In this document: piece by piece, positions 1 to 37,173 of the stretch
Position numbering within the stretch: position 1 is the first letter of the stretch
How the letters are laid out: every line of letters begins with the position of its first letter
Notes under the pieces: model-generated
Told to the model about the DNA's origin: nothing
Seen by the model: the letters and a program-made list of their open reading frames with translations, nothing else
Databases searched by the model: none
Translations under genes and position numbers: made by a program
NCBI RefSeq assembly: GCF_019599505.1
Contig: NZ_RKLT01000027.1
Location: forward strand, 1-37,173
Direction of reading: 5' to 3'
Source: Haloarcula nitratireducens
Lineage (GTDB): Archaea > Halobacteriota > Halobacteria > Halobacteriales > Haloarculaceae
Length of the DNA stretch: 37,173 nt

Positions 1-139
1 CGTCGTCCCACCGTTCTTGGATGTAGTAGCGTCCGACGTTCCACAGTTTCGAGGCGGAAAACCCGCATTGGTCGAGGTCGTCACGAACCTGTTCGTGGTT
101 CGTGATGTGTGCGACGTAAGTACGGGTTGTCTCCAGCAT
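1..139 (-). CDS. tnpB: TnpB-family RNA-guided endonuclease, N-terminal part (runs off the window)
   Basis: Read on the minus strand from the ATG at 139, the frame is open to the window edge and encodes about 46 residues. It begins MLETTRTYVAHITNHEQV and continues with SASKLWNVGRYYIQERW. That SASKLWN-VGRYYIQ block is characteristic of the N-terminus of haloarchaeal IS1341-type TnpB proteins (the OrfB/TnpB family of IS200/IS605 elements). TnpB is an RNA-guided DNA nuclease encoded by the transposon. The catalytic RuvC residues and the zinc ribbon lie outside the window, so intactness cannot be judged. A 20-bp palindrome lies upstream at 255-274 and probably marks the element's left end. This copy is of a different subtype from the decayed tnpB at 4583-5986. 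Confidence 0.75.
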   Translation of the reverse strand, partial: MLETTRTYVAHITNHEQVRDDLDQCGFSASKLWNVGRYYIQERWDD

Positions 140-476
140 CGTACTAACTTCATAATGTATTATGAAAGAATGGTTATTAAAACCAACGACCGGGGCGGTA
201 GAATATCCGGCAATGTTATCGACCGGCAGAAGTCATGCACCATGCCGGCTGTATCCCCCGCCTAAAGGCGGGGGTATTAGCCTCGTAGTCTCTATAACAT
301 GTAATATTATATATCTATTTAGTGGCTATATATAGCTGCACGCTATCTCAGCGCTCTATAAGCAGACCTTTCGACTTAAATCGCTATCTAACGGGATAAT
401 TGAACACTTCTAGAATCAATTATTCGGCTAAGGGCAACCTTCTTAAGCCCAGGATGTCATTTTGAGCATATCTCAT
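140..476. other. Gene-free, AT-rich spacer
   Basis: Apart from the hairpin at 255-274, no coding frame of credible length is seen. The stretch from about 290 to 440 is clearly AT-richer than its surroundings. It presumably holds the promoter of the surface-protein gene; a TATA-like tcttaag at 442-448, about 29-35 nt before the ATG at 477, is the best candidate but is weak. Confidence 0.4.
255..274. repeat. Perfect 8-bp-stem hairpin, probable end of the left TnpB element
   Basis: CCCCCGCC-TAAA-GGCGGGGG forms a perfect hairpin with a 4-nt loop, about 115 bp upstream of the tnpB start at 139. IS200/IS605-type elements carry subterminal hairpins that are recognised by TnpA. The position upstream of a tnpB and the GC-rich stem in an AT-rich surrounding fit such an end. 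A transcription terminator is the alternative. Confidence 0.5.
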
Positions 477-2177
477 ATGACAAACAGTAAGAGGCTCCTA
501 ACGGTGCTTCTCACGGGAGTGGTTCTTCTCAGTGGGGCCGTTTCTGGAGTCGCCCTCGCAGATGATCAAGTACAGAGTAATCCCTCTCAGATCCCAGACT
601 CACAGGTATTCGAGATCAGTGATAGCGGTCAAATGATGGGTTGGGAACGTGCTGCTTTCACGCTTCGAACTGATGATACGGACGCTGCCACACAAATTCC
701 TGCCCCTGGCGCAGTGTATGGTGAGGAATTAGACGACGAGTCCTTCTCGGATACTGAAAACGATGGGGGCAATACAAAGTCGATGGTCCGGTACTTCGCT
801 GACGACCGGAATCCTATCGGGATCCACCAGAGTGGTGAACCGGTCGATATTGCCTTCGATGCCGACCGTGCCTCCAGTGGGAATTACGATGCTCTCTACA
901 ACCAAGATCGCGTTCAGTTGGTCGCAGCGCGGATGAAGACGAATGAAGGCGATGGTGTCCCGGTCACTTCTGATGGCGCCATTGAACTGCTTTCTGACGT
1001 TGACAGTGCAAACGAGAACGCATCCTTCACGATGTTGGAGGAATCAGCATCATTGAATGGTGAAGGCCAACTAAATACTACGTCATCGTTCGGGCCGGGT
1101 CAGTATGTCGTCTTTGCAGTCGTTCATGAAGACGGGGAATCCGGAATTAACGTCGACAGTAGCGAACTCTCTGTTGACGGTGACGTGGTCCTCATTGGGA
1201 TGGACCAGCTCACAGTCCAGAAGGGGCCGATGACTGTCGACAAACCGTCGAATAAGAATCCCGGAGATAGTCTGACCTTTGAGGTTAATGCCTCTGAAAC
1301 GTTTGATAGCAACAACGACGGGGGAATGACCCATGTTGTCGCCGTCTACGAGAAAGAAACGTTCGAGGAGTCTCGCTTTGACTCTGTTGTGGATACTGAC
1401 AAACTCGGGAATGACTTCTCTCAGTCCGAAAACCTCGAAGTCGAACACTCTATCTCTCATGTCAATGGCGTCGCAAACGTCGAAGATGGAACCACCCTGA
1501 ACCAGAATGCCCTCTCGGAGGGAGAAGTCGCTCGACAGGTCGAGTTCGGGAGCATAATCGACTTCATCGCGAACGATCTTAACGGTGAGACGGTGCGGAC
1601 CGACAATATCACGGCTGGTGGTGAAGACAACAACGACTATGAGGAACTGGATGCCTCGCTGACGGTCGTTAACGGCGAAAATCCGACTACGGACGTAACG
1701 GTTGATACCTTCAAGAACTTCTCAAAGGGTAAATATCAGTACGTCGTTATCTCAATGCAGGACGATAACGATTCTCAACTGAGCTCGACGACTGGGACCA
1801 TCAAGCTAGAGCCTGAACGAAAAGGCGGCGGTGGCGGTCCGCCTCGTGGAGGTGGTGGTGACGGCAACGAAGGAGAAGACCCTGAAACGCCGGAGACGCC
1901 TGACACCCCGGCTAACCCTGATACCCCGGGCGAACCAGACACCCCTGATGTCCCGGATAACGACGATGATACGCCAGACACGCCAGATACGCCAGCTACA
2001 CCAGACGCGCCTGATGAACCTGGTGACGGCGGAGACGGAAGTGATGGTGGAGATGGCGGTGACGGTGATGCAGGTGACGAAACCCCGACTAGTGGCGATG
2101 GGCCAGGCTTCACGGCACTCGTAGCCGTAGTTGCTATCATCGCAGCCGCACTCCTCGCCGTTCGACGCGAGAACTGA
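477..2177 (+). CDS. Secreted PGF-CTERM surface glycoprotein, function unknown
   Basis: This is a 566-residue acidic exported protein. From the ATG at 477 it begins MTNSKRLL, followed by a hydrophobic Sec-type signal peptide ending near SGVALA (residues ~10-29); an in-frame TTG at 462 is a poorer start. The body has several N-glycosylation sequons (NAS, NTT, NFS, NIT). Around residues 455-535 lie a Gly-rich stretch and a Pro/Thr/Asp-rich stalk with PDTP-type repeats, then GDGG repeats. The C-terminus is the tripartite PGF-CTERM signal: GPGF, a hydrophobic helix, and a basic RREN tail. Archaeosortase ArtA is known to process such tails and attach the protein to lipid. It is probably an S-layer-associated or cell-wall protein and a possible acceptor for glycans made by the downstream cluster (inference). 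The core domain is not recognised. Confidence 0.85.
   Translation: MTNSKRLLTVLLTGVVLLSGAVSGVALADDQVQSNPSQIPDSQVFEISDSGQMMGWERAAFTLRTDDTDAATQIPAPGAVYGEELDDESFSDTENDGGNTKSMVRYFADDRNPIGIHQSGEPVDIAFDADRASSGNYDALYNQDRVQLVAARMKTNEGDGVPVTSDGAIELLSDVDSANENASFTMLEESASLNGEGQLNTTSSFGPGQYVVFAVVHEDGESGINVDSSELSVDGDVVLIGMDQLTVQKGPMTVDKPSNKNPGDSLTFEVNASETFDSNNDGGMTHVVAVYEKETFEESRFDSVVDTDKLGNDFSQSENLEVEHSISHVNGVANVEDGTTLNQNALSEGEVARQVEFGSIIDFIANDLNGETVRTDNITAGGEDNNDYEELDASLTVVNGENPTTDVTVDTFKNFSKGKYQYVVISMQDDNDSQLSSTTGTIKLEPERKGGGGGPPRGGGGDGNEGEDPETPETPDTPANPDTPGEPDTPDVPDNDDDTPDTPDTPATPDAPDEPGDGGDGSDGGDGGDGDAGDETPTSGDGPGFTALVAVVAIIAAALLAVRREN
1861..2096 (+). repeat. Coding Pro/Thr/Asp and Gly/Asp repeat stalk
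   Basis: Degenerate tandem repeats encode units such as PETPETPDTP and GDGGDGSDGG within the surface-protein gene. Such low-complexity, heavily acidic stretches are typical wall-spanning linkers before a PGF-CTERM anchor. Tandem repeats make the length prone to variation between strains. Confidence 0.7.
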
Positions 2178-2219
2178 CTGACTCGGACTCTTTTTGCTGC
2201 GTTATCGAGAGCGCTAATT

Positions 2220-2233
2220 GGCACTGTCTAGTT
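2220..2233. repeat. Possible IS6-type terminal inverted repeat (solo)
   Basis: The 13-mer GGCACTGTCTAGT occurs here and again at 16321-16333, and a diverged form is at 34688-34701 next to an IS6-type transposase relic. I read these as terminal repeats left by dead IS6-family insertions. Here no transposase coding sequence follows. Confidence 0.4.
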
Positions 2234-2244
2234 AGCCTCCTGAG

Positions 2245-2677
2245 TTGGTGTTTTTCCGTCGAGCGATTGATGCGCTGTGGAAGAAGCAAGACGAGACAGA
2301 GAATGTATCGATGACGGTGGAATCGTACGCGCCACAGCACCTGTCTGAACTTGCTGACTTGCTCGAACGGGCGTTCGAAATCGAGAATTCTGACTCTGTC
2401 GATGACATATACTACACAAGGCCCACGATTCTGGAGATTGCGGCAGAAGCTTGTCGGGAAATATCTTGAACACCGTGGGCTCGCCCATCAGTTTGGTGCC
2501 TCGTCACTGGAGGCAGCTGACATTGATGAGCGTGCCTCCAAAGCGCAGTACGACGCATTATTCGAGGAGGTGGCTCTCCTTTCGAAAGCAGATGATCTTC
2601 GAGAGGCGTATCGGCAGCAGACAGGTACAATGCCACTGCCGATCGATTCTGATGATTTCGAGGAGTTTAGAGGATGA
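2245..2677 (+). pseudogene. Frameshifted unknown protein
   Basis: Two overlapping frames join into one plausible acidic protein of about 140 residues. The first part starts at a TTG at 2245, with an internal ATG giving MTVESYAPQHLSELADLLER, and reads to about 2440. The second, in the +1 frame, begins near KLVGKYLEHRGLAHQ and ends DSDDFEEFRG at 2677. One base near gcggcagaagctt (2437-2449) breaks the frame. An in-frame stop lies just upstream of the TTG. The stop overlaps the next start by 4 nt (ATGA), as in an intact two-gene operon. I do not recognise the family. The location directly after a possible insertion-sequence end suggests a transferred and decaying unit. Confidence 0.4.
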
Positions 2678-2727
2678 CTGATTCAATTCCTGAGGACTCG
2701 ATCACGCAACTGGTGGTTGTCTATACC
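2674..2727 (+). pseudogene. First ~18 codons of a truncated second operon gene
   Basis: An ATG overlapping the previous stop starts MTDSIPEDSITQLVVVYT, which looks like a genuine N-terminus. The sequence then turns into the reverse complement of trmY at about 2721-2728. The frame after this point is therefore antisense trmY and not protein. The junction probably marks a deletion or recombination breakpoint. Confidence 0.3.
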
Positions 2728-3160
2728 GGGTTCGCGGGTGTCTCGACGTCGACGACTAGGTCACCATCCTCATGGAGTTGGACAACGGTGCCGTCCCGTG
2801 CCACATCCTCCAGCGTCCCCTCGAAGCCGCGGCGGGTGAGCGAGACGCCGGGCGACGTCGCGACGGGGATGTGGCCGATAGCCTCCTCGCGTTCGTCAAG
2901 AGCGTTGCGGACGAGGGCCGCCGTCGACCGCTCGTCCAGGTTGAGTCGCCGCAGTTCGCTCCCCGCGAAGGTGACCGTGTATTCGTCGGCGAGAACGAGG
3001 TGTGTGCGGACGTCCTCGCGAATGTCGTGACTCAGGAAGAACGCGCGCTGTTGACACAGCGACAGAGGACATCTAAGCGGCCGGCAGCCCCGTTGAGGTC
3101 GTCGAGCGAGAAGTCAGGTGTCGTGGGTGCGTCGTGGCCGACGACGACGAACTGGCGCAT
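2721..3160 (-). pseudogene. trmY: trmY relic: tRNA pseudouridine(54) N1-methyltransferase
   Basis: Read from the ATG at 3160, the sequence gives [20 protein letters not shown], then [14 protein letters not shown]. This is the N-terminus of archaeal TrmY, the SPOUT methyltransferase that makes N1-methylpseudouridine at tRNA position 54. The frame breaks after NSA because of two extra bases in a CG-dinucleotide run (gcgcgcg, near 3040-3047). In the shifted frame it resumes as [20 protein letters not shown] and runs to TPANPV, where a stop at 2721-2723 ends it. The last ~40 residues, which form the SAM-binding knot in SPOUT enzymes, are missing. The gene is therefore dead twice over. An intact copy presumably exists elsewhere in the genome. 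Confidence 0.8.
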
Positions 3161-3580
3161 ACCGGACCGTATCGACCGGGTGGGTTAGGTGTGTCGAGGC
3201 GATCTGAGCTGGATACTAAATCGATAGCTCACAGACACCTCCAACACCAGCCCAGACCACGGACCACGTTCGTGGTTCCTGATGTGAACCTCTTCGCTGC
3301 GCCGCTGTCTAAGTAACGTGCCAGTCGCTCAGACGACGTCCATCGTTGGTGTCAGGATTCGGGAGTGGTCGTATGCCGGATTCAAACACCGTTCTGGGGA
3401 GGTATTTCCCGCTTCTCTAAGCCGACCATCGACGCTAATAGCTCGCTAGCGACGAGAGATGAAATCGGAGACCCACGAAAACGAGAGGTTTGGCACCGAG
3501 CGGTACGGTTTATGTCCGAGAAGGACGGTATTCAGCTAGTCCATTAAACACCGGAATGGTGTCACTGCTAGAAGTCAGAG
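3161..3580. other. Gene-free stretch with no recognisable coding content
   Basis: Only short open frames of about 60 codons are present (for example 3365-3547), with no recognisable motifs. A short segment near 3262-3290 faintly resembles the start of the tnpB at the left edge (gttcgtggttc-tgatgtg) but not enough to call. The stretch lies between the trmY relic and the DUF1616 gene promoter. Confidence 0.4.
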
Positions 3581-3586
3581 TTAATA
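3581..3586 (+). promoter_or_regulatory. TATA box of the DUF1616 gene
   Basis: TTAATA lies at -28 to -23 relative to the ATG at 3609, the spacing expected for a haloarchaeal leaderless transcript. Confidence 0.5.
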
Positions 3587-3608
3587 CGATTTTGACACTA
3601 TAACCGGT

Positions 3609-4706
3609 ATGGGCGACTCGCGGGTCGATTCAGACGAAGACATCGGGGTTCTTACCGAGGGAGCCCTGCGCGTGGCGAATGGTATGCAGGAACTCCCGGC
3701 GGACCTCACGATAGTACTCGCCGCAGTCTTCTCGACGAACTTATTCGTGTTACTACCGGTCGTTCGTGAAACCCCGCTCCGTATTCTGTTCGGTGTGGGA
3801 TTCCTGTTGTTCTTCCCAGGCTACGCCTTCTCCGCCGCACTCTTCCCGGCAGCCGGAACAGCCTCCGCTGAATCTGAACCAGCCGACGTACCAGCGACCG
3901 GACTCGGAAATTCCTCGAGTGGAGCGAACGCGTCGAACGGAATCGACGGCATAGAGCGTCTTTCCCTCTCTTTCGGCCTCAGCATCGTGATATCACCTCT
4001 CGTGGGCATTGTGATGGACTATTTCTCCTGGAATCTCAGCCTCGTTCCGATCCTCCTCAGCCTCAGCGCGTTCACCCTCGCGTCAGTTGCTGTCGCTGCG
4101 TACCGCCGCCAGTCGCTACCCGAGACAGAGCGGTTCCGGGTTCCGTACCACGAATGGGTGGAAAACGCACGTAACAAATTCGGACAGCCCGCCCGTCACG
4201 GCGAACGCATCACCACTGCCGTGCTCGTGGTGAGTCTCATCGTCGCGGTTTCGACCGTCGGCTGGGCCGTGACCTTCCCACAAGAGGGCGAGTCGTTTAC
4301 AGAGTTTTACCTCCTTACAGAATCAGAGACGGGCGAACTAGTGCCCGAAGACTATCCTACCGAGTACTCCGTCGGGGAAGAACGGAGGCTGATAGTGGCC
4401 GTCAGCAATCAGGAACAACAGCAAGTTGAATACAAAGTGCTGGTCAGACTTCAGGAAGTCGAAGTCGAGAACAACTCGACTACCGTCTTGCGCTCAAAGC
4501 GATTGAAGGAATTCCGCCAAACCCTCGCATCGAACGAGACGTGGCGTCGTCCCCACACCGTGGCTCCGACGTTTGAGGGCACTCACCTCCGATTACAGTA
4601 TCTGCTGTACCGTGACGGAGTCCCGTCGAATCCGAGCTCCGAATCCGCGTATCGCGACGTCCACCTCTGGGTCAACGTCACTTCGAAGTCAGTTACCCAT
4701 GACTGA
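3609..4706 (+). CDS. DUF1616-type membrane protein
   Basis: This 365-residue protein has about four hydrophobic helices in its N-terminal half: residues ~28-50, ~53-78, ~112-140 and ~142-167. A further helix lies at ~200-222, ending GWAVTFPQ. The C-terminal part is an extracellular beta-rich domain with EFYLLTESETGELV, PTEYSVGEE and a C-terminal YRDVHLWVN. That combination is the hallmark of archaeal DUF1616 proteins, which are frequent in polysaccharide and S-layer glycan loci; their biochemical role is unknown. A TnpB element abuts the 3' end: the last codons (VTHD, stop at 4704-4706) lie in its terminal hairpin, so the natural C-terminus has been replaced by a few element-derived residues. 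Confidence 0.8.
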   Translation: MGDSRVDSDEDIGVLTEGALRVANGMQELPADLTIVLAAVFSTNLFVLLPVVRETPLRILFGVGFLLFFPGYAFSAALFPAAGTASAESEPADVPATGLGNSSSGANASNGIDGIERLSLSFGLSIVISPLVGIVMDYFSWNLSLVPILLSLSAFTLASVAVAAYRRQSLPETERFRVPYHEWVENARNKFGQPARHGERITTAVLVVSLIVAVSTVGWAVTFPQEGESFTEFYLLTESETGELVPEDYPTEYSVGEERRLIVAVSNQEQQQVEYKVLVRLQEVEVENNSTTVLRSKRLKEFRQTLASNETWRRPHTVAPTFEGTHLRLQYLLYRDGVPSNPSSESAYRDVHLWVNVTSKSVTHD

Positions 4707-5986
4707 AGTCGTGGGCTTGTCAGTGGACCCCCTTCAGCCGTCGAATCGACGGAGGAGTGGAGATCGCCGTTCAGGTTCAAAGTCCCTGACGTTAGCGCAC
4801 ACTGACAGGGTGCGCCTCCACTCGAAGACTTCTGCCCCGAATGGAGACGCTTGAGAAGTTTACGACCAATATTCTTGCTCGTGTTGTAATCCGCGTTCAG
4901 TTCATACTCGCACTTCTGGCACACGAATCGGTGTTTCGACCGTCGATTGTTCTCGTGGGTAAACCCACACGATGAACACCGCTGAGACGTGTACGCGGGA
5001 CTTACCTGTTCCACCTCGATTCCGTACATCTCGGCTTTGTATTCGACGTACTGGTAGAGGCGTCGGAACGCCCATGCGTGGAATCGTTTCGCACCAGCCA
5101 TCCGCTTGCGGATGTCGGTCAGGTTCTCGAACGCCATATGCGTACACTCGTGGTCACGGGCTTCGTCAAGAATCTGGTTCGAGCCACAGTGTAGTTCGTC
5201 CTGCATCCAGCGGTGTTCGCGGTCTTTCAGTGACTGACTCGATAAATGTGCCGACCGCGTGCCCGCTTGTTGTATCGACCCTCAAGTCTTCTCGTATTCC
5301 CGGCGTCGATGATTCATCTCATCAGCATTCCCGATGAACGCGCCTGTGGAAGTCACGGCGAACGAGCCACCCACGTTCAGGTCAACACCAAGGACTGTTC
5401 TGTGCTTGGCGTCAGAAGTAGTCGTAGACTGTTCTTTCTCGTCGTTTCCAGTTTGGCACATTCGTGCGTGGAGATAGAACGACTCTGTGGAGCGGTCGTA
5501 CTGCAACGTGGACATACGGAACTCGTAGTCCTCATTCAGCAGGTACTCACCAATCGGCGTCCCCTCGGTTCGTCGGGAAGCACGTAGTCACACTCGACAC
5601 GACCGTTCACTGTTGAAAGCGAAACGTGGTCACGGTGGAACGTCGCTGACCGCTTGTCGTAGACGACGCTCCACACATCGAAGTACGGTTGACTCGTGTT
5701 CTCTCCTTTCTTGAGTCGGGCGACACCACTTTTGATAGCCTCGATAGCGCGTCGTATACCTTTTTGAACGAGGTTCGCTGTCAACACCGTCTCGCCTCGA
5801 AGTCGCTTGTAGAGGGCGTTCTCGGTCGTTTTTTGAGGTCACGCAGTAGTCGTTCGGGTGTCTTCACGCTCACTCTGCGGTGGTGTTCGCACAGTAGAGA
5901 AACTGGTCTTTGGTCTGATAGAGGTCGTCGCACCGCTCTGTGGGTACGTTGAGTTTGACTTTGACGGTGTGAATTATATCCTCCAC
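4583..5986 (-). pseudogene. tnpB: Decayed TnpB (IS1341-type) RNA-guided endonuclease
   Basis: From a GTG at 5986 the sequence begins VEDIIHTVKVKLNVPTERCD and can be followed as TnpB to its C-terminal zinc ribbon, RCSSCGFTH with a second CQKC pair. The RuvC-type residues are still readable: Asp in VLGVDLNV, Glu in HMAFENLTD and Asp in NADYNTSKN. The frame is destroyed by at least five lesions: two TGG-to-TGA stops close together after CANTTAE, one extra A in an A-run (TSK-KTTAE expected), one missing base in DEP(E)GTPIG, and a CGA-to-TGA stop after REYEKT. The final frame stays open to 4583, beyond the element's end and into the antisense of the DUF1616 gene. No TnpA is present, so the copy cannot mobilise itself. 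Confidence 0.85.
4696..4715. repeat. Right-end hairpin of the TnpB element
   Basis: CCCATGAC-TGAA-GTCGTGGG is a hairpin with one T/G pair. It overlaps the stop codon of the DUF1616 gene. Confidence 0.65.
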
Positions 5987-6090
5987 CCGTGTTTCACATG
6001 TCGTACTATCTCTATTATAACTTAAACGGCTGGCGGGGAGGGGTCGGACGGCTAGCGCTCGTGGTTGGTTACACTGTTGGTCTGATTCCT

Positions 6091-6110
6091 CCCACAGCTG
6101 AAGCCGTGGG
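6091..6110. repeat. Left-end hairpin of the TnpB element
   Basis: CCCACAGC-TGAA-GCCGTGGG is a hairpin with one mismatch and the same loop as the copy at 4696-4715. It lies about 105 bp upstream of the tnpB start. Confidence 0.65.
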
Positions 6111-6165
6111 CTTCCTCCTCGAATCTGTGTGAATCGCCAGGCATCGGTGGAGAGAGCTCTGGCGA

Positions 6166-7947
6166 CTAATCTGAAGCCCCAGCGTGACTTTGACAGTCCT
6201 CACAACGAACTGACCGACGCTGTTGGCTCTCGTCCGGAATTCGGTATATCGTCGTTCCGCCGTTGTTCAGAATCTTGTTCATGCCCGTCTCGTTGTCGAG
6301 ATACGCGAAGTCACCGGAATTGTAACGGAATCCGTCGTAAAGGCGTACGTCCATCTGGTAGTCACGCTCAGTGACGAGAACATATCGCGATTGATTGTAC
6401 GCGGCCGGCAAGTTTCGATTGTTAAAACCGTACGGCGTAGTTTGAATGTGGAGGATTGCGGGGCGTCCAGTCACAGCCCATTTTAATCGAGGATAGTGAG
6501 ATCTGACAGTGACTACGTCGTTTCCATCGGAATGCGTACTTAATGTATCGACCGCTGCTAACTGTGCCTCAGTCCGTTGTTGGGATTCCTGGACGATGTA
6601 CGGCGACGGATGTGCGATAGCCATCGAGGGAGTCAACAAAATCAGGAAGACGATGACGAGCAGATAGCTACTGTTTATAAATTTCCGGTCAGTAGCACCA
6701 AGAAGTACCCAGGAAACTCCAGACGCGAATACAATAGACACAAAGATCATAGATAGGCCAAATATTCGGAAGTAAAGTAGCGAATCGGCGAAGAAAAATA
6801 CCAAAAATGGAACTATTGAAGACAGAGTGCCTATAAAAAGTATTATTTGGAGCCGATTCGAGGCGTTGCGGTTCGAGATGGACTTATAGATAGATACTAT
6901 TGCGGTTATCGCGCCGACGACTCCGGCGAATAGACTCACACCCATCAATCGTACAACCAATTGGGTCGGCGTAATACCAACGTCATTCAGAGAGGAGGCC
7001 CGGCCCGTCGTGGTCGATTCTTGTGTGAATAACAATCCGAAATTTTTCGTAACGGCCGCTATCTCGCTCTGAAACGTTGAGTTTCCTGAAAGTTTGACCG
7101 ACACGAAGACACCCAGAATCAAGACGGGCAACGAGTACAACCACCAGCGCTCGATGATGTCGAAGTTTATATTTTTAGATACTTTGTCCAAAGTGAGGTT
7201 GGAAAAGGATACTGCTGCTAGGATTCCGGTCGTTACCAGCGCGATCAGTGGGTGGGTGTGTACCAATGCCAACGATAAGATGGCGAAACAGCCTAGTCGA
7301 GAGGCGTTTCCGTATTCCCAATACAACAGCGCAGTGAACAGTAGTAACGGGACCAGTAGGGTCGCGTACGACGACGGGTGTGGTTTCAACTGTACTCCCA
7401 TCCAGTTGATAGGGAGGAGAAGCAGCCCAGTAAAGAACCCGACTGGTGACCCATAGAGTCCCCGATCAGCGAACCGGCGAACGGTGAGTGTGATAAATAT
7501 CACGAAGAGAGCGACGAAGATGGGCGTCGTTAGTATCAGTGATTGGCGCGGTGAGAGACCACCTATCGAGGAAAGGTTCGTCGACAGGAGGTGCGTCACG
7601 GGATAGAACCCGTTGCGGAGTTTCTCGGTTGCAATAATGTATTTGACCTCCCCCAGATGGACCAGTGTATCTGCCCCCGAGAGATGGCCACGAATCGGTC
7701 CCATCGAGGCCCAGCTAATCAACGCAAGTAGACCGGAAACGTAGCCGATCTTGGAGTCGAGTATCGCGATGAGAACGATGGACACTATCAACGCAGCCCC
7801 AAGCCCGACCCAAACAGAAATTGGAGTGGCTTCGTATATCGATAGCTCGTATCCAGTAGCCGGTGCTTGATGAGCTCTAACGACGCTTCCGATAACCAGA
7901 TCGATCGCAAGGATTTCTAGAAACCGTTTCTTGACGCTTTGTCTCAT
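6166..7947 (-). CDS. Polytopic membrane protein, GT-C-like, of the surface-glycan cluster
   Basis: The protein has about 593 residues and roughly 12 predicted membrane helices, followed by a soluble C-terminal domain of ~110 residues (from about ALHPSPYI to the end). Near the N-terminus, after the second helix, lies SGADTLVHLGEVKYI; an acidic residue in the first outer loop is typical of lipid-linked-sugar-dependent GT-C glycosyltransferases. The overall plan of many helices plus a soluble tail fits that fold, but the family is not certain. An in-frame GTG at 8070 would add 41 residues, but they overlap a TATA-like ttatttat (rc of ~8052-8060), and no ATG, GTG or TTG lies between that box and the ATG at 7947. 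I therefore prefer 7947. It could instead be a polymerase or ligase. Confidence 0.7.
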   Translation of the reverse strand: MRQSVKKRFLEILAIDLVIGSVVRAHQAPATGYELSIYEATPISVWVGLGAALIVSIVLIAILDSKIGYVSGLLALISWASMGPIRGHLSGADTLVHLGEVKYIIATEKLRNGFYPVTHLLSTNLSSIGGLSPRQSLILTTPIFVALFVIFITLTVRRFADRGLYGSPVGFFTGLLLLPINWMGVQLKPHPSSYATLLVPLLLFTALLYWEYGNASRLGCFAILSLALVHTHPLIALVTTGILAAVSFSNLTLDKVSKNINFDIIERWWLYSLPVLILGVFVSVKLSGNSTFQSEIAAVTKNFGLLFTQESTTTGRASSLNDVGITPTQLVVRLMGVSLFAGVVGAITAIVSIYKSISNRNASNRLQIILFIGTLSSIVPFLVFFFADSLLYFRIFGLSMIFVSIVFASGVSWVLLGATDRKFINSSYLLVIVFLILLTPSMAIAHPSPYIVQESQQRTEAQLAAVDTLSTHSDGNDVVTVRSHYPRLKWAVTGRPAILHIQTTPYGFNNRNLPAAYNQSRYVLVTERDYQMDVRLYDGFRYNSGDFAYLDNETGMNKILNNGGTTIYRIPDESQQRRSVRCEDCQSHAGASD

Positions 7948-8231
7948 GTGTCTCCAGACGATTGCGCGTTGATGATTTCTGGCATAGAGTTCTATGCTGG
8001 TCTTCTCATATTCGCCTCGTATCGCTGCTTCCGATAATATAGGGCAAAGAACATAAATAACTCTTTTCACCGAAATGTTATGTCATGGGAATCCGAACCG
8101 CGGAGTGGCTGAAATACACTCTTTCCCGCACCGCCCGGATTGAGTATCACGGTTTCCTAGTCTCTGCTATCCGGGGGCAGACCATTGCGCTGTCGAAGCA
8201 GTCGGTAGAGAGCGAGTGGGCGGCGACATCG

Positions 8232-9494
8232 CTACGAGTTACACTCGTCGAGGATAGCCTCGAGAAACGTCGTTTCGCGTCCAGGGACGAACGTGTCCCT
8301 GACGAACGACCGCTCGTTAGCGAACTCGTCGTGGCCATCAGTAATCGTCGCGAGTTCGTCGAGGAACGCGTCGAACGTCTCCGGTTTGGGTCCAGGGAAA
8401 TATCGTTCGTAGTCGAACGCCAGTCCGCGGACCGAAAGGAACCGTTCGTGGTCGTCTTTGAGGAAGATAACCGGGCGGTCGTACAGGAGAAAGGCTACGT
8501 AAATAGACGAGTAGTCAGTAATTAACCCGTCGAGATACGGCATCAGTTCGGTTGCTGAGTTTGCGAACGTCTGATCGGCGGAAAAAATCCGCTCGTCGTC
8601 GACGAGGTGGTCGTACTCAACATTCTCTTTTGGATGTGGGCGAAGAAACAGCCGCACGTCGTGCTCGTGACACCAGTCGCGTAGTCGCCCAGTATCAGCA
8701 TCTTCGAACGGTAAAAAAGTGGTCGTGTATGCACCGTCCTTGTGTGTCGGGGCGTAGAGAATGTCGGTGTAGTCTCCTTCCTCGAGCACTGCTTCAGCAT
8801 TCTCGGGCAGGACAGGGCTGGCGTCTCCGCCAATGAATCGTTGGATTCTGTCGAAACGCGGGTATCCCCACGTAGGGTACTGAGACGGGTGACAACCCTC
8901 TGCACTCGCCCGAAAATACTTTTCGCCTACGGATGCGACGGATCGGTACCTAGGTGCAGTGTCCGGCAGCGGTACACCGTCTCCGAACGAACTGGGTTCA
9001 GAGCCGGTGCGAGTGGATCCGTAGGCCTTTGTAATCGGTCCGTGGTAGAGGCGGACGTATCGGCGGTCGCTTCGGTCGAGCAGTCTGTACCACTTCAAGA
9101 ACTGGTTAGATTTACACAGGACTATCTCGCTCTGGGCGAGGGCGCGAAAGAAAGTCAGAGTGTGGAGCTCGGCGGACTCGGTTGTGACGTCGCTATCGTC
9201 CCAGTGGGTAAGCTGTGTATCGTCAATCCCCTGTGGTGAGAAGGCATACAACGCCCGTTCGGTATCGTCGACGGCAAGTTCGTTGAGCAGAGCAAAAGTG
9301 TCTGATTCCGGCTTTGTACCACGAATCAGGATGGTGATGTCTCGGCGGTCGTGGGACGTAAAGTGGTCGTAAAGGACGAAGACAAAGCAGAAGGGGAACC
9401 CAACCGTGTACAGATACGACATGATTCGAGACATCGTGTGTATAGCCTCGTTGTTGCGGAGCGTCTCACCGATCTGATTCAGGGGTTTCAGCAT
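8232..9494 (-). CDS. CDP-glycerol glycerophosphotransferase-like protein (TagB/TagF type)
   Basis: This 420-residue protein belongs, by its motifs, to the Glyphos_transf family (PF04464), which transfers glycerol- or ribitol-phosphate from CDP-linked donors to teichoic-acid chains in Gram-positive bacteria. The motifs run in order: RLYHGPITKAYG (~145), DILYAPTHKDG (~245), LFLRPHPKENV (~283), and DGLITDYSSIYVAFLLYDRP (~325), with its DYSS signature. The extreme N-terminus has a short hydrophobic segment (SYLYTVGFPFCFVFVLYDHF) that could be membrane-associated. It lies divergently from the small RHH-like protein and the two phosphatase-superfamily genes, so it could attach a phosphodiester-linked unit to the glycan. 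The actual donor is unknown. A different CDP-linked donor, such as one from the 16494-21012 module, is conceivable but unproven. Confidence 0.8.
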   Translation of the reverse strand: MLKPLNQIGETLRNNEAIHTMSRIMSYLYTVGFPFCFVFVLYDHFTSHDRRDITILIRGTKPESDTFALLNELAVDDTERALYAFSPQGIDDTQLTHWDDSDVTTESAELHTLTFFRALAQSEIVLCKSNQFLKWYRLLDRSDRRYVRLYHGPITKAYGSTRTGSEPSSFGDGVPLPDTAPRYRSVASVGEKYFRASAEGCHPSQYPTWGYPRFDRIQRFIGGDASPVLPENAEAVLEEGDYTDILYAPTHKDGAYTTTFLPFEDADTGRLRDWCHEHDVRLFLRPHPKENVEYDHLVDDERIFSADQTFANSATELMPYLDGLITDYSSIYVAFLLYDRPVIFLKDDHERFLSVRGLAFDYERYFPGPKPETFDAFLDELATITDGHDEFANERSFVRDTFVPGRETTFLEAILDECNS

Positions 9495-9996
9495 GATTCT
9501 ATGACACGAATATACTCTTCTTGTCTAATATTTATTTGGCTCGTCGAACCAACATCGAGGAACTGCAGTAAATCGCATCCAGACATAGCGCCACACCCAC
9601 AGTCGGATCAATCCATTCCACCGCCAAGCTCGACGTGCTCGGCTTTGACAGTACAAAACGACCTGCACCTAGACAGACCTGGTCGACCCGCGACTCGTTG
9701 CTCGATTGAGTGGTCAGTTGGTGCAATTCGATTCGACCACGTCCGTCACCCGGAAGTGTGCGTACCGTTCTCCCCAACAGCAGTAAGCGGCAGCGAAAAC
9801 GAGGTGGGCAGGAGCGATGTGTGGGATTTGGGACAGCCACATTCCACGACGAGATTACCACCGTTGTATCGGAACATCCAATCGTGGTCGGCCTGGCCAG
9901 TGACGATGGAATCGCTGCCTCTCCCGAGACAAACTCTATATCACCCCTATAGTTAAGAATATACGTGGTGAATTGACCTGTCAGGAGAACCTAATC
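9495..9996. other. Gene-poor intergenic stretch between divergent genes
   Basis: The 502-bp gap contains overlapping open frames on both strands (for example 9532-9861 minus). They show no recognisable motif and have Arg/Ser-rich compositions typical of shadow frames in haloarchaeal DNA. The segment AT-rich near 9505-9535 is the likely promoter of the minus-strand glycerophosphotransferase gene, and the AT-rich run near 9940-9965 that of the plus-strand small protein. Confidence 0.4.
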
Positions 9997-10230
9997 ATGA
10001 GGGTAGGAAAATCAGAGTGCAACGAGGTACTGTTGCCGAATCGGATTCTAAATCGGGTCGATCAGCGCGTCGAACACACGGAATTTGATTCGTCTGAAGA
10101 ATATATCACATACGTATTGGAGGAGGTTCTGTATCGTGTAGAAGAGAGTGCTGGAACAGATAGTGGGAACCCGGTCGCCGAAGAAGACGTAAAGAACCGG
10201 CTCCAATCGCTGGGCTATCTCGACGAATGA
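9997..10230 (+). CDS. Small ribbon-helix-helix-like protein of sulfatase loci
   Basis: The ATG at 9997 has a GGAG about 9 nt upstream and gives 77 residues; a TTG at 9973 is less likely. The middle reads VLLPNRILNRVDQRVEHTEF and SSEEYITYVLEEVLYRVEE, a strand followed by two helices as in ribbon-helix-helix DNA-binding proteins. The C-terminus, VKNRLQSLGYLDE, matches the ending of the second sulfatase-like protein (KLRALGYVE), a tail common in sulfatase-superfamily proteins. It precedes the two sulfatase-like genes on the same strand by 162 bp. A regulator of that unit or a small partner protein are both possible. Confidence is good that it is a gene and modest for the function. Confidence 0.65.
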   Translation: MRVGKSECNEVLLPNRILNRVDQRVEHTEFDSSEEYITYVLEEVLYRVEESAGTDSGNPVAEEDVKNRLQSLGYLDE

Positions 10231-10392
10231 CGACTCATCAACGCGATAGAACGCTCGGTCACACACCACACAGTGGTCTCGATAGACAGCCTCCACGTTG
10301 CAGCGTCGCGATAGCCACCGCGAGACTCGTGCTCGAATCGATAGCCATCGACGACGACCAGTGCGCCGAACGTAACGTCCGATTCAATCGAT

Positions 10393-11655
10393 ATGGTCGA
10401 TAAGAAAAACGTCGTTCTCGTTACGATCGATAGCATCCGGTACGATCGGTGCGGATTCGCCGGCACCGAGTCAGTGTCGACGCCAACCTTCGACAGGATG
10501 GCCCGTCAGGGACTGAACTTCAGAGATGCCATTGCACCGGGGGCTGCGACGCCTGACTCAGTGCCAGTAACTCTAACCGGTGAGTTTCCGCCGATGAAAA
10601 CTGACAACGCATATCTCAACGAGTGGGTCCAAAGCCAGTCAGGCGCTCGGCAGACGTTAGCTGAGAGATTCTCGAAGCGGGGCTACACGACAGGTGCGTT
10701 CACTGCGAATCCTTGGGCCTCACGTTACTTTGGTTTCGACAAAGGATTCGACTACTTCGAGGATTTCTTCGTGGATTCGGACTCGAACCGTCTGTTTTCG
10801 GGGGCTATCAGTGATGACTCGATACTCGTCGAGGCGAGTCGAAACGTCCACGATTGGGTCAAGGGACAGAATATGTTCATGTCGTGGGAAGCGTTCTACG
10901 ACGACGTCACGAACTGGACCGGCGGTGCGACAGAGCCATACTTCGTGTGGCTATTTCTCGTCGACGTTCACGTCCCGTACTATGCCGGTTCCGAATATCG
11001 TACACAATCCAATCTGCTACTCCTCGGCGCGAATCTATGGCTCTTCTTTCCGAAACTACAGTCGCTCGTTGCACCGTTCGACGACGTGCTCCTGAAAGCG
11101 TACGACAACTGTATTCGACACACAGACGAATTTTTGCGTCGCCTCGAGCAGGATGTCTCGAACGACGACACCCTCATCGCCGTCCACGGTGACCACGGTG
11201 ACGAGTTCGGGGAATTCGGGCGATACGGTCACGGCGGGGGGTTGAGTGAACCGCTACTGCACGTCCCATTTTTCGTTCAGAACGGACCCAACGTGTCGGT
11301 CGACGAGACCGTGTCTCTGCAGTCACTCCCAGACATCCTCCTCGATCTCGCGACCGAGAACACCGAGATCGGAGAGGTGAGCAACAAGTGGAGCGAACAG
11401 ATAGCAGTCTCGTGGATCGAAGAATCGGTGTCGATTCGAACGAGTGATTGGAAGTACATACACGATACGTCGACCGATACGGGAGAACTGTATCGAGTCG
11501 ACGCCCTCGCGGGGACGGAAGAACTGTGGAAAGACCCTCCGGAACCGCTCGTACGGGGGGTGTCTCAGCTAGCCGAGTCTGCTCACAGAGACCGACTCGA
11601 AAAACGGCGTATCGCCGAAGCAGCAGAAGCAACTGCCGAAGACAGCACGCTTTGA
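10393..11655 (+). CDS. Alkaline-phosphatase-superfamily (sulfatase-like) protein 1
   Basis: This 420-residue protein has the sulfatase fold: an N-terminal metal site in NVVLVTIDSIRYDRCGF and a C-terminal metal site in LIAVHGDHGDEFGEFG with a following GHGGG. The region where true sulfatases carry Cys/Ser-x-Pro-x-Arg reads APGAATPDSVPVTLTGEFPP. There is no Cys and no trailing Arg, so the formylglycine mechanism is unlikely. A Thr or Ser nucleophile would suit a phosphodiesterase or a phospho-group transferase of the LtaS/MdoB kind. There is no obvious signal peptide or membrane helix, which suggests a cytoplasmic location. The start at 10393 is the first ATG, just before the metal-binding strand. 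It sits 4 bp before its paralogue and probably shares its transcript. Confidence 0.8.
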   Translation: MVDKKNVVLVTIDSIRYDRCGFAGTESVSTPTFDRMARQGLNFRDAIAPGAATPDSVPVTLTGEFPPMKTDNAYLNEWVQSQSGARQTLAERFSKRGYTTGAFTANPWASRYFGFDKGFDYFEDFFVDSDSNRLFSGAISDDSILVEASRNVHDWVKGQNMFMSWEAFYDDVTNWTGGATEPYFVWLFLVDVHVPYYAGSEYRTQSNLLLLGANLWLFFPKLQSLVAPFDDVLLKAYDNCIRHTDEFLRRLEQDVSNDDTLIAVHGDHGDEFGEFGRYGHGGGLSEPLLHVPFFVQNGPNVSVDETVSLQSLPDILLDLATENTEIGEVSNKWSEQIAVSWIEESVSIRTSDWKYIHDTSTDTGELYRVDALAGTEELWKDPPEPLVRGVSQLAESAHRDRLEKRRIAEAAEATAEDSTL

Positions 11656-11659
11656 ACGC

Positions 11660-12856
11660 ATGAAGGACCTCTCACGGCTCACATCCGTCGATTCGGTCGA
11701 CAACGTACTGATATACATCTCCGATAGTCTCAGATACGACTCATTACCAGAGTCCATCTCTTCTCTCGGAGTGACGGCCCGTGCGATTGCGCCAAGCACG
11801 CTTACAGCATCTAGTGTCCCGTCGATTCTCACGGGGCAGTTCCCCCATGAACACAAAGTATGGGGCTTCTCCGGGCAACTTCGGGAGGTGCCCCATCTTC
11901 TCAGCACTGCCCACTCGTCGGGTGTGAACGTCGAACGGGTCTGGGGAAACGAGTACGAATTGAACGAGAAACCGACCCTAACACTCCTCAACCTAGACGA
12001 GCATACAGCGTTTAGCGAACTCGAGCAGCCGTTTACCTACGTTATACACGATCACGGCGGACATTCTCCATACGGAGAAGCGGGTGAGCGTTTCAAGCCG
12101 TCGAGAAAGTTCTTCACCGAGAACCGGAACGACGAAACGTCGATCAGGACACAGTATCGTGACGGAGTTAGCCAGTCAGTCGACCGTTTCCGATCGATTT
12201 ACCGGCGGCTTCGAGACAGAGACGAGCTAAACAACACGCTAGTCGTATTTACCAGTGACCACGGAGAATTACTCGGCGAGTACGGTGGGCTATACGAACA
12301 CACCAGCCCGATGGTCCCTGAACTCCTGGAGGTCCCCCTCGTATTCTGTGGAGCGGGACTCCCGAGGGACGTCACATACGAGACGCTGCTGTCTAGTCTA
12401 GATATTGCACCGACGCTCCTCGGTGCGCAGAATCGCCCCGTCCCCAGTTCGATGGGTGGCTTGGATCTCTGGAACGGGACTCGATCCGAGAGGCCGATCC
12501 GGGCGGACGTATGGCGGCGTTCGAGTTACGGCGATCGCATCCGCTATGCTGCCAGTTCGGTCTGGGACGAAAAAGGAGGGATAGTGGTTCATAGAGGGCC
12601 CCGAACGGGGCGCCTCGTATTTGCTCTGGGGGCGAATCTGTACGTTGCACCGTACGCGCCGATCGTTCGGAAGCGGGCAGTCTCGAACGTCAGAAAGATG
12701 CTTTCAGTGTTTCTTCCTCAGACAGTGATGTACGGGGAATACGAGGGAGATATTTCCGCAGAGGAACTCTCACGACCAGAGTTTAGAGCGAACCGAGATG
12801 CAGAGCAAGTCGACGTCGACTCCGAGAAGTTGCGCGCGCTCGGATACGTCGAGTAA
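11660..12856 (+). CDS. Alkaline-phosphatase-superfamily (sulfatase-like) protein 2
   Basis: This 398-residue paralogue of the preceding protein lies in the same operon (4-bp gap). The metal-binding segments are VLIYISDSLRYDSL near the N-terminus and LVVFTSDHGELLGEYGG near residue 200. The putative nucleophile region, IAPSTLTASSVPSILTGQFP, again lacks the Cys/Ser-x-Pro-x-Arg sulfatase signature. A conserved HDHGGHSPYG block lies at ~130. The C-terminus ends VDSEKLRALGYVE, a tail shared with the small protein at 9997. Family members in archaeal glycan loci are usually annotated only as sulfatases; here the neighbouring glycerophosphotransferase-like gene makes handling of a phosphodiester more plausible than sulfate removal (inference). 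Confidence 0.8.
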   Translation: MKDLSRLTSVDSVDNVLIYISDSLRYDSLPESISSLGVTARAIAPSTLTASSVPSILTGQFPHEHKVWGFSGQLREVPHLLSTAHSSGVNVERVWGNEYELNEKPTLTLLNLDEHTAFSELEQPFTYVIHDHGGHSPYGEAGERFKPSRKFFTENRNDETSIRTQYRDGVSQSVDRFRSIYRRLRDRDELNNTLVVFTSDHGELLGEYGGLYEHTSPMVPELLEVPLVFCGAGLPRDVTYETLLSSLDIAPTLLGAQNRPVPSSMGGLDLWNGTRSERPIRADVWRRSSYGDRIRYAASSVWDEKGGIVVHRGPRTGRLVFALGANLYVAPYAPIVRKRAVSNVRKMLSVFLPQTVMYGEYEGDISAEELSRPEFRANRDAEQVDVDSEKLRALGYVE

Positions 12857-13177
12857 CTGATGTCGAAACGGTACCAGAAAGACTCGTAGCACCGGGTTTT
12901 CCTGAATCAGTCAGCGTCGCAGTTCGGGGAGAGACGAGGACGTCGAGCGGTTCAGGTGATAATTCTTTACGCTGTTGGTAGCCGTCCAGCGGCTTTGGCA
13001 ACCCGATGATGTATTCGGCCACGTCTCGCAGGGCCGCACGCACGAGCTACCGGAATCAGCGACCGAAAACGAGAGAGGCCCCTCGATACGCTCGCCTTCT
13101 ACCACTCTGAGTTGCTGGATAGCATCTGTCTGCTTGACGATACCGAGTTCGAAGTGGGAGTTGAGGACGGCGTGCTG
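12857..13177. other. Convergent intergenic region with a short possible gene relic
   Basis: This lies between the plus-strand sulfatase operon and the minus-strand flippase. It has no complete gene. A coding-like plus-strand segment starts at 13064 (see the next entry). No clear terminator hairpin is seen. Confidence 0.4.
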
Positions 13178-13213
13178 TTACGACAAATTCTCGATCAAAC
13201 GCCGGTCAGTTGA
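13064..13213 (+). pseudogene. Possible C-terminal relic of an unknown gene
   Basis: One plus-strand frame reads RPLDTLAFYHSELLDSICLL and then DDTEFEVGVEDGVLLRQILD, ending QTPVS with a TGA at 13211-13213. Its acidic composition and helix-like pattern look like a genuine haloarchaeal protein tail, but no N-terminal part is found upstream. Its last ~36 nt overlap the end of the convergent flippase gene. I do not recognise the family, and chance is not excluded. Confidence 0.25.
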
Positions 13214-14632
13214 GTCAAACCCGATATAATAAATCACGACGCAAAAGACCGGAAGGGAAAGGAGTCCACTGACAAATACGACTACGATACTGTGACTCAG
13301 GAACAGCTCTCCGACCAACATCAGAGGGAATGCCGTGGTAATCGCAATCGCTCCTTTCCAATAATCACGAACGTAGGGTCGAACGTCGAGGAACCACCAG
13401 GTCTCTGCGAGACGCAGGACACTCAGCAGTACCAGCGACCCCCCAGTGGCGAGTGCTGCCCCTAGTACACCGAGTTCCTGGATGAGAACGTAGTTCAGAA
13501 CCACGTTAGTGGCTGCCACTACGAGAGTGTTTGTCATCTCCACTTGTTCGTGATCGGTCATCATCAGTAGGAATCCCGCTGGACCCACAGCGGTGGCAAA
13601 TGTGAAGGCTCCCGCAAGTAAGGTAAGCACGACCCAGACATCTGTGAACTCGTTGCCGAACAGCGTGAGGATGTTAGAAGCGTTCACCACGAGGAACACT
13701 AGCCCCAGGGCAGTCAGGTAGGTGAGCCACTTTGTCAACGCAGCGTACATCTCTCGTAGCCGGTCCATCTGACCTTTATCGTATAGATCTGAGGCTACTG
13801 ACGGGAAGATACTGTTCGCGGCTCCGATTAGAAAGCCGAGAATCACTGCGGTCTGATACGCGACCTGATAGCGGCCGATTCCAGCGGGCGTGCCAAACGC
13901 TCCGAGCATGAGCACGTCCGTCCATTGCATGAGATACTGAGCGAGCGCAGCGATAGTGAGTGGGGTCGAGTATTTGAGTATCTGACGAACCTCGAAGACG
14001 GGGTCAGAAATTCCGTCAAATCCACCCAGGTTGTGCAAGAAATATAGCGCGAGTCCTGCTGCGACGACCAGAGAGAACACGTATCCGACGATGGTGGCTT
14101 CTACTGTCCCAATCACGACGGTCCCGATGACGACGAAAACGATCGCCGAGAGACTCTGTCCGATATCTTTTATCAACACCGAGTATTTCGTCTGGATGAA
14201 ACCTGTTGTCGCTACCTGTCCGACAGTCATCAAAGCCATGAACGGAATGCCGGCGAGAAACAGCATCGTCGTCGCATCCAGTGATTGCGAAAAATAGGTC
14301 TCGACGAAGTCCGACCCCAGATAGAGAAACAGACTGACCGAGATACCCAGACAGAACGGGACGACGAGACTGATCAGCAGTGTCCCTGTTAGCAACGCAT
14401 CGTCACTCGACTCCCTGTATATCGGGACGAATTTCCTGACAGCCTTATCTAACCCGATTTTCGACACTGTCGCCCCGATGTTCAATATAACGAAACCGAA
14501 AGTGAACAACCCGAGGGACTCGGCTCCGAGATATCGACCGATGACGATGTAGATACCGTACTGTAAGCCGCTACCCAGTAATCGACCGATAAAACTAATC
14601 GAAATGAGGCTTCTGAGATTTCTCGTTAGCAC
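13178..14632 (-). CDS. Oligosaccharide flippase, Wzx/MOP type
   Basis: The 484-residue protein is almost entirely membrane helices (about 12-14). The N-terminus, NLRSLISISFIGRLLGSGLQ, and the following VIGRYLGAESLGLFTFGFVI match the polysaccharide-transport (Wzx/RfbX, MOP superfamily) family. These proteins flip lipid-linked glycans across the membrane; AglR is the related flippase candidate in Haloferax N-glycosylation. The start is a GTG at 14632 immediately before the first helix. It lies 91 bp downstream of the epimerase gene on the same strand and is probably co-transcribed with it. It is likely the exporter for the glycan built by this island. Confidence 0.9.
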   Translation of the reverse strand: MLTRNLRSLISISFIGRLLGSGLQYGIYIVIGRYLGAESLGLFTFGFVILNIGATVSKIGLDKAVRKFVPIYRESSDDALLTGTLLISLVVPFCLGISVSLFLYLGSDFVETYFSQSLDATTMLFLAGIPFMALMTVGQVATTGFIQTKYSVLIKDIGQSLSAIVFVVIGTVVIGTVEATIVGYVFSLVVAAGLALYFLHNLGGFDGISDPVFEVRQILKYSTPLTIAALAQYLMQWTDVLMLGAFGTPAGIGRYQVAYQTAVILGFLIGAANSIFPSVASDLYDKGQMDRLREMYAALTKWLTYLTALGLVFLVVNASNILTLFGNEFTDVWVVLTLLAGAFTFATAVGPAGFLLMMTDHEQVEMTNTLVVAATNVVLNYVLIQELGVLGAALATGGSLVLLSVLRLAETWWFLDVRPYVRDYWKGAIAITTAFPLMLVGELFLSHSIVVVFVSGLLSLPVFCVVIYYIGFDSTDRRLIENLS

Positions 14633-14723
14633 GAGTAACCACGGTCACGTCGGACCGTCAGATAGAGCCGTCTGGGTCTTCGATACTGCCTATTCAACCC
14701 GGATTGCACTGGACCACGCACCG

Positions 14724-15695
14724 TTAGTCTAGGTACTTCTCACGGTTACTCTTATAGAAGTCGACGGTTTTCTCCAGTCCCTCTTCCAGGTCGACCGACG
14801 TCGACCATCCGAGTTGCTCCTCTATCTTCGACGGGTCGATGACGACGTCTCCGCGACGAATGCCTTGCCACGTCTCTGTCCAGGGAACTAACTCCAGCGA
14901 GCCGCCCCCTGCAGTGTCGGTCACCAACTCGGCGGCTTGCTTCATCGTTCTCGACTCACCCGTTCCCAGGACGTATTTCTCACCGATGGCTCGGTCGTCC
15001 TGGCCGATATGCGTGAGGGCATCGACCATATCTTCGATGAACAAGAAATCTCGCAGGTCGCTCGGTTCGAAGACCGACAGCGACTCGTCCCGTAACGCAT
15101 CGCCGACGAACTGGTTGATGATGCCGTAGCCAGTGTCGTGCAGGGGGGCACGCGGTCCGTACAGATTCGCCGGCCGGACGACCGTCGTCGGGACGTCCTT
15201 CAGCCGAGTGTATAGTTGGCAGTAGTCCTCGACGGTACGCTTGTGAATTCCGTACATGTCGACCGGTTTCGGTTCGGTACTCTCGTCGATTGTCCCCGGA
15301 ACGTTCCCGAGCGTCGCCAGCGAACTCACGTACACCACTCTAGGCGGGTTGCCGAGGTCTGCGGCCGACTCAAGGACGTTCAGCGGGCCGCCACAGTTTA
15401 TTTGGAGATTCTTTCGGGGTTCCTCGTTGGCCGCGGGTCGACTGCTCTTTGCAGCCAGGTGGTAGACGGTATCGGCTTCCGAAACGTAGTTTCGAATCGG
15501 TTCTTCTTCCCGGACATCCACGTCAGCGATTTCTACATCGTCTCTGATATCCTCGACTGTCAGGAGCTTCTCTTCCCGAACGGTATCTAACAAGACCACG
15601 TCCGCGCCTTCGTCTAACATCCGTCGGGCGAGGTTGCTTCCAGCGAATCCGAGACCACCAGTTATCAAGACACGTTGGTCGTTCCAATCTACCAT
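14724..15695 (-). CDS. NAD-dependent nucleotide-sugar epimerase/dehydratase (extended SDR)
   Basis: From the ATG at 15695 (MVDWNDQRVLITGGLGFAGS) the protein has 323 residues. The Rossmann motif TGGLGFAGS is near residue 11 and the catalytic Tyr-x3-Lys is in MYGIHKRTVEDY (~150). RPANLYGPRAPLHD follows and is typical of UDP-glucose/GalNAc 4-epimerase or dTDP-glucose-dehydratase relatives. The frame stays open upstream to 15968, but that part has no SDR character and a TATA box (15718-15725) lies within it, so the shorter start is right. Exact substrate cannot be read from sequence. It is the first gene of a two-gene unit with the flippase. Confidence 0.85.
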   Translation of the reverse strand: MVDWNDQRVLITGGLGFAGSNLARRMLDEGADVVLLDTVREEKLLTVEDIRDDVEIADVDVREEEPIRNYVSEADTVYHLAAKSSRPAANEEPRKNLQINCGGPLNVLESAADLGNPPRVVYVSSLATLGNVPGTIDESTEPKPVDMYGIHKRTVEDYCQLYTRLKDVPTTVVRPANLYGPRAPLHDTGYGIINQFVGDALRDESLSVFEPSDLRDFLFIEDMVDALTHIGQDDRAIGEKYVLGTGESRTMKQAAELVTDTAGGGSLELVPWTETWQGIRRGDVVIDPSKIEEQLGWSTSVDLEEGLEKTVDFYKSNREKYLD

Positions 15696-15717
15696 GCAGA
15701 TTATATCAAACAGTGAC

Positions 15718-15725
15718 ATAAAAAA
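15718..15725 (-). promoter_or_regulatory. TATA box of the epimerase-flippase unit
   Basis: On the minus strand TTTTTTAT lies 23-30 nt before the ATG at 15695, consistent with a leaderless transcript. Confidence 0.55.
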
Positions 15726-16142
15726 GCCATCGGTAGCCCAAGCGTACTGTTTGCGAAGCAGCCACGGGTTACACGGCACAGAATCGCTGTTCATCGAGTT
15801 CACTCGGACGAGCGGCGTACGTGTCGCGATAGAGTCAGTGGAGAACACCTCCGACGGGAGTGCTGATGTCTCAGGTACCCGTGCAGATCTCTCCTTGGTC
15901 GGACGAACGCGAAATGTGGTGAGAGAAACGAGGGGCCAAAGCGTCGAAACGTATCCGCATCCCCTCACGTACGTTCCCCAGATAAACGGTAAACAACAAC
16001 GCTAGTCAAAAACAGACGAAACGTACACCAACAGCGGCCCCCGCAAACGGGCGAGGGTTCCAGCGGTGGGATATTACGATTCGTAATCCACCTGTTTCGC
16101 TCGGTGCGAAACGCCTCGAGGTTTAGTTGAACAGGTGGACTG

Positions 16143-16241
16143 TTAGCCGTGCCAACCGGCCGTTATCTCCGGACCCCGATTGAGGTGGTCTGCTGCCGTG
16201 TGGCCCCCTACGAACCCGGTGCTCTCGATTATTAGCTGCAT
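16143..16241 (-). pseudogene. Relic of an SDR/epimerase N-terminus
   Basis: From an ATG at 16241 the minus strand reads MQLIIESTGFVGGHTAADHL and then NRGPEITAGWHG before a stop at 16143-16145. It resembles the first Rossmann strand, glycine loop and helix of an extended SDR (TGxTGFVGGH...LL.RGHEVTA), but with the first Gly positions lost. It is probably the leftover of a third epimerase gene in this cluster. Confidence 0.35.
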
Positions 16242-16320
16242 CGCCATACCACCTAACTAAGAGTAGAACGACAATCGAGTTGCCTTGGAAGGCGCACCCG
16301 TCATATCTATCGAAGTGCGC

Positions 16321-16334
16321 GGCACTGTCTAGTC
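16321..16334. repeat. Possible IS6-type terminal inverted repeat (solo)
   Basis: GGCACTGTCTAGT is identical to the 13-mer at 2220-2232. The ~50 bp that follow could be the leader of a lost transposase gene (an ATG lies at about 16369), but no transposase coding sequence remains. Confidence 0.4.
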
Positions 16335-16493
16335 AACGAATTTGAGAACCGAGGTGGCCGTAGCGAGATGTATCCCCGCGACTCGAAGGTCCCCCGCAAA
16401 AACAGTGTTTAGACCTAAAACACCAGATCAATCCGAACGAGCCCTATGTCAATGTATGTGGTTTTTTGTTTGAGAGGTTGTATAGAGGACCAG

Positions 16494-19400
16494 ATGGAGT
16501 CACCACAGATCGTAATTTTAGGTGCCGGACAGCCGTTTGTAGGGACGGAGCCATCTGCGCTGATTCACACGTCGGGTGACAAGCGTGTTCTCGACTGGGT
16601 ACTCGAGGCTTTCAAACAAGCGCTCGAAGACCCAGAGTTTCATTTCGTAGGCGGGTATCGAATAACCGAGATTGTAGGAGCCTATCCCGACATTCACTTT
16701 TCACAGAACGAAGATTGGGACAGTTCCGGAACTGTGGCATCCCTTTTTACTGCGCCCATTTCCGCAGAACGGCCGGTGTATATGTGTTACTCCGACACCA
16801 TTTTTGAAGAAAATGCTGTAAAAGCGATAGAGGGAACGACCGCCATCGCTGTCGACGGAAACTGGAGAACCCGATACAAGAATCGTTCTGACGAAAGCTT
16901 AGAACGCGCCGAGAAAGTGCAAACCATTGGCGAATCCGTCAGAGAGGTCGGGACGGATATCGAGGTGAACGATTCGACCGCAGAGTTCACCGGATTACTG
17001 CGTTTGTCGCCGGAGGCTGTCGAACAAGCGCAAAAGCTGTGGGAGTCAGGTATCGTCGATTCGGATGCAGATATCCCAGATTTATTACGCGCATGTATTG
17101 ACGCAGATGTCGAGATCGGGGCAGTCGATATAAACGGACACTGGGCCGAACTGGAATCCGCCGAGGACCTGTCCCGGTTCGTTCTCGATACGAAGGCGAA
17201 CACGCTGCGACGGCTCCGGTCGATGGTCGAACAGAGTACAATTCTCGACCAATATACCGTTACAGTCGACCAGTGGAATACGAGTCCAGACGAGGTTACA
17301 TCAGCTATAGGCGACTATTTCGCCGGTGAGCGAGTCATCGTTCGAAGTAGTGCCCTCGACGAAGACGGCTGGAACGAATCGAATGCTGGACGGTTCGAAA
17401 GCGTTCTTGACGTCCCATCCCACGAGAGACAGGCAGTAAAGAACGCTATCACCAAAGTGACAGACTCCTACACCGATTCCAATCCGGAGAATCAGGTGCT
17501 GGTTCAACCGATGATCGACAGCGTCGAGCAGAGTGGTGTCATCATGACACGCTCGCTCGACACGGGGAGTCCGTACTACATCATCAACTACGATGCGACG
17601 ACCACGAGTACCGAGTCAGTAACCGATGGGACGGGTAAACACTTACAGACCGCCGTCGTCCGAAAGGATCAATTCGATACCGAGGAGCACGTTGAACCGA
17701 CACCACAACACCCGTCAAACCTGTCGCTGGGACCGTTGCTGCAAGCAGTACGTGAGATAGAGACGTTGATTGGGCACGACAGCCTCGACATCGAATTCGC
17801 CATCGACGATAACGGAGAGGTATTTGTCTTGCAGTCTCGGCCGATGACGCTTGACCCGGCCGAAAGGACAGTTGACGATAAAAACCTATTCGAAGCGGTC
17901 GATCGAGGCCGTGAAGAGTTCGTCGAGTCACAGTCTCCCACGCCGTTCCTCCTCGGCGACCGAACCATCTATGGCGTCATGCCGGACTGGAATCCGGCCG
18001 AAATTATCGGACGGCAGTGCCGGCGACTCGCGGCGTCGATATATCAATACTTGATCATGGATGAGGTATGGGCACAGCAGAGAGCCGAATACGGGTATCG
18101 AGATGTCCGGCCGCATCCACTTATGAAGCGATTCGCCGGCCAACCCTACGTCGATATCCGTGCGGATTTCAATTCGTTCGTCCCGGCTTCGGTCCCTGAC
18201 GAACTGGCTGAGCGACTCGTGCAGTATTATCTGAATCGACTGGAATCTCACCCCGAACTGCACGATAAAGTCGAATTCGAAGTAGTGCTGACGTGTCTTA
18301 CCTTCAATTATCGTACTCAGATTCAGCCGATGATAGATGCAGGCTTTACGAAAGAAGAACTAATCCCCCTCCGTGACGGACTCCGGGAGATTACGCTCGA
18401 AGCTTTCAGCCGGATTGACGAGGATATACGTAAAATAGAGCGCCTGGATAGGCGACATACGGAGATATGCAACAGTGATCTCTCGCCACTCAAGTCGGCC
18501 TCCTTTCTACTCAGAGACTGTCGTAGACTCGGAACGTTACCGTTCGCGCATCTGGCTCGGACAGCTTTTGTCGCCACGTCTCTCCTTCGCTCATTAGAAC
18601 GCATCGGAGTATTGACCGCAACCCAGAAACAGGAGTTTCAGAACTCGCTGGACACGGTTGCGCGGCAGTTCGAACGCGATGGTCAGCGGGTTGCAGAAGA
18701 TAATTTAGCATGGGATACGTTCGTGGAACGGTACGGTCACTTACGGCCGGGTACCTACGAGATCACATCGGCGAGGTACAAACAAAATCCTGAAAAATAT
18801 CTTACTCCGGTCGTCAACAACACACACGAAGCGATACCAAAACGTGACCCGACCGAGATCTGGTCGGAGGACACGAAAGAGCAAATAGAGCATGAACTGT
18901 CACGAATCGGGCTGCCCACAGACACTGATACTTTCATCGAATTCCTCGCTAAGGCCATCGAAGAACGTGAACACTCAAAGTTCGTCTTCTCGCGGAACCT
19001 GAGTGAGGCGCTTGAACAAATCGCGGAGTTCGGACAGAATCACGGACTTTCACGGGAGGAGCTATCGCATATCCCTCTCGAAATGTTCCTCAAACTGTCC
19101 CGAGAGCACCCCCCAACTGATGTCACAGCGTGGCTCACAGAACAGGCTAACGAGGGTAGAGAACAGTATACGACCACTTGTGCTGTCGAACTACCCCCGA
19201 TTCTCTTTGACGAGAGTGATTTCACCGTGTTCGAACGTCCTGCCCGTGAGCCGAACTTCGTCACAAATAACAGGATTTCCGCGGAAATCATCGAATTGGA
19301 AGGTGCAGATTCCTCCGCTGAAGATATAGACGGAAAAATAGTAGTTATAAAAAAGGCGGACCCAGGCTATGATTGGCTCTTCGGACATGATGTCGCCGGT

Positions 19401-19565
19401 CTGGTGACGATGTATGGAGGTGCAAACTCCCACATGGCTGTTAGGGCAGCTGAGTTCTCTTTACCCGCTGCAATCGGCATCGGCGAAAATCGATACGAGC
19501 TGTTACAAAAGTCAGAGATCATCGAACTCGACTGTTCAAAGCAATCGATTGAGGTGGTTCAATGA
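16494..19565 (+). CDS. Glutamine-kinase-like phosphohistidine enzyme with N-terminal nucleotidyltransferase-like domain
   Basis: A 1023-residue fusion. Residues ~1-235 form a nucleotidyltransferase-like fold (QIVILGAGQPFVG, YMCYSDTIFEENA, VDINGHWAELES) but lack the G-x-G-T-R-L and P-K-P residues of active enzymes. Residues ~275-465 are a PPDK_N ATP-grasp domain: RVIVRSSALDEDG, VLVQPMIDSVEQSGVIM, DIEFAIDDNGEVFVLQSRP. A mostly helical middle follows. The C-terminus is the swivelling phosphohistidine domain, GGANSHMAVRAAEF, with His980 (codon 19431-19433). There is no C-terminal PEP-binding barrel, so this is not PEP synthase. C. jejuni Cj1418, L-glutamine kinase, has this kind of ATP-grasp plus His architecture, and its partners Cj1417 and Cj1416 correspond to the next two genes. 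Proposed reaction: ATP + L-glutamine to glutamine phosphate + AMP + Pi. The ATG at 16494 directly precedes the first strand; an in-frame ATG at 16446 is less likely. Rifampin-phosphotransferase-like activity is the main alternative. Confidence 0.75.
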   Translation: MESPQIVILGAGQPFVGTEPSALIHTSGDKRVLDWVLEAFKQALEDPEFHFVGGYRITEIVGAYPDIHFSQNEDWDSSGTVASLFTAPISAERPVYMCYSDTIFEENAVKAIEGTTAIAVDGNWRTRYKNRSDESLERAEKVQTIGESVREVGTDIEVNDSTAEFTGLLRLSPEAVEQAQKLWESGIVDSDADIPDLLRACIDADVEIGAVDINGHWAELESAEDLSRFVLDTKANTLRRLRSMVEQSTILDQYTVTVDQWNTSPDEVTSAIGDYFAGERVIVRSSALDEDGWNESNAGRFESVLDVPSHERQAVKNAITKVTDSYTDSNPENQVLVQPMIDSVEQSGVIMTRSLDTGSPYYIINYDATTTSTESVTDGTGKHLQTAVVRKDQFDTEEHVEPTPQHPSNLSLGPLLQAVREIETLIGHDSLDIEFAIDDNGEVFVLQSRPMTLDPAERTVDDKNLFEAVDRGREEFVESQSPTPFLLGDRTIYGVMPDWNPAEIIGRQCRRLAASIYQYLIMDEVWAQQRAEYGYRDVRPHPLMKRFAGQPYVDIRADFNSFVPASVPDELAERLVQYYLNRLESHPELHDKVEFEVVLTCLTFNYRTQIQPMIDAGFTKEELIPLRDGLREITLEAFSRIDEDIRKIERLDRRHTEICNSDLSPLKSASFLLRDCRRLGTLPFAHLARTAFVATSLLRSLERIGVLTATQKQEFQNSLDTVARQFERDGQRVAEDNLAWDTFVERYGHLRPGTYEITSARYKQNPEKYLTPVVNNTHEAIPKRDPTEIWSEDTKEQIEHELSRIGLPTDTDTFIEFLAKAIEEREHSKFVFSRNLSEALEQIAEFGQNHGLSREELSHIPLEMFLKLSREHPPTDVTAWLTEQANEGREQYTTTCAVELPPILFDESDFTVFERPAREPNFVTNNRISAEIIELEGADSSAEDIDGKIVVIKKADPGYDWLFGHDVAGLVTMYGGANSHMAVRAAEFSLPAAIGIGENRYELLQKSEIIELDCSKQSIEVVQ

Positions 19566-20200
19566 GTCGTGTGGGAATCACACAGCGAGTCACTGTCATC
19601 GAGGAGTATGGGGAACGGAGAGACTGTTTGGATCAGCAGTGGACGGTGCTTTCCGAGAAGTTGGGACACACACCATACCCACTTCCGAATCAAATTACAA
19701 ACGTCGAACGCTACTTGAATGAGATCAGTGTCGACGCTCTCGTATTGACCGGAGGGAATGACCTAACGACAGTACCTTCGCCATCAAGGCCCGCCGCCGA
19801 ACGGGATAAGTTCGAAGAGGCAGTCCTAGAGTATGCTATCTCCAAACGAGTAGCCGTATTAGGTGTGTGTCGTGGACTGGAACTAATAAACGCGTATTTC
19901 GGTGGTGAGATAGTCGAGGTAAGCAATCATACAAACGAAACCCATAGCATCAATCTGGATGACGAGAGGACCCAACTCCAACTACCGGAGCGAGCAGCAG
20001 TAAATAGTTACCACGGCTACGGAATCGAACCGACTGGAGTTGCCGATAGTCTACAAGGATTTGCTACTGCACCGGATTCGACGGTAGAAGGTGTCGTTCA
20101 CGAGAGTCTCCCGATATGGGGAATCATGTGGCACCCCGAACGAGAGTCGCCTTCGACATCACTAGACCGTCACATTCTCGACCATGTGCTGGGAAACTAG
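19562..20200 (+). CDS. Class I glutamine-amidotransferase-like hydrolase (CDP-glutamine hydrolase candidate)
   Basis: This 212-residue protein overlaps the kinase by 4 nt (ATGA). It is a peptidase C26 / gamma-glutamyl hydrolase-type protein: VLTGGNDLTT (~62), nucleophile elbow GVCRGLELINAYFGG with Cys103, NSYHGYGIEP (~144), and the His191/Glu193 pair in IMWHPERE. In C. jejuni the equivalent, Cj1417, hydrolyses CDP-L-glutamine to glutamate and cytidine diphosphoramidate, the activated P-N donor. Its position between the glutamine-kinase-like gene and the nucleotidyltransferase gene supports that role. Alternative: degradation of gamma-glutamyl-GABA (PuuD-like), for which the surroundings give no support. 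No synthetase domain is attached, so it is a stand-alone hydrolase. Confidence 0.75.
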   Translation: MSRVGITQRVTVIEEYGERRDCLDQQWTVLSEKLGHTPYPLPNQITNVERYLNEISVDALVLTGGNDLTTVPSPSRPAAERDKFEEAVLEYAISKRVAVLGVCRGLELINAYFGGEIVEVSNHTNETHSINLDDERTQLQLPERAAVNSYHGYGIEPTGVADSLQGFATAPDSTVEGVVHESLPIWGIMWHPERESPSTSLDRHILDHVLGN

Positions 20201-20205
20201 TATCG

Positions 20206-21012
20206 ATGACAGAAGATAAATCTCCGCAAGCGGTCCACCTCGCAGCCGGACAAGGAACACGGTTGCGCCCCCTCACAAACGACCGTCCGAAACCGTTGGT
20301 AACGCTCGGAGGAACGTCGCTACTCGAACGGAATATGCAAACACTGCGCGGCTGCGGGGTGACTGACCAGGTTGTTGTCACCGGACACTGTTCTGAAAAG
20401 ATTCGGTCGTTAGGATGTCAGACGGTCCACAACCCCAACTTTGCCGAGACCGACATGGTATACAGCCTCTTCTGTGCTGCTGCGCGTTTCTCCACGGATC
20501 GGGATTTGGTCATTTCATACGGTGATATCGTCTACGAAGAGTCTGTGGTCCAGTCGCTCCTCGATCGGTGTGCACCACTCAGTGTCGTCGTCGATAGAGA
20601 CTGGCAGCGGCTGTGGAAGACTCGGTTTGAGGACCCGCTTTCAGACGCCGAGTCGTTACGGCTGACGGACGACGATGCAATCGTCGAGATTGGTCGTGAT
20701 GTCGATGGCTTTGACGAGATTGACGGGCAGTACATCGGTTTGATCAAAGTGGAATCAGACTTCATAGATCAATTCGAAACCGTGTATCAGGATATAGTCG
20801 GCGAGGCGTCCAGCAGAGACAAATCTATCGAGATGACTCAGTTTCTCCAAACGTTCATTGATCGAGGACACGACGTCGCAGCAGTTCCGATCAACGGAGG
20901 GTGGCTAGAAGTCGACACGGTCAGCGATCTTGAACAGTATTGGCACCTCTACTCGAACGATGAGCTTGACAGGTTTATAGATTTAGAGCAGTCTGAGCAC
21001 TCTCAGTCGTGA
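20206..21012 (+). CDS. Nucleotidyltransferase (CTP:phosphoglutamine cytidylyltransferase candidate)
   Basis: The ATG at 20206, 5 nt after the hydrolase stop, gives 268 residues; the frame extends upstream but only into the hydrolase gene. The N-terminus has the full sugar-nucleotidyltransferase signature HLAAGQGTRLRPLTNDRPKP with Arg19 and Lys29. Downstream are NFAETDMVYSLFCAA, VISYGDIVYEESV (metal Asp) and GGWLEVDTVSDL (second metal site). The ETDMVYSL element and the overall plan match the phosphocholine-cytidylyltransferase-like subgroup, which includes C. jejuni Cj1416, the enzyme that makes CDP-L-glutamine from CTP and glutamine phosphate. The N-terminal domain of the 16494 protein is a diverged relative of this one. 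The last gene of the three-gene unit. Confidence 0.75.
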   Translation: MTEDKSPQAVHLAAGQGTRLRPLTNDRPKPLVTLGGTSLLERNMQTLRGCGVTDQVVVTGHCSEKIRSLGCQTVHNPNFAETDMVYSLFCAAARFSTDRDLVISYGDIVYEESVVQSLLDRCAPLSVVVDRDWQRLWKTRFEDPLSDAESLRLTDDDAIVEIGRDVDGFDEIDGQYIGLIKVESDFIDQFETVYQDIVGEASSRDKSIEMTQFLQTFIDRGHDVAAVPINGGWLEVDTVSDLEQYWHLYSNDELDRFIDLEQSEHSQS

Positions 21013-21081
21013 AAAGTCTAAAACACGGCAGCGGTAAACCGAGATGGTTTGCTTCGGCTGAACAGACTATGCAACTCTGAG

Positions 21082-21576
21082 CTATCGTACTCGGTCGCTC
21101 TGCCACCGAATACCCCATACGATTACGGCGAGACAAGCCGCGACAATCGACGGCCAGCGATCACTACTCAGGTACAGACCCGGGAGACTAACGAATCGCA
21201 TAGTGAGGGGCCAGAACAACACGTGGTAGAACCGACTGGGCGAAATCAGCAACGCGTCGAGAACGAGGTGGGAGGCCCCACCGATCAGTAGAAGCACAAA
21301 TACGCGCAGCCGGGTGGTTTCGCTGACGAGAAGCGAGCCAATCCCCGCGACGAGTAGCGTTCCGAATGGAGTATGCACCGCGAACCAGTCGAACGGGATT
21401 CCCAGCGTGTCCTCAACTACTCGAGGTGGGAGTATCATCGCGACTTTTGATAAATCCGGGAGTAAGGCACCGACCATGACGACTGCGACGAATGGGGGAG
21501 CCTTCCACCCGAAACCGGCCGCCAGTATGCTTCCCAGGATGAACCCGACGAGGACGTGGGTCAAGAGGTCAGCCAT
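21082..21576 (-). CDS. YdjM-like membrane metal-dependent hydrolase
   Basis: From the ATG at 21576 (MADLLTHVLVGFILG) the protein has 164 residues, about four membrane helices and the conserved polar residues of the YdjM/LexA-binding membrane hydrolase family (PF04307): DLLTH, ALLPDLSK, WFAVHTPFGTLL and SHLVLDALL. These His/Asp residues are thought to bind metal. The substrate is unknown; archaeal members often sit in surface-glycan loci. The start overlaps the upstream gene's stop by 8 nt, indicating translational coupling. The open frame extends to 21627, but that part is antisense to nothing and lacks family character. Confidence 0.75.
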   Translation of the reverse strand: MADLLTHVLVGFILGSILAAGFGWKAPPFVAVVMVGALLPDLSKVAMILPPRVVEDTLGIPFDWFAVHTPFGTLLVAGIGSLLVSETTRLRVFVLLLIGGASHLVLDALLISPSRFYHVLFWPLTMRFVSLPGLYLSSDRWPSIVAACLAVIVWGIRWQSDRVR

Positions 21577-22066
21577 CTTCACCGTCTCTCGCTGAGTCGT
21601 CGGTCCGTGGAACCAACGCTCTCTCACGCCAGCTGAAGCGCCAGTGTCGTCTTACTTGGCCGAGAACCAACAATCCGCCGACGAACGATCCCATGTGCAT
21701 GGCCGTTTTTTCCCACGGTTTCTGGACCATCACGCTATCACCGGCGATACGAGAGGGGCCAGTAAGCGTCCCAATGACGTACACGCGATTGCCGACCGCG
21801 AGTTTTCTCCGGTCGATTCCTGTCACAGTCATCTCTTGAACGCTACTCTCCCGTAGTCGAACGACGATGGGATCCGTGCTAGCGACGGTGCCGTCGACGA
21901 TAACCCGGTCACCGATGTGTGATTCGGGGGTCGTGAGTACCTGTTTGGTCGACTTATTCCGAATGGAGTCCGTCGGCACCTTCTCTACCGTCCCGAATGC
22001 GACGAGTGACCAGACGAGCGTCAGGCTAAGCAGCAGAAGGAGAGCGACTCTGTGCCGTTCGTTCAT
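21569..22066 (-). CDS. Membrane-anchored OB-fold-like protein
   Basis: From the ATG at 22066 (MNERHRVALLLLLSLTLVW) the protein has 165 residues. An N-terminal hydrophobic segment (~7-26) acts as a signal anchor. It is followed by a small beta-barrel-like region, HIGDRVIVDGTVASTDPIVV and LAVGNRVYVIGTLTGPSRIA, with the pattern of OB-fold (tRNA_anti-like) domains. A second hydrophobic segment follows near residue 118 (HMGSFVGGLLVLGQV). Function is unknown. It is translationally coupled to the YdjM-like gene, and the two likely act together at the membrane. An upstream extension to 22147 is possible but adds only low-complexity sequence. Confidence 0.65.
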   Translation of the reverse strand: MNERHRVALLLLLSLTLVWSLVAFGTVEKVPTDSIRNKSTKQVLTTPESHIGDRVIVDGTVASTDPIVVRLRESSVQEMTVTGIDRRKLAVGNRVYVIGTLTGPSRIAGDSVMVQKPWEKTAMHMGSFVGGLLVLGQVRRHWRFSWRERALVPRTDDSARDGEDG

Positions 22067-22390
22067 ACGATTTGAACATACTCGTGAGAGAAAAAGGCGT
22101 TTTGTACCAATTACAAAAGAGTATATTTCACTGCCGGACTCTCCCACGTTCTGGTTTCAGTGTTAGTTCAGAGCGAATACAAAGAGCCACAATCCGACTG
22201 GAGTATCTTGTGATAGTATGATTAAATAAATGAACCGTCTGTTTAGCTAGAATAACAGTAGTACGTTTATTATACTCAGCCATATCTGTTCAATCTGTTT
22301 AGCCCAACGTTTCACGAGGATTAACGTGTTCACTGACGTATTGTTGGCCACATGTCGGCAACTGTCAGTAAGTTATAAATATAGCTGGGT
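22067..22390. other. AT-rich divergent promoter region
   Basis: The gap of about 350 bp between the divergent OB-fold protein and RmlC-like genes is noticeably AT-rich, with several TATA-like runs (ttaaataaat at ~22223, tttattata at ~22265, ttataaatat at 22373-22382). No gene is seen. Confidence 0.5.
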
Positions 22391-22398
22391 TTTAATAT
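22391..22398 (+). promoter_or_regulatory. TATA box of the nucleotide-sugar operon
   Basis: TTTAATAT lies at -26 to -19 relative to the ATG at 22417. A second, stronger-looking TTATAAATAT is at 22373-22382. Confidence 0.5.
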
Positions 22399-22416
22399 GC
22401 ACCTGTCATATTGGCC

Positions 22417-22893
22417 ATGATTCACGACGTAGAGGTGAGAGATCTTCGGGCAAACGTCGACGAGCGCGGATCGTTGACAGAGATTTGGCGTGACGACTGG
22501 GAGATGTTCGAGGGGGAAGACAGACCCGTAATGTCGTACTTCTCGGTGTCGTATCCCGGTGTTATTCGAGCATGGCACCGACACCATCGAGGTCAGATAG
22601 ATCACTTTGTTGTACCACACGGCAGGGTGAAGGTCGGTGTTTTCGATGACCGGGAAGATTCCCCAACGGAAGGCGAACTAGACACATACGTACTCGGAGA
22701 GGGGTCAATGCAGGCGATTCGGGTACCCGGTGATTGCTGGCACGGATTCAAAGTGATTGGGAACGAGCAAGCGACGCTAATCAACTTCCCGACGAACCTC
22801 TACGAGTACGACGAACCCGACGAAGAACGACTGCCGTACGACACCGAGAAGATTCCACTCGACTGGGACGACCCTCGGCACAAGAAATCATGA
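22417..22893 (+). CDS. RmlC-like cupin (dTDP-4-dehydrorhamnose 3,5-epimerase family)
   Basis: The protein has 158 residues from the ATG at 22417; a TTG two codons earlier is less likely. RANVDERGSLTEIWRDDW near the N-terminus and VIRAWHRHHRGQIDHFVVPH (~50) carry the His residues of the RmlC cupin active site, and VPGDCWHGFKVIGNE (~105) follows. The family epimerises or isomerises dTDP-4-keto-6-deoxysugars. It is somewhat shorter than classical RmlC (~180), so the product could be another keto-sugar. It overlaps the RmlA-like gene by 4 nt, making a coordinated dTDP-sugar unit. Confidence 0.85.
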   Translation: MIHDVEVRDLRANVDERGSLTEIWRDDWEMFEGEDRPVMSYFSVSYPGVIRAWHRHHRGQIDHFVVPHGRVKVGVFDDREDSPTEGELDTYVLGEGSMQAIRVPGDCWHGFKVIGNEQATLINFPTNLYEYDEPDEERLPYDTEKIPLDWDDPRHKKS

Positions 22894-23963
22894 AGGGAGT
22901 CATTCTCGCAGGCGGAACCGGGTCACGCTTGCAACCGATCACACACACCAGGCCGAAACAGTTGGTTCCAATCGGCAACAAACCGGTCATCGTGTACGCG
23001 ATAGAGAACCTCCGTGAAGCCGGAATCGACGATATCGGAGTGATACTCGGCACAGTCGGTCGGAGAGCAATTCAGGATTATCTCGGCGATGGGAGCGAAT
23101 TCGGCGTCGAGATTACCTATATAATACAGGGAGAACCGCTCGGTCTCGCACACGCCGTGGGGTGCGCTAGAGATTTTGTCGGTAACGAACCGTTCGTCGT
23201 CTATCTCGGCGACGACATGATTGGTGGGGGGATCACAGACCTCGTAGCCGACTTCGACCCGACCGTGCACGCCGCCACGATCGGCGTACAGGAAGTCGAC
23301 GAACCGTCTCGTTACGGAATCGTCGATACCGATAGCGATGGGAACGTGACCCGCCTCCTCGAAAAGCCAGATAGTCCCCCCTCGAATCTCGCCTTGATAG
23401 GGATTTACGTGTTCACTCCCGATATATTCGAACAGATCGAACTGCTCGAACCGTCTTGGCGGGGAGAACTAGAGATAACCGAGGCGATTCAGGGGTTGCT
23501 CGACGATGGGTACTCTGTTCAGTCACACGTCGTTCACGGCTGGTGGAAAGATACCGGGAAACCAGAAGATATGCTGCAAACGAACCGTCTCGTGCTAGAC
23601 AATCTGACGACGGAGATACACGGTGAAATCGAGAACGACACCCCGATTCAGGGACGAATCAAACTCGGCGAGGGCAGCACTATCGAGTCGGGTGCAGTCG
23701 TTCGCGGACCGGTATCGATCGGCCAAGGAACGACGGTAGGAAGCGATGCGTACATCGGCCCGTACACCAGCATCGGGGAAAACTGCGTCATTGACACCGT
23801 TCACATCGAATCGAGTATCGTGATCGGAGAATCGGAAATCGACTGCGATCGTAAGCTCGTTGATAGCCTGATCGGACGACAGACCACAATCGTGTCCAGC
23901 GGCGACATCGACCCCGGTGGAGAACGGCTCGTTGTCGGCGAAAATTCGACGCTCAAGTTATAA
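22890..23963 (+). CDS. Glucose-1-phosphate thymidylyltransferase, long form
   Basis: The ATG at 22890 overlaps the preceding stop (ATGA) and gives 357 residues, the usual length of the long RmlA/RfbA form in archaea. The N-terminal signature is GVILAGGTGSRLQPITHTRP followed by Lys23. Further motifs are VYLGDDMIGGGI (metal Asp) and VVHGWWKDTGKPEDML (sugar binding and second metal Asp). The C-terminal third is a hexapeptide left-handed beta-helix: PIQGRIKLGEGSTIESGAVV and repeats. The enzyme makes dTDP-glucose from dTTP and glucose-1-phosphate. The open frame upstream to 22734 lies inside the cupin gene and is not used. Confidence 0.9.
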   Translation: MKGVILAGGTGSRLQPITHTRPKQLVPIGNKPVIVYAIENLREAGIDDIGVILGTVGRRAIQDYLGDGSEFGVEITYIIQGEPLGLAHAVGCARDFVGNEPFVVYLGDDMIGGGITDLVADFDPTVHAATIGVQEVDEPSRYGIVDTDSDGNVTRLLEKPDSPPSNLALIGIYVFTPDIFEQIELLEPSWRGELEITEAIQGLLDDGYSVQSHVVHGWWKDTGKPEDMLQTNRLVLDNLTTEIHGEIENDTPIQGRIKLGEGSTIESGAVVRGPVSIGQGTTVGSDAYIGPYTSIGENCVIDTVHIESSIVIGESEIDCDRKLVDSLIGRQTTIVSSGDIDPGGERLVVGENSTLKL

Positions 23964-23969
23964 GAACAT

Positions 23970-24155
23970 ATGCGAATAATCACACTCACCTGTCAGAACT
24001 GTGGAACGGTAGTTGCCGAGAACGTGCTCGAACGAAACCGTGTCATGAAATGTCCGAAACACGGCTGTGCCGGTGAACTACGTTTCGACGGCTTGGACGA
24101 AGCGGATCGAATCTACGTGGAAGAGAACCTTGAACGATTCAGGATGGAGCGATAG
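23970..24155 (+). CDS. Small zinc-ribbon protein in the nucleotide-sugar operon
   Basis: The 61-residue protein begins MRIITLTCQNCGTVVAENVL and has a second pair in CPKHGC, giving C-x2-C...C-x4-C spacing typical of a zinc ribbon. The rest, GLDEADRIYVEENLERFRME, is a charged helix. It sits 6 bp after the RmlA-like gene and 3 bp before the SDR gene, so it is co-translated with them. No function is recognised. It could be a small accessory or regulatory subunit. Confidence 0.75.
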   Translation: MRIITLTCQNCGTVVAENVLERNRVMKCPKHGCAGELRFDGLDEADRIYVEENLERFRMER

Positions 24156-24158
24156 GAG

Positions 24159-25088
24159 ATGACAGTACTCGTTACGGGCGGCCTCGGGTACCTCGGATCG
24201 CGACTCATCCGAGAAATCCCGGACGATCCCGCCTTCTCGGGCGAGAGTGTTCGAATACTGGATAACTTCCGACAGCCACGCTTTCACTCGTTGTGGGACT
24301 TACCACCGTACGCTGACTACGAATTCATCGAAGGGGACATCAGAGACGACCAGGTTCGCTCGAAGGCTCTCGACGGCGTCGACACGGTGTTTCACCTCGC
24401 AGCCATAACGAACGCGCCGGAAACGTTCGATATCCCGGAGAAGACTTGGGAAGTGAACCACGAGGCCGCCGTGGCACTCTACGAAGACGCCAGCGACCAC
24501 GGTGCGTCGGAATTCGTCGACGTCGGCACGTGTTCCGTCTATGGTCGGACTGAGAGAGAGATCAAAGAGGACTTCGCGTGTGACCCAGAGTCGCCCTACG
24601 GTGAGGCGAAACTCGCTGCCGAGGAGGACATGCTGAGTCGATACGACGGCGGGATGGGCGTCACAGTGCTCCGGCTTGGGACAGTGTATGGGTGGACGAC
24701 CGGGATGCGGTTCGATACTGTCGTAGACAAGTTCGCCCTGTTAGCGGCAACGGGGCAACCGCTCACAGTTTACGAAGGGGCCGAAGACCAGAAGCGCCCA
24801 TACCTGCACGCCCAAGACGCGGTTCGAGCCATGCTGTTCGCTGCGACGGAACTCGGTGATGGCGAGGCATACAACGTCGTGGGGCAGAACGGCCGATTGC
24901 AAGACGTCGTGGACGCCATTGAGACACACTTCCCCGACGTCATGATCGAATATACCGAAGCAGAGCAACTGAACCAACTATCATATATCGTCAGCGACGA
25001 GAAAATTCGACAGCGAGGGTTCGAGACGGGATACACACTGGATCAAGGTGTGTCCGAACTAGCGGACAAGTTCCGCAGCATGGTGTAA
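24159..25088 (+). CDS. NAD-dependent epimerase/reductase (extended SDR)
   Basis: The 309-residue protein has the Rossmann loop VTGGLGYLGSRLI (~5), DTVFHLAAITNAPE (~75), SVYGRTE (~128) and the catalytic Tyr-x3-Lys in SPYGEAKLAAEED (~145). RLGTVYGWTTGMRFD follows, placing it among nucleotide-sugar epimerases and 4-ketoreductases. With the thymidylyltransferase and cupin in the same operon it likely completes a dTDP-deoxysugar, though no clear RmlB (4,6-dehydratase) is identified in the window; this or the 14724 SDR might fill that role. Start chosen at the ATG at 24159 directly after tagGAG. Confidence 0.85.
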   Translation: MTVLVTGGLGYLGSRLIREIPDDPAFSGESVRILDNFRQPRFHSLWDLPPYADYEFIEGDIRDDQVRSKALDGVDTVFHLAAITNAPETFDIPEKTWEVNHEAAVALYEDASDHGASEFVDVGTCSVYGRTEREIKEDFACDPESPYGEAKLAAEEDMLSRYDGGMGVTVLRLGTVYGWTTGMRFDTVVDKFALLAATGQPLTVYEGAEDQKRPYLHAQDAVRAMLFAATELGDGEAYNVVGQNGRLQDVVDAIETHFPDVMIEYTEAEQLNQLSYIVSDEKIRQRGFETGYTLDQGVSELADKFRSMV

Positions 25089-25108
25089 CCGAATCTGTTT
25101 TCGATTTC

Positions 25109-25381
25109 TCACGGGATCGGTTCGTAGAGACGGCGACTTTCTGTGGAGGTAGCCACTGACCATCGAGCAGGCAGCTCGATTTCTTTGACACGCATTCGGA
25201 GGGAGTCCGTTTCGCTCTCCAGTGAAGCGGACGCTGTCACAAAGGCTGTCCATCGTCCCGCCGTATCTCTCCAGCAAATATGACTTCGAATCGCCTGTGA
25301 ACCTGCTAGCAGAGAACGTCCGTCCAGTAGTCCTTGTTCGACAGTGCTAGTCAGCCACTCACTTTTCGAGTAGGTAATCAC
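25109..25381 (-). CDS. Possible small protein downstream of the carbamoyltransferase
   Basis: The frame from the ATG at 25381 encodes 90 residues, begins MITYSKSEWLTSTVEQGLLD and ends RRLYEPIP. Its start overlaps the end of the carbamoyltransferase gene by 23 nt on the same strand, as in a translationally coupled pair. Composition is less acidic than its neighbours but not Arg/Ser shadow-like, and no competing frame on the other strand looks coding. No family is recognised. Confidence 0.45.
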   Translation of the reverse strand: MITYSKSEWLTSTVEQGLLDGRSLLAGSQAIRSHICWRDTAGRWTAFVTASASLESETDSLRMRVKEIELPARWSVATSTESRRLYEPIP

Positions 25382-27074
25382 CTATCGCTAAGGCGTCTAA
25401 CCCGCAGTTATAGAACGTGCCGACAGCGTCTTCCACGCTACACACGATCGGTTGGCCACTCAGGTTAAACGACGTATTCAACAGGAGCGGGACACCACCC
25501 TTCGCATCGAACGTCTCGATCAGTTCGTGGTAGTTCGGATTTGCGTCAGCTTTCACAACCTGTGGTCGCGTCGTTCCGTTGACGTGTGTCACTGCCGGGA
25601 TTTCGTCTTTTTTCTCGTCACGGACTTCGTAGGACGTAATCATGAACGTGTCGGGAACCGCCTTGACGAGATATTCGTCGATTGCGCGTTCGAGCATCGA
25701 GGGGGCGAACGGTCGCCACGACTCCCGGAACTTGATCTCGGCGTTGACCCGTTCTTTCCCATCGTCGAGACGCGGATCGATGAGAATCGACCGATTACCG
25801 AGTGCCCGTGGACCGAACTCCATTCGCCCCTGACACCACGCGACGATTTGTTCGTCGAGCAACAGTTCGGCGACTCGGTCCGTAATCGAATCGGGTTCGG
25901 AGTAGTCGAGTTCTCGCCCGTCCAGTACTGTCTCGATCCGGTCGTCCGAGAATCCGGGACCGAAATCTGGGTGCTCCAGATGCTGGGGGTGCTCGTCTTG
26001 CTGTTCGACGTAGTACGAACTCAATGCTGCACCAATCGGGAGGCCATCGTCACCGGCGGCCGGAAACGCGTGAAAATCGCCGATATCCAGTTCGTACAGG
26101 AGTCGGCGATTGACAGCCACGTTCAGGAACACCCCACCGGCGAGAGCGAGGTTTCGCGCCCCGGTCTCGGCAAACCAGTGCCCGACCAGTTCGAGTATCT
26201 GTTCCTCCAACAGTTGCTGGGCTGCATCGGCGACGTCCTCTCGCTCGTAATTGTCCAACAGTGCCTCGATTTCGTCGACTTCCTCGAAATTCGGATGAAA
26301 GGTATCCAGGTTCCGCCAGACGCTCGGGTAATCGATCGGCGTCGGTGATTCGAGCCGCCCGTTCCGGAATTCTGGACAGTAGTCTCGAAGTGTCTCGATC
26401 AGTTCTGCTGGGGCATCACCGTACGAACTCAACCCCATCGTCTTGCCTTCTCCGTTGCCGACCCACCATCCCAGCGCCTGTGTGACAACTCCGTAAAAAT
26501 ACCCGAAGCTTCCCTCTTTGCCGACGCGATACAGTTCGTTCAGCTTTCCGTCCCGACCGTGCCACACTGTCAGAGAGATGTCGTCGCCCAGTCCGTCGCT
26601 CGTCACCACCAATGCGTCGTCGTTCCCACAGGTGTAATAGGCGCTCGCAGCGTGCGCTTCGTGATGGTTGACGGTTTGTAGCCGGATATCAGACGGGAAT
26701 TCGACTAATCGAGCGTACGCTGGCATCGCGGTGTCCTGTTTCCACGTTCGCACTCGCTCGGCCAACCACTTCTTCGTAGTTTTTCCCGTCGGCCGAGACC
26801 CCTGTGAGATGTTCTCGGCATCGTAGTCGTTCCAGTCCAGTAGGAGCTTCGCACCCGAGGTTACGACGTCTGCCGGAATGACGATCTTGTCGACGTCCTC
26901 GGGAGAGATGCCTGCTGTATCGAGGCAATACTGGATACTCTCGTACGGAAGGGATGCGTAGTGTTTCTGTCGGTTGAAGCGTTCCTCGGAAGCAGCGGCG
27001 ACGATGCTATCGTCTTCGAGCAGTGCCGCTCCGGCGTTGTGTGTGGTATGAAACGAGAGGATGTGTGCTGTCAT
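25359..27074 (-). CDS. NodU/HypF-C-type O-carbamoyltransferase
   Basis: The 571-residue protein has an N-terminal actin-like fold (HILSFHTTHNAGAALLEDD, VNHHEAHAASAYYTC, VVTSDGLGDD) and the signature C-terminal block WCQGRMEFGPRALGNRSIL (~425). NTSFNLSGQPIV comes near the end. This is the carbamoyltransferase family (PF02543/PF16861) that uses carbamoyl phosphate and ATP via carbamoyl adenylate. NodU and TobZ carbamoylate sugar hydroxyls. In this cluster it likely carbamoylates a glycan residue or nucleotide sugar. Start and length are typical of the family. It lies alone on the minus strand between two plus-strand operons. Confidence 0.9.
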   Translation of the reverse strand: MTAHILSFHTTHNAGAALLEDDSIVAAASEERFNRQKHYASLPYESIQYCLDTAGISPEDVDKIVIPADVVTSGAKLLLDWNDYDAENISQGSRPTGKTTKKWLAERVRTWKQDTAMPAYARLVEFPSDIRLQTVNHHEAHAASAYYTCGNDDALVVTSDGLGDDISLTVWHGRDGKLNELYRVGKEGSFGYFYGVVTQALGWWVGNGEGKTMGLSSYGDAPAELIETLRDYCPEFRNGRLESPTPIDYPSVWRNLDTFHPNFEEVDEIEALLDNYEREDVADAAQQLLEEQILELVGHWFAETGARNLALAGGVFLNVAVNRRLLYELDIGDFHAFPAAGDDGLPIGAALSSYYVEQQDEHPQHLEHPDFGPGFSDDRIETVLDGRELDYSEPDSITDRVAELLLDEQIVAWCQGRMEFGPRALGNRSILIDPRLDDGKERVNAEIKFRESWRPFAPSMLERAIDEYLVKAVPDTFMITSYEVRDEKKDEIPAVTHVNGTTRPQVVKADANPNYHELIETFDAKGGVPLLLNTSFNLSGQPIVCSVEDAVGTFYNCGLDALAIGDYLLEK

Positions 27075-27341
27075 TAAGCCAACCAGAATATCTCACCCAA
27101 ACTACTTGAATCCTACCGGACGTTTAATTTCGCTGATGGATGCTAGATATCGGGACGAATCAGAAGGGATTAGTCATCGTCACTATAGCCCGTCGCAGTG
27201 AGAGCATCGGAAGTCCATGCAGACTGCAATCAGTAGACGCAAACACCCGCGGCCATCAGTGCGATATCGAGGTGCCCAGAAGAGAGTGGACACGTGAGGG
27301 TCCGACCGATAGCGGAACCGAAACCTTGTAGTCGGGAAACG
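27075..27341. other. Intergenic region without recognised genes
   Basis: The gap between the divergent carbamoyltransferase and the membrane nucleotidyltransferase genes (about 300 bp) contains only a 63-codon frame at 27140-27331 with no coding character. Confidence 0.4.
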
Positions 27342-27349
27342 TTATTTAT
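27342..27349 (+). promoter_or_regulatory. TATA box of the membrane nucleotidyltransferase gene
   Basis: TTATTTAT lies 29-36 nt before the ATG at 27378, which predicts a leader of only a few nucleotides. Confidence 0.5.
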
Positions 27350-27377
27350 CGATAGTACTCGTAGACAGTAGCGAACG

Positions 27378-28049
27378 ATGACGTCCATACAGGGGCTACA
27401 CGATTATCTCACGGAAAGTGACGACGTGCCGGGCGTGATACGCGTACCGGTCTTGTTTCTCTCCGCACTCGTCTTTCAGGGGACGTTGTACATGGACGAC
27501 ACGGAGCGCATCTTCAAGCTAGGAGTCACACTCGGACTCGGTGCGCTTCTCAGACGGATACTACCGTTTTCGACTCACAGCATTATCAAGGCGGTTTCGA
27601 TATCTCACCTGCTGAATTTCGTCTTCAACGGCCATCTATGGGTGTTTTTCAGGCACCACGTCCAACCAGAGAGGATCAACAACTCGTACGACGACTTCGC
27701 TGCGTGGATGGACCGGCTAGAACACCTCGGAAAGACGTCGGATTCGATCGCTGCTGTGGCCGTTTACGGGAGTTATTCACGAGCGCAATTGAGTGACGAA
27801 TCAGATCTGGATATTCGAGTTGTTAGATATCCCGGAACAGTGAACGCGATAGTTTCGTCGTCGTTAGTTTGCCGGGAACGGGCACGGGCCAGTTTGTCCG
27901 TATTTCCGCTCGATATCTATCTCCTCGATAGCCCAGACTCACTCCAGCGATTGCGGGACGACGAAGTTCCGGAAGTACTAGTCGATAAGGAAAACTGGAT
28001 CCGACCTGAAAGGGATAACTGCGCTAGCGATGGCGACACAGCACAGTAA
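27378..28049 (+). CDS. Membrane protein with minimal nucleotidyltransferase domain
   Basis: The protein has 223 residues. Residues ~20-100 are hydrophobic, with two or three membrane helices (VPVLFLSALVFQGTLYM, LGVTLGLGALLRRILPF, AVSISHLLNFVFNGHLWVFF). Residues ~120-205 hold the nucleotidyltransferase motif AVYGSYSRAQLSDESDLDIR (G-S-x2-R...S-D-x-D), plus VFPLDIYLLDSPD, supplying a likely third Asp. That motif is shared by MNT-type and polymerase-beta-type nucleotidyltransferases. A membrane anchor on such a domain is unusual; genes of this kind occur in archaeal glycan clusters. Substrate unknown; a toxin-antitoxin MNT role is unlikely because no HEPN partner is present. Confidence 0.7.
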   Translation: MTSIQGLHDYLTESDDVPGVIRVPVLFLSALVFQGTLYMDDTERIFKLGVTLGLGALLRRILPFSTHSIIKAVSISHLLNFVFNGHLWVFFRHHVQPERINNSYDDFAAWMDRLEHLGKTSDSIAAVAVYGSYSRAQLSDESDLDIRVVRYPGTVNAIVSSSLVCRERARASLSVFPLDIYLLDSPDSLQRLRDDEVPEVLVDKENWIRPERDNCASDGDTAQ

Positions 28050-28124
28050 ACGGTATTGCGGAAGTGAGCCGACAATCGACGAGGTGATGTCAACTGTACC
28101 GAAAGTTTATTGCCTGTTAGTGAG

Positions 28125-28132
28125 TTATTATA
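28125..28132 (+). promoter_or_regulatory. TATA box of the glycosyltransferase operon
   Basis: TTATTATA lies at -26 to -19 relative to the ATG at 28151, consistent with leaderless transcription of the six-gene operon. Confidence 0.55.
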
Positions 28133-28150
28133 GAATAACCAACACATACG

Positions 28151-29188
28151 ATGACATTGCCATCTGAGGAGATACCCGTCGAAGGAACGGATCTGGTGAA
28201 CGACGCATGCGTGGTCATCGTCACGTACAACCACGAAGAATACATCGAAGAGTGCCTAGAGCGGGTATTGGCAAACGACCCCGGTGACGTGATCGTCGTC
28301 GACAGCGCGTCGACCGACAGCACTATCGCAACCGTCGAAAGCGAATTTCCGGACGTGGACGTAATCGAGTGCGAACAGAACGTGGGATACGGGAGCGGGA
28401 ACAATTTGGGGATGGACCGGGTCGAAGCGGAGTACGTCGTCGTATTAAATCCGGACACACGGCTCAGAGACGATTGTTTAGACGAACTCTTACAGCCACT
28501 TTCTGAGGACGAGCGTCTCATCACGACTCCGAAGATACTGACCTATGATGGAGAATCCATAAACACGATTGGAATCACGACCCACTTTTCGGGATTATCG
28601 TCTACTCGTGGATTCAAAAAAGACCCAGACGCGTATTCACAGGAAGACGTGCTAACTGGTGTCTCTGGGGTGTGCTTTGCAACTACTAGAGAGGTCTATC
28701 AGGAGCTGGGTGGTTTCGAGGACGAGATCTTCCTGTACATGGACGACGTCGAACTGTCGTGGAAGGCGGCCGCTGCTGACGTCGAGATTCGCTACGTCCC
28801 GACTGCAACCGTTCTGCACGACTATCCTGGCGCGAACCTCGATGCCGGCAAACTGTTCCACCTAGAGCGCGGCCGATACCTCATCCTGCGGAAGTATCTC
28901 GGAGCGAAAGGGGCAGCGCTCGTTCTCCCATCACTGCTCGTTACAGAGATATTGACGTGGGGATACGCTATCCTCCAAGGTCCAGCAGGCGTACGTGCGA
29001 AGTTCCGAGCCGCCACCAATGCGTTCTCGACAACCGTGACTCCGGTGGACGTCGACGTCAGGGAGTTAGTGGAACAGTTAGACGATCAAATTCCGGCAGA
29101 AGATTTCCCCATCGCCCCCGTTTTCAGGGGGGTTATACGATTAGCGAATAAGTGCTACCGGACGAATATCTCGCTCCTGTGCAAATGA
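28151..29188 (+). CDS. Family 2 glycosyltransferase (rhamnosyltransferase-like)
   Basis: The 345-residue protein starts with the GT-A fold: DACVVIVTYNHEEYIEECLE (~18), DVIVVDSASTDSTI (~48), QNVGYGSGNNLGMDRVEAEY and VVLNPDTRL, where the NPD motif binds the nucleotide sugar's metal. LYMDDVELSWKA (~195) contains the likely catalytic acidic residues. A C-terminal amphipathic or membrane-associated segment follows (LVLPSLLVTEILTWGYAIL). Family members resemble dTDP-rhamnosyl transferases, consistent with the upstream dTDP-sugar genes. It is the first gene of the operon and overlaps the next by 4 nt. Confidence 0.9.
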   Translation: MTLPSEEIPVEGTDLVNDACVVIVTYNHEEYIEECLERVLANDPGDVIVVDSASTDSTIATVESEFPDVDVIECEQNVGYGSGNNLGMDRVEAEYVVVLNPDTRLRDDCLDELLQPLSEDERLITTPKILTYDGESINTIGITTHFSGLSSTRGFKKDPDAYSQEDVLTGVSGVCFATTREVYQELGGFEDEIFLYMDDVELSWKAAAADVEIRYVPTATVLHDYPGANLDAGKLFHLERGRYLILRKYLGAKGAALVLPSLLVTEILTWGYAILQGPAGVRAKFRAATNAFSTTVTPVDVDVRELVEQLDDQIPAEDFPIAPVFRGVIRLANKCYRTNISLLCK

Positions 29189-29628
29189 AAATCGCCATGG
29201 TCTGTTCGTTCGGCGGCCATTTGACCGAACTCCAGTCGCTATCTAGTGCATTCGACGATCACGAGACGTTTTTCGTCACCTATGAGAACTTCCGAACGAA
29301 GGAACTCGAAACGAGATCGTACCTGCTGGACCCGATTCACACCGACGTGCGGGCGATGCTGAAAGCGATATTCCAAATCGGGCGAATCTTCGTTAGCGAA
29401 CGTCCGGACGTCGTCGTGAGTACTGGAGCAGAAATCGCCATTCCAGCGTTCCTCTGGGGAACGATACTTGGCGCCGAAACCATCTTCATCGAGAGTTGGT
29501 GTCGTGTTCGAACTCGGTCACAGACTGGGCGAGTCGTGTATCCGCTTTCGGACCTGTTTCTGGTTCAATGGCCCGAGCTACTGGACAGCTACGGTGAGAA
29601 GGCGACGTACGAAGGTGGCGTGCTATGA
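29185..29628 (+). CDS. Alg14/PssD-like glycosyltransferase subunit
   Basis: The ATG at 29185 overlaps the GT2 stop and gives 147 residues; the longer frame from 29152 lies inside the upstream gene. The N-terminus, MKIAMVCSFGGHLTELQSL, is the Alg14/PssD/Cps14F signature, and VVVSTGAEIAIPAFLWGTIL and FIESWCRVRTRSQTGRVVYP follow. The family anchors the membrane side of a split two-subunit glycosyltransferase. The catalytic partner is the next gene. Together they probably add the second sugar to a lipid-linked glycan. Confidence 0.85.
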   Translation: MKIAMVCSFGGHLTELQSLSSAFDDHETFFVTYENFRTKELETRSYLLDPIHTDVRAMLKAIFQIGRIFVSERPDVVVSTGAEIAIPAFLWGTILGAETIFIESWCRVRTRSQTGRVVYPLSDLFLVQWPELLDSYGEKATYEGGVL

Positions 29629-30101
29629 TGTTCGTTACCGTCGGGACTCGCCCGGACGGGTTCGATCGACTGATACGACAGCTCGACTCGATTGCAGTCG
29701 ATTTCGACGAACCGATTCGAGCACAGATCGGCGCTGGAGAGTACGTTCCCGAGAACGTCGAGTGGTTCAGGTTCACGAGCGAAGAAGAGATTCACGAGCT
29801 CTATCGAACTGCGACTGTCGTTATCGCTCATGCCGGTGCTGGAACGTTGTTGACTGCCCTCTCGTACGGAAAGCCGATCGTCATTCTACCCCGGCGTGAG
29901 CAACACGGCGACCACAACGACGATCACCAGACGGAACTCGCGAATGCACTCAGTGAACGAGCGGAGGTATTCGTCGTACACAACGCTTCGGAGTTACAGC
30001 GAGCGATGCAGAAGGCACGTTCCATCACCGTCAAATCGGGGTCGGAAGATAACTCACTCGCCCGGTTTTTAAACGGCTACATCGAGGATATCGACGCATG
30101 A
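29625..30101 (+). CDS. Alg13/PssE-like glycosyltransferase catalytic subunit
   Basis: The 158-residue protein overlaps the Alg14-like gene by 4 nt. It begins MMFVTVGTRPDGFDRLIRQL and contains VVIAHAGAGTLLTALSYGKP and PRREQHGDHNDDHQTELANA. These match the C-terminal UDP-sugar-binding half of MurG-like GT28 enzymes, as in Alg13, PssE and Cps14G. It is expected to form a heterodimer with the preceding protein. The equivalent eukaryotic Alg13/Alg14 pair adds the second GlcNAc in N-glycan synthesis; the sugar here is unknown. Confidence 0.85.
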   Translation: MMFVTVGTRPDGFDRLIRQLDSIAVDFDEPIRAQIGAGEYVPENVEWFRFTSEEEIHELYRTATVVIAHAGAGTLLTALSYGKPIVILPRREQHGDHNDDHQTELANALSERAEVFVVHNASELQRAMQKARSITVKSGSEDNSLARFLNGYIEDIDA

Positions 30102-31216
30102 ACATCGCGATGGTACAGTCGACACCGTGCCCCCCGGAGGAAGGTATCGGAAACTACGCGTTCAATCTCTCACGAGAACTCGTCAATCGGGGGCATTCGG
30201 TCAGTATACTCACTCGTGGCGGACTTCGGCAAGAAGTGAGACAGGAAGAGGGTATCAAAGTCGTTCAGCTACCCTGCCCGCCTCTCTATCCGTTCCACGT
30301 AGACGTCCACGGAGTGTTGGTAAACCGATTCTTGAGCAGGACGGCTGACCGCTTCGACCTCGTTCACACTCATACGCCCCTCACACCAGTGGTTGAGAGC
30401 CAGCATCCGCTCGTCTCGACGATTCATACGTCAGTCGTCGAGGACGTCGACCACATCGACGGATGGAACTTGACGAATCTGGTCAGCAAACTGCAGTTGC
30501 TGGTTTCGAGCAAACGGCTGGTAGCTGGACAGGGGGCCACGGCAGATAGAATTACGACGGTCTCCGGTCAGGTGGGTCGTGAACTCGCTCGACACTACGG
30601 CATCGAGAACGCGACGGTCGTCAAAAATGGCGTCGACGCCGAACGGTTTCGTCCCGGCGGAGAGCGCGACGAAGAGTATCTCCTGTACGTCGGCCGACTC
30701 GCGTATCCGAAGGGAATTCCGGACCTCCTCAAAGCCGTGAAACCGATCGTCGAAACGCACGGCGTCGAGTTGAAAATCACGGGGAAAGGTCCACAGCGGG
30801 AACAGCTCGAACGACAGGTCGAACGATCCGGTCTCGGGGACAACGTGACGTTTACCGGCTACGTCTCACGAGACCGACAGATTCGGTTGTACCAGAACGC
30901 GACGGGATTCGTACTTCCCTCACACTACGAAGGACTGCCGACAGTGCTACTGGAAGCCATGGCTTGCGGCACGCCAGTAGTCGCGACCGAAGTCGGAGGG
31001 TGCCCAGACGTCATCGACGAGGCGGAGAACGGATTACTGGTTCCCCCGGGGGACCCACCAGCACTAACCGATGCCATAGACACGCTGCTCGGCGACGCGA
31101 AACTGCGTGACCAGTTGGGGGCGAACGCTCGTCAGACGATTCTCGAACAGTATACGTGGGAGACAATCACGGATAAGTTCGAACGGGAATACCGACTCGC
31201 GAGGACGGAACAGTGA
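30098..31216 (+). CDS. Family 4 glycosyltransferase (1)
   Basis: The 372-residue protein has a GT-B fold: PPEEGIGNYAFNLSRELVNR near the N-terminus, LLYVGRLAYPKGIPDLLKAV (~188) and the conserved PSHYEGLPTVLLEAMACGTP (~275), whose E-x7-E motif contacts the donor. EVGGCPDVIDEAENGLLVPP follows. This is a retaining GT4 that uses a nucleotide-sugar donor. It overlaps both neighbours by 4 nt. The exact sugar is not readable from the sequence. Confidence 0.9.
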   Translation: MNIAMVQSTPCPPEEGIGNYAFNLSRELVNRGHSVSILTRGGLRQEVRQEEGIKVVQLPCPPLYPFHVDVHGVLVNRFLSRTADRFDLVHTHTPLTPVVESQHPLVSTIHTSVVEDVDHIDGWNLTNLVSKLQLLVSSKRLVAGQGATADRITTVSGQVGRELARHYGIENATVVKNGVDAERFRPGGERDEEYLLYVGRLAYPKGIPDLLKAVKPIVETHGVELKITGKGPQREQLERQVERSGLGDNVTFTGYVSRDRQIRLYQNATGFVLPSHYEGLPTVLLEAMACGTPVVATEVGGCPDVIDEAENGLLVPPGDPPALTDAIDTLLGDAKLRDQLGANARQTILEQYTWETITDKFEREYRLARTEQ

Positions 31217-32394
31217 ACGTCGTCGTCGTCTGTTTCGGCTTCGAGTCGTCGAACCTGCGGAAACAGCCGTGGCGGTACGTCCACGAACTCGTCACGACTC
31301 TCCCCGAGGAGGGTGTCGAGTTGACCGTAATAACCGACGTCGAGAGACCCGAAACCGCCGGAATCGATATACGGACAGTAGAAAAGATTCTGGGAGCCAC
31401 TGGGCCAACGACAGGGGTCCTGACCGCTATCCAACGAGAGGACCCCGATGTCGTCGTGTCACTGATCGGTTCGACGAACTTCGTCCGGCCATCGACCGTT
31501 GCGTCGGCGACCGACAAACCGACTGTCGGCATTTTCGCGGGCCCCCTCTATTCGCTCTCGGAGATACTAAACGTGGGACTGTGCGAACTATACCGTAATC
31601 ACCCGTATCTAGCGGTCCACTTGGCCGGATCGCTCGCCCCCGACTGGGCGATTCGAACTCGCTCGGCGGCGTTCAGTCACATTATCACGTTGACAGCAGA
31701 AAACAAGACACGGTTGCGAAGCGCGGGCGTCGATACCCCGATATCAGCCATCCCGCCAGGAATCGACGAGTTCGATCTGAGACGTCCAACCCGCCCTGAT
31801 ATCGACGCTGTTCGTGCGGACCTAAATCCCGAGGGAGTGCCGATGATACTGTACTTTACATCGCCGTTGACACTCCGCGGGACGGATACGCTAGTCAAGG
31901 CGTTCGCCCGGGTGCGGCGAACACACCCGTGCAAATTGGTCGTCCTCTCCAGACAGGACGATGGTGGACTAACCCGGGACGAGAGATATATCCAGCAACT
32001 AGCAACTGAACACTCGGTTGGACACTCGTTCGACCTCGTGCCACGGAATCTCTCCCCAGAGGGCGTGAAAACGTACCTTACCGCCGCCGACATCGTCGCG
32101 CTCCCCTTCAAAATCGTGCAGGCTTCTGTGCCGATAAGTATCCTCGAAGCAATGTCGATGGGCAAGCCCGTCGTATCAACGAAGACCGCCGGAATTCCGG
32201 AACTCGTCGACGACGAACGTCAACTGGTCGAACCCGCGGACTTGTCCTCGCTGACGCAGGCGCTCGACTCGTTAGTGAGTCGTGATGACCTCCGTGAAAG
32301 AATCGGAGTCCGCAACCGAGACCGTATGCAGGGATATCAGCGCTGGGACGATGCACGGGCACAGTTTCGGGGATTACTGGAGGAGTATGCATGA
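31213..32394 (+). CDS. Family 4 glycosyltransferase (2)
   Basis: It starts at a GTG (31213) overlapping the preceding stop as GTGA and has 393 residues. The N-terminal half is more diverged than in the preceding GT4, but the C-terminal donor-binding half is clear: ILYFTSPLTLRGTDTLVKAF (~212), ADIVALPFKIVQASVPISIL (~295) and LEAMSMGKPVVSTKTAGIPE. The first Glu of the usual E-x7-E is replaced (VQASVPISILE), so the donor contact may differ. It is likely a later-acting transferase of the same glycan. Confidence 0.85.
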   Translation: MNVVVVCFGFESSNLRKQPWRYVHELVTTLPEEGVELTVITDVERPETAGIDIRTVEKILGATGPTTGVLTAIQREDPDVVVSLIGSTNFVRPSTVASATDKPTVGIFAGPLYSLSEILNVGLCELYRNHPYLAVHLAGSLAPDWAIRTRSAAFSHIITLTAENKTRLRSAGVDTPISAIPPGIDEFDLRRPTRPDIDAVRADLNPEGVPMILYFTSPLTLRGTDTLVKAFARVRRTHPCKLVVLSRQDDGGLTRDERYIQQLATEHSVGHSFDLVPRNLSPEGVKTYLTAADIVALPFKIVQASVPISILEAMSMGKPVVSTKTAGIPELVDDERQLVEPADLSSLTQALDSLVSRDDLRERIGVRNRDRMQGYQRWDDARAQFRGLLEEYA

Positions 32395-33035
32395 AGAAGC
32401 CACCCGTGATTTCTCTCATCGGACCCGATGGCGCAGGAAAGTCCACCCAGACGCGGAAACTCGTCGACGCGTTCGAGTCGAACGATATCGACTGCGAATA
32501 TCGATGGTTCGGCGCCAAACATCTCGTCTCGCTTCCCTTGCTTGCCTACGCCCGCCTTACCGGTCTGAGCGAAGTGAAACAACTGGAGAGCGGGCGAAAG
32601 ATTGGCTACCACTATTTTTGGCAGTCGAAAGTGGTCTCCACCCTATATCCGGTTTTGCTGCTCGTAGATACGTACCTGTTTTATATCGCCCAGGTATACG
32701 TTCCCACGGTGATTTTCGGCCGCACGCTCGTCTGTGACCGGTTCGTCTACGATATCGTCGTCAGTGTGATGCTGTCGATAGACGACGACGAGTTTTATCG
32801 GACGTTCGTCGGTGACCTATTCCTTCGCCTCATTCCGGATCGGTCGTGTACGATACTGTTGACGACGGATGCCGAGTACCTGCGTCCACGTCGTGACGAC
32901 GTTCGGAGCGACGAAACCCTGCCTCGGATGGTCGAACTGTACGACGAACTCGCGGACTACAACGGAATACAACGGATAGATGCGACGAAACCCTCGGAAC
33001 AGATTCATGAGGAGATCGTCGACCGGCTCACGTAG
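32391..33035 (+). CDS. Thymidylate-kinase-like P-loop kinase
   Basis: The 214-residue protein overlaps the GT4 gene by 4 nt. The Walker A motif is SLIGPDGAGKSTQTRKLVDA (~8), with a DR[HY]-type motif in LVCDRFVYDIV. RPRRDDVRSDE near residue 163 could serve as the lid. In the middle a hydrophobic stretch (STLYPVLLLVDTYLFYIAQV) is unusual for a soluble dTMP kinase. Such kinases are recurrent at the end of archaeal and bacterial polysaccharide operons and probably phosphorylate a sugar, nucleotide or lipid. Here it may be the missing kinase of the P-N pathway, but the C. jejuni equivalent (Cj1415) is APS-kinase-like, so this is only a guess. Confidence 0.8.
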   Translation: MKKPPVISLIGPDGAGKSTQTRKLVDAFESNDIDCEYRWFGAKHLVSLPLLAYARLTGLSEVKQLESGRKIGYHYFWQSKVVSTLYPVLLLVDTYLFYIAQVYVPTVIFGRTLVCDRFVYDIVVSVMLSIDDDEFYRTFVGDLFLRLIPDRSCTILLTTDAEYLRPRRDDVRSDETLPRMVELYDELADYNGIQRIDATKPSEQIHEEIVDRLT

Positions 33036-33213
33036 TGGCGACCGGCTACCGGGGTCCTATCAGCAGTTAGTGTAGACAGCAGCCATAGCACCCACCAGAC
33101 ACCGGACGGCTATCATCGACGCACGAGGCCACAGGACGGGTTCAGAATGGATTTCAGGCTCGGGACATCAATCTCGCACTCAGACCAGTAATCAGGAAGT
33201 GGGCGACGCTAGC

Positions 33214-33220
33214 TATATTA
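33214..33220 (+). promoter_or_regulatory. TATA box of the beta-helix-like gene
   Basis: TATATTA is centred about 27 nt before position 33244. This predicts a transcript starting just after the alternative GTG (33242) and supports the ATG at 33257. Confidence 0.45.
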
Positions 33221-33256
33221 GTTTGTGTAGACATAATTCCAGTGGAGACTTACACG

Positions 33257-34483
33257 ATGGATGATACGCCGAAGTTTGGACTGGAACGGCCCGGAAGGGG
33301 CACGGCCGAATGGCACGAGCCGCTGAATAGCAATTTTGGCCGACTCGACGACGCGCTGATGGTGACCGTCGACTCGGAATCGGACCTGAGCGACACTGAC
33401 GCGGCCGCCGGCCAACCTGCGTATGCTATCGACACCCAGACGTTCTTCCTCGGGCAATCCGATGGCACCTGGGAAGCCCAAGGAAAGATCAGTTCGGAGC
33501 AGAGTGGTGGCAGCATTCAGAGCGACGTCACGCCGGACGGGGCAATCGTTGCCCCTCCTGGGCAAGTCCAAAGCGCTATCGACAGAGTGGCAAACAACGG
33601 GGGTGGACTGGTCAAATTGACGGCCTCAGGCAACTACCGTCTCCCTTCGAGTCCCTGGCGTGTGAAATCGAACGTCACCCTGGACTTCAACGGAGCAGTC
33701 ATGCGTGCACAGGGCGAGCGAAACGACGCCAACATCGTCTATCTCGCTCCGCGCGCACAGGTTCTCTATCCGAAGATCGACCTCTGGAACAGCGGTGACG
33801 GGTTCGACGCCTCAAACCCGTATCGAGGCCGTGTGTTCTCCATCGACCCAAGCAATTGGGGACTCGGGTACTTCGCTGACGGAACGACCATTCAAGGCGG
33901 GTACACACTGGCCGTTGGTGCCGAGGGCACGTGGCTGTACGTCGGAATCAACAAAGCCGAGAACCGGGGGAATCACGTGTCGTTCGTCACGATAAATAGC
34001 AACTTCGGATACCCTTCGTATCCGAACAGAAAGATTGCAGACGGCGAAAAGTCGTTCGAGACTGGAATCTACTTCGACTCCAGTGGTCGGTCTGGCGGCG
34101 GCGGGTTCATCAACGCCAACTTCTTCTACGGAAACTATCAGGATGCCTCCGTTTCGATCCGAATGGAGGGGCCGAATCCGATAAACAAGAACGTCTTCAA
34201 TGTCAACGTCCAGACTACGGACGGCGGGAAGACAATCTGGCGGATCGAACCCCAGACGGCCGCGCGGGAGAACCTCATGAGAGGGACCATCTGGGATATC
34301 GGCCGGTTAGAGGGCAATGCCTGGCAGATACTCAGTAGCTTCCAATCGTCGGACAAACCCCACCACGTCTGCCGTGACAACCATATGAACGTCCTCGGAG
34401 CGACGCCGGAGGCCGTACAGAACGAGTCTGGTCGTGCCCACTGGATGACCGACGCTGCGACGAATCAAACGACGCAATTGTAA
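33257..34483 (+). CDS. Right-handed beta-helix-like (pectate-lyase-like) protein
   Basis: The protein has 408 residues from the ATG at 33257; a GTG at 33242 would add five. The N-terminus, FGLERPGRGTAEWHEPLNSN followed by FGRLDDAL, resembles the W-x-LN-x-NF-x-LD motif found at the start of phage tail-fibre-like and surface proteins. From residue ~100, TPDGAIVAPPGQVQSAIDRV and GNYRLPSSPWRVKSNVTLDF are typical of pectin-lyase-fold proteins. Many short Asn/Gly-rich beta-repeats follow. It has no signal peptide or anchor, which is odd for a presumed surface or polysaccharide-acting protein. It could be a glycan lyase or epimerase or a structural fibre. It stands alone after the glycosyltransferase operon. 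Confidence 0.7.
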   Translation: MDDTPKFGLERPGRGTAEWHEPLNSNFGRLDDALMVTVDSESDLSDTDAAAGQPAYAIDTQTFFLGQSDGTWEAQGKISSEQSGGSIQSDVTPDGAIVAPPGQVQSAIDRVANNGGGLVKLTASGNYRLPSSPWRVKSNVTLDFNGAVMRAQGERNDANIVYLAPRAQVLYPKIDLWNSGDGFDASNPYRGRVFSIDPSNWGLGYFADGTTIQGGYTLAVGAEGTWLYVGINKAENRGNHVSFVTINSNFGYPSYPNRKIADGEKSFETGIYFDSSGRSGGGGFINANFFYGNYQDASVSIRMEGPNPINKNVFNVNVQTTDGGKTIWRIEPQTAARENLMRGTIWDIGRLEGNAWQILSSFQSSDKPHHVCRDNHMNVLGATPEAVQNESGRAHWMTDAATNQTTQL

Positions 34484-34687
34484 GCCCGGGCCTCGCCGTC
34501 AACAGTCGTTGCTGTTGCTTCTGTTCGGTGATGGATCCGAGAACCACCGTCTGTTCCGCTGACGACACCGATAGCGTGGTCTGTGTCGCTCAGCAGAGTC
34601 TCACTCAGCATGGGTCGAAGGAGCCTCCATCCTCAAAGAACCGATGGGAGTAGGGTGGAGAGGAATTTGACCAGCGGCAAAGAGGCC

Positions 34688-34701
34688 GGTAGTGTTTAGT
34701 T
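34688..34701. repeat. Diverged IS6-type terminal inverted repeat
   Basis: GGTAGTGTTTAGTT matches GGCACTGTCTAGTT (2220-2233) at 11 of 14 positions. It overlaps the stop codon of the transposase relic, which is where haloarchaeal IS6-type elements end. Confidence 0.4.
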
Positions 34702-34791
34702 TGGAGCATTGTGCCAGCGAGCGAAACTCTGCAACCAATTTTCGGCTGTTTCCGGTTCGGCGTGGCTGAAGCAGTTCGAAAACGACGAGGT
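34696..34791 (-). pseudogene. IS6-family transposase, C-terminal relic
   Basis: Read on the minus strand, 31 codons plus a stop give TSSFSNCFSHAEPETAENWL followed by QSFARWHNAPN. Haloarchaeal IS6-type transposases end with a very similar TSSFSN-FSH-EP-TAE-WLQ-FA-WWN block. The D-D-E catalytic core and N-terminus are absent; a little further homology (FRPV for FREV/FREI) may extend to ~34815. The element is dead. Confidence 0.65.
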
Positions 34792-35043
34792 CAACTGGCC
34801 TGAAAGTCTGGAACCATAACGCTAGACGGGGGCTTTACCCGAGAAGCATGGCCGTCGCCACGTGGCCAGTTCACCGATAAGCTCCTCCCTCAACAAAGCG
34901 AGCCCAGCGTTGGTGCGAGCGACTAGGGAGGAGTAGTTGACGTATGTCCTGGGCGCACAGTCCTCGAATCCACAACGATGTGATTCAATGGGTTCGACTG
35001 CGGAGCAACCATTGTTAACGAATCTGTCGCCGTGACACTCGAG

Positions 35044-35283
35044 TTAGGAGTGGCCATACGGAGTATCACCGTATCCTCGGGTACCGTATCCCACAGAAGT
35101 TGTACGAGGAATAGCATCCTCTGTAGTTGTAGAACCGACAAAGACCGCCATAGTCAGTGCTCCGAACCTCAGGCAGGCGCGTCGTGACATTTCCGTGGTT
35201 GTCTCTGGGTCATTCCGAAGTCGGGGTGGTCGCTGTGCAGTACCGCTGACGGAATCCGTTCGAGAGTTACTCTTTTGGGTCAT
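35044..35283 (-). CDS. Small Tat-signal-like Gly/Tyr-rich protein
   Basis: From the ATG at 35283 the protein has 79 residues. A twin-arginine-like segment, MSRRACLRFGALTMAVFVGS, sits in the middle (residues ~32-51) after a polar N-terminal tail. The mature part would be only about 25 residues, ending VGYGTRGYGDTPYGHS. Haloarchaeal genomes hold many tiny Tat-exported proteins with such G-Y-G tails, often beside surface-structure genes. The upstream frame to 35484 is not coding-like. Function unknown; a remnant of a larger protein is possible. Confidence 0.5.
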   Translation of the reverse strand: MTQKSNSRTDSVSGTAQRPPRLRNDPETTTEMSRRACLRFGALTMAVFVGSTTTEDAIPRTTSVGYGTRGYGDTPYGHS

Positions 35284-35967
35284 ACTGTGGGTCAATTGGT
35301 GAGAGCGTTTGTCGACTGTCTTCGGAGCGGCAAGCACTGTCTTAGTGACACTCACAGATACTCCCTGTATCGTAATAAGTCTCAGTATGAGTAACTTGGA
35401 GGACAATTGGTGCGAGAACGACCAAGTAGCCATATTGTATTGGGTGCTGCCTCGTACCCGGTCAAAGCTGCTTAGCGGTCGCATTTATGACTATACACGA
35501 CAACTGACTGAGAACGTCCAGCGGATAGCAGAATGGTTCGAGAAGCTCAGTTCTGCCTGAAACTGATCTCTCACGTGGCCGCGTTTGCAATAGGTTAATA
35601 TAGTGAAACTATTCCGCCACGAAATTGTGAACGAGAGACACGGTCGTTTGGAATTGGCTGGAATATTTTGGCAACTCCTTTTCGGAGGCAGATTGAGTTC
35701 GGATGTGAGTCGGCGTAAGAACTGACGCGGGAGAGTCTCAATTCAATCACCCATTGTAGAAATCCTGAAAGCCCGTGTTAATCAGCGACATGATAGAGAC
35801 GCGAAATCCGGAACGAAGCGTCCGAATGAGCACCGTGACATCAAAGACGTGGCCGCAGTGGTAACCCGTGCTGTAACCTCGAACCGAAATTTCAATTGAA
35901 TACTACTAACTACTAGAACAGACTAACTAATACTCCGGGAAAAGCAGTGCGTGCTGGAAGATGCAAA
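35284..35967. other. Intergenic stretch without a confident gene
   Basis: A 57-codon frame at 35387-35560 (starting MSNLEDNWCENDQVAILYWV) might be a small gene or relic, but nothing supports it beyond being open. Near 35901-35931 direct repeats of ACTAAC/ACTACTA occur just upstream of the regulator gene and could be an operator-like element. No terminator or RNA gene was recognised. Confidence 0.35.
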
Positions 35968-36642
35968 ATGAGTCAGTCGAAAGACACCCGTTCGTTGCCT
36001 AAGTCGATGCGTCATAAGCGCATCTTGGACGTGGCAGAGGACAATCCAGATGCATCAATCGAGAGTATCGCGAAGAAAGTGCCAAGTGTAACCCCCAAAC
36101 TCATAGAGCAAGTGTTAGAGAAGTACGGTGACCCAGCCAGTTCAGAGACAGGGTCCCCCTCTTCGGATGTGTCGAAACCGACAGCAGCTGACGACTACCC
36201 GACCGAGTCAGATCTGTCCGAGAGCCAACGGAAAGTGTTACACGCAATCTATCAGAACCCAGAGGCGTCACAACGGGAGCTCGCGGAGGATATCGGTGTC
36301 TCGGCAGCGACAGTGAGTAATCGTGCAAATTCGATTCGGGGGTTCGATTGGAGTGACCGCAAAGCGTTTGTAGAAGCTGTGCTCGACATCGAGACCGCTA
36401 GTCCAGAACAAAACGCAAAGAGCATGTTTGATAGGAATTCGGAGAACAGTCTCGTATTTCACGAACTCGAAGAACGAGTCTCGGCTCTCGAAGAACAGAG
36501 AGAGAACCGCAACGGACAGCAAGAGCAGGAAACGACGTTTAGTGATACAGAACTCGTACACAAGATGGTGCACGCGTGCATCCAGTACGAAGAGATATCC
36601 GACGATGAAGAACGTCGAATTCTAGCGCTCTTTATAGAGTGA
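35968..36642 (+). CDS. Helix-turn-helix transcriptional regulator with coiled-coil
   Basis: From the ATG at 35968 the protein has 224 residues; a GTG seven codons upstream is the alternative. Two DNA-binding-like segments are visible. One is at residues ~10-45 (KRILDVAEDNPDASIESIAK). The second, at ~80-120, is a clear winged-helix core: LSESQRKVLHAIYQNPEASQ and RELAEDIGVSAATVSNRANS. A coiled-coil (FHELEERVSALEEQRENRNG) lies at ~165-185 and an acidic helix ends the protein. It resembles MarR/Lrp-like archaeal regulators. Its targets are unknown, though it may regulate the neighbouring island. It is followed by a TnpB element. Confidence 0.75.
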   Translation: MSQSKDTRSLPKSMRHKRILDVAEDNPDASIESIAKKVPSVTPKLIEQVLEKYGDPASSETGSPSSDVSKPTAADDYPTESDLSESQRKVLHAIYQNPEASQRELAEDIGVSAATVSNRANSIRGFDWSDRKAFVEAVLDIETASPEQNAKSMFDRNSENSLVFHELEERVSALEEQRENRNGQQEQETTFSDTELVHKMVHACIQYEEISDDEERRILALFIE

Positions 36643-36713
36643 CGATGCTAGTCTGATCAAATCTCAGCGGACTGTACGAGACGTTCGATACGATCTTGAA
36701 TCAGCGAGAGAAT

Positions 36714-36731
36714 CCCGCCGTTCACGGCGGG
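36714..36731. repeat. Hairpin at the left end of the right-hand TnpB element
   Basis: CCCGCCG-TTCA-CGGCGGG is a perfect 7-bp stem with a 4-nt loop, about 140 bp upstream of the tnpB-like start at 36868. It is comparable to the hairpin at 255-274 near the left edge. Confidence 0.5.
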
Positions 36732-36867
36732 CGTGAATTGCGTTCACTCCGATGAGAAACCGCTATGTTACTGCTGGCCTTGAGTCTCTAATGAGGCTGA
36801 CCGGGTTCTACTTTCACTGTAGCAGGCTGACGTTCAAGACAAGAGCGAACGTATGCGGAACTGGCTA

Positions 36868-37173
36868 ATGACGCGCACCAATACGTTCGCTGTGCGACCG
36901 CTCTCTGGTGATGGAGAGCAGGTGCTACGGGACTGTTGGACGCTTCCGCCGCTCTCTGGAACGAGATCAATTACCAGTGCCTCATGCACTACAACGACGA
37001 AGACGGCTTCGGGGGCGACGTGTGGGACGCCGATACAGGCCGACTTGAAGGGAAATACAAAGGCGTTCTCGGCGCGTCCACCGCCCAAACTGTACGGCGA
37101 GCAAACAGCGAAGCGTGGCGCGGGTTCTTCGAGAATAAGAAAGCGTATCACGACGAGTCAAACACGTCGGTCA
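36868..37173 (+). pseudogene. tnpB: TnpB-family endonuclease, N-terminal part, frameshifted (runs off the window)
   Basis: From the ATG at 36868 the frame reads [20 protein letters not shown]. The homology then continues in another frame from about 36931: [16 protein letters not shown], then [20 protein letters not shown] and [10 protein letters not shown], up to the window edge. The ALWNE-N-Y and YKGVLGS-T-Q...AWR-FF blocks are typical of a haloarchaeal TnpB subtype. One missing base near gggactgttgg (expected GAC-CTG-TTG) explains the break. The gene is therefore probably inactive, but the remainder lies outside the window. Confidence 0.65.

What the first reader, a model, noticed from the sequence alone, without database searches (positions are those of the whole stretch)
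16494..21012. Haloarchaeal phosphoramidate (CDP-amidate) biosynthesis module in a surface-glycan island
Seen: an ATP-grasp/phosphohistidine kinase without a PEP barrel, a Cys-His-Glu gamma-glutamyl-hydrolase-type protein and a phosphocholine-cytidylyltransferase-like enzyme. The first two genes overlap by 4 nt and the third follows after 5 nt. Known: in Campylobacter jejuni, L-glutamine kinase (Cj1418), CTP:phosphoglutamine cytidylyltransferase (Cj1416) and CDP-glutamine hydrolase (Cj1417) convert glutamine to cytidine diphosphoramidate for capsule O-methyl phosphoramidate. Inferred: this archaeon makes the same activated P-N donor and places phosphoramidate on its surface glycan. I know of no described archaeal case.
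Basis: partly seen in the sequence, partly recalled or inferred. Interest (0 to 1): 0.95.

Follow-up and report, generated by a model that had tools for sequence, protein, structure and literature searches.

The report
Archaeal phosphoramidate genes in glycan island
A salt-loving archaeon carries, side by side in a surface-sugar gene island, relatives of the three Campylobacter enzymes that turn glutamine into an activated phosphorus-nitrogen group, and a nearby teichoic-acid-type transferase that is predicted to put this group on surface sugars, which would be a new use of this rare chemistry in archaea.

Summary
In detail: at 16494-21012 lie a glutamine-kinase-type enzyme, a gamma-glutamyl-hydrolase-type enzyme (4-nt overlap) and a phosphocholine-cytidylyltransferase-type enzyme (5-nt gap). 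The kinase scores 934.8 bits against NF004508 (cut-off 501) and 41.6 against the rifampin-kinase model (cut-off 999). The hydrolase's best model is gamma-glutamyl-CDP-amidate hydrolase, but below its cut-off (131.9 against 250). Identity to four Campylobacterota trios is 32-39%. (1) The kinase's first ~225 residues are a cytidylyltransferase fold without key active-site residues; such a domain is fused in 64 of 98 loci. (2) A TagF-like protein (PF04464, window 8232-9494): relatives abut the trio on the same strand in 31 of 47 loci measured. No Campylobacter-type 3'-kinase or methyltransferase gene was found in the window or the five haloarchaeal loci of its kinase clade. Best reading: glutamine, ATP and CTP probably give CDP-amidate, and the TagF-like enzyme is predicted to move an unmethylated phosphoramidate onto a glycan. 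Against: the TagF-like gene is 7 kb away here, and only two of those five loci carry its close subfamily. No activity is shown. New variant of a known kind.

The parts
16494..19565 (+). Glutamine-kinase-type enzyme (ATP-grasp + phosphohistidine domain, no PEP barrel), 1023 aa
   Evidence: NF004508 934.8 bits vs cut-off 501 over residues 225-1022; Pfam PF01326 + PF00391; 34-37% identical to four Campylobacterota kinases; AlphaFold model pLDDT 86.4
16494..17180 (+). N-terminal domain of the kinase (residues 1 to about 229): cytidylyltransferase fold with degraded active site
19562..20200 (+). Class-I glutamine-amidotransferase-fold hydrolase, predicted gamma-glutamyl-CDP-amidate hydrolase, 212 aa; Cys103, His191, Glu193
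   Evidence: best NCBIfam model NF045546 E 3e-38, 131.9 bits, below cut-off 250; triad positions kept in 93, 92 and 92 of 93 hydrolases
20206..21012 (+). Cytidylyltransferase of the phosphocholine-cytidylyltransferase type, predicted CTP:phosphoglutamine cytidylyltransferase, 268 aa
   Evidence: 33-39% identical to the Campylobacterota enzyme beside the kinase; nearest solved relatives 6pd1 and LicC 1jyk; R19, K29, D107, D237 present, invariant in 109 of 109 rows
8232..9494 (-). TagF/TarL-like phosphotransferase (PF04464), 420 aa: candidate phosphoramidate transferase
   Evidence: PF04464 125.8 bits vs cut-off 22.1; nearest PDB folds TagF and TarL; relatives abut the trio in 31 of 47 loci
13178..14632 (-). 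Polysaccharide flippase-type membrane protein (context)
   Evidence: PF01943
14724..15968 (-). NAD-dependent sugar epimerase/dehydratase (context)
   Evidence: PF01370
22411..25088 (+). RmlC-like epimerase, RmlA-like nucleotidylyltransferase, epimerase/dehydratase (context)
   Evidence: PF00908, TIGR01208 417.4 bits over cut-off 320.25, PF01370
28151..32394 (+). Five glycosyltransferase-type genes: GT2-type, Alg14-like, GT28-C-like, two GT4-type (context)
   Evidence: Pfam

Best explanation
This haloarchaeal gene set likely makes CDP-amidate from glutamine, ATP and CTP, and a TagF-like enzyme encoded in the same island is predicted to transfer an unmethylated phosphoramidate group from it to a surface glycan. 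Steps: (1) the kinase, through its conserved histidine (His980), would phosphorylate the amide nitrogen of glutamine; (2) the cytidylyltransferase would couple the product to CTP; (3) the Cys-His-Glu hydrolase would remove glutamate and leave CDP-NH2; (4) the PF04464 protein would pass the phosphoramidate to a sugar hydroxyl and release CMP. The N-terminal domain of the kinase looks like a degraded cytidylyltransferase and is likely non-catalytic; it may hold the labile phosphoglutamine near the real cytidylyltransferase or sense nucleotides. Shown: the genes, their families, predicted folds and conservation. Inferred: all four reactions, the donor of step 4 and the glycan target.
For: Kinase: NF004508 934.8 bits (cut-off 501), next family 56.7 bits; a Campylobacterota kinase next to an equivalog hydrolase scores 1096 with the same model. 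115 columns are at least 90% conserved in both kinase sets and the window agrees in 112; 64 of the 115 lie in the middle region 470-930. Trio conserved: hydrolase 93, cytidylyltransferase 92 of 98 loci. Hydrolase: best model gamma-glutamyl-CDP-amidate hydrolase, E 3e-38 against 2.5e-13 for the next. TagF-like protein: a PF04464 match lies within 10.9 kb of the kinase in 6 of 8 haloarchaeal kinase genomes and 7.0 kb from the trio in the window; relatives abut a trio gene on the same strand in 31 of 47 loci measured. In a clustering made without reference to any family, the largest cluster after the three trio genes is TagF-like (22 of 67 loci, 14 directly downstream of the cytidylyltransferase; no other listed cluster has more than 1), and 18 of 39 genes directly downstream of the cytidylyltransferase are TagF-like. 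Of 38 genomes with the gene that I searched, 1 has a glycerol-3-phosphate cytidylyltransferase over the TIGR01518 cut-off, so CDP-glycerol is an unlikely donor.
Against: The hydrolase is under the equivalog cut-off (131.9 of 250). The kinase clade of the window is not the Campylobacter clade and the papers seen report no assay of a member. In the window the TagF-like gene is 7 kb away on the other strand. Of the five haloarchaeal relatives in its kinase clade, only G313 and G070 carry the close (module-type) subfamily; G104 has a different PF04464 protein 10.9 kb away (112.5 bits with the subfamily model), G134 only pieces in two ORFs (79.4 bits), and G001 a weak one 9.5 kb away (34.6 bits with Pfam, none with the subfamily model at 1e-20). 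The subfamily also occurs in one of 383 haloarchaeal genomes without the kinase (G308, near a contig end), and an 85% identical protein is in Haloarcula sp. JP-L23, whose kinase status I could not test. 23 of 64 fused loci had no TagF-like gene at the threshold (some contigs end early). The apparent mutual exclusion with the Campylobacter-type genes is not significant once relatedness is allowed for. Loci are not independent (for example L002/L039, L013/L054, L021/L023/L024/L028). Confidence was lowered from 0.62 to 0.60 when the G001 and G134 results were written out.
Confidence: 0.6

Rival explanations
1. The trio makes CDP-amidate, but the TagF-like protein is an ordinary CDP-polyol phosphotransferase; the phosphoramidate is moved by another, unrecognised enzyme, or ends in a small molecule or lipid rather than a glycan.
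For: The gene is not adjacent in the window and was not found beside part of the trios; three of the five haloarchaeal relatives lack the close subfamily and one haloarchaeal genome has the subfamily without the kinase; an Allorhizobium plasmid has a LysE translocator and a CDP-alcohol phosphatidyltransferase after the trio instead.
Against: 31 of 47 loci have it abutting the trio on the same strand; it is the most frequent further family in 67 loci; 37 of 38 genomes searched lack a TagD over the cut-off; the window lies in a glycan island.
Confidence: 0.32
2. The kinase phosphorylates another amide or amine and the cytidylyltransferase another phosphate, so that the product is not CDP-amidate.
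For: The enzymes are only 32-39% identical to the Campylobacterota ones; the hydrolase fails the equivalog cut-off; related cytidylyltransferases act on phosphocholine and phosphonates (titles of 1jyk, 6pd1).
Against: The middle region keeps 64 conserved columns across both kinase sets; a gamma-glutamyl-type hydrolase goes with the pair in 93 of 98 loci, which fits a gamma-glutamyl intermediate.
Confidence: 0.13
3. The organism makes the full Campylobacter-type O-methyl phosphoramidate, and the 3'-kinase, methyltransferases and transferase lie elsewhere in its genome.
For: The whole genome of the window is not held, so absence cannot be shown; Haloferax elongans has an APS-kinase-like gene directly after the cytidylyltransferase; two of the four Campylobacterota loci also lack the APS-kinase-like gene within the 20 kb fetched.
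Against: 0 of 64 fused loci had a methyltransferase like those of L125 within the flanks, against 23 of 34 others; no APS-kinase-like hit in the window or in the loci of G001, G134, G313, G104 and G070.
Confidence: 0.06

Closest known systems
Campylobacter jejuni CDP-phosphoramidate pathway (Cj1418 glutamine kinase, Cj1416, Cj1417, Cj1415); passages of PMC11800397, PMC6429109 and PMC10971088 seen; the C. jejuni sequences themselves were not fetched by name
   Same: Same three enzyme families and same gene order kinase-hydrolase-cytidylyltransferase as in the Campylobacterota loci L123-L126, also among surface polysaccharide genes in C. jejuni (papers).
   Different: N-terminal cytidylyltransferase-like domain on the kinase; none of the L125 neighbours (3'-kinase-like, methyltransferase-like, 610-aa proteins) found in the window; TagF-like protein; archaeal host. 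That these neighbours equal Cj1415, Cj1419/1420 and Cj1421/1422 is recalled and inferred from position.
Vibrio alfacsensis plasmid pYa108 locus (L001)
   Same: Fused kinase (about 40% identical), hydrolase, phosphocholine-type cytidylyltransferase and CDP-glycerol glycerophosphotransferase family protein in a row, next to glycosyltransferases.
   Different: Bacterial; four genes contiguous; annotated only by generic names.
TagF/TarL teichoic acid polymerases (PDB 3l7i-m, 8va1)
   Same: Predicted fold and PF04464; two histidines (H151, H287) are invariant in the 46-row alignment.
   Different: 420 aa; 37 of 38 host genomes searched have no CDP-glycerol synthase over the cut-off; relatives found beside the trio.
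Rifampin phosphotransferase RPH (PDB 5fbs, 5hv1)
   Same: Best Foldseek match of the whole kinase model (E 2.2e-22, TM 0.33 on the query).
   Different: 15% identity; 41.6 bits against the rifampin model with cut-off 999.

Membership tests
L-glutamine kinase type (NF004508/PRK05849; that Cj1418 belongs here is recalled, its sequence was not fetched by name) | Score over curated cut-off | tested here: met
   934.8 vs 501 bits
L-glutamine kinase type (NF004508/PRK05849) | ATP-grasp plus His mobile domain, no PEP barrel | tested here: met
   PF01326 and PF00391 only; His980 conserved
L-glutamine kinase type (NF004508/PRK05849) | Same subclade as the Campylobacter-type kinases (not required by the model) | tested here: not met
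   Window in a haloarchaeal clade within a clade of 61 mostly fused rows; Campylobacterota in a separate clade of 24 rows (midpoint root, no outgroup)
L-glutamine kinase type (NF004508/PRK05849) | Phosphorylates glutamine amide nitrogen | not testable with these tools
   needs assay
gamma-glutamyl-CDP-amidate hydrolase equivalog (NF045546) | Score over curated cut-off | tested here: not met
   131.9 vs 250 bits; three fused-type relatives 126.0-127.8
gamma-glutamyl-CDP-amidate hydrolase equivalog (NF045546) | Cys-His-Glu triad | tested here: met
   C103, H191, E193
CTP:phosphoglutamine cytidylyltransferase (Cj1416 type) | Resembles the cytidylyltransferase beside the Campylobacterota kinase, with active-site residues present | tested here: met
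   33-39% identity over about 250 aa; R19, K29, D107, D237 invariant in 109 of 109 rows
CTP:phosphoglutamine cytidylyltransferase (Cj1416 type) | Accepts phosphoglutamine | not testable with these tools
   needs assay
Complete Campylobacter O-methyl phosphoramidate pathway | 3'-kinase-like, methyltransferase-like and 610-aa proteins of the L125 locus | tested here: not met
   No window hit with queries from L125; rest of genome not held, and the 610-aa queries hit Campylobacterota only, so that absence is weak
PF04464 Glyphos_transf (TagF-like) | Score over gathering cut-off and TagF-like fold | tested here: met
   125.8 vs 22.1 bits; TagF and TarL top folds, TM 0.60-0.66 on the query
CDP-glycerol phosphotransferase (function) | CDP-glycerol donor made in the host | tested here: inconclusive
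   TagD over cut-off in 1 of 38 relatives' genomes; the window's own genome not held; CDP-ribitol route not tested
Rifampin phosphotransferase (NF041857) | Score over curated cut-off | tested here: not met
   41.6 vs 999 bits
PEP synthase (TIGR01418) | Score over curated cut-off, PEP barrel | tested here: not met
   47 vs 739.75 bits; no barrel domain

The most novel reading that the evidence does not exclude
There is a second, widespread phosphoramidate system in bacteria and archaea, distinct from the Campylobacter one: a glutamine kinase fused to a dead cytidylyltransferase, a live cytidylyltransferase, a hydrolase, and a TagF-like enzyme that moves bare phosphoramidate (not methylated, not via a 3'-phosphorylated donor) from CDP-NH2 onto surface glycans, the first TagF-type enzyme with a P-N donor and the first P-N glycan in archaea.
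Probability: 0.44. Interest if true: 0.87.

Novelty: new variant of a known kind. Interest (0 to 1): 0.72.

Why it matters
O-methyl phosphoramidate on surface sugars was, in the 2019 review seen (PMC6429109, passages), reported only from Campylobacter. If right, the chemistry reaches haloarchaea and several bacterial phyla, the missing transfer step gets a testable candidate of a well-studied structural family, and named haloarchaea (Natronomonas pharaonis, Natrarchaeobius, Natrarchaeobaculum) become direct test objects by 31P NMR. It would also sharpen generic annotations such as PEP-utilizing enzyme, ATP-grasp fold protein and CDP-glycerol glycerophosphotransferase.

Tried and rejected
Rejected: rifampin phosphotransferase or PEP synthase. 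Rejected: that the three-gene set is a chance neighbourhood. Considered and not established: mutual exclusion of TagF-like gene and Campylobacter-type genes. The raw table is striking (3 with both TagF-like and APS-kinase-like, 47 and 23 with one only, 25 with neither; Fisher 2e-6), but over independent pairs on the tree (TagF-like against APS-kinase- or methyltransferase-like) the median p is 0.5. Led nowhere: promoter and terminator scan (no more sites than shuffles); search for the window's TagF-like protein in 146 genomes of the family of G104 (none; an empty answer proves little); the primary Raushel papers are not held, so catalytic residues of Cj1418 could not be mapped by number; paper searches (homologues, Lachnospiraceae; archaeal CDP-glycerol transferases and glycosylation) found no paper; searches gave listings that I did not open. 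Several PF04464 hits whose coordinates fell in a locus range were on other contigs; they were removed by checking the ORF in the locus DNA. The profile was trained on hits in these same loci, so its counts lean towards them; two of its new members tested are below the Pfam gathering score (L018, L007). In 'unfused' includes kinases cut by a contig end or split (L003, L047, L055, L060, G135) and G290, which bears another domain; two kinase rows under 700 aa (L003, G135) were left out of the tree. The probability of the novel case was lowered from 0.45 to 0.44 and of the first rival raised from 0.30 to 0.32 on recount of the haloarchaeal subfamily results.


Full report
What is there. The window holds three genes in one direction at 16494-21012: a 1023-aa kinase-type protein, a 212-aa hydrolase that overlaps it by 4 nt, and a 268-aa cytidylyltransferase-type protein 5 nt further on. 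Pfam finds the ATP-binding domain PF01326 and the phosphohistidine domain PF00391 but no PEP barrel in the first, Peptidase_C26/GATase in the second and MobA/NTP_transferase in the third. The surroundings are a surface-glycan island: flippase, epimerases, RmlA- and RmlC-like proteins, a carbamoyltransferase, sulfatase-family proteins and five glycosyltransferase-type genes. The host is haloarchaeal by the company of its kinase in the tree and by a PGF-CTERM protein; its genome is not held.

Are they the glutamine kinase, CDP-glutamine hydrolase and phosphoglutamine cytidylyltransferase? The kinase scores 934.8 bits with NF004508 (cut-off 501) against 41.6 with the rifampin model (cut-off 999) and 47 with PEP synthase (cut-off 739.75). 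As an anchor I used Campylobacterota genomes in which the hydrolase passes the gamma-glutamyl-CDP-amidate hydrolase equivalog cut-off (54 of 298 genomes drawn from the phylum; unnamed, so I do not claim that C. jejuni itself is among them). In one of them (L125) the kinase scores 1096 with the same model and the hydrolase 324.8, and the neighbours are two methyltransferase-like proteins, an APS-kinase-like protein (NF004041 272.3 bits, cut-off 127) and two proteins of about 610 aa. Of the four Campylobacterota loci read, all have methyltransferase-like genes and two have the APS-kinase-like gene within 20 kb. Window proteins are 34-37%, 32-33% and 33-39% identical to the kinase, hydrolase and cytidylyltransferase of these four loci. 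115 columns of the kinase are at least 90% conserved in both the Campylobacter-type set (21 rows; L108 and L082 left out of the 23 with methyltransferase-like neighbours) and the fused set (64 rows), and the window agrees in 112. The hydrolase keeps Cys103, His191 and Glu193 and its best model is the CDP-amidate hydrolase, E 3e-38 against 2.5e-13 for the next, but it stays below the cut-off, 131.9 of 250, as do three other fused-type hydrolases tested (126.0-127.8). So it works like that enzyme on present evidence; I do not file it in the equivalog.

How common. Through the kinase I collected 98 loci: 78 of the 80 genome-contig loci as units (L006 and L053 enter as haloarchaeal units), 7 plasmid loci (of 14 plasmid records hit), 8 haloarchaeal genomes, the window and 4 Campylobacterota loci; L002 and L039 carry identical kinase sequences and were both kept. 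Hydrolase is found in 93, cytidylyltransferase in 92, the N-domain in 64. In Halobacteria 8 of 391 sampled genomes have the kinase, one of them (G135) only a C-terminal piece. In the tree of 96 kinases (L003 and G135 too short) the window groups with SHRA6 (G001), G134, Natrarchaeobius (G313), Natronomonas pharaonis (G104) and Natrarchaeobaculum (G070) in one clade (SH-aLRT 100) inside a clade of 61 rows, 57 of them fused and, apart from these six, bacterial (100); the Campylobacter-type kinases form another clade of 24 rows (100); seven fused rows lie outside both (quick search, midpoint root, no outgroup). A transfer from bacteria into haloarchaea is the simple reading. Haloferax elongans (G002) and G290 lie elsewhere in the tree.

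The transfer step. The window has a TagF-like protein at 8232-9494 (PF04464 125.8 bits, cut-off 22.1; nearest PDB folds TagF and TarL, E 3.0e-18 and 6.3e-18). A profile of the haloarchaeal module-type subfamily finds it above 400 bits in 4 of 391 genomes, the next score being 124 bits; three of the four (G313, G070, G290) have the kinase, the fourth (G308) does not. The profile was made from the window and the loci of those three genomes, so the informative part is that only 1 of 383 other genomes has it. Against: G104, G134 and G001, the other three of the window's kinase clade, score 112.5, 79.4 (a piece) and nothing at 1e-20 with this profile. In bacteria a related protein lies next to the trio: of 50 loci with it, 47 could be measured and 31 have it within 300 nt of a trio gene on the same strand, as in the Vibrio alfacsensis plasmid. 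To guard against choosing what I looked for, I clustered 1116 genes of 67 loci (the 64 fused ones and three with a truncated kinase) without reference to any family: after kinase (65 loci), cytidylyltransferase (55) and hydrolase (53) the largest family is the TagF-like one (22 loci; 14 directly downstream of the cytidylyltransferase, against 0 or 1 for every other cluster listed); 18 of the 39 genes directly downstream of the cytidylyltransferase are TagF-like. The glycerol-3-phosphate cytidylyltransferase that would supply CDP-glycerol passes its cut-off in 1 of 38 genomes that carry the TagF-like gene (the genomes of ten further such loci, L029, L049, L050, L055, L061, L070, L080, L081, L083 and L126, and the two plasmid hosts were not searched); weaker matches in 22 of the 38 are below cut-off, and several of these genomes are metagenome assemblies. 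I therefore propose that CDP-amidate is the donor. The reaction itself is inferred.

Difference from Campylobacter. The papers seen (passages of PMC11800397, PMC6429109 and PMC10971088) give Cj1418 as L-glutamine kinase and Cj1415-1418 as the route to a 3'-phosphorylated CDP-phosphoramidate, and link Cj1421 and Cj1422 to its placement. That the L125 neighbours correspond to Cj1415, Cj1419/1420 and Cj1421/1422 is recalled and inferred from order and size. Queries from L125 for the APS-kinase-like, methyltransferase-like and 610-aa proteins hit nothing in the window or in the loci of its five haloarchaeal clade relatives. Over the 98 loci, methyltransferase-like genes occur in 0 of 64 fused and 23 of 34 other loci; TagF-like and APS-kinase-like genes occur together in 3, singly in 47 and 23, neither in 25. 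This split follows the tree, and an independent-pairs test is not significant (median p 0.5), so I state it as a pattern of clades, not as proof of exclusion. Among eight Campylobacterota genomes searched, four have a PF04464 match, one of them (G648) directly beside its hydrolase gene, so the TagF-like type is not foreign to that phylum.

Literature. Searches of the open PMC library for phosphoramidate with haloarchaea (1 paper, passages read), with archaea, glycan and CDP (20 of 110 listed), for L-glutamine kinase, CDP-amidate and related terms (15 papers), for archaeal CDP-glycerol transferases and glycosylation (none) and for glutamine kinase with archaea (2 papers, passages of both read) showed no archaeal case in what I saw; subscription journals are mostly not held. 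Two database proteins of the fused type already carry the source name glutamine kinase (P0083, P0111), so part of the assignment is known to annotation pipelines.

Verdict. A real, conserved module; very probably a CDP-amidate-forming trio; a new variant (fused kinase, TagF-like candidate transferase, archaeal host). Unproven: every reaction and the glycan target.

Noticed in passing
L082 (Candidatus Pacearchaeota contig), 8707-12361 and following: A DPANN-archaeal contig with the unfused kinase, hydrolase, cytidylyltransferase, APS-kinase-like and methyltransferase-like genes: a Campylobacter-type set in an archaeal bin (bin error not excluded).
   Followed up: partly
L119/L053 (Haloferax elongans), 11916-17077 of L119: Fused kinase, hydrolase and cytidylyltransferase followed directly by an APS-kinase-like gene: a second, separate haloarchaeal version.
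   Followed up: partly
L120 (G290), 12372-15260: Glutamine-kinase-type protein with an N-terminal PF01467 cytidylyltransferase-like domain instead of the usual one.
   Followed up: partly
G648:C54:53301-55281 (Campylobacterota; part in L099): PF04464 matches directly beside the equivalog-scoring hydrolase gene, so a TagF-like protein also neighbours a Campylobacterota trio.
   Followed up: no
L003 (Allorhizobium plasmid), 7938-13017: Kinase split into two ORFs, then hydrolase, cytidylyltransferase, a LysE translocator and a CDP-alcohol phosphatidyltransferase: possibly a lipid or small-molecule acceptor.
   Followed up: no
L005 (Cupriavidus taiwanensis plasmid), 7947-10310: Glutamine-kinase-type gene without a hydrolase or cytidylyltransferase hit in the 18 kb read, on a plasmid with nif genes.
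   Followed up: no
window 10393-12856: Two PF00884 sulfatase-superfamily genes; the second has relatives beside TagF-like genes in G313 and near the trio in G001. Could modify or remove the group.
   Followed up: partly
P0123, Haloarcula sp. JP-L23: 85% identical relative of the window's TagF-like protein; no equally close kinase is among the 120 listed, so it may occur there without the trio.
   Followed up: partly
G134:C1:574544-576729 and G135:C31:15422-16066: PF04464 matches in two separate ORFs in G134; only a C-terminal kinase piece in G135: possible decay of the system.
   Followed up: partly
window 4583-5206 (-): TnpB-like fragment (PF07282 Cas12f1-like_TNB), a sign of mobile DNA in the island.
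   Followed up: no
window 33242-34483 (+): 413-aa protein with no Pfam or NCBIfam match at the thresholds used, tail-fibre-like by eye.
   Followed up: no
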